Shown: piece after piece, positions 1 to 64,000 of the stretch
Numbering within the stretch: position 1 is the stretch's first letter
How the letters are laid out: every line of letters begins with the position of its first letter
DNA from: Aequorivita echinoideorum
GTDB lineage: Bacteria > Bacteroidota > Bacteroidia > Flavobacteriales > Flavobacteriaceae
DNA: 64,000 bases
NCBI RefSeq assembly: GCF_018476645.1
Contig: NZ_JAHCTB010000001.1
Span: 1-64,000, forward strand
Reading direction: 5' to 3'
The notes under the pieces: model-generated
Database searches by the model: none
The model's input: the letters and a program-made list of their open reading frames with translations, nothing else
What the model was told of the DNA's origin: nothing
Translations under genes and position numbers: made by a program

Positions 1-11
1 CTAACGGTCAA

Positions 12-120
12 GTATAACCGCAGTTACGGGCAAGTTAGCGAAAATTTTCGGTATGGAACTGACGTTAGCAATTCCGAGTGGATTCGGACGTAGTCGAATC
101 CGCCGTAATTGCGGTTATAC
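12..120 (-). repeat. 109-bp cloverleaf-forming attC-like element
   Basis: The outer stem pairs 12-29 with 103-120: 18 bp with one G-T wobble on the plus strand. Three hairpins fill the interior. Arm A is 80-86/95-101 (7 bp). Arm B is 55-61/69-75 (6 of 7 bp) with a seven-base loop. Arm C is the perfect 12-bp palindrome at 39-50, extendable with one mismatch to 36-53. The loop of arm B (cgttag, 63-68) is the complement of ctaacg at 1-6, just outside the stem, so a pseudoknot is possible. The stop codon of the cassette ORF lies inside the outer stem. It could be a recombination site, an RNA structure, or both. Confidence 0.6.
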
Positions 121-561
121 ATTGTTACCCAACGTTTTTTCTTTCCGTTCAATATGGTGAAATTCTTGAGTTTCTTCCTTTTCCGATTTATATTCTTTTT
201 CGTCTGTTAAAATCCAAGAGTTTAAATTCAGATATAGTTCAGTAATTCCTTTCGTTCGAGACTTCTTTTTTCCAGCAGTAAATTCAACTTTAAATTCCGC
301 CTTTACTTTTGCCTCTTTAATAAATTCCGTTTCGATATTGTGCTTTTTTAAATCGTCCGCAAACCATTCCGAAATTTCATAAAACATATTAAAGTCAGTT
401 TTCGATTCCGCATTGTTGAGTTTTTGAGTTCTATTCAGGAAATCAAATTCAATAATTCCACTTTCCAATTCAACCAAAGATTTCATATCGTTCACTATTT
501 TCCAACCAGCGAACATATCGCAAAAAATGTCAGCATTATGTTGTAGTCTTTTCCTTCTCAT
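115..561 (-). CDS. Hypothetical cassette-encoded protein (148 aa)
   Basis: Small, charged, Lys/Glu-rich protein with no recognised family, signal peptide or membrane segment. The start is ATG at 561 with no Shine-Dalgarno, as is usual in Bacteroidota. The last codons cover the inverted repeat GTTGGGTAAC, and the stop lies in the outer stem of the adjoining folded element, so the reading frame fits the cassette boundary closely. No promoter is evident in the short upstream region; expression may depend on transcription from the recombinase side. The function is unknown, and cassette cargo is typically adaptive or of unknown role. Confidence 0.6.
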   Translation of the reverse strand: MRRKRLQHNADIFCDMFAGWKIVNDMKSLVELESGIIEFDFLNRTQKLNNAESKTDFNMFYEISEWFADDLKKHNIETEFIKEAKVKAEFKVEFTAGKKKSRTKGITELYLNLNSWILTDEKEYKSEKEETQEFHHIERKEKTLGNNV

Positions 562-577
562 TATTGTTTGGTCAAAT

Positions 578-587
578 GTTGGGTAAC
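578..587. repeat. 10-bp inverted repeat GTTGGGTAAC bounding the cassette ORF
   Basis: GTTGGGTAAC at 578-587 is the exact reverse complement of GTTACCCAAC at 124-133; the match extends to 11 bp with one more flanking base. The two copies sit just outside the start codon and over the last codons of the cassette ORF. Both fit the loose integron core patterns (GTTRRRY and RYYYAAC). They may be recombinase-binding or crossover boxes. The region 588-638 towards the recombinase also holds two direct copies of cgtatata (591-598 and 613-620), possibly part of an attI-like site. Confidence 0.5.
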
Positions 588-638
588 ATGCGTATATAAA
601 ACCTAAACGTGACGTATATATTGCACATGTACACCATG

Positions 639-1769
639 CTAGGTCGGTTTATCCGTTTCAAATGTAACCGTTTCATACAACGTATCCAAGGGACTTTTCA
701 AAGTTTTGTTGCTTATCCCCAAAACACGCGTGTACACTTCCGTAGTCTTGGTACTGCTGTGGCCCAGTGCGCTCTGTATGTACCGTATATTCACCCCACG
801 CTGCATTAGGTGGGTGGCAAAGCTATGGCGCAGGGTATGCGGCGTACTCCACGGGTTGCCTTGGGTTGCCTTTACCGCTTTTCTATAAATGCGCTGTATG
901 CTCTGGGCCGTATACTGCCCACCGTCCTGCCCCTCAAACAGCCAGTAGCTGGGTTTGTACGCCTTGTAGTACGCCCGAAGCAACTTTAATAGCATATCGC
1001 TAAGCACGGTGTGCCTATCCTTTTTTCCCTTACTGTCCTTTATAAATATGTACCCATCTGTACTGCGGATGTCCGTTACCCGAAGCCGCACCACTTCGCC
1101 CACCCGCAGCCCAGCCCCGTAAATAGCGTGCAGTATGGCCTTGTGCTTTAGGTTGGTGGGGTGGTTTATTATTTTTCGCACCTCATCCTCGCTCAGTACA
1201 TTGGGCAGATCCTTACTTTTTGTGGGGCGCGTTATACTGTAATATTCCCGCGGGAGTTCCAGTGTATGCTCATAATAGCACTTTATGGCGTTAATAAGCT
1301 GGTTCTGTTTCTGTTCGCTTATTTTGTATTTGGTTATCAGGTAATATACAAAACCCTCTATCTGCTCCTTGGTCACCTTACGCAGGTCTGCCGTTTCAAA
1401 ATACCTGAAAAACTGCTTCAGGTTGCTTTCGTAATTCTTTATGGTGGCAGCGCTGAAACCTTTGAGCATCATTTTCTGGTGGTTGCGGTCTAGCTCCGCC
1501 TGTATTTTTTCTGAAACTGTAAACTCCGGAACCGTTGTGGAGCCTTCGGTTTCTTCGATTATAAGCAGGTCCTTGAAAATTTTTTTTACTTCTGAAATGT
1601 TGCTGGGCACATTGGGAAGGCTCCATAGCTTTTGGTTATAATGGTAAAAGGATCCGGGCAGCTTCTTGAAAATCTCCCGCTCCCTTTTCATTGAGTAGGG
1701 TATATGGAATTTTACCCGCCCACTATTGTTAAGGGGTTTGTACATTATAATATGAGTATCTTTATTCAT
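639..1769 (-). CDS. Tyrosine site-specific recombinase (integron-integrase-like)
   Basis: Member of the lambda-integrase/XerCD superfamily, which cuts and rejoins DNA through a 3'-phosphotyrosine intermediate. Numbered from ATG at 1769 (376 aa): a beta-rich N-terminal module at about 15-65, a SAM-like core-binding domain at about 85-175, and a catalytic domain from about 185. Catalytic residues visible are R222 (GAGLRVGEV), a Lys near 247-249, H311-x-x-R314 (HTLRH), H337 (GHSS) and Y346 (TEVYTR). The motif insertion typical of class 1 IntI is not evident. A TTG at 1832 would add 21 residues; ATG is preferred. It lies 51 bp before the cassette, in the same orientation, and is not in a chromosomal xer context. 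Confidence 0.85.
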   Translation of the reverse strand: MNKDTHIIMYKPLNNSGRVKFHIPYSMKREREIFKKLPGSFYHYNQKLWSLPNVPSNISEVKKIFKDLLIIEETEGSTTVPEFTVSEKIQAELDRNHQKMMLKGFSAATIKNYESNLKQFFRYFETADLRKVTKEQIEGFVYYLITKYKISEQKQNQLINAIKCYYEHTLELPREYYSITRPTKSKDLPNVLSEDEVRKIINHPTNLKHKAILHAIYGAGLRVGEVVRLRVTDIRSTDGYIFIKDSKGKKDRHTVLSDMLLKLLRAYYKAYKPSYWLFEGQDGGQYTAQSIQRIYRKAVKATQGNPWSTPHTLRHSFATHLMQRGVNIRYIQSALGHSSTKTTEVYTRVLGISNKTLKSPLDTLYETVTFETDKPT

Positions 1770-1867
1770 AGAGGGCTGAGGAATCTCGATTTTTATTCTT
1801 TTAAGTAAAAGAATAGTATCAAAACTAACCAACCAAAGCGCAAAAAGCCAAGTGCAAATGAGTATAA

Positions 1868-1920
1868 ATGAATATAACCGTTAAGAACGGATATAGTATA
1901 TTTATTGATTATACTATTGG
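1868..1920. promoter_or_regulatory. Divergent control region with two short inverted repeats
   Basis: Between the recombinase and the divergent zinc-finger gene lie ccgtt-aag-aacgg (1878-1890) and atagtata-N9-tatactat (1893-1900/1910-1917). Such palindromes between divergent genes are typical operators, and the zinc-finger protein would be a natural candidate ligand. That link is inference; no footprint or known operator consensus is matched. Confidence 0.35.
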
Positions 1921-1924
1921 AGTC

Positions 1925-2278
1925 ATGGAAAAAACTTGCAAGATTTGCGCAAAACCCCTCAAGGGCAGAACAGATAAAATTTTCTGCTCGGCACACTGCA
2001 AAAATCAATACCATAAGTACGTGCGCTATGCCTCAAAAACCGCCGCAATTGAAATAAATGGCTACCTAAAGCGCAATTACGCCATTTTATGGGAGCTTCT
2101 GGGGACTAACAAAACCCAGGTTAAAGTGTACCGAAACATATTGGAAAAGAAAAAGTTCCGTTTTAAATACCACACCCATTTCCACATCAACTCCAGCAAC
2201 AAAACCTTTTTCTATGTGTACGACCTTGCCTGGATGGAATTTTCTGATGATGAAATCTTGATTGTGCGGAAGCGGTAA
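1925..2278 (+). CDS. Small zinc-finger protein (117 aa)
   Basis: Starts at ATG 1925, where the conserved-looking part begins. An in-frame ATG at 1868 would run through the palindromic control region and is less likely. The N-terminus carries a compact four-cysteine knuckle, Cys-x2-Cys, twelve residues, then Cys-x3-Cys (residues 5, 8, 21, 25), followed by a basic helical region and a hydrophobic/aromatic C-terminal part. It could bind DNA or RNA. It lies head-to-head with the recombinase, which suggests a regulator or accessory factor of the cassette system, but no family is recognised with certainty. Confidence 0.7.
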   Translation: MEKTCKICAKPLKGRTDKIFCSAHCKNQYHKYVRYASKTAAIEINGYLKRNYAILWELLGTNKTQVKVYRNILEKKKFRFKYHTHFHINSSNKTFFYVYDLAWMEFSDDEILIVRKR

Positions 2279-2314
2279 TACACAATGCCTTCAAACTTAT
2301 AAAATACAATCATC

Positions 2315-3055
2315 TCAAACAACCAGGATCCCAGCCCCACCCCTAGCTTGCGATTTATATAATCGATCGGGCAACTTTTGGTAATATTGAATTTTTACCG
2401 CCCCAAACACTTCACATCCTTGCTCCGGCTTCCCAGCAGGTTCAAACACCAACTCACGCGCTTCTTCCCCGGCTTCAAACATCACATTTTCTGTACTGGG
2501 CGTAAAATGAAAAATATTATCCTTTAAATTATAGGCCAAAACCGCATATTCAAAGCCTACATGCGTTGTGCCTTTCGGAAATTTAAGTCGTTTCAGGTCA
2601 AAGGCAATGGCATAAAGCGTTCCGGTCTCCTTGTCCAAGTTCAGTACCGGCCCCAGTACATCCCTACTCTTCATACCAAGTGTAAATTCAAATTCCCTTA
2701 AAATTTTTCGGCCCATATCGCAACATAGTCCTGCGCCAACCGTGCGTTCGCCCACGGGTGCCTCATCAAGCGTTTTTAGCTGCATAAAGAGTTTCATCAA
2801 CCTGCGGTGCCGCGTGCCGTCCTTCAAATCATGGAGCATAGGGGCCAAGGCTTCCTTAAAACTCCTATTAAAACTGCTACAGAGCGCCAGCTCCTTATTA
2901 CTGTTTCGCACCCCTTGCATATTCGGATTATTTTTAATACTTTCGGAGGTAAATCCACCGCCAGCCTTGCGTTGGCGCTGTTCGCCATCCTGTATATAGT
3001 AGTTGATGCCGTTGTATGTTCCCTTAATGGGCAGTAAACTATGTTTTGAAGCCAT
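2315..3055 (-). CDS. Hypothetical protein (246 aa)
   Basis: Soluble protein with no signal peptide, starting at a clear ATG. The N-terminal third is basic with Gly/Asn-rich segments; the middle is helical (about 65-100); the C-terminal half looks beta-rich with several aromatic strands. No catalytic motif is recognised. Its composition and Bacteroidota-like codon use resemble the neighbours, so it is probably a real gene. It converges on the zinc-finger gene with a gap of 36 bp and may belong to the same accessory segment. Function unknown. Confidence 0.6.
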   Translation of the reverse strand: MASKHSLLPIKGTYNGINYYIQDGEQRQRKAGGGFTSESIKNNPNMQGVRNSNKELALCSSFNRSFKEALAPMLHDLKDGTRHRRLMKLFMQLKTLDEAPVGERTVGAGLCCDMGRKILREFEFTLGMKSRDVLGPVLNLDKETGTLYAIAFDLKRLKFPKGTTHVGFEYAVLAYNLKDNIFHFTPSTENVMFEAGEEARELVFEPAGKPEQGCEVFGAVKIQYYQKLPDRLYKSQARGGAGILVV

Positions 3056-3120
3056 AACCAGTTGGTTTTAAGTGGATAGAAGGCCGAAAAGTAAAACAAT
3101 CCTCCCAATTTTCCAAATCC

Positions 3121-3175
3121 GTATGCCGACTGTATGCCGATGGTATGTCGACGCTATGCCGTTGGTATGCCGTAG
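3121..3175. repeat. Five 11-bp imperfect tandem repeats (GTATGCCGA-NN)
   Basis: Five consecutive units, each starting g/c-tatg-c/t-cg, run from 3121 with an exact 11-bp period; the last two positions vary. One unit per DNA turn would put the same motif on one helical face, as in iterons or protein-binding arrays. The GC-rich core stands out from the AT-rich surroundings. Confidence 0.75.
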
Positions 3176-3323
3176 ATACTTATAGGATACTCCCACTATC
3201 CTCCCAGTTTCCCTCTACCTAGCTCCCAACTAGGTACCAGATAACCACCACATTGTTTTCCGAAAATGATATAAATCCCTAACAAATCCCCAAGATAATT
3301 GGGGTCCATCTGCAACAAGTGGT

Positions 3324-3354
3324 TTTGTTAACCCGAATATTATCAATAGCTTTA
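3324..3354 (+). promoter_or_regulatory. Candidate Bacteroidota promoter of the beta-propeller gene
   Basis: TTTG at 3324-3327, a 19-base spacer, then TAGCTTTA at 3347-3354, matching the -33/-7 consensus TTTG and TAnnTTTG at all but the last position. It ends 26 bp before the ATG at 3381. Confidence 0.5.
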
Positions 3355-3380
3355 TAAGCATAACCTCAAAATAAAAAACG

Positions 3381-5141
3381 ATGAAAAAAAGATTGTTACT
3401 TCTTTCCACAGTAATTCTTGGCTTCTTGCCGGCTGTAGAAGCCCAACAAATGGGTAAAAAGGCATCCCTGAATGAAGATGGCACCATCTCGGTAGAGACA
3501 GCATTATTGCCTGCAAGCGAAACAAACCCCGGCAGGACCCAAGTTGCGGATTTAATTTTTAAATATGGTCAACCGGCACATCCCAACTTCAAGAATACAA
3601 GAGGAACAACCCTTGCAGATCTTGATGGAGATGGCGTGGATGAAATTCTTTATGGTATATGGAACACACTTTACGCCATTAAAGGGGATGGCACCCTCCT
3701 TTGGGAAAAGGATGTAAGCGGTACCATTACACTTCCACCCACGGCTATGGATATGGATGGGGACGGTATGGTAGAAATTGTACTCAACACGGGCGGAGTG
3801 CCCAATGCAGGCCGCGTCTATTTAATGGATAATAATGGCGATGACCTTCCCGGATGGCCCCTTAATTTTATGGAACACTGGATGATCAACGCGCCCGCCG
3901 TGGCAGATGTGGATGATGACGGAAATCTTGATATCGTAACGGGCGAAAGGGTCACTTCGACCCAAGGTTTTATACACGCCTTAAAAATGGACGGGACGCC
4001 CATCAACGCAAACTGGCCCGTAGAGATTGCCGCCACCCCGGCCTTTACGCCCTCCATTGCAGATGTGGATAACGATGGCAATACAGATGTGGTCATCGCG
4101 GCTTCCTCTGGAGGTATGTATATCTTCGATAATCAAGGCCAGGTTTTCCCCGGATTTCCCGTGGTAGATGCCAATGTAAAGTATTCGTACCAATCTCCTA
4201 TTTTGGCTGATCTGGATGGCGATGAGGATTTAGAAATTATTGGGAGCAATCATGGCGACGCCCCCGGTTTTTACGTCATGGAACACGACGGTTCATATAA
4301 GGCAGGTTGGCCTATTGCCACCGCAGGATGGACGTACTCTCCTCCTACTGTGCTGGACGTGGATGAAGATGGAACGTTCGAGATTTATATGTCAGATAGA
4401 ATTACGAGCAACGATGGCAGTCCACTGCCCACTGTTTATGGCCTAACGCCAGATGGCAACAATCTACCGGATTTCCCCATTGAAAAGTACGGCGGTACCG
4501 AAGGTGTTCTTTCCATCGCAGATGTTAATGATGATGGGGTGTTGGAAATTATCTTCCCAAGCATTATGACAGATGCTGATGGAGATGGCTACATACATGC
4601 GTACTCTTTGGACGGAAGCGGCGAGGTGGATGGCTTCCCCCTACGCCCCAGAGGGTTTACATTTTTGAACGGAGCCGTATTGGGAGATGTGGATAATGAC
4701 GGTATGCTGGACCTTACCGCAAACAGTTACACGCAATTGTTTGGCGCTGGGGTAGATTCCACATTTGTGAATGTGTACAACCTCAACGTACCGTACAATC
4801 CCGCAACCATTAAAAGAAATGGCTACAAAGGGGACAACAGTCGCGATGGTTTTGTGGAGGTAGAGGATGTTCTGGGAATTGCCGATAACGCTTCAGGAAT
4901 GAATATTATGGTGAGCCCAAATCCTTCAGAGGGAATATTGAACCTTTCGGTCTCTTCAAACCTTGAAAATGCTACCTTAAAAATGTACAGCACTGATGGG
5001 AAATTGGTTTTTTCTGAAGAAAGAAATTTCGCCGTAAATGCTTCCAGCACGTATGATTTCAAGAATCTAACGGCCGGACTATACTTCATTCAAATCTCAA
5101 ATGGAAATAGCACCCTAACGGCCAAATGGCTGAAACAATAA
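3381..5141 (+). CDS. Secreted FG-GAP/VCBS beta-propeller protein with T9SS sorting domain
   Basis: 586 aa. Signal peptide at 1-21 ending in AQQ. The body carries at least eight Asp-rich calcium-binding motifs of the form DxDxDGxx(D/E) at roughly 50-residue spacing (first at about 80-88), each followed by a hydrophobic strand, which is the signature of an FG-GAP/VCBS seven- or eight-bladed propeller. Residues 509-586, beginning with SPNPSEG, form a type A C-terminal sorting domain of the type IX secretion system. The product is expected to be exported, then released or anchored on the cell surface, with an adhesive or binding role rather than a visible enzymatic one. Monocistronic, with its own promoter and terminator. 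Confidence 0.9.
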   Translation: MKKRLLLLSTVILGFLPAVEAQQMGKKASLNEDGTISVETALLPASETNPGRTQVADLIFKYGQPAHPNFKNTRGTTLADLDGDGVDEILYGIWNTLYAIKGDGTLLWEKDVSGTITLPPTAMDMDGDGMVEIVLNTGGVPNAGRVYLMDNNGDDLPGWPLNFMEHWMINAPAVADVDDDGNLDIVTGERVTSTQGFIHALKMDGTPINANWPVEIAATPAFTPSIADVDNDGNTDVVIAASSGGMYIFDNQGQVFPGFPVVDANVKYSYQSPILADLDGDEDLEIIGSNHGDAPGFYVMEHDGSYKAGWPIATAGWTYSPPTVLDVDEDGTFEIYMSDRITSNDGSPLPTVYGLTPDGNNLPDFPIEKYGGTEGVLSIADVNDDGVLEIIFPSIMTDADGDGYIHAYSLDGSGEVDGFPLRPRGFTFLNGAVLGDVDNDGMLDLTANSYTQLFGAGVDSTFVNVYNLNVPYNPATIKRNGYKGDNSRDGFVEVEDVLGIADNASGMNIMVSPNPSEGILNLSVSSNLENATLKMYSTDGKLVFSEERNFAVNASSTYDFKNLTAGLYFIQISNGNSTLTAKWLKQ

Positions 5142-5146
5142 TGCAG

Positions 5147-5187
5147 AAAGTCCGGTGAAAAACAACTTCTTTCACCGGACTTTTTTT
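5147..5187 (+). terminator. Rho-independent terminator of the beta-propeller gene
   Basis: Perfect stem aaagtccggtgaaa (5147-5160) with tttcaccggacttt (5170-5183), nine-base loop, then a T-run. It starts six bases after the stop codon. Confidence 0.92.
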
Positions 5188-5400
5188 AATTTCAGACTCC
5201 CATTAAAAAATAGACCACTACCTTATGCAGTATATCTGAATAAACACGTTCTCCGGATAGCAACACTTCACATAAATGAAGAATTGAATTTCTGCAAGAC
5301 CCATTATAAAACTACGGAAGAATTTCAACAATATTTACTATTGCAAAAGAAAGCGAAACCTAATGATTCAAAACCTAGATTCCTTCAAGAAGAGAACTAA
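5155..5400 (+). CDS. Possible small protein or gene remnant
   Basis: An 81-residue frame whose only ATG lies inside the terminator hairpin. The part from about residue 24 on (PYAVYLNKHVLR..., then an acidic/aromatic helix and a Lys-rich tail) has protein-like composition, but no in-frame start codon is visible at its beginning. It could be a degraded gene that lost its 5' end, or chance. It converges on rluD with an 8-bp gap. Confidence 0.28.
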   Translation: MKNNFFHRTFFNFRLPLKNRPLPYAVYLNKHVLRIATLHINEELNFCKTHYKTTEEFQQYLLLQKKAKPNDSKPRFLQEEN

Positions 5401-5408
5401 TTGCGCCC

Positions 5409-6479
5409 TTACTCCAAAACGTGCTGTGAATAATTTCTCCATTTTTCCAAACAAGCCTGGATATCTTCTGGTATTGGGCATTCAAAACGCATAAACTCAC
5501 CTGAAGTGGGGTGTACAAATCCCAAGGTCCTTGCGTGCAACGCCTGTCTCGGCAAAACCTTAAAACAGTTTTCCACAAATTGCTTGTATTTTGAAAACGT
5601 GGTTCCCTTTAAAATCTTTTCGCCACCATACCGCTCATCGTTAAATAGGGTGTGGCCTATATATTTCATATGTACTCGTATTTGGTGGGTACGTCCGGTT
5701 TCCAATCGGCACGATACCAAGGTCACATAACTCAACCGTTCCAGTACTTTGTAGTGCGTAACGGCGGGCTTTCCTTTTTCGTCCTCATCATTTTCATATA
5801 CAGTATTCTGCAAACGGTTTTTGGGATGGCGGCCTATATTGCCTTCAATGGTGCCCTCATCAGCCTCTACATTTCCCCATACCAGCGCAACATATTCGCG
5901 CTCCGTGGTCTTGTCAAAAAACTGCTTGGCAAGGTGCGTCATCGCCTCCTCGGTTTTGGCAATTACCAATAATCCGCTTGTATCCTTATCTATTCTGTGA
6001 ACCAATCCCGGCCTGTTTGCTGGCGCTATCCCAAGCGGATTAGATGGATTGGGTAGGTTTTCAAAATGGTACGTAAGCGCGTTTATAAGCGTGCCGCTAT
6101 AATTCCCATGACCGGGATGAACAACCATTCCTGCAGGCTTATTTACTACAATTACGGCATCATCCTCGTGTACTATATCCAGCGGTATATTCTCTGGAAC
6201 CAATAAAAACTCATAGGGTGGGTGCTCAAACAGCACCGTTACCACATCATTTCCCTTTACTTTGTAATTGGATTTTACCGCAATGCCGTTAACGTGGATG
6301 TTGCCAGCCACCGCAGCCTTTTGAATTTTATTGCGTGTGGCCTTTTCAACAAGGTTCATTAAATATTTATCTACACGCAACGGCCGTTGCCCCTTGTCCG
6401 CCTTAAAACGGTGATGCTCATAAAGGTCATCGCTTCCCCCGTTTTCATCTATTTCTTCCCCGTCCTTAAAATTCGTCAT
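5409..6479 (-). CDS. rluD: RluD-family 23S rRNA pseudouridine synthase
   Basis: Converts uridines to pseudouridine in 23S rRNA (positions 1911/1915/1917 in the E. coli RluD reaction). 356 aa. An S4 RNA-binding domain occupies about 35-80, followed by the catalytic domain with HRIDKDTSG at 161-169, where D164 is the nucleophile, and an RTHQIRVH motif near the end. The N-terminal 30 residues are acidic and family-variable. The ATG overlaps the end of the PASTA gene by 14 bp, so the two are translationally linked. RluA/RluC specificity cannot be excluded; the S4 domain plus length favours RluD. Confidence 0.92.
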   Translation of the reverse strand: MTNFKDGEEIDENGGSDDLYEHHRFKADKGQRPLRVDKYLMNLVEKATRNKIQKAAVAGNIHVNGIAVKSNYKVKGNDVVTVLFEHPPYEFLLVPENIPLDIVHEDDAVIVVNKPAGMVVHPGHGNYSGTLINALTYHFENLPNPSNPLGIAPANRPGLVHRIDKDTSGLLVIAKTEEAMTHLAKQFFDKTTEREYVALVWGNVEADEGTIEGNIGRHPKNRLQNTVYENDEDEKGKPAVTHYKVLERLSYVTLVSCRLETGRTHQIRVHMKYIGHTLFNDERYGGEKILKGTTFSKYKQFVENCFKVLPRQALHARTLGFVHPTSGEFMRFECPIPEDIQACLEKWRNYSQHVLE

Positions 6480-7098
6480 TGCTTTCTTCGTCTAGAGTTG
6501 CTGGTTCTTGTTGAGGATTCTCGTCATAATTCTCTTCAGACTGGATTCGGTTCAGGGATTGGTCGCCCACTATCAAATCTATTACCGAAGTCTTCTGAAG
6601 CGGGGTGCCGGGCTCAAGCTTTTCACCCTTGTACCGAAGTTCAAGTACATTATCACTTATGTGTGGCCTATAGCTAATCTTGCCTATTTCAAAACCCATC
6701 GCCAGCAATGTGGGCTCAGCCTGCCTACGCGTGCGGCCCAGTACATCGGGCACTTCTATCTTTCTATAGCCGGAGGGGTTTAGGTTCAAGTAAATCTTCC
6801 TGTCTTCCTTCACAAATTTTCCTGCCTTTGGTATTTGTTCAATTACTGAAAACTTTGGGAAATCTGGATTGTAGTTGGCAGAATCCAAAATCTCATACCG
6901 CAAGTCCATATCCTCCAGTTTTTCGGCAACCTTATCCAGGGTCATCTTGGCGAGGTTAGGCACCTCTATCCGTTCGTTATGATTGGTACTTGCCCGTAGC
7001 CACCATAAGATCAGGAAAGCTATAACAATAATGGCCAAAAAGGCGATGATTACTTGTTTCAGAAATGTCTTGGTGAACAGAAATTGGAAAAAAGTCAT
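6466..7098 (-). CDS. Membrane-anchored PASTA domain protein
   Basis: Starts at ATG 7098 (210 aa); an upstream in-frame start at 7134 is less likely because it adds a non-signal-like N-terminus. Short cytoplasmic tail, one transmembrane helix at 15-34, then two PASTA domains at about 44-108 and 114-178, and an acidic low-complexity tail. PASTA domains bind peptidoglycan precursors or cross-links. Here there is no attached kinase or transpeptidase domain. The gene is divergent from ddl and coupled to rluD, suggesting an envelope-linked role; its exact function is unknown. Confidence 0.85.
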   Translation of the reverse strand: MTFFQFLFTKTFLKQVIIAFLAIIVIAFLILWWLRASTNHNERIEVPNLAKMTLDKVAEKLEDMDLRYEILDSANYNPDFPKFSVIEQIPKAGKFVKEDRKIYLNLNPSGYRKIEVPDVLGRTRRQAEPTLLAMGFEIGKISYRPHISDNVLELRYKGEKLEPGTPLQKTSVIDLIVGDQSLNRIQSEENYDENPQQEPATLDEESNDEF

Positions 7099-7263
7099 AT
7101 GTTCTGGATTAGGGCACAAAAATATAAAACCCAAAGGTAGTAATTTCTGTGAATGCAGTTATTATTAAGAATGCGCTCAGGGATTTTTAGAAACTAATCT
7201 TTGCGGGACGATAATCTTTCAATATTAAATTTTGAACATTCATCTTTACGCTTCTAATTTTAA

Positions 7264-7271
7264 TATTTTTG
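7264..7271 (+). promoter_or_regulatory. Candidate -7 element upstream of ddl
   Basis: TATTTTTG matches TAnnTTTG exactly, 25 bp before the ddl ATG. No well-spaced TTTG is seen upstream (TTTG at 7231-7234 gives a spacer of 29), so support is partial. Confidence 0.35.
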
Positions 7272-7296
7272 TAAACGCAGATTTTAATTAATTGTT

Positions 7297-8274
7297 ATGG
7301 CAAAAAAGCATGTAGCCGTTGTAATGGGCGGATATTCCAGCGAATTCCAGATATCGCTGAACAGCGGCGCGGTAGTCTGCGAAGCTTTGGATAAGGAAAA
7401 ATATTTGGTGCATCCCATCCACATCACAAAAGACGGCTGGTTCTTCGTCTCAAACGATGGAACAAAACAGCCTGTGGACAAATCCTCTTTCAGTTTTGGC
7501 ACCGGCACGGAAACCGTAAAGCCAGATGTAATATTCAATACCATCCATGGCACCCCAGGCGAGGATGGCTACCTACAGGCATATTGGGAACTTCTGGGGA
7601 TTCCCCACACCAGTGCAGATTATTACCAGGCCGCCCTTAGCTTCAACAAGCGTGACTGCCTTTCCGTACTCAAAAATTTTGGGGTCCGGTGTGCAAATTC
7701 GTATTATATAAATCAAGGTTCAGAAATAAATGCTGATGAGATAATAAAGAAAACAGGATTGCCCTGTTTTGTGAAACCGAACCGTTCCGGATCCAGTTTT
7801 GGCGTGAGCAAAGTCCACGAAATGAAAGCGCTAATGCCCGCTATTGAAAAAGCTTTCGGGGAAGATTCTGAAATAATTATTGAAACCGCGCTCGTGGGCA
7901 CTGAAGTTTCGGTGGGGGTTTATAAAAAGGGCGAAGAGATAATTGCACTGCCCGTAACCGAAATAGTATCTGAAAACGACTTCTTTGATTATGAGGCTAA
8001 ATACGAAGGAAAATCTGAAGAAATAACCCCTGCAAGAATTTCAGAAAAAGAAACCGAAATGGTTCAAAAAGAAGCAATTCGCATTTACAAATTATTGAAT
8101 ATGAAAGGCATCACCCGCAGTGAGTTTATCATTGAAAAAGGAAAACCCTATTTCTTGGAAATCAATACCAACCCGGGACTTTCAAAAGAAAGCATCGTCC
8201 CCAAACAAACCAAGGAAGCAGGAATGACCCTCCCGGCCTTCTTCGATATTTTAATTCAAAACGTACTTTTGTAA
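7297..8274 (+). CDS. ddl: D-alanine--D-alanine ligase
   Basis: Joins two D-alanines with ATP to make the dipeptide end of the peptidoglycan stem peptide; cytoplasmic. 325 aa, normal length. ATP-grasp fold with the N-terminal MGGYSSE loop at 10-16, HGTPGEDG at 84-91, the ATP-binding segment FVKPNRSGSSFG at 158-169, and the metal-binding EINTNPG at 288-294. Divergent from the PASTA protein gene and followed by repeat arrays and lpxB, forming an envelope-biosynthesis neighbourhood. Confidence 0.95.
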   Translation: MAKKHVAVVMGGYSSEFQISLNSGAVVCEALDKEKYLVHPIHITKDGWFFVSNDGTKQPVDKSSFSFGTGTETVKPDVIFNTIHGTPGEDGYLQAYWELLGIPHTSADYYQAALSFNKRDCLSVLKNFGVRCANSYYINQGSEINADEIIKKTGLPCFVKPNRSGSSFGVSKVHEMKALMPAIEKAFGEDSEIIIETALVGTEVSVGVYKKGEEIIALPVTEIVSENDFFDYEAKYEGKSEEITPARISEKETEMVQKEAIRIYKLLNMKGITRSEFIIEKGKPYFLEINTNPGLSKESIVPKQTKEAGMTLPAFFDILIQNVLL

Positions 8275-8344
8275 TAGTTGATGGTCGATAGTTGATAGTT
8301 GATAGTTGATAGTTGATAGTTGATAGTTGATAGTTGATAGTTGA
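8275..8344. repeat. Heptanucleotide microsatellite (TAGTTGA)n
   Basis: Begins immediately after the ddl stop codon. Eight perfect TAGTTGA copies fill 8289-8344, preceded by one perfect and one degenerate unit (8275-8288). Arrays of this kind change length by slipped-strand mispairing. Confidence 0.95.
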
Positions 8345-8365
8345 ATGTAGATTTTTAATAAATAA

Positions 8366-8437
8366 AGTCTTTTATTCTTTTAGTCTTTTAGTCTTTTAAT
8401 CTTTTAATCTTTTAATCTTTTAATCTTTTAATCTTTT
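8366..8437. repeat. Octanucleotide microsatellite (A[A/G]TCTTTT)n
   Basis: Nine 8-bp units: the early ones are mainly AGTCTTTT (one ATTCTTTT) and the last five are AATCTTTT. The graded change suggests growth by duplication of the right-hand unit. Confidence 0.95.
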
Positions 8438-8458
8438 GACCTACAACCCATAAACTAT

Positions 8459-8486
8459 AACTCCTAACTCATAACTCATAACTCAT
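8459..8486. repeat. Heptanucleotide repeat (AACTCAT)n abutting the lpxB start
   Basis: Three perfect AACTCAT units at 8466-8486 after one variant (AACTCCT). The array ends three bases before the GTG start of lpxB, so copy number would alter the 5' leader directly. Confidence 0.85.
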
Positions 8487-8489
8487 AAA

Positions 8490-9602
8490 GTGAAATACTA
8501 CCTAATAGCCGGTGAGGCTTCTGGCGATTTGCACGGAAGCAATTTAATGAAGGCGCTGAAAAAGGAGGATCCGGATGCGGACTTCCGTTTTTGGGGTGGC
8601 GACCTCATGAAAGCTGTGGGCGGCACGGAGGTTAAGCACTACAGGGATCTTGCATTTATGGGATTTTTGGAAGTAGTGTTGAATTTGCGCACCATCCTGA
8701 AGAACATTTCCTTCTGCAAGAAAGATATTGAAGATTACAAACCAGACGTTCTCATTTTTATAGACTATCCCGGTTTCAACCTTCGCATCGCAAAATGGGC
8801 ACGGGAAAAAGGCTACAGGACACATTTTTACATCTCCCCACAAATTTGGGCTTGGAAAGAAGGCAGAATAAAGGACATAAAAAGGGATATCGATGAAATG
8901 TACGTAATTCTTCCTTTTGAAAAGGAATTCTATGAGGAGAAACATCATTTTCCAGTGCATTTTGTGGGCCACCCGTTGATTGATGCAATCTATACCCGAA
9001 AACAGGTAACCCCAGAAGCATTCAAAAAGGAAAACGGACTTGACGAAAGACCTATCGTCGCATTGCTTCCAGGCAGCCGAAAACAGGAAATAAAGAAAAT
9101 GCTGGAGATCATGATTTCGGCAGCAAAATATTTTACAGAGTATCAATTCGTGATTGCCGGTGCGCCAAGTCAAGAAGTTTCTTTTTATCAGCCGTACTTA
9201 ACCAATCAGAACGTGCACTTCGTAGCAAACAAAACCTATGATCTTTTGAGCATTGCCAATGCCGCTTTGGTTACTTCCGGTACCGCAACGCTTGAAACCG
9301 CACTCTTCAAAGTGCCACAAGTAGTTTGTTATAAAGGCGGACGCATAAGCTATGAAATTGCAAAGCGAGTGATTAATCTGGAGTACATCTCATTGGTCAA
9401 TTTAATCCTGAACAAGCCTGCGGTCAAGGAATTGATTCAAACAGATTTCACTGTAAAAAATGTGAAGGAGGAGCTTTCAAAAATTCTGGATCCATACACA
9501 AGAGCTACGTTGTTTTTGGATTATTATGATTTGGAAATAGCACTCGGAGGCCGTGGGGCAAGCAAAAAGACAGCCAAACTTATCTACGGCGCGCTTAAAT
9601 AA
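8490..9602 (+). CDS. lpxB: Lipid-A-disaccharide synthase
   Basis: Glycosyltransferase family 19 enzyme that condenses UDP-2,3-diacylglucosamine with lipid X to give the lipid A disaccharide; peripheral inner-membrane enzyme. 370 aa, normal length. The GEASGDLHG motif is at 8-16, then DYPGFNLR and SPQIWAWKEGR, both typical of the family. The start is GTG at 8490, fixed by the conserved MKYYLIAGEASGD N-terminus. Its leader is made of tandem repeats, which is unusual for an essential gene. Transcription may come from ddl or from a promoter hidden among the repeats. Confidence 0.95.
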   Translation: MKYYLIAGEASGDLHGSNLMKALKKEDPDADFRFWGGDLMKAVGGTEVKHYRDLAFMGFLEVVLNLRTILKNISFCKKDIEDYKPDVLIFIDYPGFNLRIAKWAREKGYRTHFYISPQIWAWKEGRIKDIKRDIDEMYVILPFEKEFYEEKHHFPVHFVGHPLIDAIYTRKQVTPEAFKKENGLDERPIVALLPGSRKQEIKKMLEIMISAAKYFTEYQFVIAGAPSQEVSFYQPYLTNQNVHFVANKTYDLLSIANAALVTSGTATLETALFKVPQVVCYKGGRISYEIAKRVINLEYISLVNLILNKPAVKELIQTDFTVKNVKEELSKILDPYTRATLFLDYYDLEIALGGRGASKKTAKLIYGALK

Positions 9603-9660
9603 ATCAATAACAGAAATATTTTTTTATTTTTAGGGAATAATTCACATTGCCCTTATTTTT

Positions 9661-10257
9661 ATGAAAAAAGTATTCGCCATTCTTTTCTTTTCCTTTTTAT
9701 TGATTTCCTGCGGAAGCACCAAAAACACAGGGAAAATTCCTGAAGAAATAATTGGGAGCACCACCGCTACCAAAAAACCTGTCCGAAAAGTAAAACCGAA
9801 TAAAAATACAAGGGTCACAAAAACCAATACCCGCAAGGTTGAGGAAACCGAAGATACTGTAAACGAAAGCCCCAAAGACACCCGCGAAAACATTATAGAG
9901 TTTTCAAAAACCTTTCTTGGCACCCGCTACAAATTTGGAGGTACCACAGAAGCTGGAATGGATTGTTCCGGCCTTGTTTATACAGCTTTCAAAAAAGAGG
10001 ATATTGAGCTTCCCAGAATATCACGGGATATGGCCACTAAGGGAATTCTTATTTCATACAAGGACATTGAAGAAGGGGACCTCGTCTTTTTCCGAACCAG
10101 CCGTAAAAATACCATTACCCACGTGGGCTTAGTAGTTGAGGCCAAGCGCGGGGATGTGAAATTTATCCACTCCACCACCCGAGCCGGGGTTATTATATCG
10201 TCCATGGAGGAGAAATATTGGAAGGACGCTTTTGTTGAGGTGCGGCGTATTATTTAA
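9661..10257 (+). CDS. NlpC/P60 (C40) family lipoprotein peptidase
   Basis: 198 aa. Lipoprotein signal with lipobox LISC (Cys17), a basic, Thr-rich linker (about 35-75), then an NlpC/P60 domain with catalytic Cys102 in MDCSGLV, His154 in THVGLV and a third polar residue near His170. The family cleaves peptidoglycan stem peptides (gamma-D-Glu to diamino acid bonds). It is expected to be membrane-anchored in the periplasm and fits the envelope genes around it. Confidence 0.9.
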   Translation: MKKVFAILFFSFLLISCGSTKNTGKIPEEIIGSTTATKKPVRKVKPNKNTRVTKTNTRKVEETEDTVNESPKDTRENIIEFSKTFLGTRYKFGGTTEAGMDCSGLVYTAFKKEDIELPRISRDMATKGILISYKDIEEGDLVFFRTSRKNTITHVGLVVEAKRGDVKFIHSTTRAGVIISSMEEKYWKDAFVEVRRII

Positions 10258-10288
10258 TTGTTTATTAATTTTTAATGTACTACATTTA
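10258..10288 (+). promoter_or_regulatory. Candidate promoter of comEC
   Basis: TTG at 10258-10260, a 20-base spacer, then TACATTTA at 10281-10288: seven of eight matches to TAnnTTTG with a normal spacer. It lies 46 bp upstream of the comEC ATG. Confidence 0.45.
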
Positions 10289-10334
10289 TGTAATTCTCCC
10301 CTATTAATTTTAAGTATTACTTAAAGTTACGGGT

Positions 10335-12356
10335 ATGAAATTCATAAACTTTGCGGTTGTAAAATTTGTTCTTTTACTTATTTCTGGAATATTGACCGCC
10401 CACTTTTTCACGGCTTCCCTCCTTTTTCTTACTATTTTAATCCCACTATTTGTAATCCTTTTCGGAGTTTTTCTTTATGATAGAAAACAACTCTTCCAGA
10501 CAAAATACTTCGCAATTATTACCTATCTATGTTTCTTTTCTTTGGGATATTTCAGTTATCAAATTCGTCTTCCCCAATTTCAGAAAAATCACTATTCAAA
10601 ATGTATTTCTGAAAACAAATCTGAATTCATACAACTTAAAATTGAACAACAGCTAAAACCAGACAACTACAACCATAAATATATTGCAAAGGTTCTAAAA
10701 GTTGGCAAAACCCGCAGTCAAGGAAAAGTTCTATACATAGTTTTGAAAGATTCGCTAAAGGAAATATTTAAACCTGATGAACTCGTCATGGTTTATTCCA
10801 ATATTTCTGAAATTCCAAAACCTTTAAATCCCTATCAATTTGACTATTCCAAATATATGGCGAGCCTCGGGGTTTATGGCCAAATAAAATCCTCACACAA
10901 TCAGATACTTTCTCTCAAAAAAGGCAAACCAACAATAAAAGGTACCGCTGAAAATGTTCGGCAATTCGTCATCCACAAATTGGAAAAAACAGACCTCAAA
11001 CGCCCCCAAAGAGGTATTCTGCAAGCATTGATTCTGGGAGATAAAAAGGACGTGGACAAACAACTTTATACTGAATATGCCTCTGCCGGCGCGGTTCACA
11101 TCCTTGCGGTTTCAGGGCTGCACGTGGGAATCATTTATATGATTTTGGGCTTTCTCTTGAGGCCTCTACATTATTTCCGCTACGGAAATTCAATAAAATA
11201 CGGATTAATCATTTTATTGCTTTGGGGATTTGCGATGCTTTCCGGCCTATCGCCATCGGTAACGCGCGCGGTGACAATGTTTAGCTTTTTTGCCTTAGCC
11301 CAAATAGTTGATAGACCAACAAACTCAATGAATACGCTTTTCCTTTCGTTATTGGCATTGTTGACTTTCAATCCGCTTTGGCTCTTTCAGGTGGGGTTTC
11401 AGCTTAGCTATCTGGCGGTATTTTTCATCATTTGGTTATACCCAAAATTATATCGATTGGGCTATTCAAATAAATGGTATTTAAGAAAAGGCTGGTCCAT
11501 TATTTCGGTGACGCTTTGTGCCCAGTTGGGAGTCCTTCCGCTTACACTCTACTATTTCCATCAGTTTCCCGGTCTTTTTTTGGTGACCAACTTGGCGATA
11601 CTTCCGTTTCTTATGGCATTGATGTGTTTTGGGATTATCGTCACGCTATTTGCTGTTGTTTGGACAGTCCCAAATTGGTTGGCATTCGCCTATAATAGTA
11701 CCATTGAATATCTCAATAAATTAATTCATTGGGTTTCTGTGCAAGACGAATTTCTATTTCGGGACATCCATTTTTCCGAAGCAAAAGTTATTGGTAGTTA
11801 TTTTGCTATTGCAGCGGCAGTCCTATTATGGAAACATTTTAGCTTCCGAAGACTAGCTGTTTCTTTGGCTTCTATTTCTCTATTAATAGGAATATTTGTT
11901 TGGGATGAATATCAAAATTCTTCGAATGAGTTTGTAGTTTTTCATAAAAATAGAAGTAGCATCATAGGGATAAAAACTGGAAATGAATTTATTTATTTCA
12001 AAAATGACACTTTCAATCAAAAAGAAAATTTCCCGCTCAAACCGTATATGGTTTCAAGGAATATTACCAAATATTCTGAAATGAAAATACCAAAAATATT
12101 TAGCTTCAACCACAGAAACATTTTAATTGTGGACAGTTTGGGTATATATCCTAAATCCGAAAACATACATACAGTTGTTCTCTCAAATAGCCCGAAAATA
12201 AATCTATCTAGACTAATTGATAGTTTAAAACCAAAACAAATTATTGCGGATGGTAATAATTATAGAAGTTATGTTGCCAGATGGGAAGCAAGTTGTTTAG
12301 CAAAAAAAATCCCGTTTGTGCATACAGCAAAAACGGGAGCTATAGTTGTAGAGTAA
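10335..12356 (+). CDS. comEC: ComEC/Rec2-family DNA uptake channel
   Basis: 673 aa inner-membrane protein proposed to pass single-stranded DNA into the cytoplasm during transformation. N-terminal membrane helices (about 5-70), a DUF4131-type soluble segment (about 70-200), then the polytopic Competence domain (about 215-510) with the typical AVSGLHVGIIY segment and a GLSPSVTRA loop. The C-terminal about 140 residues resemble the metallo-beta-lactamase part of longer ComEC proteins, but no HxHxDH metal motif is visible. Converges on the thioredoxin gene with a 9-bp gap. Confidence 0.9.
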   Translation: MKFINFAVVKFVLLLISGILTAHFFTASLLFLTILIPLFVILFGVFLYDRKQLFQTKYFAIITYLCFFSLGYFSYQIRLPQFQKNHYSKCISENKSEFIQLKIEQQLKPDNYNHKYIAKVLKVGKTRSQGKVLYIVLKDSLKEIFKPDELVMVYSNISEIPKPLNPYQFDYSKYMASLGVYGQIKSSHNQILSLKKGKPTIKGTAENVRQFVIHKLEKTDLKRPQRGILQALILGDKKDVDKQLYTEYASAGAVHILAVSGLHVGIIYMILGFLLRPLHYFRYGNSIKYGLIILLLWGFAMLSGLSPSVTRAVTMFSFFALAQIVDRPTNSMNTLFLSLLALLTFNPLWLFQVGFQLSYLAVFFIIWLYPKLYRLGYSNKWYLRKGWSIISVTLCAQLGVLPLTLYYFHQFPGLFLVTNLAILPFLMALMCFGIIVTLFAVVWTVPNWLAFAYNSTIEYLNKLIHWVSVQDEFLFRDIHFSEAKVIGSYFAIAAAVLLWKHFSFRRLAVSLASISLLIGIFVWDEYQNSSNEFVVFHKNRSSIIGIKTGNEFIYFKNDTFNQKENFPLKPYMVSRNITKYSEMKIPKIFSFNHRNILIVDSLGIYPKSENIHTVVLSNSPKINLSRLIDSLKPKQIIADGNNYRSYVARWEASCLAKKIPFVHTAKTGAIVVE

Positions 12357-12365
12357 AAACTTTTT

Positions 12366-12899
12366 CTAGAATGTAGGCTTAAATTCCTTTTGGTATTTTT
12401 CCCAGGCTTCTGCGGTTGTTACGTTCAGATAGTCATCCGTAGCGATCATCTTTAGGAAAAGCTCCAATTGCGGTGGTGTTCGGTAACCCGGTACGGCCTG
12501 AATAAGATCACCATTTTCCTTGAAGAAAACGATACTGGGATAGGCATTTACCTTGAGCGCGTGTGCAAATAGATGTTGGGAATTTCTTCCCTTTCGCTCT
12601 GGGTTGTAATTGGGATTTGTGTAGGTAAAATCCTTGTAATCGATGGGATCATTTCCTTCCGCATTGAATTTTACCGCGTAGTAATTCTCATTCACATATT
12701 CAATTACTTCTTTATCGCTAAAGGTATTCTTATCAAGCATTTTGCACGGGCCGCACCAGGTTGTGTACACGTCCATAAAAATTTTTTTCGGCTTTACTTT
12801 TTGTGCGGCAAGCGCTTCTCCCATTGTCATCCATTTAATTTCCTGTGAATTAATGGTTGAAACAGATAAAAGCAAGGCTATAAGTATAAAGTACCTCAT
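12366..12899 (-). CDS. Secreted thioredoxin-like protein
   Basis: 177 aa. Signal peptide at 1-19. Thioredoxin fold with the redox motif WCGPC (Cys49, Cys52) after DVYTT, and the cis-proline region NAYPSIVFF. The DUF255-like sequence between strands (DPIDYKDF and following) is longer than in classical thioredoxin. Probably periplasmic, reducing or exchanging disulfides of envelope proteins; the partner is unknown. Single gene on the minus strand. Confidence 0.88.
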   Translation of the reverse strand: MRYFILIALLLSVSTINSQEIKWMTMGEALAAQKVKPKKIFMDVYTTWCGPCKMLDKNTFSDKEVIEYVNENYYAVKFNAEGNDPIDYKDFTYTNPNYNPERKGRNSQHLFAHALKVNAYPSIVFFKENGDLIQAVPGYRTPPQLELFLKMIATDDYLNVTTAEAWEKYQKEFKPTF

Positions 12900-12978
12900 T
12901 AGTTCGGTTTTTAAATTTGTAAAATTTAGACAAAAAGCATTCCACAGTTAGTATTGCTTCCTGCCTAAAAAAGTTTAG

Positions 12979-15051
12979 TTATCGGATGCCGTGCATCAAC
13001 TTTTTCAACATTGGGTTCAATAGCATAATTAAAACCCCAGCCACCACTGGCACTATGGTAAATATCAGGAAAAATGTTGAAAGATCATACTTGGCCGTAA
13101 TATTTTCAATTTGTCCACCAAGTACTGCAGCCAACTTATTTCCAATAGCAATGGCAAGATACCACATACCGAACATAAACGCAATCATACGCGCCGGTAC
13201 CAATTTTGAAACGTACGAGAGTCCCACCGGTGAGAGGCAAAGCTCCCCAAGGGTATGGAACATATAGGCCAAAATCAACCAAATCATGCTCACCTTCACG
13301 CCATCCTGAATTCCGTAGGAGCCCCACGCCAAAAGACCAAAACCAATTGCCATGATTATTAATCCAAGACCATATTTTACAGCGGCTGAAGGATTGTATT
13401 TACTTTCCCACCATTTTGAGAAGAAGGAAGCAAAGGCAATAATAAAGAAAGAGTTGAGGATACTGAACCACGAAACGGTGATCTCCACTTCATCGCTCTT
13501 TATTTCAGAAATTGTGGCGGGCACAACTCCATTATCCCTTTCTGATATTGCAGAATTATTTCTAGCCGTAGTCAAACGTTCCTCGTCCAAATAACCATAA
13601 CTACTCCCTTCATTATCCTTGCTTATCATAAAAATCTCGTCTCCTACCTTTAAATCGTATGGCTCCGTTATTTTGGTAGTTCTTTCAACCACGACATCTG
13701 TATCGGTAACCAAATAATTTTCAGAAATGGGAATATAGCTCACTGTTGTTTCGCCTTCGTCATTGGTAACCGATTTTTCAATAGCTCTATAGGAAACATC
13801 GTACGCGGTAGTGTTCATATCCCTATTGAGCATCCAGCCTACAATTCCCCACATCAAAGCAAAACATACTACCAAAACAATGTTTGAACCGGGAATTTTA
13901 TAGAACGTTTTTTTCCAAAGTAAATAAAGAACGTATGAAATAATACCGAGCGGGATTACAGTAAGCAACACATTTACAATATTGAATATCACGGCTTGAT
14001 TTCCACTTAATACCCTATTCACATTATCCCTTGCAAAAATGATAAGTGAAGTAGCACCTTGCTCAAAACTCATCCAGAAGAAAACGGTAAAAAATGCAAA
14101 TACCACAAAGGCAATCATTCTATCACGAATGATGGGCGCGTATCTTACAATTCGCCCTATAACCAGAATCAAGAACAAAAACAGCGCTATGAGTATGGCA
14201 ACGTACTGCCCTTCCATACTGCCCATTTGCAATACTGAAAACATATCGATTCCCGCAATTTTTGAAAGCGGATCGTTGAGTGCATATCCCAATCCCACAA
14301 GGGAACAGATAATGATCAAAATTTTATCCAGTTGCGTAAACGGATTCAGTTTGTTTACTTCTTCCTCTTCTTTTGTTTGGTTCACTTTTACCTCAACTTT
14401 ATCCTGCTCGTTGGGTGTTCCGCCAATCTTTCCAAACAAAGGCTTCGCCAACCAAAACTGCAGCGTACCCAATAACATGAAAATGCCCGCAAGACCAAAG
14501 CCCCAAGACCACCCAATTCTTTCAGCCAAATACCCGCAAAGCATCATCCCAAAAAAGGCACCTGCATTTACTCCCATATAAAATAGGGTGAAAGCTCCAT
14601 CCTTTTTTTGTTCGTTGCCTTTGTACATTTCAGAAATAATGGAAGTAATATTGGGTTTGAAGAATCCTGTACCAATTACTAGAAGCGCGAGACCCAAGTA
14701 TAGCGAAAACTCGGTTTCAATAGCCATGGCGGCGTGGCCAAGCGTCATTATGAACGCCCCTATTACCACGGCCCAACGGTAGCCGGTAAATTTATCTGCA
14801 ATTACCCCTCCTATGATTGGGGTAATGTAAAGAAGCATGGCATACGTCCCAAACAGTGCCCCAGCATTTTCAGCAGACCACTCCCAACCGGGATTGTAGC
14901 CAATGGCAGCCATGGTAAGGAAATTAATCAAAAGAACACGCATCCCATAAAATGAGAAACGCTCCCACATTTCAGTAAAAAAGAGTACGAAGAGTCCTCC
15001 CGGATGCCCTAAAACTTTGTCCTTAAATAGATTTTCTATATCTGTATTCAT
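12979..15051 (-). CDS. POT-family peptide transporter with extra extracytoplasmic domain
   Basis: Proton-coupled di/tripeptide importer (PTR2/POT, major facilitator superfamily). The proton-coupling motif E27-x-x-E30-R31 is in helix 1, FYMGVNAG in helix 5 and a GELCLSPVG motif in helix 10. At 690 aa it is about 220 residues longer than its neighbour. The additional sequence at about 345-522, between the FEQ-bearing helix 7 and the SWFSILN helix 8, adds two membrane helices (354-379, 390-408) and a hydrophilic domain of about 110 residues predicted on the periplasmic side. Adjacent to a second POT gene and a dipeptidyl peptidase. Confidence 0.9.
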   Translation of the reverse strand: MNTDIENLFKDKVLGHPGGLFVLFFTEMWERFSFYGMRVLLINFLTMAAIGYNPGWEWSAENAGALFGTYAMLLYITPIIGGVIADKFTGYRWAVVIGAFIMTLGHAAMAIETEFSLYLGLALLVIGTGFFKPNITSIISEMYKGNEQKKDGAFTLFYMGVNAGAFFGMMLCGYLAERIGWSWGFGLAGIFMLLGTLQFWLAKPLFGKIGGTPNEQDKVEVKVNQTKEEEEVNKLNPFTQLDKILIIICSLVGLGYALNDPLSKIAGIDMFSVLQMGSMEGQYVAILIALFLFLILVIGRIVRYAPIIRDRMIAFVVFAFFTVFFWMSFEQGATSLIIFARDNVNRVLSGNQAVIFNIVNVLLTVIPLGIISYVLYLLWKKTFYKIPGSNIVLVVCFALMWGIVGWMLNRDMNTTAYDVSYRAIEKSVTNDEGETTVSYIPISENYLVTDTDVVVERTTKITEPYDLKVGDEIFMISKDNEGSSYGYLDEERLTTARNNSAISERDNGVVPATISEIKSDEVEITVSWFSILNSFFIIAFASFFSKWWESKYNPSAAVKYGLGLIIMAIGFGLLAWGSYGIQDGVKVSMIWLILAYMFHTLGELCLSPVGLSYVSKLVPARMIAFMFGMWYLAIAIGNKLAAVLGGQIENITAKYDLSTFFLIFTIVPVVAGVLIMLLNPMLKKLMHGIR

Positions 15052-15085
15052 CTGTAATTTTTAATAATTGAAATAGATGGAAATA

Positions 15086-16492
15086 TTATTGAGCTTCGTT
15101 TATCTTAGGATCGGCAATTTCAAACCCCTCATTATCCCCAGAGATTTCACGCTCGTTGTCTTCGGCGCCGTGGGTAAGATTTTCCAATTTCTTTCTTATC
15201 AACAAAACCAAAAGACCAAAAACCACACAGAATATTGCAATACCGGTAAATACTGTATATTCACCTAAATCTGAAGCAGACTCGCCGAGCAAGCCCGCAA
15301 CCTTATTTCCAAAACCCGTCATTGCAAAATATACACCCATCATTAAGGATGCGTATTTAAGAGGTGCCAATTTCGTAATATATGAAAGCGCCACAGGCGA
15401 TAAGCAAAGCTCACCGATGGTATGGAACAGGTAAGCCAGCACCAACCAGTACATTGCGGAAGCTCCTTCACTGTTAAACTGCGCGGCGGCGGCAGTCATA
15501 AAGAAGAAACCCGTACCCATGATTATTAAACCGATACACATTTTAAAAAGCGAAGTGGATATTTTTCCCTTTAACTTTCGTTTTGCCCAATATGCAGCTA
15601 CTACAGTTCCGAATATGATAATGAACATTGCATTCAAAGACTGAAACCAAGAGGCGGGAACCTCAAATCCCATAAGCATTCTATCCGTTTTTTCTGAAGC
15701 GTAAATATTCATCAAACCGCCAGCCTGCTCAAACGCACCCCAGAATACAATAACAAGAATGAAGGAAACAAACAGAACCACTACCCTATCTTTTTCAACT
15801 TTTGATAATGGTCTTTTCATTGCCGCTTTTTCTTCTGGATCTATGGATTTATTCGTGTTGTTCCCAACATATTTCAAATGTTTCTGACCAACCAAGTATT
15901 GAATCAAGCCCAATAACATTCCAATAGCAGCCAACCCAAATCCATAATGCCAGCCGTATACTTCGCCTACATAACCAACGATTAAGCTGGAAAGGAATGC
16001 ACCTATATTAATTCCTATATAAAAAATGGTAAATCCTTTATCCCTTCTTATATCGCCTGGTTTGTAAAGACCACCAACCATGGTTGATATATTGGGTTTC
16101 AACATTCCCACACCAGCGATAATAAGTCCCAATCCTGAATAGAAAGCCCACATTTCTTCAATGGAAAGTATTCCGTGCCCTGCTACAAGTAAAATACCTC
16201 CTACCAAAACAGATTGTTTCTGACCCAAAAATTTATCTGCAATCCAGCCGCCGGGAATGGAAGCTACGTAAACAAGCATTGTGTATGTTCCGTACAGCGA
16301 TAGGGCTTCGGCATTTGTCCAACCTAGACCAGGATTTCCGCTGGTTGCTTCCGCTACAAGGTAAAGTACCAGAATAGCCCGCATCCCATAATAGGAAAAT
16401 CGCTCCCACATTTCGGTGAAGAACAAAATATAAAGGCCTACGGGATGACCGAACAATTCCTTTTGATTGCGATATTGAACTGCTTCTTGCAT
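15086..16492 (-). CDS. POT-family peptide transporter
   Basis: 468 aa, normal length for the family. The E27-x-x-E30-R31 motif in helix 1 is followed by FYYGMR-type residues, with FEQ in helix 7, SWFQSLN in helix 8 and GELCLSPVALSY in helix 10. Proton-driven import of di- and tripeptides across the inner membrane. It lies 34 bp upstream of the longer POT gene and 27 bp downstream of the S9 peptidase in transcription order, so the three are likely one operon: the peptidase makes dipeptides and the carriers import them. Confidence 0.93.
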   Translation of the reverse strand: MQEAVQYRNQKELFGHPVGLYILFFTEMWERFSYYGMRAILVLYLVAEATSGNPGLGWTNAEALSLYGTYTMLVYVASIPGGWIADKFLGQKQSVLVGGILLVAGHGILSIEEMWAFYSGLGLIIAGVGMLKPNISTMVGGLYKPGDIRRDKGFTIFYIGINIGAFLSSLIVGYVGEVYGWHYGFGLAAIGMLLGLIQYLVGQKHLKYVGNNTNKSIDPEEKAAMKRPLSKVEKDRVVVLFVSFILVIVFWGAFEQAGGLMNIYASEKTDRMLMGFEVPASWFQSLNAMFIIIFGTVVAAYWAKRKLKGKISTSLFKMCIGLIIMGTGFFFMTAAAAQFNSEGASAMYWLVLAYLFHTIGELCLSPVALSYITKLAPLKYASLMMGVYFAMTGFGNKVAGLLGESASDLGEYTVFTGIAIFCVVFGLLVLLIRKKLENLTHGAEDNEREISGDNEGFEIADPKINEAQ

Positions 16493-16519
16493 ATAATTTA
16501 GTTAATTGGTTAATTTCTG

Positions 16520-18718
16520 TTAAAGATTTTTCTTGATGAAGTCGGTCATCTTGGTGTATAGGTGCAAACGCGTGTTGCCGCCATAAATGCCGTGATTTTT
16601 ATCTGGGTAAATAGCCCAATCAAATTGCTTGTTGGCCTGTACCAAGGCCTCAATCAAGCGCATACTGTTCTGCACGTGCACATTATCATCTGCGCTTCCG
16701 TGAACCAATAGAAATTTACCCTTCAATTTATCCACGTGGGAAAGGGGAGAGTTATTGTCATACCCCGAAGCATTTTCCTGAGGCGTCTCCATATATCTTT
16801 CGGTATATATACTATCGTAGAATCTCCAGCTGGTAACTGGCGCTACCGATATTGCCATCGAGAAAGTATCTGCGCCTTGAAACAGACAGTTTGAAGACAT
16901 AAAGCCGCCATAACTCCAGCCCCAGATACCCATACGTGTTGCGTCTATGTATGGCTCGCTGCCTAGCTTTTTAGCGGCAGCTATCTGGTCCTCCACTTCA
17001 TATTTGCCCAGTTCCCTTTGGGTCATTTTTTTGAAATCGCGCCCTTTGAATCCCGTTCCCCTTCCGTCAACGCATGCAATTATGTAGCCCTGTTCGGCTA
17101 GCATTTGATGCCAAAAATCATTGGTGCCCATCCAACTATTTGATACATTCTGCGAACCGGGTCCCGAATATTGGTACATAAAAAGCGGATATTGTTTTGA
17201 AGCATCAAAATCCTTCGGCTTTATCACATACATATTCAAATCTTCACCATTGATTTTTATGGTTGAAAATTCCTTCGGGGAAATTTCATAGGAAGCCAAT
17301 CTGTTCTTAAGGGCATTGTTGTTTTTTATTTCGCGAAGCTGCTTGCCTGTCTTGGCTTCATTTAAAGTGAAAACATAAGGCGTTTCGGCATTTGAGAACG
17401 TATTGATGAAATAGGTATAATCCGCACTAAAGTCGGCATCATTAGTTCCCGTTTTTTGTGTCAATCTCGCTTTGTTTTTTCCGGAGGGCAGTATGGAATA
17501 CACATCCCTGTTGATGCTTCCGTTTTCTGTGCTTTGGTAATAAACCCGGCCGGTATTCTGGTCAAAACCATAAAAGTGGGTCACCTCCCAAGGCCCTTTG
17601 GTTACTTGGTTCATCAGCTTTCCATCCTTATCGTATTGATAAATGTGGTTCCATCCATCGCGCTCACTGGTCCAGAAAAAGGAATTATTATTCAAGAAAG
17701 TAAGATTATCGGTAACATCCACATAGGCGTCATCCTTTTCTTCCAATACCACATTTGCCGTGTTCTTTGCCACGTCCACAAATACCAAATCAATAATATT
17801 TTGATGTCTATTTGTAAGCTGTACGCTAAGCACGTTGTTATCCTTGGTCCAAAGCAAACGCGGAATGTAATAACTATTGAATTTCGAAAGGTCTACCTGC
17901 GTGGTCTTTCCACTGGTAAGTTCGTAGACGTGTAGCGACACTTTTGAATTGTTCTCGCCCGCTTTTGGATATTTGAAGGTATCTGCAGAAGGGTACAATT
18001 CTGAACCATACAAATCCATATTGAACTGCGGTACTTCGGTCTCGTCAAACTTAATGTATGCGAGCCTATCGCCATTGGTGCTCCACTCAAAGGCGCGCAC
18101 AAATGCGAATTCTTCTTCATAGACCCAATCCGTGATTCCGTTGATGGTGCTGTTTTTTTTACCATCTGTGGTAATTTGCTTTGTTTCGCCAGAGTTTAAA
18201 TCCTTCACATAAAGATTGTTTTCAAAACCGTATGCTATTTTGCTTCCGTCATTACTGAATGTTGGCTCTTGGATTTGGTTTGTGGACACAAGGCTGAATT
18301 GCTTTGAAGCCACATCATATACATAATATGTACCCAGCGAGGAGCGACGGTAAATCTGTTGCAGTTGGGTAGCGAAGAGAATCTTGGATTCGTCCTTATT
18401 GAATTCATAGGAAATGATATAATCTACCCCCTTCAGGTCACTGCTGTTGAGCAGGGTGCGTGCCAGATTGCCGCTCTTGTAATCATACACATCTATGGTG
18501 GACTGCCTTTTCTGCCTATCATAAGTAAGCACGGAATATTCCTTTCCGCTGTTGAGCGAACGCAGCTCGTCCAGCCCTTGCGTGCGGAAGGCACCGCCCC
18601 AGATTTCTTCTAAAGTTATTTTTTGTTGCGCCGTTACGGGAGAAATTGTGGCTAAAAACAGCACCAAAATGCCAAGAGGGAAATACTTCTTCAAACTGTT
18701 AAAATTTTGATACGCCAA
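16520..18718 (-). CDS. Dipeptidyl peptidase IV-type S9 family peptidase
   Basis: 732 aa with an N-terminal signal segment (ending PVTAQQ), a DPP IV N-terminal beta-propeller (about 60-470, including the Glu pair at YEEEFAF used to bind the substrate amino terminus) and a C-terminal alpha/beta hydrolase. The triad is S602 in GWSYGG, D678 in SADDNVH and H709 in DKNHG. It removes X-Pro or X-Ala dipeptides from peptides in the periplasm. The start is uncertain: the first codon here is TTG, and a second TTG at 18694 would give MKKYFPLG, a more standard signal peptide. Confidence 0.92.
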   Translation of the reverse strand: MAYQNFNSLKKYFPLGILVLFLATISPVTAQQKITLEEIWGGAFRTQGLDELRSLNSGKEYSVLTYDRQKRQSTIDVYDYKSGNLARTLLNSSDLKGVDYIISYEFNKDESKILFATQLQQIYRRSSLGTYYVYDVASKQFSLVSTNQIQEPTFSNDGSKIAYGFENNLYVKDLNSGETKQITTDGKKNSTINGITDWVYEEEFAFVRAFEWSTNGDRLAYIKFDETEVPQFNMDLYGSELYPSADTFKYPKAGENNSKVSLHVYELTSGKTTQVDLSKFNSYYIPRLLWTKDNNVLSVQLTNRHQNIIDLVFVDVAKNTANVVLEEKDDAYVDVTDNLTFLNNNSFFWTSERDGWNHIYQYDKDGKLMNQVTKGPWEVTHFYGFDQNTGRVYYQSTENGSINRDVYSILPSGKNKARLTQKTGTNDADFSADYTYFINTFSNAETPYVFTLNEAKTGKQLREIKNNNALKNRLASYEISPKEFSTIKINGEDLNMYVIKPKDFDASKQYPLFMYQYSGPGSQNVSNSWMGTNDFWHQMLAEQGYIIACVDGRGTGFKGRDFKKMTQRELGKYEVEDQIAAAKKLGSEPYIDATRMGIWGWSYGGFMSSNCLFQGADTFSMAISVAPVTSWRFYDSIYTERYMETPQENASGYDNNSPLSHVDKLKGKFLLVHGSADDNVHVQNSMRLIEALVQANKQFDWAIYPDKNHGIYGGNTRLHLYTKMTDFIKKNL

Positions 18719-18806
18719 GTTTACTAAAATTTTGTGAAAAACGGGCGGATTTTTATGTTAAATAAGGGCGTGCACGCATTATCAAGAACGCACAGATAAC
18801 CAGCAA

Positions 18807-19721
18807 CTATTCCCTCACCAGCGGCATGGTAGTACAGCGCAACAGTCCTTCCTGTTTAGAGATTTCGGCGTAAGGCACTTCCTCCACCGTAAAACCTTGT
18901 TCGCGTAGCCATGTGTTGAGGCGCGTAAAGTTTTTTTCTGAAATGACCACCTCAGGCGAAAGGGAAAATACATTGCTGTTCATATCATACATCTCCCGTT
19001 TGGTGATGTGGAAGCAGTTTTCCTTTCCAAAGAAATTTACCAGCCATTCATATTCCTCTTTAATCAAGAAACCTTCTTCGTGGATGATAGCCTTGCCCTT
19101 GCCCAGCGGCTGGAAGCAGCAATCCAGGTGCAGTGCGTTTTCATCGGCCACGGTGTTGCTTTTTTTAAGGCTGAAGGATTTCACCTTTTTATGCGGAAAT
19201 AATTTCTGAAGATGCCGTACCGCATTCATATTGGTACGCGCGGTGATGAAGCTGGGATAATCCTCGCCATAATAAGTGCCTACAAAAATGTAATCTCCCC
19301 ACGGCATTACATCGCCTCCCTCAATATGTGCGTGTTCCGGGAACTCAACTATTTTTGAAGGATCTATTTGCTCCAGCACGGCGTGCATGGCATCAATCTC
19401 CTTGCTGCGGTCCTCGAGTATGTTTGCTATTATGAATTTATCTTCAATTACAAAGGCAATATCCCGGGTAAAAATTTGGTTATAGTCTAGGATGGGCTCT
19501 GGGCGATAAACCGTTACGCCATACTTTTTGAAAACGGCCGCCACGGCTTCCATTTCGCGCACCATATCCTCATCTTTTGGGTACGTACCTGCTTTAATGT
19601 GTTCTGCCGATTTGGGATCGTAGGCATTCTCGAGCAACGGAACGGGCCCATTGCTATCTGCCCTTCCCAATACTACTGCCTTGAGGGGTGAAATTTCGTC
19701 ATTAATGTTCAACTGGATCAT
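18807..19721 (-). CDS. Arginine deiminase/dimethylarginine hydrolase-family enzyme
   Basis: 304 aa from ATG 19721; the family N-terminus (MIQLNINDE...) makes this start better than one at 19742, which falls in a terminator hairpin. Pentein fold of the guanidino-group-modifying superfamily. Visible active-site residues are D87 region (TRD), EGGD at 134-137, H198 in LHLD and C296 in LLRCTT. Likely hydrolyses arginine or a related guanidino compound to citrulline plus amine, but the substrate cannot be decided. It follows gltA on the same strand behind that gene's terminator, with a TATATTTG box only 5 bp before its start. Confidence 0.82.
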   Translation of the reverse strand: MIQLNINDEISPLKAVVLGRADSNGPVPLLENAYDPKSAEHIKAGTYPKDEDMVREMEAVAAVFKKYGVTVYRPEPILDYNQIFTRDIAFVIEDKFIIANILEDRSKEIDAMHAVLEQIDPSKIVEFPEHAHIEGGDVMPWGDYIFVGTYYGEDYPSFITARTNMNAVRHLQKLFPHKKVKSFSLKKSNTVADENALHLDCCFQPLGKGKAIIHEEGFLIKEEYEWLVNFFGKENCFHITKREMYDMNSNVFSLSPEVVISEKNFTRLNTWLREQGFTVEEVPYAEISKQEGLLRCTTMPLVRE

Positions 19722-19725
19722 AAGG

Positions 19726-19733
19726 CAAATATA
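19726..19733 (-). promoter_or_regulatory. TAnnTTTG box abutting a start codon
   Basis: TATATTTG on the minus strand matches the -7 consensus exactly and ends four bases before the ATG at 19721. A transcript from it would begin at or near the start codon, that is, leaderless. No TTTG is seen at the -33 spacing, so this may be coincidence with the terminator T-run. Confidence 0.3.
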
Positions 19734-19762
19734 AAAAAGCACCTCGAAACGAAGTGCTTTTT
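19733..19762 (-). terminator. Rho-independent terminator of gltA
   Basis: Stem aaaaagcac (19734-19742) with gtgcttttt (19754-19762) and a further tcg/cga pair inside. It is U-rich on the minus strand, 21 bp past the gltA stop codon, and sits directly in front of the next gene on the same strand. Confidence 0.85.
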
Positions 19763-19783
19763 CTATATGTTAAAATGAAATGT

Positions 19784-21070
19784 CTATCGTTCTTCCATTG
19801 GAACGTAAGAGCGAAGATTCTCTCCTACGTAAATCTGTCTTGGCCTGCCGATGGGTTCCTTTTTAAGGCGCATTTCCCTCCACTGTGCAATCCAGCCCGG
19901 CAAACGTCCCAGTGCGAACATAGGCGTAAACATTTCAACGGGAATGCCCAATGACCTGTAGATTATCCCTGAATAGAAATCTACGTTAGGGTATAATTTT
20001 CTATCAACAAAATAGCTGTCCTCAAGGGCTTCTTTTTCAAGACCCTTAGCAATATCCAGCACTTGGTCTTCAATACCCATACTCTCCAGAACATCATCTG
20101 CCGCTTTTTTAATAATTTTCGCACGTGGGTCAAAATTCTTGTAAACTCTATGCCCAAAGCCCATCAATCGGAATGGGTCATCCTTATCCTTGGCTTTTGC
20201 CATAAATTTTTTGGTATCGCCTCCATCTTCCTTAATCGCTTCCAGCATTTCGATTACCGCTTGGTTTGCACCACCGTGCAGTGGCCCCCAAAGTGCAGCA
20301 ATACCAGCCGAAAGTGAAACGAAAAGACCAGCATGCGAAGACCCAACAATGCGCACCGTGGAGGTGGAGCAGTTCTGCTCGTGGTCTGCGTGAAGAATTA
20401 AAAGTTTATCCAGCGCATCTACAACCGTTTGTTTGGAATTGTATTCCCCGCTCGGTTTTTTGAACATCATCTTGACGAAATTGTCCACATACCCAAGATT
20501 ATCATCTCCATAATCCAATGGCAAGCCCAGGCGTTTTCTGTAGGTCCAGGCAGTAAGTACCGGGAATTTACCCAATATTTTTACGATAGCTTTATACATA
20601 TCCTCCTCACTATCAACATTTACTGAAGAAGGGTTGAATGCCACCAACGCTGATGTCAACGAAGAAAGAACGCCCATAGGGTGTGCAGATTTTGGGAAGC
20701 CGTCAAGTATTCTTTTTACGTCCTCATCTACGTGTGACTGTCCTTTAATATCTGTGTGAAATTTGTTTAGTTGTTGTTGGGTGGGCAATTCCCCAAAAAT
20801 GAGAAGATAGCATACTTCTAAAAAAGTAGCTTTCTCGGCAAGTTCCTCAATGGAATAGCCTCTGTATCTTAAAATTCCCTTTTCGCCATCCAGAAATGTG
20901 ATGGCACTTTCGCAGGCACCTGTGTTTTTGTATCCGGGATCGAGCGTTACAACACCTTTTGTGCTGCTTCGCAAGCTCTTTATATCTATTCCTAATTCAT
21001 TTTCTGTACCTTCCACGATGGGAAATTCATATTTTTTACCATCTATCTCGAGGGTTGCTATCTTTGCCAT
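19784..21070 (-). CDS. gltA: Citrate synthase
   Basis: Condenses acetyl-CoA with oxaloacetate to citrate, the entry step of the TCA cycle. 428 aa, the length of the hexameric type II bacterial enzyme with a small N-terminal beta domain (about 1-50). The catalytic histidines are in SHAGLF...LHGGANQ and MGFGHRVYKNFDPRA, and the Asp is in the C-terminal region near EDSYFVDR. Preceded by its own 170-bp leader containing the eno terminator, so it is transcribed separately from eno. Confidence 0.96.
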   Translation of the reverse strand: MAKIATLEIDGKKYEFPIVEGTENELGIDIKSLRSSTKGVVTLDPGYKNTGACESAITFLDGEKGILRYRGYSIEELAEKATFLEVCYLLIFGELPTQQQLNKFHTDIKGQSHVDEDVKRILDGFPKSAHPMGVLSSLTSALVAFNPSSVNVDSEEDMYKAIVKILGKFPVLTAWTYRKRLGLPLDYGDDNLGYVDNFVKMMFKKPSGEYNSKQTVVDALDKLLILHADHEQNCSTSTVRIVGSSHAGLFVSLSAGIAALWGPLHGGANQAVIEMLEAIKEDGGDTKKFMAKAKDKDDPFRLMGFGHRVYKNFDPRAKIIKKAADDVLESMGIEDQVLDIAKGLEKEALEDSYFVDRKLYPNVDFYSGIIYRSLGIPVEMFTPMFALGRLPGWIAQWREMRLKKEPIGRPRQIYVGENLRSYVPMEER

Positions 21071-21193
21071 AAATATTGTTTATTTTTTATTAATTCAGAA
21101 TTGCTAATTTACAAAAAATAGGTCAATTTTCTTGGTAATTGCGTGATGTATGTTAGGTTAAATTATCCTTAATAGACAACTCCAAATTCCATA

Positions 21194-21220
21194 AAAAAAC
21201 CCTGCCGAAAGCAAGGGTTT
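21194..21220 (-). terminator. Rho-independent terminator of eno
   Basis: On the minus strand aaacccttgc pairs across a short loop with gcagggttt (one bulge) and is followed by a T-run. Located 20 bp past the eno stop. Confidence 0.85.
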
Positions 21221-21239
21221 ATAAGTAAGTGAAATCATC

Positions 21240-22526
21240 TTAAATTTTGAATGCCTTCCTCTGTGGGAAGTAAGCAACATCACCCAGTTGTTCTTCAATT
21301 CGCAATAGTTGATTGTATTTTGCCATACGGTCACTTCTTGAGGCGGAGCCCGTTTTAATCTGTCCGCAATTAAGCGCCACGGCCAAGTCTGCGATGGTAT
21401 TATCCTCGGTTTCCCCACTCCTGTGGCTCATTACCGAAGTATAGCCCGCATTATGCGCCATATTTACGGCGGCAATTGTCTCGGTTAATGTTCCAATTTG
21501 ATTTACTTTTATAAGAATGGAATTGGCAATTTTTTCAGAAATACCTTTTGAAAGTCTTTCTACATTGGTAACAAATAAATCATCCCCCACCAGTTGAACT
21601 TTATGCCCTATTTTTTCGGTTAAATATTTCCAACCTTCCCAATCGTTCTCATCCATCCCATCTTCTATGGAAATGATTGGATATTTCTCGCATAATTCCG
21701 CCAGATAATCCGCCTGTTCTTTAGATGAGCGAACTTTCCCTTTTTCCCCTTCAAACTTTGTGTAATCATATTTTTTCTTCACATAAAATTCTGCGGAAGC
21801 GCAATCCAGTGCAATCATAACATCATCGCCAAGTTTATAACCCGCTTTTTTCGTAGCCTTTGCAATAGTTTCCAGGGCATCTTCGGTTCCATCCAGAGTG
21901 GGCGCAAATCCGCCTTCATCACCAACGGCAGTGCTTAAACCTCTATCGTGAAGAACTTTTTTAAGATTATGGAATATTTCTGACCCCATTTGCATCGCAT
22001 GCGTAAAGTTTTTAGCTTTAACGGGCATTACCATAAATTCTTGAAATGCAATGGGCGCATCGCTATGTGAACCACCGTTGATGATATTCATCATAGGTAC
22101 GGGCAAAGTTTTGGCACTTACCCCACCCACGTAGCGATACAAGGGCATACCAAGCTCATTCGCCGCAGCCTTAGCAACCGCAAGGGAAACACCCAAAATG
22201 GCATTCGCGCCCAGTTTTGATTTGTTTTTGCTACCGTCAAGATCGATCATCGTTTTGTCGATGAGTTCCTGCTCAAAAACGGAAATTCCCAATAGGGTTC
22301 CAGCGATTTTGCCATTTACATTTTCAACCGCTTTTAGAACACCTTTGCCCATAAAATCCTTTCCACCATCGCGAAGCTCAACTGCCTCGTGCTCGCCAGT
22401 AGAAGCGCCGGATGGAACAGCGGCACGTCCCAGATAGCCATTTTCCGTAACTACATCAACTTCAACAGTGGGATTCCCTCTGGAATCAAATATTTGTCTG
22501 GCAGTAATTTGAATTATAATACTCAT
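21240..22526 (-). CDS. eno: Enolase
   Basis: Interconverts 2-phosphoglycerate and phosphoenolpyruvate in glycolysis and gluconeogenesis; Mg-dependent, cytoplasmic. 428 aa. Conserved features include the N-terminal [27 protein letters not shown], the metal-binding SIEDGMDE, the catalytic Lys in LIKVNQIGT and the SHRSGETED signature. Located 78 bp downstream of carA with a terminator between, so it needs its own promoter, which I could not identify. Confidence 0.97.
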
Positions 22527-22562
22527 GGGATAATTTTCTATTAGAATGATATAATATTATTG

Positions 22563-22593
22563 AAAAACCCCAAAAGTTTTGAAGCTTTTGAGG
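22563..22593 (-). terminator. Rho-independent terminator of carA
   Basis: On the minus strand CCTCAAAAG pairs with CTTTTGGGG (9 bp, one G-U) around an eight-base loop, followed by TTTTT. Twelve bases past the carA stop. Confidence 0.8.
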
Positions 22594-22604
22594 TCTTAAA
22601 GAAT

Positions 22605-23726
22605 TTATGAAGTTTGCAATGTATGTTTTTCAATATTCTCGATAAATTGATCAAAAAGATACGAAGCGTCGTGCGGCCCTGGGCTTGCTTCCGGATGGTA
22701 TTGTACTGAGAAAACAGGTTTTCCCTTAACACGAATTCCAGAGGCGGTTTGATCATTTAAGTGCAAATGGGTAATTTCAATATTATTATTGGCCTCTGCC
22801 GACTCCCTATTGATCGCAAACCCGTGATTTTGACTCGTAATTTCGCCTTCGCCAGTTACTAAATTTATAATGGGGTGATTTATCCCGCGGTGGCCGTGGT
22901 GCATTTTATAGGTCGAGATACCATTTGCCAAAGCCAATACTTGATGCCCCAAACAAATTCCAAAAAAGGGACGATTATTCTCGATAATTTTTTTAGTCAC
23001 TGAAATAGCATTGCTCAACGGTTCGGGATCGCCCGGTCCATTAGACAAGAAATAACCATCCGGATTAAATTGCTCCATTTCTTCAAACGAAGATGTATAC
23101 GGAAAAACCTTTATGTAGCAATCCCTTTCGGCCAATCTGCGAAGGATATTCTTTTTGATACCAACATCCAAAGCTGAGATTTTATATTTTGCATTTTCAT
23201 CTCCAAAAAAATAAGCCTCTTTCGTAGAAACTTTTGAAGCAAGCTCCAGACCATCCATATTTGGAACTTCAGCCAATTGTTTTTTAAGGTCTTCAATTTT
23301 ATCAACTTCCGTGGAAATTACAGCATTCATAGCACCATTATCACGGATGTAGCTTACCAGAGCACGCGTATCAACATCACTAATGGCCAGTAGATTATTT
23401 CTATCCAGAAATTCCAGCAATGAACTGTCTGCTGCGGGCCTTGAATAATTATAACTGAAATTGCGAACTACCAAACCTGCAATTTTTATGCTGTCTGATT
23501 CATTTTCATCCTTATTGGTTCCGTAATTTCCAATGTGGGCATTGGTAGCCACCATAATCTGTCCATAATAGGAAGGATCCGTAAAAATTTCTTGGTAGCC
23601 GGTCATACCCGTATTGAAACAGACTTCCCCAAATGCAGAGCCTTCTTTGTTCCCTATAGCTTTTCCATGAAAAATGGCTCCGTCGGCAAGTAATATGAAT
23701 GCTTTTTTTCTTGTTTGGTATTTCAT
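22605..23726 (-). CDS. carA: Carbamoyl-phosphate synthase small (glutaminase) subunit
   Basis: Releases ammonia from glutamine and channels it to CarB for carbamoyl phosphate, used in pyrimidine and arginine synthesis. 373 aa. The N-terminal CPSase small-chain domain (to about 150) is followed by a class I glutamine amidotransferase with C258 in FGICLGHQ, H344 and E346 in YHPEASPGP. carB is not next to it in this window. A short dispersed repeat lies 19 bp before the start and the rplQ terminator lies further upstream. Confidence 0.96.
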   Translation of the reverse strand: MKYQTRKKAFILLADGAIFHGKAIGNKEGSAFGEVCFNTGMTGYQEIFTDPSYYGQIMVATNAHIGNYGTNKDENESDSIKIAGLVVRNFSYNYSRPAADSSLLEFLDRNNLLAISDVDTRALVSYIRDNGAMNAVISTEVDKIEDLKKQLAEVPNMDGLELASKVSTKEAYFFGDENAKYKISALDVGIKKNILRRLAERDCYIKVFPYTSSFEEMEQFNPDGYFLSNGPGDPEPLSNAISVTKKIIENNRPFFGICLGHQVLALANGISTYKMHHGHRGINHPIINLVTGEGEITSQNHGFAINRESAEANNNIEITHLHLNDQTASGIRVKGKPVFSVQYHPEASPGPHDASYLFDQFIENIEKHTLQTS

Positions 23727-23745
23727 TATTGAAGTTTTTCAAATT

Positions 23746-23767
23746 TCAAGTTGCAGGTTTCAGGTTT
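23746..23767. repeat. 22-bp dispersed repeat, copy 1 (upstream of carA)
   Basis: tcaagttgcaggtttcaggt and two following t's matches the copy at 63650-63671 at 21 of 22 positions (g for t, c for t differences depending on alignment of the ttgc/tttc step). Both copies lie just upstream of a minus-strand start codon (carA, murC) in the same orientation. Confidence 0.55.
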
Positions 23768-23795
23768 AAAACTGAACCTTTCTTAAAAATCTTTG

Positions 23796-23803
23796 CAAAA
23801 ATA
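23796..23803 (-). promoter_or_regulatory. Candidate -7 element of carA
   Basis: TATTTTTG on the minus strand matches TAnnTTTG exactly, about 70 bp upstream of the carA start and just downstream of the rplQ terminator. No clear TTTG at the -33 spacing. Confidence 0.35.
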
Positions 23804-23804
23804 G

Positions 23805-23841
23805 TATAAAAAAAGGGATAAACGAAAACGCTTATCCCTTT
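23805..23841 (-). terminator. Terminator of the ribosomal supercluster (after rplQ)
   Basis: Perfect 10-bp stem aaagggataa (minus strand 23841-23832) with ttatcccttt (23821-23812), ten-base loop, then TTTT. It closes the alpha operon 25 bp past the rplQ stop. Confidence 0.93.
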
Positions 23842-23865
23842 GTTATTTGATGAACTGGAAATCAT

Positions 23866-24372
23866 TTATTCCTCTTCCTTTTTAGCTTCTTTATCAGCTT
23901 TTGCTGGAGCGGCTTTTGCAGCAGGTGCAGCAGCGGCTTCAGTTCCTGCATTTCCACCGCGACGGCTTCTACGTGTGGATTTCTTCTTAGTTGCTTTACC
24001 AGCATTGTAAAGCTCGTTGAAATCTACAAGCTCTATCATTGCCATATCAGCGTTATCACCTAAACGATTACCCAATTTAATAATACGGGTATAACCTCCC
24101 GGACGGTCACCAACTTTTGGCGCAACAGTTCTGAAAAGTTCAGCGACTGCTTCTTTTTGACGCAATTTTGCGAAAACCAAACGACGGTTGTGTGTAGTGT
24201 CTTCCTTAGACTTTGTTACCAATGGCTCTACAAATTGCTTCAACGCTTTCGCCTTTGCAACAGTTGTGTTGATGCGTTTGTGCTCAACAAGTGAACAAGC
24301 CATGTTTGCCAACATAGAGTGTCGATGGGCAGTTTTTCTACCTAAGTGATTTATTTTTTTTCCGTGTCTCAT
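23866..24372 (-). CDS. rplQ: 50S ribosomal protein L17 (bL17)
   Basis: 168 aa. The first about 118 residues are a normal bL17 core ([12 protein letters not shown] start, the RPGGYTRI segment), which sits at the base of the large subunit. The last about 50 residues are a Lys/Arg then Ala/Lys/Glu low-complexity tail, longer than in E. coli (127 aa) and common in Bacteroidota. Last gene of the supercluster; separated from rpoA by 144 bp that hold a long inverted repeat. Confidence 0.96.
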
Positions 24373-24452
24373 GACGTTTTTGTTATCATCATCTTGCTAC
24401 AAGATCCGTTCATCGGAGAGCAAATTATGATGGGTTAAATTTTTATAGATTT

Positions 24453-24507
24453 GAGATTTGAGATATGAGACAACAGAATAAATCTAAAATCTCATATCTC
24501 AAATCTC
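24453..24507. repeat. 18-bp perfect inverted repeat between rpoA and rplQ
   Basis: gagatttgagatatgaga (24453-24470) is the exact reverse complement of 24490-24507, with a 19-base loop. In the operon transcript this would be a stable hairpin just after rpoA. It is AT-rich and lacks a T-run, so it is not a standard terminator. It could be a repetitive extragenic element, an RNase site or a partial attenuator. Confidence 0.85.
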
Positions 24508-24516
24508 ACGTCTATG

Positions 24517-25509
24517 TTAGTCTTTATCTAATTTATATTTTGCAAGATCCATCCCGAAGTTAAGGCCTTTCACATTTACAAGCTCTTCAAGCTCTGTAAG
24601 CGATTTTTTACCGAAGTTGCGGAATTTCATCAAGTCATTTTTGTTAAAGGAAACAAGGTCTCCCAAAGTATCAACTTCGGCAGCTTTCAAACAATTTAGC
24701 GCACGAACCGAAAGGTCCATATCCACTAATTTAGTTTTAAGCAATTGACGCATATGAAGCGATTCCTCGTCGTATGTTTCAGTTTGTGCAATTTCATCTG
24801 CCTCCAAAGTTATGCGCTCATCGCTGAACAGCATAAAGTGGTGAATCAATGTTTTAGCAGCTTCCGTCAATGCATCTTTTGGGTGGATTGATCCATCTGT
24901 TACAATTTCGAAAACCAATTTTTCGTAATCGGTTTTTTGCTCTACACGGAAGTTTTCAATACTGTACTTCACGTTTTTGATTGGTGTGTAGATAGAATCT
25001 GTAAAGATTGTTCCCAGAGGCGCATTTGCTTTTTTGTTTTCTTCAGCAGGAACATAACCGCGACCCTTTTCAATAGTAATTTCAAAATTAAGGTTCACTT
25101 TTGGATCCATATTACAAAGAATCAATTCTGGATTCAAAACTTGGAAACCTGAAATGAATTTTTGAAAATCACCCGCTTTCAATTGCTCGTTTCCAGAAAC
25201 TGAAATAGTGACGGTCTCGTTGTCTATCTCATCAATCTGTCTTTTGAAACGAACCTGTTTCAGGTTCAAAATAATTTCGGTAACATCTTCCACTACTCCA
25301 GCGATGGTAGAAAATTCGTGATCGACTCCTTCGATGCGAACCGAGGTGATGGCGAATCCTTCCAAAGAGGAAAGAAGTACGCGTCTTAACGCATTACCCA
25401 CGGTAAGCCCGTAACCTGGTTCCAAGGGACGAAATTCGAACTTCCCCTCGAAATCGGTAGAGTTTACCATTATAACCTTGTCAGGCTTTTGAAAACTAAA
25501 TACTGCCAT
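24517..25509 (-). CDS. rpoA: RNA polymerase alpha subunit
   Basis: 330 aa, normal length. The N-terminal domain (to about 230) dimerises and nucleates beta/beta-prime assembly; it shows the [19 protein letters not shown] helix. An acidic linker leads to the C-terminal DNA- and activator-binding domain (about 255-320) with the helix-hairpin-helix segment [14 protein letters not shown] and [11 protein letters not shown]. Position between rpsD and rplQ is the standard alpha operon order. Confidence 0.98.
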
Positions 25510-25602
25510 TTTTTTTCTTCGTTTTAATTGTCATTTGGTTGCGCGGTTTAAAAGTTTGAAGAATACTATAAACCCTTTGGCCAAATACCAATGGATTATT
25601 TA

Positions 25603-26208
25603 TTATTTAGAATATAATTCGACGATGAACTGCTCGTTGATGTTTTCCGGAATTTGGATACGCTCTGGAACTGCAACGAAAGTACCTTCTTTCTTTTCAG
25701 CATTCCAAGTGATCCACTCGTAAACATTATTTGAGTTTGAAAGCGAATTGTTGATTGCCTCAAGAGATTTTGATTTCTCTCTTACGGCCACTACATCACC
25801 AGGCTTTAACTGGTAAGATGGAATATTTACTTTTTCACCATTAACGGTAATATGACGGTGGGACACCAATTGTCTCGCACCGGCACGGCTGGGGGAAATC
25901 CCCATACGGTACACTACGTTATCCAAACGTGACTCCGCGATTTGAAGCAACACCTGACCTGTGATTCCAGGAGCAGCGGTAGCTTTTTTAAACATATTTC
26001 TAAACTGGCGCTCCAAAATACCGTAGGTATATTTCGCTTTTTGCTTCTCAGCAAGCTGGATAGCGTATTCAGATTTTTTACCACGACGACGTGCGTTGCC
26101 GTGTTGCCCCGGAGGGTAATTTCGTTTTTCGAAAGACTTATCGTCTCCGAAGATAGCTTCCCCGAACTTTCGGGCGATTTTAGTTTTTGGACCAGTATAT
26201 CTTGCCAT
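25603..26208 (-). CDS. rpsD: 30S ribosomal protein S4 (uS4)
   Basis: 201 aa. Primary 16S rRNA-binding protein that nucleates 30S body assembly. The N-terminus ([14 protein letters not shown]) lacks the cysteine cluster, so this is the zinc-free form. An S4 RNA-binding domain lies at about 92-155 ([10 protein letters not shown]... [13 protein letters not shown]). In E. coli S4 autoregulates the alpha operon; the target would have to be found here in the 153-bp spacer before it or upstream of rpsM. Confidence 0.97.
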
Positions 26209-26305
26209 TTTGGTTTTAATTACGAAGGAAAACTAAATTAAGGTCTTATTCTTATCCTTTAGTTTCTGTAGGCCTTCAGTTGATATTATTTGATTTAAAA
26301 TTTAC

Positions 26306-26353
26306 GATTTCGGACGTACGATTTAAAATTCTTAATAACGTATATCCGAAATC
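26306..26353. repeat. Inverted repeat in the rpsK-rpsD spacer
   Basis: gatttcgga (26306-26314) pairs with tccgaaatc (26345-26353). Nearby are direct copies of tacgattt (26303-26310 and 26318-26324 region). The spacer (26209-26361, 153 bp) is long for this operon and holds no ORF. Confidence 0.55.
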
Positions 26354-26361
26354 TAAACTTA

Positions 26362-26763
26362 TTATACTCTACGACGTTTTGGAGGACGGCAACCGTTGTG
26401 CGGCATTGGGGTAACGTCAATGATTTCGGTTACTTCAATTCCAGCATTGTGGATGCTACGTATTGCAGATTCCCTTCCATTCCCTGGACCTTTTACGTAA
26501 ACTTTCACTTTACGCAAACCTGCCTCGTGAGCTACTTTACTACTATCCTCTGCGGCTAATTGCGCAGCATAGGGAGTATTCTTCTTTGACCCACGGAAGC
26601 CCATTTTACCAGCTGATGACCAAGCGATCACGTCTCCGTTTTTGTTTGTCAAGGAAATAATGATATTGTTGAAAGAAGCATTGATATGCGCCTCACCAAC
26701 AGATTCAACATTAACCTTGCGTTTTTTAACTGTTTTTGTACTTTTTTGACTAGTCTTTGCCAT
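26362..26763 (-). CDS. rpsK: 30S ribosomal protein S11 (uS11)
   Basis: 133 aa. Platform protein of the small subunit, contacting the 16S 3' region and mRNA near the E site. Conserved [11 protein letters not shown] and the C-terminal [18 protein letters not shown] are present. A basic Thr/Lys-rich N-terminal tail precedes the core. Located 11 bp downstream of rpsM in the operon. Confidence 0.97.
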
Positions 26764-26774
26764 AACGTTAGGTT

Positions 26775-27149
26775 TTATTTAGTTGCTTTTTTCTTGTTAG
26801 CAACTGTTTTACGTTTTCCTTTTCTGGTACGAGAGTTATTCTTGGTACGCTGTCCTCTTAAAGGAAGACCCGCTCTGTGACGAATACCTCTGTAACAACC
26901 AATATCCATTAAGCGCTTGATGCTTAATTGAACTTCACTACGTAATTCACCTTCAATTTTGAAAGACCCTACAGCATCACGAATAGCACCGATTTCATCA
27001 TCGTTCCACTCATTTACTTTTTTGTCTTCGTCAATTCCGGCTTTTTTAAGAATATCTTGCGCACGGCTCTTGCCGATTCCGAAGATATACGTTAACGCGA
27101 TTACACCCCTTTTTTGTTTTGGGATATCTACACCTGCGATTCTTGCCAT
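26775..27149 (-). CDS. rpsM: 30S ribosomal protein S13 (uS13)
   Basis: 124 aa. Head protein that forms intersubunit bridges with the 50S A-site finger and L5 and touches tRNA. N-terminal [13 protein letters not shown] and the C-terminal [14 protein letters not shown] with a basic tail reaching the decoding site are intact. Separated by 3 bp from rpmJ. Confidence 0.97.
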
Positions 27150-27152
27150 AAC

Positions 27153-27269
27153 TTATCCTTGTCTTTGTTTGAACTTTGGGTTCTTTTTGTTAATTACATA
27201 TAATCTGCCTTTTCTGCGAACAATCTTGCAGTCGGCGCTTCTTTTCTTTACGGATGCTCTTACTTTCAT
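27153..27269 (-). CDS. rpmJ: 50S ribosomal protein L36 (bL36), zinc-free form
   Basis: 38 codons, ATG at 27269 and TAA at 27153, starting [10 protein letters not shown] and ending NPKFKQRQG. The family normally binds zinc with three Cys and one His; here only one Cys remains (residue 14) and the usual CxNPRHKQ is NKKNPKFKQ, so the zinc ribbon is lost. Such C-minus versions are known where zinc-independent ribosomal proteins have been fixed. Position between infA and rpsM is the classic one. Confidence 0.93.
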
Positions 27270-27314
27270 CTCTTTCTCTTTTTTATTGTTCAATGAACCG
27301 TGAGGTCCGTTGTA

Positions 27315-27530
27315 TTAATATCTGTACGTTATTCTTGCCTTACTCAAATCATAAGGGCTCATTTCCAATTTTACTTTATCACCGGGCAACAATTTAATAT
27401 AGTGCATACGCATTTTGCCAGAGATATGTGCTGTTACAATATGACCATTTTCCAATTCTACACGGAACATAGCGTTTGATAGTGCTTCCACTATACTTCC
27501 ATCTTGTTCTATTGCGCTTTGTTTTGCCAT
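27315..27530 (-). CDS. infA: Translation initiation factor IF-1
   Basis: 71 aa OB-fold protein that binds the 30S A site during initiation. Begins [13 protein letters not shown] and has the conserved [18 protein letters not shown] core and [13 protein letters not shown] end. Located 2 bp from secY, with no map or adk gene between, a compact arrangement seen in flavobacteria. Confidence 0.96.
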
Positions 27531-27532
27531 AA

Positions 27533-28876
27533 TTATGCTACTGCCTTTCTGTTTTTACCGCTTTTCATGAGACCGTCATAATGGCGGTTCAATAAATACG
27601 AGTTTACTTGTTGCATTGTATCGATTGCCACACCGACCATAATCAATAGCGATGTACCACCGTAGAATAAAGCCCAACCTTGCTGTACACCTAAAAGCTT
27701 CACCACAAATGCAGGTAAAATTGCAATTAGCGCCAAGAATATAGATCCCGGCAATGTTATTTGAGACATTATTCGGTCTAAATATTCAGCAGTATCAGTA
27801 CCCGGTTTTATTCCCGGAATGAAACCGCCACTTCTCTTAAGGTCATCGGCCATTTTATTGGTAGGAACTGTAATTGCAGTGTAGAAATATGTGAATATGA
27901 TAATTAATATTGCAAACACCAAATTATAGTAAAGACCAAAAATATCGCTAAAAGCTGCTTGAATCCCTTGAGAAAAATCACTGTCTGAAAGACTTGCAAC
28001 CGCTGATGGAACAAACATTATAGCTTGTGCAAAAATGATAGGCATAACGCCTGAAGCATTCAATTTTAACGGAATGAATTGGCGTGCACCAAAAATATTC
28101 TTTTCGTACCCACCACTTGCTGTTCTTCTTGCGTACTGAACTGGAATTTTACGGACCGCCATTACAAGCATAATACAAAGTAATATAATAACGAACCAGA
28201 TAACCAATTCAATAAGAATCATAATTAAACCTCCATTGGATTCAACTACCCTTGAAACAAATTCCTGTGCAAATGATTGTGGCAAACGCGCAATGATACC
28301 CACCATAATAAGAATGGAAATACCATTACCAATACCTTTATCGGTGATTTTTTCACCCAACCACATTGCAAAAATTGTTCCCGTAACTAGAATAATAACT
28401 GAAGAAACATAGAACATCAGGCTTTGGCCCATTACAAATGCTTCAGCTGGCACACCCATGGCAGGAAGACCTGCAAGGTAACTAGGTGCCTGAACTAAAC
28501 AGATACCAATGGTCAACCAACGTGTAATCTGATTAATCTTTTTTCTACCACTTTCGCCCTCTTTCTGTAATTTTTGAAGATAAGGAACAGCAATTTGCAT
28601 CAACTGTACAACAATGGAAGCAGAAATGTACGGCATAATACCCAAAGCAAAAACAGAAGCATTGGCAAAGGCCCCTCCCGTAAAAGCGTTCAACAATCCA
28701 CCAATACCACCGGCATTGAATTTACCTGCAAACTGTGCAAGCATGTCTGCATCAATCCCCGGAAGAACTACTTGGGCACCAAAACGGTATACCAATAGCA
28801 TTCCAAGAGTAAGCAGAATGCGGTTACGCAGCTCCTCTATTTTCCAAACATTTTTTAAGGTATCGATAAATTTCAT
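27533..28876 (-). CDS. secY: Preprotein translocase channel subunit SecY
   Basis: 447 aa, ten transmembrane helices. Forms the SecYEG channel for export through and insertion into the inner membrane. The plug/first-loop region ([11 protein letters not shown]) follows helix 1; conserved cytoplasmic loops with basic residues ([25 protein letters not shown]) bind SecA and the ribosome. Follows rplO with a 12-bp gap, the standard spc operon position. Confidence 0.97.
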
Positions 28877-28888
28877 CCTTAGCTCTTG

Positions 28889-29341
28889 TTACAATGTTAC
28901 TACTTCACCTCCGGCAGCTTCAATAGCTTCTTTTGCCGAGGCAGTAAACTTGTGCGCAGACACTTTCAGTTTTGCTTTTATCTCTCCTCTTCCTAAAATC
29001 TTTACCATCTCATTTCGGCCAGCAAGACCTAAACCAACCAAGGTTTCAAAATCAACTGCGTCATTAATTTTCTTATTGTCAACCAATTCCTGAAGGGTAT
29101 CGATATTGATCCCCTTATATTCTTTACGGTTGATGTTTGTAAAACCAAACTTAGGAACACGACGTTGTAAGGGCATTTGTCCTCCTTCAAATCCAACTTT
29201 CTTGGAATATCCAGAACGTGATTTTGCTCCCTTGTGTCCACGGGTGGCTGTACCACCTTTACCGGAACCTTGTCCGCGACCTACTCGCTTGCCTTTGTTT
29301 TTCGCCGATCCTGCGGCGGGTTGTAAGTTACTTAAATCCAT
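28889..29341 (-). CDS. rplO: 50S ribosomal protein L15 (uL15)
   Basis: 150 aa. Late-assembly 50S protein with the typical glycine/lysine-rich N-terminal extension (RVGRGQGSGKGGTATRGHKG) that threads into 23S rRNA, and a globular C-terminal domain (EAAGGEV end). 17 bp after rpmD. Confidence 0.97.
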   Translation of the reverse strand: MDLSNLQPAAGSAKNKGKRVGRGQGSGKGGTATRGHKGAKSRSGYSKKVGFEGGQMPLQRRVPKFGFTNINRKEYKGINIDTLQELVDNKKINDAVDFETLVGLGLAGRNEMVKILGRGEIKAKLKVSAHKFTASAKEAIEAAGGEVVTL

Positions 29342-29358
29342 TTTATCGTGTTTCTTAG

Positions 29359-29538
29359 TTAGTTTCTTTCAACAGAAACTAAGTGGTTAACTTTATTGAT
29401 CATACCAAGGATACTTGGGGTATCATCGTGCTCAACGGTTTGGTTCATCTTGTGAAGACCCAAGGATTCCATGATCAGTTTTTGGTTTTTTGGGCGCTTG
29501 ATAACGCTCTTTACCTTTGTTACTTTAATTTTTGCCAT
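29359..29538 (-). CDS. rpmD: 50S ribosomal protein L30 (uL30)
   Basis: 59 aa, ATG at 29538 to TAA at 29359. Begins [16 protein letters not shown] and contains the conserved [20 protein letters not shown] helix region that contacts 23S rRNA. Lies between rpsE (11-bp gap) and rplO (17-bp gap), exactly where spc operons carry it. Confidence 0.95.
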
Positions 29539-29549
29539 TGCTCTTGTAT

Positions 29550-30074
29550 TTATCCTTTGAATACTTTTTCAAGTGAAATTCCTCTTTGATCAGCCACTGT
29601 TTGAGCGCTTCGCATTTGAAGTAATGCATCAAAAGTTGCCTTTACCACGTTGTGCGGGTTTGAAGAACCTTGAGATTTTGACAATACATCGTGAACTCCC
29701 ACTGCTTCCAGTACCGCACGCACGGCTCCACCTGCAATAACACCGGTACCAGGCGCTGCTGGAATAAGGTTTACACGAGCTCCGCCGTATTTCCCTTTCT
29801 GTTCGTGAGGAAGGGTTACTTTATTCAATGGAATACGAACCAAGTTTTTCTTGGCATCTTCGATAGCTTTTGCGATTGCACTAGCAACATCTTTCGACTT
29901 TCCAAGACCCTGGCCTACCACGCCTTTTTCGTCACCAACAACTACAATAGCTGAAAATCCGAAGGCACGACCACCCTTGGTCACCTTGGTTACACGTTGT
30001 ACACCTACCAAACGGTCTTTCAATTCTAGACCTCCCGGTTTTACTAATTCTACGTTCTTATAATCTTGATACAT
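29550..30074 (-). CDS. rpsE: 30S ribosomal protein S5 (uS5)
   Basis: 174 aa. Contributes to mRNA entry and translational fidelity. Double-stranded RNA-binding N-terminal domain with [22 protein letters not shown], then the C-terminal domain with [15 protein letters not shown]. The loop around KVTKGGR, where spectinomycin-resistance changes occur in other bacteria, looks wild type. 8 bp after rplR. Confidence 0.97.
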
Positions 30075-30082
30075 AATATTAC

Positions 30083-30439
30083 TTAGAATTTAAGGCCACC
30101 TTCGCGTGCACCTTCAGCTAATGATTTTACTCTTCCGTGGTATAGATAACCGCCTCGGTCAAAAGCGATAGTGTCAATACCCGCTTTAATGGCTTTTTCG
30201 GCGATTGATTTCCCAACCATTTTGGCAGCTTCAACCTTATTTATGTTTGAAGCGTCAATGTCTTTATCTCTTGAAGATGCCGCAGTAATGGTTTTTCCAT
30301 TTACATCGTCAATAATCTGAGCGTAAATTTCTTTGTTGCTACGGAAAACAGCCAAACGTGGACGACCTTCTGTTCCTCCCACCGTTTTTCTGATTCGTGA
30401 ACGCAAACGCTCTCTTCTTTCGTATTTTGATAATGCCAT
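30083..30439 (-). CDS. rplR: 50S ribosomal protein L18 (uL18)
   Basis: 118 aa. Binds 5S rRNA and carries it into the central protuberance. Arg-rich N-terminus ([16 protein letters not shown]) and the [25 protein letters not shown]-terminal signature are present. 11 bp after rplF. Confidence 0.97.
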
Positions 30440-30450
30440 AACTCTATTTG

Positions 30451-30993
30451 TTATGCAGATTTACCTGCTTTTCTTCTTAATTGTTCACCCACGAACTTGA
30501 TACCTTTTCCTTTGTAAGGCTCTGGCTTGCGGAAGCTACGGATTTTTGCAGCTACTTGTCCTACCAATTGCTTGTCGTGAGATGTTAGTTTTACGATTGG
30601 ATTCTTACCTTTATCTGATACTGTTTCCACTTTTACTTCAGGAGCAATATCCAAAATAATATTATGTGAAAATCCTAATGCAAGATCCAATTTTTGTCCT
30701 TGATTGCTGGCACGGTAACCCACACCTACAAGTTCCAATTCCTTGGTCCATCCTTTGTTTACACCTTCGATCATATTATTGATCAAAGCTCTGTAAAGAC
30801 CGTGTTTTGCAATGTGGTCTTTAGAGTCTGACGGACGCTCTACCAGAACATTTCCATCTTCAACTTTTACGCTAACGTCAGAAAAATCCTGAGCCAGTTC
30901 GCCTAATTTTCCTTTCACGGTAATTACGTTGTCCTTTACATCAACTGTAACTCCTTGTGGGATTACTACCGGGTTTTTACCTATTCTTGACAT
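30451..30993 (-). CDS. rplF: 50S ribosomal protein L6 (uL6)
   Basis: 180 aa. Two tandem related beta/alpha domains (about 1-80 and 85-170) near the sarcin-ricin loop and factor-binding site; begins MSRIGKNPVVIP and ends with the family signature PEPYKGKGIKF and a basic tail. 15 bp after rpsH. Confidence 0.97.
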   Translation of the reverse strand: MSRIGKNPVVIPQGVTVDVKDNVITVKGKLGELAQDFSDVSVKVEDGNVLVERPSDSKDHIAKHGLYRALINNMIEGVNKGWTKELELVGVGYRASNQGQKLDLALGFSHNIILDIAPEVKVETVSDKGKNPIVKLTSHDKQLVGQVAAKIRSFRKPEPYKGKGIKFVGEQLRRKAGKSA

Positions 30994-31008
30994 TTCTTTG
31001 TCTATTTT

Positions 31009-31410
31009 TTAGTAAACGTAACACAATACTTCGCCACCTACATTCTGTGCTTTGGCCTGCTTGCCAGTCATTACTCCAGATGAAGTAGAGACAATAGCAA
31101 TGCCTAAACCGTTCAAAACACGAGGAAGATCAGATGAACCTGCATATTTACGTAAACCTGGTTTACTTATTCTTTGAATTTTCTTGATTACCGATTCTTT
31201 GGTAAGCTTGTCATATTTCAACGCGATTTTGATGATACCTTGTGGGGTACTCTCATCGTCAAATTTGTAGCTTAAGATGTAACCTTGATCAAAAAGGATT
31301 TTTGTGATTTCCTTTTTAAGATTTGAAGCTGGAATCTCTACAACGCGATGTCCGGCTTTGGCAGCGTTTCTAACTCGCGTTAGATAATCTGAAATTGGAT
31401 CTGTATTCAT
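31009..31410 (-). CDS. rpsH: 30S ribosomal protein S8 (uS8)
   Basis: 133 aa. Central-domain 16S rRNA binder; begins MNTDPISDYLTRVRNA and ends with STSSGVMTGKQAKAQNVGGE and CYVY, the conserved C-terminal RNA-binding motif. In E. coli S8 represses its own operon by binding near rplE; no copy of that site is identified here. Separated from rpsN by 98 bp. Confidence 0.97.
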   Translation of the reverse strand: MNTDPISDYLTRVRNAAKAGHRVVEIPASNLKKEITKILFDQGYILSYKFDDESTPQGIIKIALKYDKLTKESVIKKIQRISKPGLRKYAGSSDLPRVLNGLGIAIVSTSSGVMTGKQAKAQNVGGEVLCYVY

Positions 31411-31440
31411 TTATTTGAATTTGCGGATGTGGTTTTCAAA

Positions 31441-31457
31441 CTCCCACAATCTGGGAG
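31441..31457. repeat. Small hairpin in the rpsN-rpsH spacer
   Basis: ctccca (31441-31446) pairs with tgggag (31452-31457) around a five-base loop, inside the 98-bp spacer 31411-31508. A short GC-rich hairpin in an otherwise AT-rich gap; no T-run follows on the transcribed strand. Confidence 0.45.
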
Positions 31458-31508
31458 CCCGAACCTTCAACCAATTAATACTATTTATTTTGAACAGAAA
31501 AACTGTTC

Positions 31509-31778
31509 TTACCAAGATGCTTTGCGCACTCCTGGAATTAACCCTGAATTTGCCATTTCACGGAACAATACGCGTGAAATACCAAAAGTTCTCATATACC
31601 CTCTTGGTCTTCCGGTAAGTTTGCAACGGTTGTGCAGACGTACGGGAGAGGCATTTTTTGGTAATTTTTGTAGACCTTCCCAATCTCCAGCTTCTTTCAA
31701 AGCTTTACGTTTGGCAGCATACTTCAATACCGTTTTTTGTCTCTTAACCTCGCGGGCCTTCATTGATTCTTTAGCCAT
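31509..31778 (-). CDS. rpsN: 30S ribosomal protein S14 (uS14), zinc-free form
   Basis: 89 aa. The zinc-independent S14: the CxxC pairs of the short 61-aa type are absent and the [27 protein letters not shown] core is of the longer type. Head protein near the A site. 3 bp after rplE. Confidence 0.97.
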
Positions 31779-31781
31779 CTC

Positions 31782-32333
31782 TTAGTTCTTTTTAAAGGGT
31801 AATCCCAATTCCTGTAATAGTGATTTTGCTTCCTTATCGGTATTTGCAGTGGTAATAAACGTAATGTTCATCCCTTCAATTTTCTTCACTTTATCGATAT
31901 CGATTTCTGGGAAGATAATTTGCTCGGTAATTCCCAAAGAGTAGTTTCCCCTTCCGTCAAAACCGGTTGCTTTAATACCGTTGAAGTCACGTACTCGTGG
32001 CAGTGCAGATGTAATCAAGCGGTCCAAAAATTCATACATACGCTCTCCACGCAACGTAACTTTCACGCCAATCGGCATTCCTTTACGAAGTTTGAAGTTT
32101 GCAACGTCTTTTTTGGACATTGTTGGAACTGCTTTCTGCCCGGTTATTTTTCCAAACTCTTCAACAGAATAGTCTATAAGTTTTTTGTCTGCAACAGCTG
32201 CGCCCACACCGCGGGAAACAACAATGCGCTCCAATTTTGGTACCTGCATAACGTTTTTGTAACCAAACTCGTCTGTAAGTGAATTGATCACTCTGCTTTT
32301 GTACTCTTCTTTAAGTCTAGGTGTATAAGCCAT
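31782..32333 (-). CDS. rplE: 50S ribosomal protein L5 (uL5)
   Basis: 183 aa. Part of the 5S rRNP in the central protuberance, contacting P-site tRNA and S13. Begins [11 protein letters not shown], with conserved [15 protein letters not shown] and RDFNGI segments. 2 bp after rplX. Confidence 0.97.
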
Positions 32334-32335
32334 AA

Positions 32336-32650
32336 CTATATTGCTTGATTGGATTGTTTTGAAAACCGTACTTTCTTTCCATTTTCCATTTTATAACCTA
32401 CACGTGTGGGTTTTCCAGATTTTGGGTCTACCAATGAAAGGTTTGAAATATGGATGGGAGCTTCTTTTTTAGCGATTCCGCCCTGTGGGTTTTTTGCGCT
32501 TGGCTTCTCGTGTTTTGAAACCATATTTACTCCCTCTACGATTGCTTTGTTTTTGTCAAGGAATACTTTCATTACTTTGCCTTCAGAGCCTTTGTGCTCT
32601 CCGGCAGTAACTACTACTGTATCGCCTGATTTTATTTTAAGCTTTGCCAT
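32336..32650 (-). CDS. rplX: 50S ribosomal protein L24 (uL24)
   Basis: 104 aa from ATG 32650 ([10 protein letters not shown]); a possible upstream ATG at 32662 adds only MKTK. Assembly initiator at the peptide exit tunnel, with the KOW motif [14 protein letters not shown] near the N-terminus. 13 bp after rplN using this start. Confidence 0.95.
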
Positions 32651-32663
32651 TTTAGTTTTCATA

Positions 32664-33032
32664 TTAAAGCACCTCTGGCGCCAATGATACTATTTTCATA
32701 AATTGTTTATCACGAAGCTCTCTTGCTACCGGTCCAAACACGCGTGTTCCCCTCATTTCGCCTTGGGCGTTCAAAAGTACACAAGCGTTATCGTCAAAAC
32801 GGATGTAAGAACCGTCCGGTCTTCTTATCTCTTTCACGGTACGTACTACAACTGCTGTAGAAACTGCTCCTTTTTTAATGTTTCCATTAGGCGTGGCTTC
32901 TTTTACAGAAACTACAATCTTATCACCAATAGAAGCATATCTTCTTTTTGTTCCGCCCAATACACGGATGGTAAGTACTTCCTTAGCACCGGTATTGTCT
33001 GCGACTCTGAGTCTTGATTCTTGTTGTAACAT
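32664..33032 (-). CDS. rplN: 50S ribosomal protein L14 (uL14)
   Basis: 122 aa. Forms an intersubunit bridge and is the docking site of the silencing factor RsfS. Begins [18 protein letters not shown] and contains [15 protein letters not shown] and the [13 protein letters not shown] signature. 2 bp after rpsQ. Confidence 0.97.
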
Positions 33033-33034
33033 AA

Positions 33035-33298
33035 TTACTTCGCTCTTTCAATTATTTCTACTAATCTCCAACATTTGGTTTTGCTTAAGGGGCGTGTTTC
33101 CATAATCCTTACCGTATCGCCTTCGTTGCAGTTGTTTGTCTCGTCGTGCGCAACATACTTTTTGGTTTTTGTCACGAACTTTCCGTACATAGGGTGTTTT
33201 ACTTTTTTAACCTCGCTAACCACAATGGACTTATCCATTTTGTTACTGGTTACTACGCCTATACGTTCTTTTCTTAAATTTCTTTTGATTTCTTCCAT
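33035..33298 (-). CDS. rpsQ: 30S ribosomal protein S17 (uS17)
   Basis: 87 aa OB-fold protein that binds 16S rRNA early in assembly. [16 protein letters not shown] opening and the conserved [19 protein letters not shown] end are present. 15 bp after rpmC. Confidence 0.97.
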
Positions 33299-33313
33299 CT
33301 TTCAGCTGTACAA

Positions 33314-33505
33314 TTATTGCACTTCTCTATTAGTTAGTTCCGTCGCTATTCTTGCTATCACCCTTCTTTGGGTTCTAAGTTGAATTGGATTTTCCAAAGG
33401 CGAAATAGTATGCGCCATTTTAAGATCTGTAAAAGCTTTTTTTGATTCAGCAAATGCTTCCTGAAGTTCAGCCGTAGATGCGTTTTTAATTTCTGATTGT
33501 TTCAT
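33314..33505 (-). CDS. rpmC: 50S ribosomal protein L29 (uL29)
   Basis: 63 aa two-helix protein at the tunnel exit, part of the docking site for trigger factor and SRP. MKQSEIKNASTAELQE opening and the ENPIQLRTQRRVIARI helix are typical. 11 bp after rplP. Confidence 0.96.
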   Translation of the reverse strand: MKQSEIKNASTAELQEAFAESKKAFTDLKMAHTISPLENPIQLRTQRRVIARIATELTNREVQ

Positions 33506-33516
33506 CTTTCAAAAAA

Positions 33517-33936
33517 TTATGCTTGGAAATCCCGAGACATTACAAATTTAGTTTTTACCGGAAGCTTTTGTGCTGCAAGGCGTAACGCTTCTTTAGCAGT
33601 TTCAACTGGAACGCCAGATACTTCGAAAAGCATTCTTCCCGGCTTTACCACAGCAGCATAATATTCAACGGCACCTTTTCCTTTACCCATACGTACCTCA
33701 AGAGGTTTTTTGGTGATGGGCTTATCTGGAAAAATCATGATCCAGATAGAACCTTCCCTTTTCATATAACGGGTAGCGGCAATACGCGCTGCTTCAATTT
33801 GTCTTGCTGTAAGAAATTCTGAGTCCAACGATTTAATACCGAAGGTTCCGTATGCCAACTGGTTGCCTCTTTCGGCATTACCCTTCATACGGCCTTTCAT
33901 TTGCTTGCGGTACTTTGTTCTTTTAGGTTGTAACAT
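33517..33936 (-). CDS. rplP: 50S ribosomal protein L16 (uL16)
   Basis: 139 aa. Contacts A-site tRNA and organises the peptidyl-transferase region. [19 protein letters not shown] opening, RMGKGKG segment and C-terminal KLPVKTKFV are all canonical. 20 bp after rpsC. Confidence 0.97.
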
Positions 33937-33956
33937 TTTTTCTTCTTTTTAAAAAA

Positions 33957-34691
33957 TTACTTTCTGCGACGTGCTTTGTTGCCACCACGTCCTCCAGCCG
34001 GAGCACCTTTTCCACCGCTCTTGGTTTTTCCGGTCGAAAGACCTACTAACGGGGAAAGCTCTCGCTTGCCATAAACTTCACCTTTCATAATCCATACTTT
34101 AACACCCAATCTACCGTAGGTAGTGTGTGCCTCAACTAAAGCGTAGTCAATGTCGGCTCTAAAAGTTGATAATGGGATACGACCTTCTTTATAGGATTCT
34201 GAACGCGCCATTTCAGCTCCGTTCAAACGTCCGGAAATCATAACTTTAATACCTTCAGCATTCATACGCATAGTCGCGGCAATAGCCATTTTTATAGCGC
34301 GACGGTATGAGATACGGCTTTCAATCTGGCGCGCAATACTAGCAGCTACCAAATATGCATCAAGCTCAGGTCTTTTGATCTCGTGAATGTTGATCTGTAC
34401 CTCTTTATCTGTAATTTTCTTAAGCTCTTCTTTTAGCTTGTCTACTTCCTGTCCACCTTTACCGATAATAATACCGGGACGGGCAGTGGTTATAGTAACG
34501 GTTACAAGCTTAAGCGTACGCTCAATAATTACTCTACTCACACTAGCTTTGCTTAAACGGGCATGAATGTATTTTCTAATCTTGTCGTCTTCGGCAAGTT
34601 TGTCACCGTAGTCGTTACCTCCGTACCAGTTGGATTCCCAACCTCTAATGATACCTAGGCGATTCCCGATTGGATTTGTCTTTTGTCCCAT
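33957..34691 (-). CDS. rpsC: 30S ribosomal protein S3 (uS3)
   Basis: 244 aa. Head protein at the mRNA entry channel with helicase activity. Type 2 KH domain at about 40-110 with [15 protein letters not shown]3 C-terminal domain follows (about 120-200). The last about 30 residues are a Gly/Lys/Arg-rich tail ([18 protein letters not shown]). 3 bp after rplV. Confidence 0.97.
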
Positions 34692-34694
34692 TTA

Positions 34695-35105
34695 TTAATT
34701 GCTTTGTGTGTTATCGTTAGCTGCCAATACCAGTGTTACGTGGTTGGAGCGCTTTCTTATTCTGTGTGCACGGCCTTGTGGCGCTGGGCGAAGTCTTTTC
34801 AACATTGTGCCACCGTCCACACGGATTTCCTTTACAAAAAGATCTGCATCTTCAACTGAAGCATCTTCATTTTTTTGTTGCCAGTTATTTATGGCAGACA
34901 AAAGTAGTTTCTCCAATTTACGTGAAGATTCCTTTGAACTAAACTTCAGAATATTAAGTGCTTTGTCTATTTTCTCACCACGCACCAAGTCTGCCATTAA
35001 ACGCATTTTTCTTGGCGAGGTGGGGCAATTGTTCAGTTTAGCCATGTAAGTAGTCTTCTTGGCTTCCTTGATTGCTTCTGCTCTTTCTCTTTTACGAACT
35101 CCCAT
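34695..35105 (-). CDS. rplV: 50S ribosomal protein L22 (uL22)
   Basis: 136 aa. Lines the peptide exit tunnel with its beta-hairpin ([20 protein letters not shown] region), a site of macrolide resistance in other bacteria that looks wild type here. About 20 extra charged residues ([17 protein letters not shown]) precede the usual start MAKLNN; an internal ATG at residue 21 is an alternative start. 6 bp after rpsS. Confidence 0.96.
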
Positions 35106-35111
35106 GGCCTA

Positions 35112-35390
35112 TTATTTTTTTCCTTTATTTTTAGCACCCGAATGACCACGGAATGATCTTGTAGGTGAAAATTCTCCAAGTTTGTGCCCAACCATGTTTT
35201 CTGTTACATACACAGGAACAAATTGACGCCCATTGTGCACAGCGATGGTTTGGCCAACAAAATCTGGAGTAATCATTGAAGCACGTGACCAAGTTTTGAT
35301 TACGGTCTTCTTATTATCCTCAACATTTTGTTGAACTTTTTTGTCTAGTTTATAATGAACGAACGGTCCTTTTTTTAACGATCTTGCCAT
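35112..35390 (-). CDS. rpsS: 30S ribosomal protein S19 (uS19)
   Basis: 92 aa. Head protein that bridges to the large subunit with S13. [19 protein letters not shown] opening and [15 protein letters not shown] signature present. 3 bp after rplB. Confidence 0.97.
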
Positions 35391-35393
35391 AAC

Positions 35394-36218
35394 TTATTTC
35401 TTTCTTCGTTCTAAGATATATTTATTACTTGCTTTCGTTTTAGAACGGGTTCTGTAACCTTTAGCAGGAATACCTTTTCTAGAACGTGGATGACCTCCCG
35501 AAGCGCGGCCCTCGCCACCACCCATTGGGTGATCAACAGGGTTCATAACTACTGGTCTTGTGCGTGGTCTTCTTCCTAACCATCTGCTTCTACCAGCCTT
35601 ACCAGATACCAACAATTGGTGGTCACTGTTTGAAACAGCACCAATAGTTGCCATACAGTTTACCAAAATCAATCGGGTTTCACCTGAAGGAAGTTTTACG
35701 GTAGCATATTTTCCATCACGCGCCATAAGCTGAGCGAAAGCACCAGCACTACGCGCCATAATAGCCCCTTGACCGGGACGAAGCTCGATACAAGAAATAA
35801 TAGTACCTAATGGAATAGCTGAAAGCGGCATTGCATTTCCAATTTCTGGAGCAACCGCCTCACCTGAAACGATGTTCTGATCAACTTGAAGTCCGTTTTG
35901 AGCAATTACATATCGCTTCTCACCATCTTGATAGTTTAAAAGTGCGATAAACGCTGTACGGTTAGGATCGTATTGAATACTGGCAACAGTAGCAGGAATT
36001 CCAGCCTTGTCACGCTTAAAATCGATAATTCGATATTTCTTTTTATGACCACCACCTATGTAGCGCATGGTCATTTTACCTTGACTGTTTCTACCTCCAG
36101 ATTTTCTATTCGGAGCAAGTAACGACTTCTCCGGCTTATCGGTTGTAATGGCGTCAAAACCATTTACAACCCTAAAACGCTGACCTGGGGTGATTGGTTT
36201 TAATTTTCTTACTGACAT
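35394..36218 (-). CDS. rplB: 50S ribosomal protein L2 (uL2)
   Basis: 274 aa. Needed for subunit association and peptidyl-transferase function. RNA-binding OB-like domain (about 40-120) and C-terminal domain with the [14 protein letters not shown] signature holding the conserved His (about 226-239). 26 bp after rplW. Confidence 0.97.
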
Positions 36219-36244
36219 TTGTGTCTAATTAAATCTAAGAACTC

Positions 36245-36535
36245 TTAGATGTTATTGTAAAAATCTATTGTATCACCTTCCGCCACCTGTACGATTGCTT
36301 TTTTGTAAGCATTCGTTTTACCAGTTTGGACACCTGTTTTTGTATAACGGGTTTTCCTATCAGGGCGGACATTCATTGTGCGAACTTTTTCTACAGAAAC
36401 TCCATAAGTGGTTTCAACCGCTTTTTTGATTTCTACCTTATTCGCCTTAGGGTTCACTACAAAGCCAAAAACGTTTTTATCTTCAGCATCCTTGGTAGCT
36501 TTTTCCGTAATTATAGGTTTAATTAAGATGTTCAT
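36245..36535 (-). CDS. rplW: 50S ribosomal protein L23 (uL23)
   Basis: 96 aa. Tunnel-exit protein and main docking site for trigger factor and SRP. MNILIKPIITEKATKDAE opening and VNPKANKVEIKKAVE segment are typical. 7 bp after rplD. Confidence 0.97.
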   Translation of the reverse strand: MNILIKPIITEKATKDAEDKNVFGFVVNPKANKVEIKKAVETTYGVSVEKVRTMNVRPDRKTRYTKTGVQTGKTNAYKKAIVQVAEGDTIDFYNNI

Positions 36536-36542
36536 CTTGTTT

Positions 36543-37172
36543 CTATTTACTTAAGTTTGTTTGAATTCCTTCCAAAGAACCTTCAAACAGCACTACACTG
36601 TTTGCATTCATAATTTTATAAGTACTTAATTGCGAGTTAGTTATAACTTCAGTACCCTTCAAATTGCGAGAGGACAAATATACATTATTATTTAAGTCTC
36701 CCAACACAAATAAAGATTTTTTGTCATTAAGTCCTAAACTATTCAAAACCGCCGTAAAATTCTTGGTTTTTGGAGCGTCAAAATTCAGGTCTTCCATTAC
36801 AAAAATGGCTTTATCATTCGCCTTCATCGATAGGGCAGATTTACGTGCCAAACGCTTCAGGTTTTTGTTCAATTTGAAGGAGTAGTTACGCGGACGAGGT
36901 CCAAACATTCTACCACCACCTTTAAATACACCAGACTTGATGCTGCCCGCACGCGCAGTACCAGTTCCTTTTTGTTTCTTTATCTTTCTGGTAGAACCAG
37001 CAATCTCGGCACGTTCTTTTGCTTTGTGAGTTCCTTGACGCTGATTGGCAAGGTATTGTTTCACATCAAGATAAACCGCGTGATTGTTAGGCTCTATCCC
37101 GAACACATCTGCAGAAAGTTCAACTTTCCGACCCGTGTCTTTTCCGTTTATGTCTAATACAGCTACCTTCAT
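36543..37172 (-). CDS. rplD: 50S ribosomal protein L4 (uL4)
   Basis: 209 aa. Its extended loop ([19 protein letters not shown]) reaches the exit tunnel near L22. In E. coli it also represses the S10 operon by premature termination; whether this holds in Bacteroidota is not known from the sequence. The start codon overlaps the rplC stop by one base (TAATG), giving tight translational coupling. Confidence 0.97.
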
Positions 37173-37783
37173 TATTTCTCGATCATTACATAAGAATTTT
37201 TATGGCCGGGAACTGCTCCTTTAACCACAAGTAGATTCTTTTCAGGAACTACTTTCAAAACTCTTAAATTTTCAACTTTTACTCTTTCGTTCCCCATTTG
37301 GCCCGCCATACGCATTCCTTTGAATACTCTCGCAGGATATGATGCAGCTCCAATGGAACCTGGTGCGCGCAAACGATTGTGCTGACCGTGTGTGGACTGG
37401 CCAACACCGCCAAAACCGTGACGCTTTACAACCCCTTGGAAACCTTTACCCTTAGATGTACCCGCAATATCCACGAATTCACCTTCGATAAAATGCTCCA
37501 CAGTAATTGTGTCACCTAATTTGTAACTTTCTTCAAATCCCTTGAATTCGGCGACTTTGCGTTTTGCAACGGTTCCTGCTTTCTTGGCGTGCCCTTCGGC
37601 CGCTTTAGTTACAGTCTTCTTGTCATCGAAACCAAGTTGAAGAGCTTCGTACCCGTCAACCTCTTTGGTTCTGACTTGGGTAACAACACAGGGGCCGCAC
37701 TCGATAACGGTACACGGAATGTTCTTTCCGTTGTCGTCAAAGATGCTGGTCATCCCTATCTTTCTTCCAATTAACCCAGACAT
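37172..37783 (-). CDS. rplC: 50S ribosomal protein L3 (uL3)
   Basis: 203 aa. Early-binding 50S protein whose central extension ([20 protein letters not shown] with [17 protein letters not shown]) approaches the peptidyl-transferase centre. Begins [13 protein letters not shown]. Preceded by four ATTT/AAAT steps and a 206-bp spacer from rpsJ. Confidence 0.97.
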
Positions 37784-37989
37784 ATTTATTTATTTATTTA
37801 GAATTATGAATTTAGAATGCAGAATCCAGTTTCTACACTTCCGCCTTCGATTATTTTTATTTATTATTTCAAAAGAAACGGGATCAAAATAAATTCAATC
37901 CCGAATGTTATTTTGCTTCCGTTTTTCCACAACCATCGTTGAGGACATTTTTGCTAATTCAGAATCAAAAATTCTGAATTTTGAATTCA
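37784..37989. other. 206-bp palindrome-rich spacer splitting rpsJ from rplC
   Basis: No ORF. It contains a 10-bp perfect inverted repeat aattcagaat/attctgaatt (37956-37965/37971-37980), a second hairpin cgggat/atcccg (37879-37884/37898-37903) followed on the transcribed strand by a T-rich stretch, and (TTTA)-type tetranucleotide steps next to rplC. Such a gap is unusual inside an S10 operon and may attenuate or re-initiate transcription. Confidence 0.6.
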
Positions 37990-38295
37990 CTATACTTTGA
38001 TCTCTACCTCTACTCCGCTTGGAAGCTCCAATTTCATTAAAGCATCAATTGTTTTTGAAGAAGAACTGTAGATATCCAAGAGTCTTTTGTATGAACTCAA
38101 TTGGAATTGCTCACGGCTCTTCTTGTTTACGTGCGGAGAACGCAATACGGTAAAGATTTTTTTATGTGTTGGTAAAGGAATTGGCCCTGTAACTACAGCT
38201 CCGGTACTCTTTACGGTCTTAACGATTTTTTCAGCAGATTTGTCCACCAAATTGTGATCGTAAGATTTTAGCTTTATTCTTATTTTTTGACTCAT
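37990..38295 (-). CDS. rpsJ: 30S ribosomal protein S10 (uS10, NusE)
   Basis: 101 aa. Head protein; in complex with NusB it is also an antitermination factor. [22 protein letters not shown] opening, [28 protein letters not shown] central loop are canonical. 11 bp after fusA, so the str and S10 operons are joined here. Confidence 0.97.
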
Positions 38296-38306
38296 TGCTG
38301 AAATTA

Positions 38307-40439
38307 TTATACGTTAGCGGTTCCTTTTGCTGCTGCTATCACACTTTCTGAAATGTTTGAAGGTGTTTCTGCGTAGTGTGAAAACTCCATAGTTGAAGTA
38401 GCTCTACCTGAGGACAATGTTCTTAAAGTTGTAACATATCCAAACATTTCGGACAGTGGCACTTCACCTTTTATAACTTTCGCACCGGCACGGTCACTCA
38501 TATTATTGATAGTTCCGCGACGACGGTTAAGGTCACCTACAATATCCCCCATGTTTTCCTCTGGAGTAAGCACTTCAAGCTTCATAATAGGCTCAAGGAT
38601 TACAGCACCAGCTTTTTTGGCAACTTCTTTAAACCCGATTTTTGCAGCGAGTTCAAAAGAAAGCGCATCAGAATCCACAGGGTGGAAAGATCCATCCTTA
38701 AGAGTTACTTTCATGCTATCTACTTCAAAACCAGCAAGCGGTCCGTTAACCATTGCTTGTTTGAATCCTTTCTCAACAGCTGGGATAAATTCTTTTGGAA
38801 CGTTACCACCTTTAACCTCGTTTACGAATTCAAGACCAATCTTTCCTTCTTCAGCAGGTTCAAGCGTAAATACAATGTCCGCAAATTTACCACGACCACC
38901 CGACTGCTTTTTGTAAACCTCTCTATGATCTGCAGCTTTTGTAACGGCTTCCTTGTACTCCACCTGAGGCTGGCCTTGGTTAACTTCCACTTTAAATTCG
39001 CGACGCAAACGGTCCACGATAATATCTAAGTGAAGCTCGCCCATACCAGAAATGATGGTTTGTCCAGAAGCCTCATCCGTACGTACTTGGAAGGTTGGAT
39101 CCTCTTCGGCAAGTTTTGCCAAAGCCATACCCAGTTTATCAACATCAGCTTTTGTTTTTGGCTCAACAGCAATACCGATAACCGGATCAGGGAAATTCAT
39201 ACTTTCCAAGATTATCGGGTGCTTTTCAGCTGAAAGGGTATCGCCCGTTTTAATATCTTTAAAACCTACTGCAGCTCCAATATCTCCAGCTTCAATATAT
39301 TCAATTGCATTTTGCTTGTTCGCATGCATTTGGTATATACGTGAAATACGTTCTTTATTACCACTGCGATTATTAAGAATATAGGACCCAGCATCAAGTC
39401 TACCGGAATATGCACGGAAGAATGCCAAACGCCCTACATATGGATCTGTAGCGATTTTGAATGCCAAGGCCGCAAAAGGAGCAGTAACATCCGGCTTACG
39501 GATTTCTTCTTTTTCAGTATCAGGATTAATGCCCACAATCCCTTCTTTATCAGTTGGAGCTGGCAAATAACGGCAAACAGCATCTAAAAGAAACTGAACA
39601 CCTTTATTCTTAAATGAAGAACCACAAATCATTGGTATAATGGACATATCCATTACAGCAGCACGAAGTGCGGCATGCACTTCCTCTTCAGTAATAGAGT
39701 CTTCATCCTCCATATATTTTTCAAGCAAATTTTCATCATACGCAGCAACTTCTTCAATAAGTTTACCACGTAAAACTTTAGCTTCAGCTTTTAATTCTTC
39801 AGGAATTTCCACCACATCGAAAGTTGAACCGAATGAATCATCATGCCAGATTACAGCACGGTTCTTCACCAAATCCACAATTCCTTTGAAATCAGCCTCA
39901 TCACCAATATTCAATACAATTGGAACTGCGTTTGACTTCAACATATCCTTAACCTGTTGACAAACGGCCATAAAGTTTGCACCTTGACGATCCATTTTGT
40001 TAACGAAACCAATACGTGGCACTTTATAGTTATCAGCAAGCCTCCAGTTAGTTTCTGATTGTGGCTCAACACCATCAACAGCACTGAAAAGGAATACCAA
40101 ACCATCAAGAACTCGCAGCGAGCGGTTTACCTCTACGGTAAAATCCACGTGGCCAGGAGTATCAATAATGTTAAAATGGTAATCTTTAGTTTCAGGCAGA
40201 GGCTGTGCATTTTCCAATGGGAACTTCCAGGTACAAGTAGTTGCAGCTGAAGTAATGGTAATACCACGCTCCTGCTCCTGCTCCATCCAGTCCATGGTTG
40301 CAGCACCATCGTGAACCTCACCAATTTTATGGCTTACCCCGGTATAAAACAGGATACGCTCTGTAGTTGTAGTCTTCCCGGCATCAATATGCGCGGCAAT
40401 CCCGATATTTCTTGTGTACTTTAAATCTCTTTGTGCCAT
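38307..40439 (-). CDS. fusA: Elongation factor G
   Basis: 710 aa translational GTPase that drives translocation and, with RRF, ribosome recycling. G1 [10 protein letters not shown] (16-25), G3 DTPGHVDF, G4 NKMD, then domains II-V with the IV-loop region. The Arg/Gly-rich [14 protein letters not shown] is in domain V. 3 bp after rpsG. Full length, so probably the housekeeping copy. Confidence 0.98.
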
Positions 40440-40442
40440 TTT

Positions 40443-40919
40443 TTAGAATCTGAAATGTGAGAATGCCTTATTAGCTTCTGCCATTTTGTGAGTATCCATA
40501 CGCTTTTTCACCGCGGCGCCTTCTTCTTTGGCAGCTGCAAGAATTTCACCGGCAAGTTTTGCCGCCATGGATTTCTCGTTTCTTTTTCTTGAATAGGTAA
40601 TCAGCCATTTCATTGCGGTCGCAATTTTACGGTCTGGGCGTATTTGCATAGGAATTTGGAAGGTTGCCCCACCAACTCTACGGCTACGCACCTCTACGTG
40701 AGGCATAATATTGGAAAGTGCATCTTTCCAAAGTTCCAATGAAGTTTTTTCATCGTTTTGCTTCTTCTCTTCCACAATGTCAATAGCATCGTAGAAAACC
40801 TTGAAAGCCACACTTTTTTTACCGTCCCACATCATGTTGTTTACAAAACGTGTAACCAACTGGTCGTTAAACCGCGGATCCGGCAACAGGGGTCTTTTTT
40901 TCGCTGCTCTTTTTCTCAT
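40443..40919 (-). CDS. rpsG: 30S ribosomal protein S7 (uS7)
   Basis: 158 aa. Nucleates the 30S head and lies at the E site. MRKRAAKKRPLLPDPRF opening and the conserved EVRSRRVGGATFQIPMQI signature are present. 23 bp after rpsL. Confidence 0.97.
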   Translation of the reverse strand: MRKRAAKKRPLLPDPRFNDQLVTRFVNNMMWDGKKSVAFKVFYDAIDIVEEKKQNDEKTSLELWKDALSNIMPHVEVRSRRVGGATFQIPMQIRPDRKIATAMKWLITYSRKRNEKSMAAKLAGEILAAAKEEGAAVKKRMDTHKMAEANKAFSHFRF

Positions 40920-40942
40920 GTCTTCTTCTTAAAGTTTTTAGA

Positions 40943-41317
40943 TTACTTCTTAGGGCGTTTTGCACCATACTTAGATCTACGTTGCGTGCGGCCTGCAACA
41001 CCTGCGGTGTCCAATGCGCCACGTACAATGTGATACCTAACTCCTGGCAAATCTTTTACCCTTCCACCTCTAACCAATACTATCGAGTGCTCTTGGAGAT
41101 TGTGACCTTCGCCCGGGATGTATGCGTTTACTTCCTTACCATTTGTAAGTCTTACCCTAGCAACTTTACGCATTGCAGAGTTAGGCTTTTTAGGCGTAGT
41201 AGTATATACACGCGTACAAACACCACGACGTTGCGGGCACGAATCCAAAGCAACCGATTTACTCTTCTTGGTTATTTTGGTTCTTCCTTTACGTACTAAT
41301 TGTGAAATTGTTGGCAT
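40943..41317 (-). CDS. rpsL: 30S ribosomal protein S12 (uS12)
   Basis: 124 aa. Decoding-centre protein. The loops that determine streptomycin response are wild type: K43 in TPKKPNSA and K88 in [10 protein letters not shown]. First gene of the whole ribosomal supercluster, behind a good Bacteroidota promoter and a hairpin at the transcript's 5' end. Confidence 0.98.
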
Positions 41318-41353
41318 ATAAAATATGTATTGTTACTGTTTAAAAATAAAACA

Positions 41354-41369
41354 CCCCTATTTTTAGGGG
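41354..41369 (-). promoter_or_regulatory. Hairpin at the expected 5' end of the rpsL transcript
   Basis: Perfect 6-bp stem ccccta (41354-41359) with tagggg (41364-41369) and a four-base loop. It starts about 4-5 bases after the -7 box, so it would form at the extreme 5' end of the mRNA, followed by a U-rich stretch. Confidence 0.55.
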
Positions 41370-41372
41370 ATG

Positions 41373-41403
41373 CAAATGTAGAAATATTTTCCAACTAATC
41401 AAA
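41373..41403 (-). promoter_or_regulatory. Promoter of the ribosomal protein supercluster
   Basis: On the minus strand TTTG (41403-41400), a 19-base spacer, then TACATTTG (41380-41373). This matches both elements of the Bacteroidota primary-sigma consensus exactly. It lies 55 bp upstream of the rpsL start. Confidence 0.75.
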
Positions 41404-41454
41404 CCTTACCCAATTAATTTTCAGCATACTTTGATAATTTTTCATTTTCGAAAT

Positions 41455-43203
41455 ATGAAAGCTTCAGATGAAACGTTAGTTTTACACTGTAAAAGAAAAT
41501 TCCGCTTGCGAAAAAAACACTTATTTTTTTTATTCCTATATATAGGTATAAGTTTCTTCGTAAAAATCCATGCGCAAGAAATCATACTTTCGCTGAAAGC
41601 TGAAAAACCTATTGCCGAAGGACTTAAAGATTCTTTGCTTCGGAAATCTACTTTCAAAGATGTAACATCGCTCCAAATAGAAACAGATACTATTTTTCAA
41701 ACATTGCAGCGACTGGGATATATTGAAAGTGAATTGTTAGAACTTCAAAAAATAAATGATAGCAATTATACAGCTAACTTTTTCTTCGGAAGAAGATACA
41801 GAAATATAAGAGTCTATTATTCAAAAGAAGATTTCACGAGCAAAAATCTGCAGCGCATTTCTTCTGAAATTGAAGGAGAGTTTTTTATACTTCCATTTGA
41901 GAGCATTCCCTCTTCCTTGAGAAAACTTACGGCAATAAGAAATCAGGTGGGAAATGCATTCGCGAGGGTTCGCCTTTCGGGTATTGAAAAAGATGGAGAA
42001 GGCAATTTGTCAGCTTCATTGATTGTGGACAATGGCAATGTGAGAACTATAGATTCCATCATAGTGAAGGGGTATGAAAAATTTCCCCGCTCATTTTTAA
42101 AATACTATGCTGGGGTTCGCAAAGGAAAGATCTTTAACCAGAAAAAGCTTGTTGCCCAAAATGAAAATTTGAACAGTTTGGGTTTTGCGACCTCTCTGAA
42201 ACCTCCCGAGGCCTTATTCAGAAAAGATTCAACCACGGTTTATTTTTATTTGGAAAAGCAGAATAATAATCTTTTTGATGGAATTATAGGGTTTGCCACA
42301 AATGAAGAAACACAAAAATTGGAATTTAACGGATATTTGAATTTAGAACTGAACAACAATTTAAATTACGGGGAGCAACTTTTGCTTAATTACAAAGCAG
42401 ATGGCCAAGAGCAAGTAAATTTCAGAGTACGGGCAACGCTACCCTATCTTTTTGCAACTCCATTTGGGCTTAGTGCCGAGCTAAAGATTTTTAAGAGGGA
42501 TAGCACATTTGTAACGACCGAGCAGCAAATAAGAACAACGTATCAAATTAATCCAACTTCAAACGTATATGTGGGATATAAAACCTATGATTCTAGCAAC
42601 TTGCTTGACCAAGCTATCGCCGGCAATGCGGTAGAAGATTTTACTTCACGCTTTTTTTTGGCTGGTGCAAGTTTTTTAAAACCTCAAAACAAAAGGCTTT
42701 TTCCCGTAAAAACGTACGTGCTATTAGATACCGGTTTTGGAACCCGGGAACGGGATTCAATTTCGGAAAATCAGGTTCGGATAGAAACTGTAGCCCACAA
42801 TATTTTCAATTTAAACTATAAAAATTCGATTTTTATTCAGAACACCACAAGCATACTTTTCAGCGAAAACTATTTAATTAATGAATTATTTAGGTTTGGG
42901 GGTATAAACAGTATCCGCGGGTTTAACGAAAATAGTATTGATGCGTCCCTTTTTTCGGTGCTGAATACAGAATATCGATATCAATTCAATGAAGGCGTAT
43001 ACATCCATAGCATTATTGATTTAGGTTACTTTGAAAACGAGATATTATCGATTAAACAGAAATTATATAGTGCTGGTCTGGGATTGGGATTACAGACCAA
43101 GGCAGGTATATTCAAATTCAATGTTGCCAATGGAAATACTGAGGGTCAGGACTTCAGCTTTTCCAATACAAAAATCCACATAAGCATATCTTCTCGATTC
43201 TGA
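41455..43203 (+). CDS. Omp85/BamA-TamA-like outer membrane protein
   Basis: 582 aa from ATG 41455; an in-frame ATG at 41431 adds eight residues and is less likely. N-terminal hydrophobic signal segment after a basic start, ending near IHAQE. Two or so POTRA-like modules at about 30-250 (for example DSIIVKGYEKFPRSFLKY), then a 16-strand-type surface-antigen barrel with the conserved GGINSIRGFNE motif in strand-loop L6 and a terminal aromatic (SSRF). Length fits TamA-like proteins rather than BamA. Probably assists outer-membrane protein insertion; the substrate is unknown. Divergent from rpsL. Confidence 0.8.
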   Translation: MKASDETLVLHCKRKFRLRKKHLFFLFLYIGISFFVKIHAQEIILSLKAEKPIAEGLKDSLLRKSTFKDVTSLQIETDTIFQTLQRLGYIESELLELQKINDSNYTANFFFGRRYRNIRVYYSKEDFTSKNLQRISSEIEGEFFILPFESIPSSLRKLTAIRNQVGNAFARVRLSGIEKDGEGNLSASLIVDNGNVRTIDSIIVKGYEKFPRSFLKYYAGVRKGKIFNQKKLVAQNENLNSLGFATSLKPPEALFRKDSTTVYFYLEKQNNNLFDGIIGFATNEETQKLEFNGYLNLELNNNLNYGEQLLLNYKADGQEQVNFRVRATLPYLFATPFGLSAELKIFKRDSTFVTTEQQIRTTYQINPTSNVYVGYKTYDSSNLLDQAIAGNAVEDFTSRFFLAGASFLKPQNKRLFPVKTYVLLDTGFGTRERDSISENQVRIETVAHNIFNLNYKNSIFIQNTTSILFSENYLINELFRFGGINSIRGFNENSIDASLFSVLNTEYRYQFNEGVYIHSIIDLGYFENEILSIKQKLYSAGLGLGLQTKAGIFKFNVANGNTEGQDFSFSNTKIHISISSRF

Positions 43204-43323
43204 CAAAAATTCACATATAATTGGCATCTGAGTGAAATAAAAGCTAAAATTTGCTTGTAAATAGTTGTGTAATTAACTTTTTATTTTGATTTTTGCCGTT
43301 GGCTAATTCAAATAATTTATAAA

Positions 43324-46300
43324 ATGAAAACAAAGTTTAGTGGAATTTTAACGCTGTTACTAGCGTTGGTTGTGCAGCTTACCTTCGCACAGCAAAAAAC
43401 AATTACAGGTACGGTGACGGACGATACTGGTCTGCCATTGCCGGGTGCAAACGTAATTATTAAAGGAACAAGTACTGGAACACAAACAGACTTTGATGGT
43501 AATTATACCATTTCTGCTAGTGCTACCCAGACTCTTACCTTTAGTTATGTTGGGTTTGAAACAAAGGAAGTAAGAGTAGGAGCGCAGAGTACGATAAGTA
43601 TTCAGTTAAATCCAGGTTCTGCTCTTGAAGAGGTGGTTGTAACTGGATATTCAACTAGAAATCAGACCGTTCAAACTTCTGCAGTTGTTTCGATTTCAGC
43701 ATCTGAAATTTCTCAATTGGCACCAACCACAAGTATTGATAATATGCTTCAAGGTAAAGCTGCTGGGGTTCAAGTTACTTCAGCGAATGGTAAACCAGGA
43801 CAAGGAGCATTCGTTCGTATTAGGGGTGTAGGGTCCCTTACTGCTGGTGCCGCATCGCCATTATATATTGTCGATGGTGCCCCTATCCGTGAACAGGATC
43901 TATCTAATATTCCGAATGAAGATATAGAAAATATCTCCATATTAAAAGATGCTGCAACAACTGCACGTTATGGATCTCGTGGATCAAATGGAGTTGTGGT
44001 TATTACTACAAAGAGCGGAAATAGAAATAGAGATGCTGTAATAAGATTTAGCTCAAGGTATGGAGTCACTTCAAGAATTGAGCCTAACTTCACGATGATG
44101 AACGCCGCTCAAAAGCTTCAATATGAATCAGAACTATATGCGCTAGGTATCACCACAGCCAGTACCCTTCCTGGCGTAACAACTGAACCGGGTAGTCCAG
44201 AGAGACAATTTTTGTTGGACAATGCAGTTGATTGGCAAGATTTAATATTAAAAGAGGGTGTAGTGCAAAATAATAGTGTTTCTATTTCTGGTGGTGGAGA
44301 AAAAATGGATTATTATTTCTCCTTAACCAATGATAGAAATACTGGTATTATTGATAACATTCAAGGATTTGAAAGAACAGGTACTCGTTTAAATGTTAAT
44401 TTCGACGCAAAAGAATGGCTGAGTTTGGGTGTGAATGTTGGTTATTCAAGATCTTTTAGCGATGAACCGAGAGATCGTAATAATGCTCAAAACCCATTCA
44501 GAGCAATGCTTGATTATAACAGCTACGAGCCAGAGTTTGTTCTGGATGAAGATGGAAATATAGTACTTGATGAGAATGGCGATCCCGTTTACAATCCAAC
44601 TCGATCAGGATTCCCTGTAAGAGGTGCGCTATTAACTGAACCCGCGGAAGAATTTGAAAACACTACTTTAGGAAGTTTGGATGCGGTTGTTAAATTTTCA
44701 AAGAATTGGAGTTATGGATTTAATGCTAGTGTAAACTGGCAAGCTGCACGATCTGAATCATATTCACAGCCAGGAGGAATTCTTCAGGACATTTTAGCTC
44801 CAAATGGCCCTCAAGGTAACAAGAGAGATAGACAAGTTCATAGAGTAGATCTTACGCTTAGCAATAGATTAAATTACAATCTGCGCACTGAAGATCACAA
44901 CTTAGATATTTTAGGTCTTTATGAGTATAATATGAATGAGTTCAATATCACACAACTGAGAAAATTAGGATTTCCTTCTGCCGCATTAACTACTCAAGTT
45001 CATGCTTCAGGCTTTGATACAAATGATCAAAATTATACTTTAAGAAATAGATTGACCTTATTATCGTATGGTCTTTTTGCTGAATATGATTTTAAAGAAA
45101 AATACCTTGTTGGAGCAAGTGTTCGTACTGACGCATCTTCTAATTTTGGTGCAGATAACCAATATGGAGTATTTTACAGTGGAAGTTTGGGATGGAATAT
45201 TGCGAAAGAGGATTTCTTTGCAGTTGACGAGATAGACCTTCTAAAACTACGTGTAGCTTATGGTACGGTTGGTAACAGAAATGGTATTAATAGATACGCT
45301 TCACAAGCAGTTAATGTTTACAATCCATATCCAGTTAGCGACTCGGGGGATTCTGGTAATGCCTCAATTCCTGATCGAGTTGCAAATCCAATTATTAAAT
45401 GGGAAACTACAACAACAGGTAACGTAGGTTTAGAATTTAATCTTTTTAACAATCGTCTTCGTGGGGTTACGGATTATTTTATCCGTAATACGGATGATCT
45501 ACTTTTTGTTATTCCTACAGCAGATGAGCAAGGTATTATTAGCCAAGGTGGAGTTCAAGGACTAGAAGGTAACCTTGGAGAGATTCAAAACAAAGGTCTG
45601 GAAGTAGCAATCCAAGGGGATATTTTCAGAAGCCCTGATTTTACTTGGACATTAGGAGGAAATATTCTTTTTCTTGACACTGAAATCGTTGAGCTTCCTA
45701 ACGGTCAGGATGTCACTCCTAATGCTTTTAATATTAGATACAGTGAAGGCAGAAAGATCAATGAGCATTTTTTAATCAGATATGCAGGTGTTGATCCTGC
45801 AACTGGAAGATCACAATTCTATGGTGCAGATGGTAACATATATTTTGCGAATGAACTTCCAGAGGGTGAAAATAGAGTTTTCCAAGGAAAATCAACTATA
45901 GCTGATAAGGAAGGTGGTTTCTTTACCAATTTTAATTATAAAGGTTTTGGATTGAGAGCTGATTTTGTTTTCAAATACGGAAACTGGATAAATAACATTG
46001 TTAAACAACAGAGAATAAATGAAGGTGAATTTATTGATGATAATCAAGCAATTGATGCATTTAACTATTGGCAAAATCCGGGAGATACGGGCGTTCTACC
46101 AAGCCCAATATATACTTTAGACGATACGGCAATAACTAGTCAGTCTGATAGATTTCTGGAAAGAGGTGATTATATCAGAATGAGGAATGTTACTCTTTCC
46201 TATAGTTTTCCTAATGAATTGTTGGAAAAATCTCCAATAAATTCTTTAAGAGTGTATCTTCAAGGTCAAAATCTCCTAACTTTTACCAAGTTCTGGGGCG

Positions 46301-46428
46301 ATCCTGAAGTTGGTTTATCATCTGGTGAAACTATACCATTTGCAGACGTTGTTGCACCGGGAGAAGTCACACTTTATAGTTATCCAAATACGAAATCTGT
46401 ACAAGTGGGCTTGGATGTAAGTTTCTAA
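43324..46428 (+). CDS. SusC/RagA-family TonB-dependent outer membrane transporter
   Basis: 1034 aa. Signal peptide (ends TFAQQ), carboxypeptidase-regulatory-like beta-sandwich at about 25-105 (GTVTDDTGLPLPGANV), TonB-box/plug domain at about 110-230 with the family-typical ISILKDAATTARYGSRGSNGVVVITTK region, then a 22-strand barrel ending in an aromatic (DVSF). Imports a glycan or peptide across the outer membrane with its SusD partner, energised by TonB-ExbBD. The substrate is not evident, as no hydrolase or regulator lies in the locus. Confidence 0.94.
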   Translation: MKTKFSGILTLLLALVVQLTFAQQKTITGTVTDDTGLPLPGANVIIKGTSTGTQTDFDGNYTISASATQTLTFSYVGFETKEVRVGAQSTISIQLNPGSALEEVVVTGYSTRNQTVQTSAVVSISASEISQLAPTTSIDNMLQGKAAGVQVTSANGKPGQGAFVRIRGVGSLTAGAASPLYIVDGAPIREQDLSNIPNEDIENISILKDAATTARYGSRGSNGVVVITTKSGNRNRDAVIRFSSRYGVTSRIEPNFTMMNAAQKLQYESELYALGITTASTLPGVTTEPGSPERQFLLDNAVDWQDLILKEGVVQNNSVSISGGGEKMDYYFSLTNDRNTGIIDNIQGFERTGTRLNVNFDAKEWLSLGVNVGYSRSFSDEPRDRNNAQNPFRAMLDYNSYEPEFVLDEDGNIVLDENGDPVYNPTRSGFPVRGALLTEPAEEFENTTLGSLDAVVKFSKNWSYGFNASVNWQAARSESYSQPGGILQDILAPNGPQGNKRDRQVHRVDLTLSNRLNYNLRTEDHNLDILGLYEYNMNEFNITQLRKLGFPSAALTTQVHASGFDTNDQNYTLRNRLTLLSYGLFAEYDFKEKYLVGASVRTDASSNFGADNQYGVFYSGSLGWNIAKEDFFAVDEIDLLKLRVAYGTVGNRNGINRYASQAVNVYNPYPVSDSGDSGNASIPDRVANPIIKWETTTTGNVGLEFNLFNNRLRGVTDYFIRNTDDLLFVIPTADEQGIISQGGVQGLEGNLGEIQNKGLEVAIQGDIFRSPDFTWTLGGNILFLDTEIVELPNGQDVTPNAFNIRYSEGRKINEHFLIRYAGVDPATGRSQFYGADGNIYFANELPEGENRVFQGKSTIADKEGGFFTNFNYKGFGLRADFVFKYGNWINNIVKQQRINEGEFIDDNQAIDAFNYWQNPGDTGVLPSPIYTLDDTAITSQSDRFLERGDYIRMRNVTLSYSFPNELLEKSPINSLRVYLQGQNLLTFTKFWGDPEVGLSSGETIPFADVVAPGEVTLYSYPNTKSVQVGLDVSF

Positions 46429-46445
46429 TTTTAAAAAAAATAAAA

Positions 46446-47882
46446 ATGAAAAAAATATTTTATAATACAGCACTTTTATTAATATCAATAGGAGTACTTT
46501 CTTCTTGTGAAAGCGAGTTGGATCAAGTTCCTTTTGACGAAGCCCCACAAGATCAAGTTTATCAAACTATCGATGATTTTGAAAACGCTACATTAGGTAT
46601 ATATGAGACTCTGACATTACCTACACTCTATGGTGGAAGTGATGCAGGTGGTATGCTAGATGCACCAGATGTTCTGTCTGACAATGTTACTTTTGCACAG
46701 CGTGGAAGAGGTACTAGGTTTACACTCCACAACTTTTTATACTTCCCCGCAGATGAAGTTCTCGGGGGACTTTATGCACGATCGTATGAAATGATTTATC
46801 GAGCGAACCTTATGTTATCATACGCCGAGCAATTTCAGGGAGACCCAGAAGATATCTCAAATTTTGTGGCAGAAGCAAAGGCTTTGAGAGCTTTAGGTCA
46901 CTTGAATGTTGTGAGTTTCTTTGGAAAAATACCCACGCAATCCTCTGATGCAAATGGAAGTTTAGGAATTGCTTATGTTACGAGTCCGGACTTCGAATTG
47001 CTACCTGCTCGTGAAACAGTTGGTGATGTTTATAACAAAATTGTTGCGGATTTAACTGAAGCACTTGCCGATATTAACCCAGATAATGGTGTAGCTAGAT
47101 TTGATACTGAAGTAGTTGCGCTCTTACTTTCTAGGACATATTTATACATGGGGCAGTGGCAAAATGCAATTGATGCAGCAGATATGGTTACAAGTTCAAT
47201 AGCTCCCAGAGATGAAGTTAACGACGTATGGATTGATGAAAGTAGAGCGGGATTATTATTCTATATACCAAATACTCAAGACGGTTTGGGGGTGACTCAA
47301 GGTGTAACTTGGAGCCAAGGAGGAAGATTTGCACTTATACCCGAATATGTAGTATCACTTGAATTATATCAACTATACCAAAATGATGACATTAGAAAAA
47401 TGGCATATACATTAAATGCATCTAATGGACAACTTCAATTTAACGCTATAAAAAAAGCTTTTGGTAGAACTGTTGGAATAACTGGTCAAGTAGATTTTAA
47501 ATTATTTCGTGTAGCTGAGGCCAATTTAAATAAAGCAGAGGCATATTATAATCTAGGAAACGAAAGTTCAGCTAGAACTGAACTTGATATTGTTCGCACG
47601 AATAGATATACTTCGCCACCAAGCGGAGAGACAGGAGTGGCCTTACGTGATGCAATTCGTCTTGAGCGAAGACTAGAATTCGCTTTTGAATCACAGAGGT
47701 TTTTTGATATTAAAAGATGGGGACTTCCAGTTTCAAGAGAAGCATTCGGAGATTTAGCTGACGGTTCAGGAACTCCTTCGGTAACATTATCTTTACCTGC
47801 TGGAAATTTTAGATTTCAATTACCGATTCCACAATCTACTATAGATAAAAATCCAAATTTAGTTCAAAACCCTGGCTATTAA
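46446..47882 (+). CDS. SusD/RagB-family nutrient-binding lipoprotein
   Basis: 478 aa. Lipoprotein signal with lipobox ending LSSC (Cys21), then a SusD fold: TPR-like helices (AKALRALGHLNVVSFFGKIP, a typical SusD segment) and a C-terminal RagB/SusD domain ending with the usual QLPIPQSTIDKNPNLVQNPGY. It forms the lid over the SusC barrel and binds the substrate at the cell surface. 17 bp after susC and co-transcribed. Confidence 0.94.
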   Translation: MKKIFYNTALLLISIGVLSSCESELDQVPFDEAPQDQVYQTIDDFENATLGIYETLTLPTLYGGSDAGGMLDAPDVLSDNVTFAQRGRGTRFTLHNFLYFPADEVLGGLYARSYEMIYRANLMLSYAEQFQGDPEDISNFVAEAKALRALGHLNVVSFFGKIPTQSSDANGSLGIAYVTSPDFELLPARETVGDVYNKIVADLTEALADINPDNGVARFDTEVVALLLSRTYLYMGQWQNAIDAADMVTSSIAPRDEVNDVWIDESRAGLLFYIPNTQDGLGVTQGVTWSQGGRFALIPEYVVSLELYQLYQNDDIRKMAYTLNASNGQLQFNAIKKAFGRTVGITGQVDFKLFRVAEANLNKAEAYYNLGNESSARTELDIVRTNRYTSPPSGETGVALRDAIRLERRLEFAFESQRFFDIKRWGLPVSREAFGDLADGSGTPSVTLSLPAGNFRFQLPIPQSTIDKNPNLVQNPGY

Positions 47883-47901
47883 CATTTAAAAAATATCAAA
47901 A

Positions 47902-48345
47902 ATGAAAAATATTAAATTCGCAATAATATTATTTGCAGTAGCTATTTTAAATCAGTCTTGTGAGACCTACGATGATTACAATACTGATAGACCTACTAAT
48001 ATTGGGTTTGTTACTACAGAAATTGCCCTTGTTTCTTTATCTGAAGGACAGTCTCAAACTAGACCGGCAAATGTATATATTAACAATGTTGCTGATGTCG
48101 ATCGAACTTTCAATGTAGTTGTTTATAACGAATTCAATTCTACAACAACTTCTCCCGAAAATTATAGTTTTGACTCAACAGTTTTAATTCCAGCTGGGTC
48201 TCACGATGGGACAATTAACATCACCATTACTGATGTAAGTTTAACCCCCGAAACTACTGAATTTTTGACATTGGCTATTGAAGAGAATCCAGACTACGTT
48301 TCAGGAGGAAGAGTAACAGTTAGCTTACAGAATAGACTACCTTAA
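47902..48345 (+). CDS. Small surface lipoprotein of the SusCD operon
   Basis: 147 aa. Lipoprotein signal with Cys20 (NQSC). The rest looks like one immunoglobulin/Calx-beta-type sandwich: the pattern ALVSLSEGQSQ...VYINN and PAGSHDGTINITITD...PETTEFLTLAI resembles Calx-beta repeats. It follows susD by 19 bp and ends at a terminator, so it is the third gene of the operon. It may be a surface glycan- or peptide-binding accessory protein; function is inferred only from position. Confidence 0.75.
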   Translation: MKNIKFAIILFAVAILNQSCETYDDYNTDRPTNIGFVTTEIALVSLSEGQSQTRPANVYINNVADVDRTFNVVVYNEFNSTTTSPENYSFDSTVLIPAGSHDGTINITITDVSLTPETTEFLTLAIEENPDYVSGGRVTVSLQNRLP

Positions 48346-48366
48346 TATAAAAATTGTTTAATCTCA

Positions 48367-48395
48367 AACACCCCTTCTCCAAGGGGTGTTTTTTT
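48367..48395 (+). terminator. Rho-independent terminator of the SusCD operon
   Basis: Perfect 10-bp stem aacacccctt (48367-48376) with aaggggtgtt (48381-48390), four-base loop, then TTTTTT. Starts 22 bp after the last stop codon. Confidence 0.93.
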
Positions 48396-48412
48396 ATTAC
48401 TAACTTTATCCA

Positions 48413-49153
48413 ATGAAAAATCAAGATGCAATAATTTTTGGGATATACCCTATAAAAGAAGCACTCTCGTCAAACGTTATTTTTGATAAGGTTTATGTTC
48501 AAAAAGGAATTAGTAGCGATAAAATAGATAGTTTAGTAAAAGACTTAGAGAACAAAAATGTTCCATTGAGCTACGTGCCTATGGAGAAGCTAAACAGGCT
48601 AACCCGCGGCAACCATCAAGGCATTATCGCACAAACCTCTCCAGTTACATTTCAAACTTTGGAAGAAGTGGTTGAAAAAGTTTTGGCTTCACCCAAAACT
48701 CCTCTCTTTCTCATCCTAGATCAAATAAGTGATGTACGGAATTTTGGCGCAATTTTAAGAACAGCAGAATGCACAGGTGTTGATGCTGTTATAATTCAAA
48801 AAACCGGAGGCGCTCCCGTTACAGGTGATACTGTTAAAACTTCAGCTGGTGCAATTTTCAAAATTCCCATTTGTAAGGTAGATCACATAAAAGATGCAAT
48901 ATTTTACTTGCAGGGTTCCGGGATTACCACCATAGCAGCAACTGAAAAAACAAGCATTAATATATACAAAACAGATTTTACAGGACCATTAGGAATAGTG
49001 ATGGGTTCTGAAGGAAAAGGAGTTTCAAATTCAGTATTAAATCTTGTTGATGGCAAGGCTTCTCTACCTCTTTTGGGTGAAATAAATTCCCTAAACGTTT
49101 CGGTAGCTTGCGGAGCGTTTTTATATGAAGTTGTTAGGCAGCGTACCTCATAA
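48413..49153 (+). CDS. rlmB: 23S rRNA (guanosine-2'-O-)-methyltransferase RlmB family
   Basis: 246 aa SpoU/TrmH-type SPOUT methyltransferase. N-terminal substrate-binding domain (about 1-80), then the knotted catalytic domain with motif 1 LDQISDVRNFGAILRTAE, motif 2 GIVMGSEGKGVS and motif 3 SLPLLGEINSLNVSVACG. Methylates G2251 of 23S rRNA (E. coli numbering) with SAM. Overlaps the 3' end of the convergent rhomboid gene by 6 bp. Other SpoU rRNA/tRNA specificities are possible. Confidence 0.9.
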   Translation: MKNQDAIIFGIYPIKEALSSNVIFDKVYVQKGISSDKIDSLVKDLENKNVPLSYVPMEKLNRLTRGNHQGIIAQTSPVTFQTLEEVVEKVLASPKTPLFLILDQISDVRNFGAILRTAECTGVDAVIIQKTGGAPVTGDTVKTSAGAIFKIPICKVDHIKDAIFYLQGSGITTIAATEKTSINIYKTDFTGPLGIVMGSEGKGVSNSVLNLVDGKASLPLLGEINSLNVSVACGAFLYEVVRQRTS

Positions 49154-49927
49154 ATTGTCTCTTGCCTCAGTATTCTTTTTCACAGTATAAATAACTCTAA
49201 CGGTTCTTGGCGGTGTTGGAGTATCATCTACATCATCTAATCCAGAATTTGGATTGATTACTTTTGGCGTTTCAATAAAATTTCCATCTTCATCGAACTG
49301 CTTCATAAATTCATCCTCTTCTGGCCTGTAGCCCTCACGCTCCCATTCATATTTTTTCTCTTTAATAAAATTTCCTTTGAATATGAAAGAGAATGCAAAA
49401 CCCACAAAAAAGCCAGACAGATGTCCTTCCCAAGAAATTTTAGGATCTACCGGAAACACATACCATAATAAACTACCATACAAAAAGACAACTACAAAAG
49501 AAAGGGCTGTAAGTTGATATTGTTTTGAAAATATACCTTTAAAAAAATGAAAGGATGCCAACATATAGACAACACCGCTTGCACCAATGTGGTTAGCAGG
49601 TCTTCCTATAAGCCAAGTTGCGAATCCTGTAATTAGTAGACCATAAAAAACAATTTTCCAACGAATATTTCTATAAAAATAAAATAGCGCAGTACCTAAG
49701 ACAAAAAGCGGAACCGAATTATTAAATAAGTGTTTTAGATCTCCGTGGATGAATGGCCCTAAAAATATTCCACGCAATCCCTCAAATTTTCGTGGATATA
49801 TACCAAAGGAATTAAAATTCCAACCAAATCTGCTTTCAGCCCAGAAGACAAGCCATAAAGCCATCACGAAGAGCAATGGATACCCAAACACTGAAGGAGA
49901 AAAGCGCAAAGATTCGGTTTTATTCAT
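49148..49927 (-). CDS. Rhomboid-family intramembrane serine protease
   Basis: 259 aa from ATG 49927; an upstream start at 49975 is possible but lacks support. Six or so transmembrane helices. The catalytic dyad is S117 in GASG and H169 in WEGHLSG; H61 and H66-N69/N70 (FIHGDLKHLFNN) form the oxyanion/HxxxN region. A cytoplasmic acidic tail of about 75 residues ends in a basic strand. Cleaves transmembrane substrates, which cannot be predicted here. Confidence 0.9.
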   Translation of the reverse strand: MNKTESLRFSPSVFGYPLLFVMALWLVFWAESRFGWNFNSFGIYPRKFEGLRGIFLGPFIHGDLKHLFNNSVPLFVLGTALFYFYRNIRWKIVFYGLLITGFATWLIGRPANHIGASGVVYMLASFHFFKGIFSKQYQLTALSFVVVFLYGSLLWYVFPVDPKISWEGHLSGFFVGFAFSFIFKGNFIKEKKYEWEREGYRPEEDEFMKQFDEDGNFIETPKVINPNSGLDDVDDTPTPPRTVRVIYTVKKNTEARDNL

Positions 49928-50019
49928 ATTAATTTGGAAAGGCAAAAAACAATCCGCACTTATAATTTCTGACAAAATATCAGTGATTTACTTTCTTGAA
50001 AATTGTAATTTTAACCGCT

Positions 50020-51297
50020 ATGAATTCACCCCTCGCAGAACGAATCCGTCCAAAAAATCTTTCTGAATATTTGAGCCAACAGCATTTGGTGGGCCCACAA
50101 GGTTCATTAACTTCACAATTGAATAGTGGAATGCTAGGCTCCATGATTCTGTGGGGCCCTCCCGGAACTGGTAAAACCACTCTGGCAAATATAATTGCAA
50201 ATGAAAGCGGAAGACCATTCTATATATTAAGCGCGGTAGACAGCGGCGTTGCGGCCGTGCGTGAGGTAATAGAAAAGGCAAAAAAAAGCGATACACTTTT
50301 CAGTACAAAAAACCCGATACTTTTTATTGATGAAATTCACCGCTTCAGCAAATCGCAACAAGATTCGTTATTGGGCGCTGTTGAAAAGGGATGGGTTACT
50401 TTAATTGGTGCAACAACCGAAAATCCAAGTTTTGAGGTTATTCCCGCATTGTTGTCAAGATGCCAGGTGTATGTTCTCAAACCGTTCACTCGAGAAGATT
50501 TGGATTCGCTTTTGAAAAGGGCAATCAAGGAAGATAAAATTCTTTCAAAAAAGAAAATCACATTGAAAGAAATTGAAGCCTTGATACGCCTTTCGGGCGG
50601 TGATGCCAGAAAACTTCTCAATATTCTTGAATTGGTAGTTCTTTCCGTAAAAGAGGAAAAGGTAAAAATCACGAATGATTTGGTGATGCAAAAAGTTCAA
50701 AAGAATACTGTGCTTTATGACAAAACGGGTGAGCAGCATTATGATATTATTTCGGCATTTATAAAATCCATGCGCGGAAGCGACCCAAATGCAGCCGTTT
50801 ATTGGCTCGCTAGGATGATAGAAGGCGGCGAGGATATTAAATTTATTGCACGGAGGATGGTTATCCTAGCCTCGGAAGATATTGGCAATGCAAATCCAAA
50901 TGCGCTTCTTCTCGCAAATAGTACTTTTCAGGCCGTCACTACCATTGGATATCCCGAAGCGCGGATTATTTTAAGCCAATGTGCAATTTATTTGGCCACT
51001 TCACCTAAAAGCAATGCATCGTACAACGCAATTGGTGAGGCCCAACGCGTGGTTAGGCAAACAGGAGATTTACCTGTACCGCTCTCCATTAGGAATGCTC
51101 CCACCAAACTTATGAAAGAGCTTGGTTATGGAAAGGAATATGAATATGCCCATAATTATGAAGGCAATTTCGTCGCGCACGAATTTCTACCGGAGGAAAT
51201 TAAGGGAACTACTTTCTATAAACCGGGCAACAATCCCAAAGAAAACTCCCTTAAAAATTATTTAAAGCAATTATGGAAAGATAAATATGATTTTTAA
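50020..51297 (+). CDS. rarA: Replication-associated recombination ATPase RarA (MgsA)
   Basis: 425 aa from ATG 50020. AAA+ clamp-loader-like ATPase acting at stalled replication forks. Walker A GPPGTGKT at 46-53, Walker B ILFIDEIHRF at about 97-106, sensor and Arg finger follow (LIGATTENPSFEVIPALLSRCQVY). C-terminal tetramerisation domain contains GGEDIKFIARRMVILASEDIG, a RarA signature. Converges with the next gene with a short overlap at 51294-51297. Confidence 0.95.
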   Translation: MNSPLAERIRPKNLSEYLSQQHLVGPQGSLTSQLNSGMLGSMILWGPPGTGKTTLANIIANESGRPFYILSAVDSGVAAVREVIEKAKKSDTLFSTKNPILFIDEIHRFSKSQQDSLLGAVEKGWVTLIGATTENPSFEVIPALLSRCQVYVLKPFTREDLDSLLKRAIKEDKILSKKKITLKEIEALIRLSGGDARKLLNILELVVLSVKEEKVKITNDLVMQKVQKNTVLYDKTGEQHYDIISAFIKSMRGSDPNAAVYWLARMIEGGEDIKFIARRMVILASEDIGNANPNALLLANSTFQAVTTIGYPEARIILSQCAIYLATSPKSNASYNAIGEAQRVVRQTGDLPVPLSIRNAPTKLMKELGYGKEYEYAHNYEGNFVAHEFLPEEIKGTTFYKPGNNPKENSLKNYLKQLWKDKYDF

Positions 51298-52085
51298 TCT
51301 TGAATTTTATAAACCATTGAGACATTTCCATCGGTAATCGTCATATTTTGCGAAGCATCAAAACTGACATTAAAGGTTTTACCAGTTGTATCTAAATATT
51401 TCAAAATTTCACCCAAGACAATAATTTTACCTTTCAGCAAAAGCCCGTCCGGAGCATTTTTAGACTCTTCATATAACGAATATCCTTCAGTCGTTTTTCG
51501 CAATAAATACGAATTATTTGAATACACATACTTGCTGAATTTTCCACTGGGTAAAATTTTGGAGGGACTATTTCTTGAAGGCGAATTCTCCGAAATATTT
51601 TGGTCTAATTGAATTTCAGGAGTCTCCGCAATATTTTCCGATTTTTTAAAAAGCTGGACATCTTTTTGCTTGACATTGAGACTGCTCAAATTTTCGAGCG
51701 TCTTCCGAAGCGCATCTTGATATGTCTTTTCAAAATCTTTGTATTTACTTTTCCCTTCTGGGCTTCTGTAGATTTCAGCACCGTTACAATCCTTCAATAC
51801 CAACTGCAATTTTGTGCCAAAAAAACCGCCCAATTCCTCAACATTAGCGTAAAGGCCTTCACACCTATCCGCATTTGGAATTTCACTTTCAAAATAGGGA
51901 TTGAAGCCGTTTTTTTCTAAATAGAATTTCGTCATTGAATTGAGTTGGTATTGATCCTTTCCTTTCACGAATTCAAATTGCTCTGGCACAACCACAAAGC
52001 TGTAATCACTCAAATTTTTATTCTGTGCCAGCGAAATCATTGAGATCATCAAAAAATAAATAAAAAGGGAAAAACGTACCATCAT
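51294..52085 (-). CDS. Hypothetical secreted protein (263 aa)
   Basis: Signal peptide (MMVRFSLFIYFLMISMISLAQ). The mature part starts with a beta-rich region at about 25-120, followed by a helix and a Ser/Pro/Ile linker (about 150-185) and a C-terminal domain. No family is recognised. Its ATG overlaps the stop of the upstream gene (ATGA at 52082-52085), so it is translationally coupled to the DUF5723-like gene and probably works in the same envelope compartment. Confidence 0.7.
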   Translation of the reverse strand: MMVRFSLFIYFLMISMISLAQNKNLSDYSFVVVPEQFEFVKGKDQYQLNSMTKFYLEKNGFNPYFESEIPNADRCEGLYANVEELGGFFGTKLQLVLKDCNGAEIYRSPEGKSKYKDFEKTYQDALRKTLENLSSLNVKQKDVQLFKKSENIAETPEIQLDQNISENSPSRNSPSKILPSGKFSKYVYSNNSYLLRKTTEGYSLYEESKNAPDGLLLKGKIIVLGEILKYLDTTGKTFNVSFDASQNMTITDGNVSMVYKIQD

Positions 52086-53488
52086 TCGTCGATTATAATA
52101 TTAAAACCTACTTGTAAAGATACGCTATTTGCTTTGGCGAGATTGCCATATTTCAATAGATTATCCGCCGCCAGATACATTCCAAATTTTCCAATGCTAC
52201 CCGTTACGCCCAAACCAATGTTTGAATATGAATAGGAATCTACTGTATAGGTTGCCTTTGCAGATAGAAAATCACCAAATTTTCGATGATAAAATAGTGT
52301 GCCAGCCATCTGTGGCCCTTTTGGCCTGATAATGCTGAAATATTGAATCCCCACCGTTTGTTGATGGTCATCGCTTTTATTATGAAAACAATCACACGCA
52401 TCTCCTCGAGACTTTCCAAATCCGTATCCCAATGACGCGTAGAACTTTACGGGACGCATCTGCGTATAACCAGTATTCAGTGTATCGATTGGAATTTCAC
52501 GCTCTATCTCTTCTTCAAGATTATTGTAATAGGGAAAGGTATTCTCGCCAGCACTTAGCGGCGGAAAAATAAGTTCGATTCCATCCAGCGTGTAACTGCC
52601 GTAAGCCCGGTAGGTTTCCACATCATTCGAATGAAAAATAGTGCCGAAATCCAAAATACTTGCGCTTGCTGTCCATTTTTCATTTATATCATACGTAGCA
52701 CCAATATCCAAACCAAGACCAAAATTTCCACCGAAGAATGCTCGCCCCAACATCTCGCTGGCTATATTCACATCATTTTCATCATCCCGAAGCGAAGCAT
52801 ATCCTGAGGTTTGAAGCGTAACGTCAGCATTAGTAATGGTGTGCTCATAAATATTTTCCGAATTTTCATCTCCCAAAGTTGTTACAAATGTTCCCTGGTT
52901 ATCCACACTTTTGAAATTGAACATACTCGAGTACAATTTCACCCTAATTCCGGCGGTCAATTTATCAGTTAATTGCTTGTTAGCGCCAAAATGATACACG
53001 GTAAGCAAGTCGCCCGTGGTATTCAATTCACCCAAATCAAATTCATACCCCAGATAATCTCGATTTCCTTCCCATCCCAAAATTGCCAAATCACGAGGAA
53101 AATAACTTATGAAATCAAATTCTTGATAAATACCACCCGAAAAATAGATTCCATTTTTGGCACGCCAACCTAGATTGAAAATCTCCAATTGCTGGGTCGC
53201 GGTAAAGAAATCTGTATTTTTCATTTCGAAAATCTTATCTCGAATTCTAGTATTTATATCAACGGAGCTTTCACCGAAGATATCAAAAACTGTTACTCCG
53301 GAAGAACCAATATTGAGATGGATTTGCGATAGTAATGGAATTCCAAAATGAGCCCGTTGCGAAACCTTGCCGCCGGGATTTAGCATCAACGACTGCGGAA
53401 TTTCATCAAAACCATACAGAATTTGCTTGTTTTGACAAATGGCCACCGCGCCCAAAAGGGACAGAATACAAGTGAATAAAATTTTCAT
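52082..53488 (-). CDS. DUF5723-like outer-membrane protein
   Basis: 468 aa. Signal peptide (ends AICQ), then alternating aromatic/hydrophobic strands through the length and a C-terminal strand ending VGFNIIIDE, which looks like an outer-membrane beta-barrel of the PorV/FadL-like shape. The N-terminal motif QSLMLNPGG is typical of the Bacteroidota family named DUF5723. Substrate unknown. Middle gene of a three-gene run. Confidence 0.78.
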   Translation of the reverse strand: MKILFTCILSLLGAVAICQNKQILYGFDEIPQSLMLNPGGKVSQRAHFGIPLLSQIHLNIGSSGVTVFDIFGESSVDINTRIRDKIFEMKNTDFFTATQQLEIFNLGWRAKNGIYFSGGIYQEFDFISYFPRDLAILGWEGNRDYLGYEFDLGELNTTGDLLTVYHFGANKQLTDKLTAGIRVKLYSSMFNFKSVDNQGTFVTTLGDENSENIYEHTITNADVTLQTSGYASLRDDENDVNIASEMLGRAFFGGNFGLGLDIGATYDINEKWTASASILDFGTIFHSNDVETYRAYGSYTLDGIELIFPPLSAGENTFPYYNNLEEEIEREIPIDTLNTGYTQMRPVKFYASLGYGFGKSRGDACDCFHNKSDDHQQTVGIQYFSIIRPKGPQMAGTLFYHRKFGDFLSAKATYTVDSYSYSNIGLGVTGSIGKFGMYLAADNLLKYGNLAKANSVSLQVGFNIIIDE

Positions 53489-53492
53489 CGTA

Positions 53493-54041
53493 TTAGTATT
53501 CCAAAAAATAAGTTGTTTTGGACTTCAAATTAAGCTCCCCGCTTACATTTACGGTTGAGGATGGAACCGTAACGCTAACCACAACCTTATCTGCAGAAGT
53601 AAGTTGAAGTATTTGCTCGCCCTCCACATTTTCAATAAATTCAGTGATTACGGGAGAGCTAACGGAACCTTCATTTACCACAGTTTGTGTGGTATATGTG
53701 GTATCGTTGGCTTCGCTTAAAAATTGAAAATCTACTTCAAAACTTCGCGGAATGCTATTTGTAAATTTGAAATAAAATTCAGCCCGGGCCAAGTTTTCCT
53801 GAAGAAATGAACCGTCCAGAAATTCAATTTCAGTAGTATCTGTAACGGTCAACCGCGGATTGCCAGTAACAGTATCCACAAAATCTGAAGCGCGAAGGTT
53901 GAAATATATGAGGTCCAGCTCGACCACCGGTGAAAGAACAATATCGTCAGCTTGGTCAAAATCTGTATCTTTTACACAGGCCGAAAAAAAGAGGCAGCAA
54001 AGTGCCACAAATATGAAAAACTTGAGGTTAATCTTAATCAT
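53493..54041 (-). CDS. Hypothetical lipoprotein (182 aa)
   Basis: Lipoprotein signal with Cys22 (FFSAC). The mature protein is Asp/Thr-rich and beta-rich, with no helix-forming blocks and no recognised family. Followed after 4 bp by the DUF5723-like gene, so the two and the downstream secreted protein form an operon of envelope proteins. A role as a surface-exposed partner of the barrel is a guess from position. Confidence 0.7.
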   Translation of the reverse strand: MIKINLKFFIFVALCCLFFSACVKDTDFDQADDIVLSPVVELDLIYFNLRASDFVDTVTGNPRLTVTDTTEIEFLDGSFLQENLARAEFYFKFTNSIPRSFEVDFQFLSEANDTTYTTQTVVNEGSVSSPVITEFIENVEGEQILQLTSADKVVVSVTVPSSTVNVSGELNLKSKTTYFLEY

Positions 54042-54088
54042 TGGGGATAATTTACTTAAAATAAACGTGCTTGTTATACGAAATATTA

Positions 54089-54778
54089 CTACAAATAGTT
54101 TTTAATTTCGCTTAGATGATTCACGGTAGCATATGCTGGATCAAATATCTCTTTTCTATAATTGAAGAATAACGTATGCATGCCTGCTGCTTCCGCACCC
54201 AGAATGTCAGCTTCAAAACTATCGCCTATCATCATACTTTTTTCCGCAGAAGTATCAGCCTTTTTAAGCGCCGAGGAAAAAACCAATGGATTTGGCTTTT
54301 TTACACCTACTTCTTCAGAGCTTGTTACCGTCGTGAAGAATTTTTCAATCCCACTATTTTTCAGCTTTAAATTCTGGACCTCCCTGAAACCGTTTGTAAT
54401 AATATGCAAGCGATAATTTTTTTGCAAATATTCCAAAATAGCTACGGCATTGTCCAGCAAATAATTGTCAACCGGAAGCTCATCTATGTAGGAAACTGCC
54501 ATTCCGTCAATATATTCTTCCGGAAAAGTTAGTTGAAACATAGCAAAGGCATCATTTAATCTGCCCCGTCTCAGCTCTTCCTTGGTTACTTTTTCTTCCC
54601 GATATTTTTTCCAATATTCTAAATTGATGGGTTCGTAGATTTTTAAAAATTCAATTAAATCTATAGTGACCTTATGTTTGCTAAAAACCCGTGCAAATGC
54701 CAATGAGGAATTTTTATCGAAATCCCACAACGTGTGGTCTAGATCGAAAAAAATATCAGTAATATTTTTTCTATCCAT
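54089..54778 (-). CDS. yjjG: YjjG-family HAD nucleotide phosphatase
   Basis: 229 aa from ATG 54778; the longer frame from 54874 would overlap the upstream gene by about 100 bp. HAD fold: nucleophile D12 and D14 in FFDLDHTLWDF, motif II Thr in HIITNGFREVQ, motif III KKPNP, motif IV MIGDSFEADILGA. The WDF-type cap sequence is typical of YjjG enzymes, which dephosphorylate noncanonical pyrimidine monophosphates (house-cleaning). Overlaps the preceding gene by 8 bp. Confidence 0.88.
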   Translation of the reverse strand: MDRKNITDIFFDLDHTLWDFDKNSSLAFARVFSKHKVTIDLIEFLKIYEPINLEYWKKYREEKVTKEELRRGRLNDAFAMFQLTFPEEYIDGMAVSYIDELPVDNYLLDNAVAILEYLQKNYRLHIITNGFREVQNLKLKNSGIEKFFTTVTSSEEVGVKKPNPLVFSSALKKADTSAEKSMMIGDSFEADILGAEAAGMHTLFFNYRKEIFDPAYATVNHLSEIKNYL

Positions 54779-56063
54779 ATTCCTGAAGTTTTTCTGAAAA
54801 AATGCTTCTCCAGATTTTATTTTTTTCCAAATAAGAAAAATCCTTATTTGTAAAGAGTATTGTAAAGGTTCCATTTACGGCATTTACCGCATCGAGCATT
54901 CCATTTACGGATTTTTCAATATCTGTGGGATATTTAGTTTGAAATGCATACGTGGTCATTGCCGCCGGGCACAGGGTCAATGGCGTTTTGACTTCATAAT
55001 CCAAATCATAAAACAGAAATGGAGTACAGGTCCCAGCCCTGAAGCCCACCGTATCCCTAAAAACCATAGTGAAATCCTTTTTTACTTCCAGCTCCACGAG
55101 ATTTCTGTAAATATCTGGCAGATTTACAAGTAATTGTGAGTTTATTGAACTTGCCAATGGCCTATTGGTTATTGCTTCCATTTGCTGTTTTTCCTCTTTC
55201 AAAAGCTCATAATCCGTAAGTGCAGCGTATGAAAATAATAATCCTACTTCTTTGTAATCTGCCACGTATTTCAGCAAAAGTTTGAATTTTTGCCTGTGTG
55301 TATTCAGGCTTTCTTCAAATACCAATGAATTTCCCAATAGGAAAAATATGGTCAATTTAAAATTGCTCCGCGTAGCTATATTTATTATCCATTTAAAAGT
55401 ATTAAATGGATCGCGCTTGGCGCCAATAATCACTTGTGTTCTATTGATAATCTCACGGATTTTTCCCTCCAATAAATTATTGATGTATCCAAACAATGTC
55501 CGGAACGCGCCTTTTTGGCTGTACGCAAATGGCTGCGAGGCTTCAATGACCGGATGGATGGTAATTTTCTTCTTCGGAAATTCCATTTCCGGGAACAAGT
55601 CCTTCAGCAAATTTTTAAACTTGTAGGCCCAGATATCCACAACTGGTTGGTGCAAAAAGTTTTCTTTGAAAGCGAGACTTTCCGAAGCCATAAACCTTCC
55701 CATTTTGTCTTTTACGTGGGGAAGATATTCTTCGTAGCGGCTCAACATATAAAAACTTGCCGAAAAAATATCAAACGGTAGCGCACTGTTATTAGATACA
55801 GCGAAAAAACCAACCGTTTCGTCCCATTTTTTTACGCTTATGTCTATAGTTTCAAAACCCTGTTGCTCCAATAATCCATAACTTTGAAAAAAAAGTTCAT
55901 TGCCCAATGGTTTTTTTCCATAGGAAAATTTAGGGCCGGAATGAGCGATAAATTCTTCAATAGCAGTGGTAAAAACAACGTCTACCTCCAAAATACGAAG
56001 GCAAATGTGCTTAAAAATATATGAAATTCGAGGGGTAAGTTTTGTGGTGTAAAGTAGCAACAT
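54771..56063 (-). CDS. Polysaccharide-deacetylase-family protein with degenerate active site
   Basis: 430 aa. The overall layout resembles the flavobacterial polysaccharide-deacetylase (carbohydrate esterase 4-like) proteins, with GFRAGTCTPFLFYD at about 340-353 as the clearest family mark. As I recall the family, a D-x-D segment near position 172 and an HPSY segment near 275 bind the metal; here these places read VIEAS (172-176) and VGLLFSYAA (273-281), so the metal ligands seem lost. It would then be a pseudoenzyme or carbohydrate-binding protein. No signal peptide. Overlaps yjjG. Confidence 0.72.
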   Translation of the reverse strand: MLLLYTTKLTPRISYIFKHICLRILEVDVVFTTAIEEFIAHSGPKFSYGKKPLGNELFFQSYGLLEQQGFETIDISVKKWDETVGFFAVSNNSALPFDIFSASFYMLSRYEEYLPHVKDKMGRFMASESLAFKENFLHQPVVDIWAYKFKNLLKDLFPEMEFPKKKITIHPVIEASQPFAYSQKGAFRTLFGYINNLLEGKIREIINRTQVIIGAKRDPFNTFKWIINIATRSNFKLTIFFLLGNSLVFEESLNTHRQKFKLLLKYVADYKEVGLLFSYAALTDYELLKEEKQQMEAITNRPLASSINSQLLVNLPDIYRNLVELEVKKDFTMVFRDTVGFRAGTCTPFLFYDLDYEVKTPLTLCPAAMTTYAFQTKYPTDIEKSVNGMLDAVNAVNGTFTILFTNKDFSYLEKNKIWRSIFSEKLQEYG

Positions 56064-56068
56064 AAGCG

Positions 56069-56764
56069 TTATAGCATATTTTCATCAGCAAAGCTAAAGT
56101 ACGCTTTTTCAGTAACTATAAGATGATCGAAAACCTTGATGTCCAAGCTGTCACCGGCTATTTTAAGTTTTTTGGTAAGTTGGATGTCCGCTTGGCTTGG
56201 TTTTAAGGTGCCCGACGGATGATTATGGGCTAAAATTATTCCCACGGCGCCCAGTTGAAGTGCCTCTTTAAAAGCCAAACGAACATCCACAACCGTTCCG
56301 GTAATACCGCCTTTGCTCAATTGTGCACTCTGTAAAATTTTATTCGAATTATTAAGATAGATAATCCAGAATTCTTCGTGACCCAATTCGCCAATTATTG
56401 GTTGCATATATTCAAAAACTGAATGACTGGAAGTAATTTTCAATTTTTCAAGGGCCTCCTCTCCCCTTCGCCTTCGACCCAATTCCATGGCTGCGGCGAT
56501 GGTGATGGCTTTTGCCTCACCTATTCCCTTAAATTTCATGAGATCTGAAATGGAATGCTTTCCCAGCTCATTCAAATTATTTCCGGCTGCTGCCAAAATT
56601 CGTTGACTCAGGGAAACAGCACTTTCATTGCGGCTGCCAGAGCCAATTAAAATTGCAATCAGTTCGGCATCGCTGAGTGCCACGCGGCCTTTTTGAAGCA
56701 TTTTCTCGCGTGGACGGTCGTCCTCGTTCCATTTTTTTATCGAAAAAAAATTATTTTCCTCCAA
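56069..56764 (-). CDS. radC: RadC-family JAB/MPN protein
   Basis: 231 aa. N-terminal helix-hairpin-helix-like region (about 15-100, with ALSDAELIAILIGSG and FKGIGEAKA), then a JAMM metalloprotease-like domain with H180-x-H182-P-S184 and D193 (HNHPSGTLKPSQAD). Long annotated as a DNA-repair protein, but the true role is unsettled; no peptidase or nuclease activity can be assumed. 5 bp before the deacetylase-like gene. Confidence 0.92.
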   Translation of the reverse strand: MEENNFFSIKKWNEDDRPREKMLQKGRVALSDAELIAILIGSGSRNESAVSLSQRILAAAGNNLNELGKHSISDLMKFKGIGEAKAITIAAAMELGRRRRGEEALEKLKITSSHSVFEYMQPIIGELGHEEFWIIYLNNSNKILQSAQLSKGGITGTVVDVRLAFKEALQLGAVGIILAHNHPSGTLKPSQADIQLTKKLKIAGDSLDIKVFDHLIVTEKAYFSFADENML

Positions 56765-56854
56765 GTGCTGAGTATTTGTTTAAAGATAATAATGATCCAC
56801 TAAACTTGGAGAAATTTTAAAAGAAACAATGCTTTTTAAAACAGGCAACCAATT

Positions 56855-57310
56855 TTAGACTGGCTGCAATTCCATTTTTGGAGAATTAACTTCAAATTGA
56901 AACATTGATTTATAATCCATGACATTTTCAATTCCGTCAAGCGCGCACAGATATTCAATTGCTGCACAAAGTCCATTAAAGAGTGTTTCCTTTGAAGTGG
57001 GATCTTTGGGTTTAATAGATTTATAATTAAGCGGCAACGAGTATCCACAACCTTTTAGAAATGCGGCTTCCGTTTGTAAAAGCTCCAGAGGCGTATAACC
57101 GCTTATCCTTTTCCCGAATTTTTGGTTTACCAATCCTACATAATTCAATACAACTGAACCGTGTGCATCGCTTAAATATTTCCAGCTATCGGTATTGTCA
57201 CAAATATTTCCCACAGCGCAGTGATTGCAACACTCTGGATTTAATGTGCCATCGTGAAAGGCATTATAAAGTTTACCGATTGCGCGCTCAAGTCTGGACG
57301 TTAATTGCAT
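56855..57310 (-). CDS. Conserved cysteine-rich hypothetical protein (151 aa)
   Basis: Soluble, about nine Cys. The N-terminal half holds PECCNHCAVGNICDN (residues 24-38 region), a Cys cluster that could bind iron-sulfur or zinc, and GCGYSLPL and NGLCAAIEYLCALD further on. Related flavobacterial proteins are, in my recollection, often labelled Na(+)-translocating NADH-quinone reductase subunit F, but none of the FAD/2Fe-2S domains of that subunit are visible, so that name looks wrong. Function unknown. Confidence 0.65.
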   Translation of the reverse strand: MQLTSRLERAIGKLYNAFHDGTLNPECCNHCAVGNICDNTDSWKYLSDAHGSVVLNYVGLVNQKFGKRISGYTPLELLQTEAAFLKGCGYSLPLNYKSIKPKDPTSKETLFNGLCAAIEYLCALDGIENVMDYKSMFQFEVNSPKMELQPV

Positions 57311-57447
57311 AGCATATATTTTTTACAATAGCGCTTTTAAGATACTCAAAAAGTATGAGGCACAAAAAAGAATAACAATTTTTAAAGTAAAATCGTCAGG
57401 AAGCTTACAGTTTTAGCTAAAATTAAAAAAATGGTATAAAACATAAA

Positions 57448-57472
57448 AAAAGGCCTTGAAACAAGACCTTTT
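57448..57472 (-). terminator. Rho-independent terminator after tRNA-Arg
   Basis: On the minus strand aaaaggtcttg pairs with caaggccttt (one G-U) around a three-base loop, followed by a T-run. It starts about 8 bp past the tRNA 3' end. Confidence 0.82.
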
Positions 57473-57479
57473 ACTTTTG

Positions 57480-57553
57480 TGACCCCGGAGGGATTCAAAC
57501 CCCCAACCCTCAGAGCCGAAATCTGATGCGCTATTCAGTTGCGCCACGGGGCC
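57480..57553 (-). tRNA. tRNA-Arg (anticodon TCG)
   Basis: 74 nt cloverleaf on the minus strand. The acceptor stem GGCCCCG pairs with CGGGGTC (one G-U), discriminator A. The anticodon arm TCAGA-TTTCGGC-TCTGA gives anticodon TCG, reading CGA. The T loop GTTTGAATCC is normal. CCA is not encoded. It lies 28 bp past the yqeY stop on the same strand and may be co-transcribed with it. Confidence 0.95.
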
Positions 57554-57581
57554 AATTTCCGCATTAGCGAATATAAATTTT

Positions 57582-58031
57582 TTAAGAAAGCCTGGCTTTT
57601 ACCACATTCGAGATGGTTTTCCCATCAGCCTTTCCAGCGAGCCTTTCATTTGCCAAGCCCATAACCTTACCCATATCTTTCATTGAAGATGCACCGGTTT
57701 CAGCAATGATTGCATCAACGGTTTCCGCTACCTCTTCTTCGCTCAGCTGTTTTGGCAAAAATTGCTCTATTACCTGAGCCTGTGCCAATTCCGGTTCGGC
57801 AAGATCTTCACGGCCTTGTTCTTTGTAGATGGCCGCGCTGTCCTTTCGCTGTTTCACTTGCTTTTGAAGAAGTTTAATCTCTTCAGCCTCTGAAATCCCA
57901 GCTTTTGTTCCAGATTCGGTTTGCGCCAATAAAAGGGCAGACTTTATAGAGCGCAAGGCTTCCAGTGTTTGTGAATCCTTGGCTTTCATAGCCACTTTCA
58001 TCGCATCCATTACTTGGTCTTGTAAGCTCAT
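57582..58031 (-). CDS. yqeY: GatB/YqeY-domain protein
   Basis: 149 aa from ATG 58031 (MSLQDQVMDAMK); an ATG three codons upstream is possible. The whole protein is a YqeY helical domain like the tRNA-binding tail of GatB amidotransferase subunits: EEIKLLQKQVKQRKDSA and KDMGKVMGLANERLAGKADG are typical. Predicted to bind tRNA or act in amidotransfer; no enzymatic residues. Located between ftsZ and a tRNA-Arg gene. Confidence 0.92.
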   Translation of the reverse strand: MSLQDQVMDAMKVAMKAKDSQTLEALRSIKSALLLAQTESGTKAGISEAEEIKLLQKQVKQRKDSAAIYKEQGREDLAEPELAQAQVIEQFLPKQLSEEEVAETVDAIIAETGASSMKDMGKVMGLANERLAGKADGKTISNVVKARLS

Positions 58032-58096
58032 TCTTTGCATTTTTATTGAGTGCGAAGATATACAATAATCTGCAATGGTTAAAGGTGATTTGTAGT

Positions 58097-58129
58097 AAAA
58101 AAGCCCAAAATCTAAAAATGATTTCGGGC
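58097..58129 (-). terminator. Rho-independent terminator of ftsZ
   Basis: On the minus strand gcccgaaatc (58129-58120) pairs with gattttgggc (58112-58103), 10 bp with one G-U, then TTTTTT. 27 bp past the ftsZ stop, marking the end of the division cluster. Confidence 0.88.
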
Positions 58130-58155
58130 CTTGCTTAAGTGGATAGCAAAAAATC

Positions 58156-60144
58156 TTAATCTACATTATCATGTAAAAATGAATTGTTTTTTCGCAATTC
58201 AATTTCGTCATCGTCCGTATTAACCGAAGTTCTTGAAATATTTGCCTGATTTGATTTCTGTTCCAAATCGATGCCCATGCGCTTATAGGCAGGCTGTTTT
58301 TCGATTTCGTCAATGCGCGAAGACGAATTTTTAAACTTGTAATTGAATTCCTTCATTCTGCGCTTTCGCTCCTCTGTGCGGTCGCTCAACAATTTTGAAA
58401 TGGGCGAGTTCATAGGATCCTCATCTTCCTCGATATTTTTTTGAGTTTCTGCAGGTGCTGAAACGGTTCTTTTTTCAAAAACTATTTCTTCCTCCGCAAC
58501 TTCTTCCATTGAAGGTTTTGAGGGTTTTGCCTTGCTCAAAAACGTCTCCATTTCTTGATAATCATCAAGGCTGTAACGTTTTACGCCATTGCCGGAAACT
58601 TCCGTTATTGGGATAATCTCAACGTGATCGTTCACCTCAATTTCCTCGAGATTGAAAATGACTTTTTTTCCTTCCTCTTGATTTATGGAATCAACTTTTG
58701 GTTCTTTCTTTTCTGAAACTGGATTTATGGGAAGATCAAACATCAACATTTGTTCATCTTCGTTTTCAATTTCAGCTTTTTTTGAAACAATCTGTGGTTC
58801 CTCATCTTTTGGTGCTTCCAGAATCACAAACTCGTTCACGTTCATTCTATTGATTTCAACCTGCGAGAATTCGTCAACATTTTCTACTGAAATTTCCTCA
58901 AAAGAAACATTCAGGTTTTTAAGAAATTGCGACGTTTCTATATATCCTTCAAAAGGTAATTTAATTTCGTGCTCCGCTTCATCAAATAATGTATGCCTCA
59001 CAATTGGAGAAGTTGATTTTGGCGGATTCTGCTCCTGTTTTTGTGGCAATCTTACGGGAGAAGCAGTGGCTTTTGGCGTAAGTGTTTGTTCGGCTCGCTG
59101 CTCATCTTCAAGGGTATGGATTATTTTTTTAGTCTCAGTATTCACTATTTCGTTTTGCTGCTCTACGTTAAATCCCGTAGCAATCACGGTTATGGAGATT
59201 GAGCCTTCAAGAGTTTCATCCTCGCCCACACCCATAATAATGTTGGCACTGTGTCCAGCTTCATCTTGGATGTAATCGCTAATTTCGCCAATTTCATCAA
59301 TAGTGATTTCCTCTGAGCCGGAAACGATAAGCAACAATACGTTTTTGGCTCCCTTTATTTTATTGTCATTAAGAAGCGGAGAATCAAGCGCTTTGGAAAT
59401 GGCTTCTTTTGCGCGTGCACCGCCTGTGGCAGTTGCGCTTCCCATAATTGCGGTACCGCTGTTTGAAAGAACTGTTTTCGCATCACGAAGGTCAATATTT
59501 TGGGTGTAATGGTGGGTAATAACTTCGGCGATTCCACGAGCAGCGGTGGCCAAAACTTCATCAGCTTTTGAGAATCCTGCCTTAAAACCAAGATTTCCAT
59601 AAACTTCGCGAAGCTTATTATTATTGATTACAACCAATGAATCTACATTTTGACGTAGTTTTTCCACCCCGATATGTGCTTGGTCATTTCTTGTTTTTCC
59701 TTCAAATTGAAAAGGAATGGTTACGATACCAACGGTCAAGATGTCCAGATCCTTTGCCATTTTTGCAATAATGGGTGCAGCTCCCGTCCCTGTACCACCG
59801 CCCATTCCAGCGGTGATGAATATCATTTTGGTATTTGTGGTGAGCATCCTTTTAATTTCATCCATACTTTCCACCGCAGATTGCTCACCCACTTTTGGGT
59901 TGGCACCTGCTCCAAGTCCCTCGGTTAGGGAAACGCCCAATTGTATTTTATTAGGCACAGGGCTGTTTTCCAAGGCTTGGGCATCTGTATTGCAGATTAC
60001 AAAGTCCACGCCCTTTATTCCCTGACTGAACATATGGTTTATGGCATTGCTCCCGCCGCCGCCTACGCCTATAACCTTAATCACATTGGACTGGTTTTTA
60101 GGCAGATCAAATGAAATGTTATTAAATTCTGTGTTGCTGCTCAT
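58156..60144 (-). CDS. ftsZ: Cell division protein FtsZ
   Basis: 662 aa. Tubulin-like GTPase that forms the Z ring. The conserved core (about 15-330) has the GGGTGTG loop at 115-121 and NTDAQAL. The remaining about 330 residues are an acidic, Glu/Lys-rich disordered linker followed by a conserved C-terminal block near YKRMGIDL (about 632-640). Most FtsZ proteins have about 380 residues; very long tails are a Flavobacteriia trait. Downstream of ftsA by 62 bp. Confidence 0.97.
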   Translation of the reverse strand: MSSNTEFNNISFDLPKNQSNVIKVIGVGGGGSNAINHMFSQGIKGVDFVICNTDAQALENSPVPNKIQLGVSLTEGLGAGANPKVGEQSAVESMDEIKRMLTTNTKMIFITAGMGGGTGTGAAPIIAKMAKDLDILTVGIVTIPFQFEGKTRNDQAHIGVEKLRQNVDSLVVINNNKLREVYGNLGFKAGFSKADEVLATAARGIAEVITHHYTQNIDLRDAKTVLSNSGTAIMGSATATGGARAKEAISKALDSPLLNDNKIKGAKNVLLLIVSGSEEITIDEIGEISDYIQDEAGHSANIIMGVGEDETLEGSISITVIATGFNVEQQNEIVNTETKKIIHTLEDEQRAEQTLTPKATASPVRLPQKQEQNPPKSTSPIVRHTLFDEAEHEIKLPFEGYIETSQFLKNLNVSFEEISVENVDEFSQVEINRMNVNEFVILEAPKDEEPQIVSKKAEIENEDEQMLMFDLPINPVSEKKEPKVDSINQEEGKKVIFNLEEIEVNDHVEIIPITEVSGNGVKRYSLDDYQEMETFLSKAKPSKPSMEEVAEEEIVFEKRTVSAPAETQKNIEEDEDPMNSPISKLLSDRTEERKRRMKEFNYKFKNSSSRIDEIEKQPAYKRMGIDLEQKSNQANISRTSVNTDDDEIELRKNNSFLHDNVD

Positions 60145-60206
60145 ATTTATATTTTTTATTGCAATTTTTTATTATTCTTCCTTACTCAAATAACGATCTG
60201 AAAGCT

Positions 60207-61574
60207 TTATTCAGCATTATCAAGGAAATCCTTGAATTTTTCTGCCCACTTATCAAAAAAGCGCTTTCTTTCCCTTGGTTCTTTTTCGGCTCCTTCATTT
60301 TCTTCCGGAAAAGCTTCCTCACGCGGCAACTCCTTACTTTGTTGCCCCTGCACTTTTTCCGCTTCATCTTTTTCCAAAGTATGTGAAAAACGCTTCATTA
60401 GTGATGATTTTTCCTTGCTTTCCAAACTATTCAAAACCAACCCTACGGCCGTGGCATACATTGGGCTGGTGGTTTCGGCATCACTGTCGCCCGCCAGATG
60501 TTCATTTGGATAACCAATGCGGGTATCCATACCGGTAATATATTCCACCAATTGCTTTATATGCTGGAGTTGTGCGCCGCCACCCGTAAGCACTATCCCG
60601 GCGATAAGTTTCTTTTTTTGTTCTTCGTGACCGTAATTTTTTATTTCCAAATAAACCTGTTCAATAATTTCAATAACTCGGGCGTGAATTATTTTTGAAA
60701 GATTTTTTAGGCTTATTTCCTTTGGCTCACGCCCACGAAGTCCGGGAATACTTACGATTTCATTGTCCTTATTTTCTCCGGGCCAAGCAGATCCAAATTT
60801 TATTTTCAGCAGTTCTGCCTGTTTTTCGATAATGGAACATCCTTCCTTTATATCTTCAGTAATCACATTTCCACCGAAAGGAATTACCGCTGTGTGACGA
60901 ATAATTCCATCTTTGAAAATAGCCAGATCCGTAGTGCCGCCACCAATATCAATTAAAGCAACGCCGGCTTCCTTTTCTTCCTGACTCAAAACCGCCTTCG
61001 CCGAAGCCAATGGTTCCAAAGTAATGGCGGAAAGCTCCAATCCAGCACTTTTTATACATCTTCCCACATTTCTGATAGAGGAAACTTGTCCAACGACCAC
61101 ATGAAAATTAGCTTCCAGCCGCGCGCCATACATACCAATGGGTTCTTTTATTTCCGCTTGTCCGTCCACTTTAAAATCCTGCGGCAATACGTGCAGAATT
61201 TCCTCGCCGGGAAGCATTACCAGTTTGTGCACTTGATTGCAAAGACGCTCAATATCCTCTTCGCTTATAACGTCCTCGCCGTTGCTTCTGGTAATATAAT
61301 CACTATGCTGCAGGCTGCGAATATGCTGTCCTGCAATGCCCACGACTACATCCTTAATTTTCATACCTGAAGAATTTTCAGCATCCTGCACCGCTTGCTG
61401 GATGGATTGGATGGTCTGCGTAATGTTGTTGACCACACCGCGGTGCACGCCAAGACTTTTCGCTTTTCCTATTCCCAAAACTTCCATTTTGCCATAGTCA
61501 TTTTTTCTACCAATCATAGCGACTATTTTGGTAGTTCCAATGTCCAATCCTACTGCAATATTATCATTTTCCAT
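60207..61574 (-). CDS. ftsA: Cell division protein FtsA
   Basis: 455 aa actin-like ATPase tethering FtsZ to the membrane. Phosphate 1 motif VGLDIGTTKIVAMIG (8-22), phosphate 2 ALIDIGGGTTDLAIF, adenosine motif GIVLTGGGAQL. The tail carries a Glu/Lys-rich linker and ends in RKRFFDKWAEKFKDFLDN, an amphipathic helix suited to membrane binding. Its start overlaps ftsQ by 11 bp. Confidence 0.96.
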   Translation of the reverse strand: MENDNIAVGLDIGTTKIVAMIGRKNDYGKMEVLGIGKAKSLGVHRGVVNNITQTIQSIQQAVQDAENSSGMKIKDVVVGIAGQHIRSLQHSDYITRSNGEDVISEEDIERLCNQVHKLVMLPGEEILHVLPQDFKVDGQAEIKEPIGMYGARLEANFHVVVGQVSSIRNVGRCIKSAGLELSAITLEPLASAKAVLSQEEKEAGVALIDIGGGTTDLAIFKDGIIRHTAVIPFGGNVITEDIKEGCSIIEKQAELLKIKFGSAWPGENKDNEIVSIPGLRGREPKEISLKNLSKIIHARVIEIIEQVYLEIKNYGHEEQKKKLIAGIVLTGGGAQLQHIKQLVEYITGMDTRIGYPNEHLAGDSDAETTSPMYATAVGLVLNSLESKEKSSLMKRFSHTLEKDEAEKVQGQQSKELPREEAFPEENEGAEKEPRERKRFFDKWAEKFKDFLDNAE

Positions 61575-62295
61575 GGCCTTCTTTTTTTGTGGCGATTACC
61601 TGACTTTCAAATTTCAAATTGATTTGGCTATAACTTGAAAGCGTACTGTCTCTTTTAGTTTTTTTGTAAAAAGCTTTAAAATTCTGAAACTTCTTTTCTA
61701 TTGAAATCGGTTTTCCGAAAAGCACTTTAAAATCCATTTTCCGAAGCTGGAGCACCAATTCCCCATTTGCGTGGCTGTCTATCCCAATAACACTACTCCG
61801 CATAAATTCATCTTCGTTTATTTTTAAAAGCAGCGGTGTTACCTCGGTAAATTCTGTATTGGAAATTCCTGTGATTAATGGCACCCTAGCTGAATAAACA
61901 CTGGACAACGGCATTCTTTTCCCATCTGCGTCCAGGTAATAATCTGGCGATGCGCTCACTCTTCCCACCGGTTGTCTTTGCTCAATTTTTGCCCCTAAAA
62001 CCCCATCCACAGATAGATACACCTGCGCGTCCCGAATCATTGGGTTTTCCACCAAACGCTGCTCCATCTCTTTCAAAACTAAAGTTTCTTTACCTACGCT
62101 CGTAACGTTGGCTTCATTTTGTATCAACAATTTATTAACTGAATTGTGGGTTATAAACGGGCTGTTATCATCCATAAATTCTATCTCCACTTTTGCTATT
62201 TTACGGCTCTCATTCCGTTTTTTGCTGAAGCTGAATAGAAAAATCATCAGCCCAATAAGAACCATAAATTTCAATATTTGCAAACTACGCTTCAT
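61564..62295 (-). CDS. ftsQ: Cell division protein FtsQ
   Basis: 243 aa. Short basic cytoplasmic start, one transmembrane helix (about 8-24), a POTRA-like domain (about 35-105, with VEIEFMDDNSPFITHNSVNKLL) and a beta domain, the FtsQ/DivIB layout. It links FtsA/FtsZ to the late division proteins in the periplasm. It overlaps both ftsA (11 bp) and murC (11 bp), so the group is translationally coupled. Confidence 0.9.
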   Translation of the reverse strand: MKRSLQILKFMVLIGLMIFLFSFSKKRNESRKIAKVEIEFMDDNSPFITHNSVNKLLIQNEANVTSVGKETLVLKEMEQRLVENPMIRDAQVYLSVDGVLGAKIEQRQPVGRVSASPDYYLDADGKRMPLSSVYSARVPLITGISNTEFTEVTPLLLKINEDEFMRSSVIGIDSHANGELVLQLRKMDFKVLFGKPISIEKKFQNFKAFYKKTKRDSTLSSYSQINLKFESQVIATKKEGHGK

Positions 62296-63640
62296 CTTTA
62301 ACTATTTTGGTTATTTTACTTACCTCCGCGCCTATGTCCCCTGCCCCAACGAGCAATTTTATCCTGCATTTTGATTGAAGCAAAATTTCTGGCAAGGCCG
62401 ACTTGAACACCAATTTTTTATTTTCTGAAGAAACCATATTTAAAAGCCATTCAGAAGTAATGCCCTGCATAGGCTCCTCACGCGCGGGGTAAATATCCAG
62501 AAGTACTACCTCGTCAAATTGTGATAGACTTTTCGCAAAACCTTCTGCAAAATCGCGGGTTCTACTGAAAAGGTGCGGCTGGAAGACAATCTGTTTGTGA
62601 TCCTTTGGGTACATTTCATCAACCGCTTGAAAAAGCGCGTCAATTTCAGTGGGATGGTGGGCGTAATCATCAATCAAAACCAGCTTTTCGGTTTTAATTT
62701 TATATGAAAAACGACGCTTGACGCCTGTAAAACTTGCCAATGCATTGGGCAGGCAATCGGTTGGGGAGCCTGCTAAAATTGCCATGCCCAAAGCCATGAT
62801 GGCATTACATAAATTGTGGTGGCCCGGAAGCCTGAAGGTTAGGTCATGTAGGGTTATTGTAGGAGTCTTCAAGTTGAAAACATAATTTCCATTTTCTATG
62901 CGCACATTTTGCGCTTCGTAATCTGCGGTTGTTGCCACCGCTACAGTCATGCCGTCCAGTGGCAAATTATTTTTAATCAATACATTACTTTCCTCTGTAA
63001 CTAAATCCGCAAAGGCACGAAATGCATTTTCCAATTCGCCCGCTGTGCCGTAAATATCCAAGTGGTCTGCATCCATCGAGGTAACGCAAGCGATATCTGG
63101 CTTCAACCTTAAAAATGAGCGATCAAATTCATCAGCTTCAACCACGGTTATTTTATTACCGCGGTAAATAAAATTGGAATTATAATTTTCGGCAATCCCG
63201 CCCAAAAATGCCGTTACGGGCATGTTGCATTCCGCCAATAAATGTCCCAAAATCGCCGAAGTAGTTGTTTTCCCGTGCGTTCCGGCAACTGCCAGGCATA
63301 ATGTGTTTTTGGCTACTTCGCCCAAAAGCTCCGCTCTTTTTATTACTGAAAATCCATTATCAAAAAAATAGTTCAAGATGTTGCTTTGCTTTGGAATGGC
63401 TGGGGTAAAGACTATTTGTGTTTCTTCCGAAGCTTTTATCATTTCAGGAATTTCAGAAATAGCATCAATAAAATTCACTGGAATTCCTTCGGCCTTCAAT
63501 TCATCCGTTAAGTCAGACGGGGTTTTATCGTAACCAAAAACATTTCTACCCTGCATCTTGAAATAACGTGCAAGCGCGCTCATCCCGATGCCGCCAATCC
63601 CGACGAAGTAGAAATTCTGTATTTTTTTTAGGTTATTCAA
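62285..63640 (-). CDS. murC: UDP-N-acetylmuramate--L-alanine ligase
   Basis: 451 aa. Adds L-alanine to UDP-MurNAc, the first stem-peptide step. N-terminal Rossmann-like UDP-binding domain (YFVGIGGIGMSALA, 12-25), central ATP-binding domain with P-loop AGTHGKTTTS (about 115-124) and C-terminal domain with DDYAHHPTEI. Normal length. Start fixed by the family N-terminus. Separated by 51 bp, containing repeats, from murG. Confidence 0.97.
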   Translation of the reverse strand: MNNLKKIQNFYFVGIGGIGMSALARYFKMQGRNVFGYDKTPSDLTDELKAEGIPVNFIDAISEIPEMIKASEETQIVFTPAIPKQSNILNYFFDNGFSVIKRAELLGEVAKNTLCLAVAGTHGKTTTSAILGHLLAECNMPVTAFLGGIAENYNSNFIYRGNKITVVEADEFDRSFLRLKPDIACVTSMDADHLDIYGTAGELENAFRAFADLVTEESNVLIKNNLPLDGMTVAVATTADYEAQNVRIENGNYVFNLKTPTITLHDLTFRLPGHHNLCNAIMALGMAILAGSPTDCLPNALASFTGVKRRFSYKIKTEKLVLIDDYAHHPTEIDALFQAVDEMYPKDHKQIVFQPHLFSRTRDFAEGFAKSLSQFDEVVLLDIYPAREEPMQGITSEWLLNMVSSENKKLVFKSALPEILLQSKCRIKLLVGAGDIGAEVSKITKIVKDEA

Positions 63641-63649
63641 TGTTTAAAA

Positions 63650-63671
63650 TTCAAGTTTCAGGTTTCAGGTT
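63650..63671. repeat. 22-bp dispersed repeat, copy 2 (upstream of murC)
   Basis: ttcaagtttcaggtttcaggt-type sequence, nearly identical to the copy at 23746-23767. It also contains an internal duplication of tttcagg. Located 10 bp upstream of the murC start. Confidence 0.55.
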
Positions 63672-63678
63672 TTTAGTT

Positions 63679-63691
63679 CCCCCTTTGGGGG
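63679..63691. repeat. CCCCC-AAA-GGGGG palindrome next to the murG stop
   Basis: Plus strand ccccc (63679-63683), ttt, ggggg (63687-63691), followed by ttaggggg. A short GC-rich palindrome in an AT-rich genome. The element runs into the last codons of murG (the GCC CCC codons and stop), which suggests insertion or a mobile extragenic palindrome. Confidence 0.6.
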
Positions 63692-64000
63692 TTAGGGGGC
63701 TATCATTTTCTCAATTTCATCCACAATTTCCTTTGTGGCATTTGGTTTTGCAAGTTTTTTTATATTGCTTGAAAGTGATTTCTGTTTTTCTTCGGAAGAA
63801 ACCAACGCTGAAAATTCACCTTCAAACACTTCATCCAAATCCCTTTCACGTATCAATACAGCTGCGTTTTTTTCAGATACTGCTTTGGCGTTTTTTGTTT
63901 GGTGATCTTCCGCCACATTGGGAGATGGGATAAAAATCACAGGTTTTCCCACCAAACAAAGCTCCGAAACCGAAAGCGCACCCGCCCTCGAAATAATGAA
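63692..64000 (-). CDS. murG: UDP-N-acetylglucosamine transferase MurG, C-terminal part
   Basis: Partial: the frame is open from the window edge to the stop at 63692 (102 codons). It transfers GlcNAc to lipid I to form lipid II. Visible is the C-terminal Rossmann segment with [11 protein letters not shown] and [15 protein letters not shown], which binds the UDP-sugar; the N-terminal half lies beyond the window. Gene order murG-murC-ftsQ-ftsA-ftsZ is the Bacteroidota dcw cluster. Confidence 0.93.

Follow-up and report, generated by a model that had tools for sequence, protein, structure and literature searches.

What is the strongly folding element that opens contig C11 of the Aequorivita echinoideorum genome, and what does it do there? 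The window analysed here is the whole 64,000-nucleotide stretch at the start of that contig, and the genome (2.93 Mb) is assembled in 27 contigs. A preliminary description had seen the element as a cloverleaf of four stems with a possible pseudoknot, lying at the end of a gene cassette, and had suggested a distinct class of folded recombination site or a structured RNA. Window positions 1–120 folded with a minimum free energy of −27.8 kcal/mol, compared with a shuffle mean of −13.2 (s.d. 2.2, z = −6.58), and none of 200 shuffles was as low. The proposed stem of 12–29 with 103–120 (18 bp, one G·T) was recovered in this fold, and one wobble pair was invariant across 37 close siblings of the site. 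The three inner hairpins were present near 36–53, 54–76 and 79–102, but the first two were poorly kept in the siblings, with 59.5% and 70.3% of cells paired, respectively. The third was paired in 100% of cells with zero variation and, because it is invariant in all siblings, is uninformative on conservation. Bases 1–6 do complement 63–68, as a pseudoknot would require, but the loop partners were changed in 6 of the 37 siblings without a compensating change, which therefore lends the pseudoknot no support. Counted over the same 37 siblings, the cloverleaf was not supported as a functional feature. An alternative three-way junction had 96.5% of cells paired and one compensatory change, a result not clearly above shuffles. 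The siblings carry an extra base on the L′ arm that has been lost from the window copy. The cloverleaf and pseudoknot lack conservation and are the counterpart of the terminal structure of attC sites, a region that in the account of classical sites is variable and has no apparent part in strand selectivity (PMC2727003).

Conservation was found in the outer stem. In a seed alignment of 34 sites from the same genome and related genomes, the blocks AACA, GTATA, TATAC and GTT were invariant, and RNAalifold returned 18 pairs, 9 of them changed on both sides. The outer stem had 99 cells changed on both sides, compared with 29.2 (s.d. 4.8) in shuffles, and 0 of 500 shuffles scored as high. As judged from this alignment, the outer stem is conserved and covarying; compensatory changes had been expected in all four stems and were seen in this one only. 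The covariance model built from the alignment, R1, found the expected copies 3′ of different open reading frames (ORFs) in large number. At E 0.1 it had 117 matches, spread over 26 sources, and a scan of the window's own genome gave 34; at E 0.05 it had 268 matches over 100 loci, of which ten are stretches of that genome. One relative (G068) had 89 matches in 80 kb, on one strand throughout, and another (G014) had 55 in 60 kb, a count that includes two opposite-strand echoes and the two halves of one cut site. Among 80 loci, 43 matches fell in 11, all of them 3′ of the recombinase and on its strand, and one marginal match lay elsewhere (L172). The element was also present at other contig ends of its own genome, as expected of a repeat that breaks the assembly; the contigs apparently broken by the array are C1, C2, C3, C5, C7, C8, C11, C20, C23, C25 and C26. 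One partial site (G000:C25:77859-77921, L011) has its outer arm interrupted by other sequence. A second size class of about 190–200 bases, with a long inner inverted repeat, was seen at L008 (3261-3455 and 4518-4717), at L009 (2992-3189) and at other places.

Table 1 Features of the window locus
Feature	Position	Strand	Evidence or remark
attC-like cassette recombination site	1..133	−	Fold, alignment, covariance model (102.9 bits), duplication
Parts of the attC-like site	R″ 124-133; stem arms 103-120 and 12-29; variable interior 30-102	−	
R′ of the window site	Crossover G^TT at 5/4	−	
First gene cassette (582 bp), closed by the window attC	5..586	−	Duplicate on contig C5
Cassette ORF, 148 aa, stop codon inside attC	115..561	−	
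Cassette start, GTTACCCAAC, including the G before the crossover	578..587	−	Complements R″ 124-133
attI-like site, separating the recombinase stop codon from the first cassette	585..623	−	Resembles a short attC without R″
Tyrosine recombinase, 397 aa, 3′ end toward the array	639..1832	−	Start codon uncertain
Small zinc-finger gene, divergent from the recombinase	1925..2278	+	

The layout of the locus (Table 1) resembles that of an integron. Along the minus strand, the recombinase gene (1832-639) comes first; a stretch of about 50 bases follows, which contains an attI-like site, and then a cassette (586-5) and the closing element. Because the genes are on the minus strand, the fold described initially is that of the 'bottom' strand of the site. 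The boundaries needed correction: the site reaches about position 133 (R″), and bases 1–4 belong to the next cassette. The R″–L″–L′–R′ layout, the variable terminal structure, the G^TT crossover and an attI next to the recombinase are shared with classical integrons, whereas the recombinase gene of this system is directed toward the array, unlike in the classical arrangement. The 148-residue product of the cassette ORF matched neither Pfam nor NCBIfam models at E 0.001. The zinc-finger protein is treble-clef-like, with its best Pfam match under the cut-off. Its gene adjoins the recombinase in 26 platforms, as read from coordinates, and many genomes have a second, distant copy; the gene may be part of the platform, possibly as a regulator or accessory factor.

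Duplications mark the boundaries of the mobile unit. The first window cassette also occurs on contig C5, behind another cassette, and the two copies are identical over 587 bases. They part at ...CGCATG^TTACCC in the window, where the neighbour is attI, and at ...GGACCG^TTACCC on C5, where the neighbour is an attC. This duplicated cassette gives boundaries at G^TT and places the element at the end of a gene cassette, as originally proposed. A duplicated platform was seen in a relative, genome G159: two of its recombinase loci have identical sequence from a point 124 bases ahead of the recombinase match to the end of attI and part directly behind GTT.

An integron cassette starts with bases that are the complement of the R″ box close to the end of that same cassette. 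We compared the bases behind the GTT of each site with those before the AAC of the next, scoring complementary runs of at least five bases counted beyond the GTT. In a first set (106 of the 117 matches remained once duplicates, short pieces and opposite-strand echoes had been removed, and 7 of these were then dropped for want of recognisable boxes), 64 of 79 adjacent pairs had at least five complementary bases, compared with 7% of 99 same-site and 2.2% of 8828 between-locus comparisons. A second set from other loci (the best 150 of the 268 matches, with own-genome loci left out and 2 dropped) gave 71 of 90 adjacent pairs; the controls were 6 of 139 same-site comparisons, 32 of 1276 non-adjacent comparisons within one array and 525 of 17656 between loci. 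It is possible that missed sites, decay or rearrangement account for the pairs below five bases (15 of 79 and 19 of 90). Boundaries at G^TT with complementarity to the cassette's own end are thus found here as in classical integrons, from which the system differs in that the complementary ends extend to about 10 bases with the GTT. These ends also bear on the alternative that the element is a structured RNA at gene ends, such as a terminator, riboswitch or attenuator. Such an RNA could have a stable fold, a conserved stem and a position at ORF ends, but the outer flank switches exactly at G^TT between copies, the ends are matched within each cassette, and an Rfam search of window positions 1–5000 returned no match up to E 1. 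The positions and the complementarity of adjacent ends fit a DNA cassette boundary, and we regard an RNA as extremely improbable.

As in classical integrons, the cassettes lie in tandem, mostly carry single genes and share one orientation. The longest ORF of 105 intervals was co-oriented with the site in 96 and against it in 1, and 8 had none of at least 50 residues; these intervals come from a regular-expression site finder that misses sites and include three near-identical short cassettes with doubtful ORFs. The median stop codon lay 10–12 bases before R″ in four of five sets. The cassette proteins are diverse, with each listed Pfam family matching one protein, both among 49 proteins from one array (one short ORF left out), which include a KAP NTPase, Imm7, an HNH protein and a thioesterase, and among 35 from two other genomes, which include WapI and a short-chain dehydrogenase. 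Seventeen defence models were matched in the 49-protein set. Near-identical sites occurring many times per genome would be explained by a passive repeat of the REP or MITE kind whose arrays arose through homologous recombination, but neither cassette-specific complementary ends nor ORF co-orientation nor exact G^TT joins would be expected of such a repeat, and we consider this reading very unlikely. Four similar GC-rich cassettes of about 220 bases had no convincing gene (L010, 3002-3219, 4928-5151 and 5268-5489; and one on the minus strand of L009).

In classical attC sites, two or three extrahelical bases are described on the R″–L″ arm, and the first of them determines which strand is chosen (PMC2727003). 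Of 267 aligned matches here, 200 had two recognisable arms, and these yielded 84 distinct stems. As in classical sites, R″/R′ and L″/L′ are complementary arms. Unlike in classical sites, most stems had no extrahelical base on the R″–L″ arm: 67 scored best unbulged, 12 did so with a single bulge in the L′ arm, and in 5 the bulge was in the L″ arm, with four of those five being probable anchoring errors. Instead, the stems have A·C mismatches on the top (cassette) strand, which are G·T wobble pairs on the bottom strand. Position 7 was A·C on the cassette strand in 54 of the 67 unbulged stems, and position 12 in 63, with 150 A·C or C·A cells overall versus 8 G·T or T·G. The bottom strand was the better folder in 234 of 256 distinct sites, and in 240 of 256 when the arms alone were folded.

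The attI site is found beside the integrase gene, as in classical integrons. Directly 3′ of the recombinase stop codon, 16 of 21 loci had an inverted repeat that is short and imperfect, of the form GATATAACTGCAAT...GTTATACAATTG^TTG and fitting TATA..TG^TT, three of them loosely, as judged by eye; three more had a variant ending in ATAG^TT, one was unlike these and one was cut by a contig end. An attI-like site thus lay directly behind the gene in 19 of the 21 loci. Among 24 named loci, attI was clear in 5, all flavobacterial (L149, L151, L153, L154 and L160). In a further difference from the classical system, attI here looks like a short attC without R″.

The window recombinase is a tyrosine recombinase with a Xer-like catalytic domain, an extra N-terminal region of about 110 residues and no I2 insert, the IntI-specific domain of classical integrases. 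Its best solved matches were 4a8e (listed as XerC-like, 131 bits) and XerA 5hxy. The catalytic domain and lack of I2 are as in XerA, XerC and XerD, which, unlike the enzyme here, lack a cassette array, an attI directly 3′, attC-like sites and the extra N-terminal region. The NCBIfam model NF040815 ('site-specific tyrosine recombinase/integron integrase') scored 195 bits, below its cut-off of 220. The alignment with IntI4 was split in two, since the window protein lacks the roughly 43 residues that make up the I2 region. Among the proteins in which the spacing of the catalytic motifs was measurable (several were not), it was 58–63 residues in 30 grouped recombinases, 56–67 in other non-IntI enzymes and 100–105 in ten classical IntI. 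Six residues (R243, K268, H332, R335, H358 and Y367) were invariant in 19 homologues, and we take them to be catalytic. The N-terminal regions of 9 proteins had no Pfam match over the cut-off, the best being DUF5710 (E 0.0024, in one distant member); the region may resemble HARP-type modules. By eye, this region seems to carry repeated W...KxWxxP-like units at six loci (L145, L147, L150, L155, L159 and L163). Three proteins of 675–718 residues (L174, L180 and L184) apparently have two tandem recombinase domains, the first degenerate, also by eye. Acinetobacter plasmid tyrosine recombinases, and one called TnpF, had about 49% identity to the window protein over 245 residues among the listed matches. 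At G000:C20:366249-368068 (L124), a single weak attC-like match was seen about 1 kb away from a second recombinase of Xer-like type.

In a tree of 95 proteins, IntI formed a clade of 16 rows (support 100), and the Bacteroidota enzymes formed a separate clade of 45 rows (support 98). The grouped set of 30 in this tree is made up of 24 loci that have R1 matches plus 6 relatives that have none (L045, L046, L052, L055, L058 and L062); in these six, the contig stops no more than about 1 kb 3′ of the gene. The separate clades raised the possibility of an origin independent of IntI, yet an approximately unbiased (AU) test did not reject IntI and the Bacteroidota group as one clade (p = 0.27, two long rows left out), and we therefore do not claim convergence.

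An IntI with I2 encoded elsewhere might serve an ordinary classical array, with the Xer-like gene as a bystander. The R″ and R′ boxes and the G^TT crossover are those of classical attC sites, and a flavobacterial phage site is reported to work with IntI1 (PMC9892861). However, TIGR02249, which matched the window recombinase in two pieces under the cut-off, exceeded that cut-off in all 6 classical control genomes but not once among 60 family genomes, that of the window being one of them, nor among 3 named Bacteroidota; moreover, the sites are 3′ of the I2-less gene, with the attI-like site directly behind it. We consider a classical integron served from elsewhere unlikely.

Cassette boundaries, attI, co-oriented ORFs and the G^TT-joined duplications of cassette and platform can be read from the sequence. 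On this basis, we put at roughly 90% the probability that the window element is an attC-type site of an integron with a neighbouring I2-less recombinase, an attI and a G^TT crossover. The recombinase next to the array would excise cassettes (attC × attC), and excised cassettes would enter attI just behind the recombinase's own stop codon, with the crossover at G^TT. We infer, by analogy with classical integrons, that the substrate would be the folded bottom strand of the site (the window plus strand). Strand identity would probably be read from the top-strand A·C mismatches, that is, the bottom-strand G·T wobbles, and not from extrahelical bases. The I2-less enzyme would perform the reaction, perhaps aided by its N-terminal region; linkage and orientation point to the product of this adjacent gene as the actor, in preference to XerCD or a recombinase supplied in trans. 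Some results speak against this reading. Of 299 family genomes, in each of which at most 11 candidates were scored, R1 was positive in 263, more than the 190 that had the recombinase at the profile threshold of E 1e-75. The adjacent pairs with fewer than five complementary bases, the failure of the phage site attC1 with IntI1 and the Chryseobacterium plasmid lacking an R1 match count against it too.

By sequence criteria, the system is an integron in layout and natural history and is outside the classical family by the defining enzyme feature. The suggestion of a distinct class of folded recombination site is borne out by the many copies behind different ORFs, the end complementarity and the covariation, but the cloverleaf and pseudoknot are not what sets it apart; the class is set apart by a recombinase without I2 and outside the IntI clade, a stem marked by mismatches and wobbles, and the attI layout. 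R1 was also positive in 97 of 296 genomes of a phylum-wide draw, 75 of them outside the family, and in 0 of 12 control genomes of other phyla, which were reached through loci, most with classical-type IntI. Named loci with matches include Winogradskyella, Seonamhaeicola, Algibacter, Flavobacterium, Aquiflexum, Rufibacter (matches of about 68 bases), Alkalitalea and others. We think it fairly probable that Bacteroidota have a second kind of integron, in which an I2-less recombinase acts on a folded single-stranded attC and tells the strands apart by top-strand mismatches and bottom-strand G·T wobbles, perhaps through its N-terminal region; such a system could be a parallel invention or a relic from before I2.

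Published surveys select IntI by the additional domain I2 (PMC2426708, PMC9668308), and one proposal is that the gain of I2 brought about the recombination of cassettes as single strands (PMC7790495). Because integron searches commonly go through I2, a large cassette system without it would, if real, explain the apparent rarity of integrons in Bacteroidota. IntegronFinder 2 is reported to have found one complete Bacteroidetes integron beyond the In0 elements known before, in Salinibacter ruber (PMC9024848), and the eleven taxon-specific attC models described in another study include none from Bacteroidota (PMC8352920); a review counts Bacteroidota among integron carriers (PMC8618304). Bearing against novelty, a tyrosine recombinase survey describes the insert as 'not fully conserved' in its integron-like subgroup (PMC8138268). 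The public annotation of one recombinase relative already reads 'site-specific tyrosine recombinase/integron integrase'. A literature search that covered few subscription journals and preprints found no paper on a flavobacterial integron platform. The system would also reveal a reservoir of mobile genes, some with defence-model matches, and would make the origin of integrons testable with living relatives.

Sites of this family also have matches in a phage and a plasmid. BLAST of the window site against phages and plasmids gave no match, whereas the covariance model matched one phage and one plasmid; a pattern of the window recombinase, which fits close relatives only, had no match in viral contigs. 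The phage is Polaribacter phage P12002L, in which a screen of phage genomes had reported attC sites (PMC9892861). As described there, class 1 IntI1 recombined its attC2 with attI1 on the bottom strand, with no top-strand recombinants given; a second site of the phage, attC1, was also assayed with IntI1 and did not work (PMC9892861). The P12002L record (L226) had 11 R1 matches at E 0.1 and 8 at 1e-5, and attC2 may be one of them. The phage array (a CALIN) shares R1 matches with the system here and differs from it in that the account of the array describes no recombinase or host platform (PMC9892861). The presence of site matches in this lytic phage suggests that cassettes move between host and phage. 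The matches lie at 30905-40952 and 14499-14629, around methyltransferase, Mom-like and small genes, and two compact sites flank a methyltransferase gene. Of two Chryseobacterium plasmids with a recombinase relative, one (L225) had no R1 match, and that of Chryseobacterium sp. SNU WT5 (L224, 8956-17655) had four site matches 3′ of the gene.
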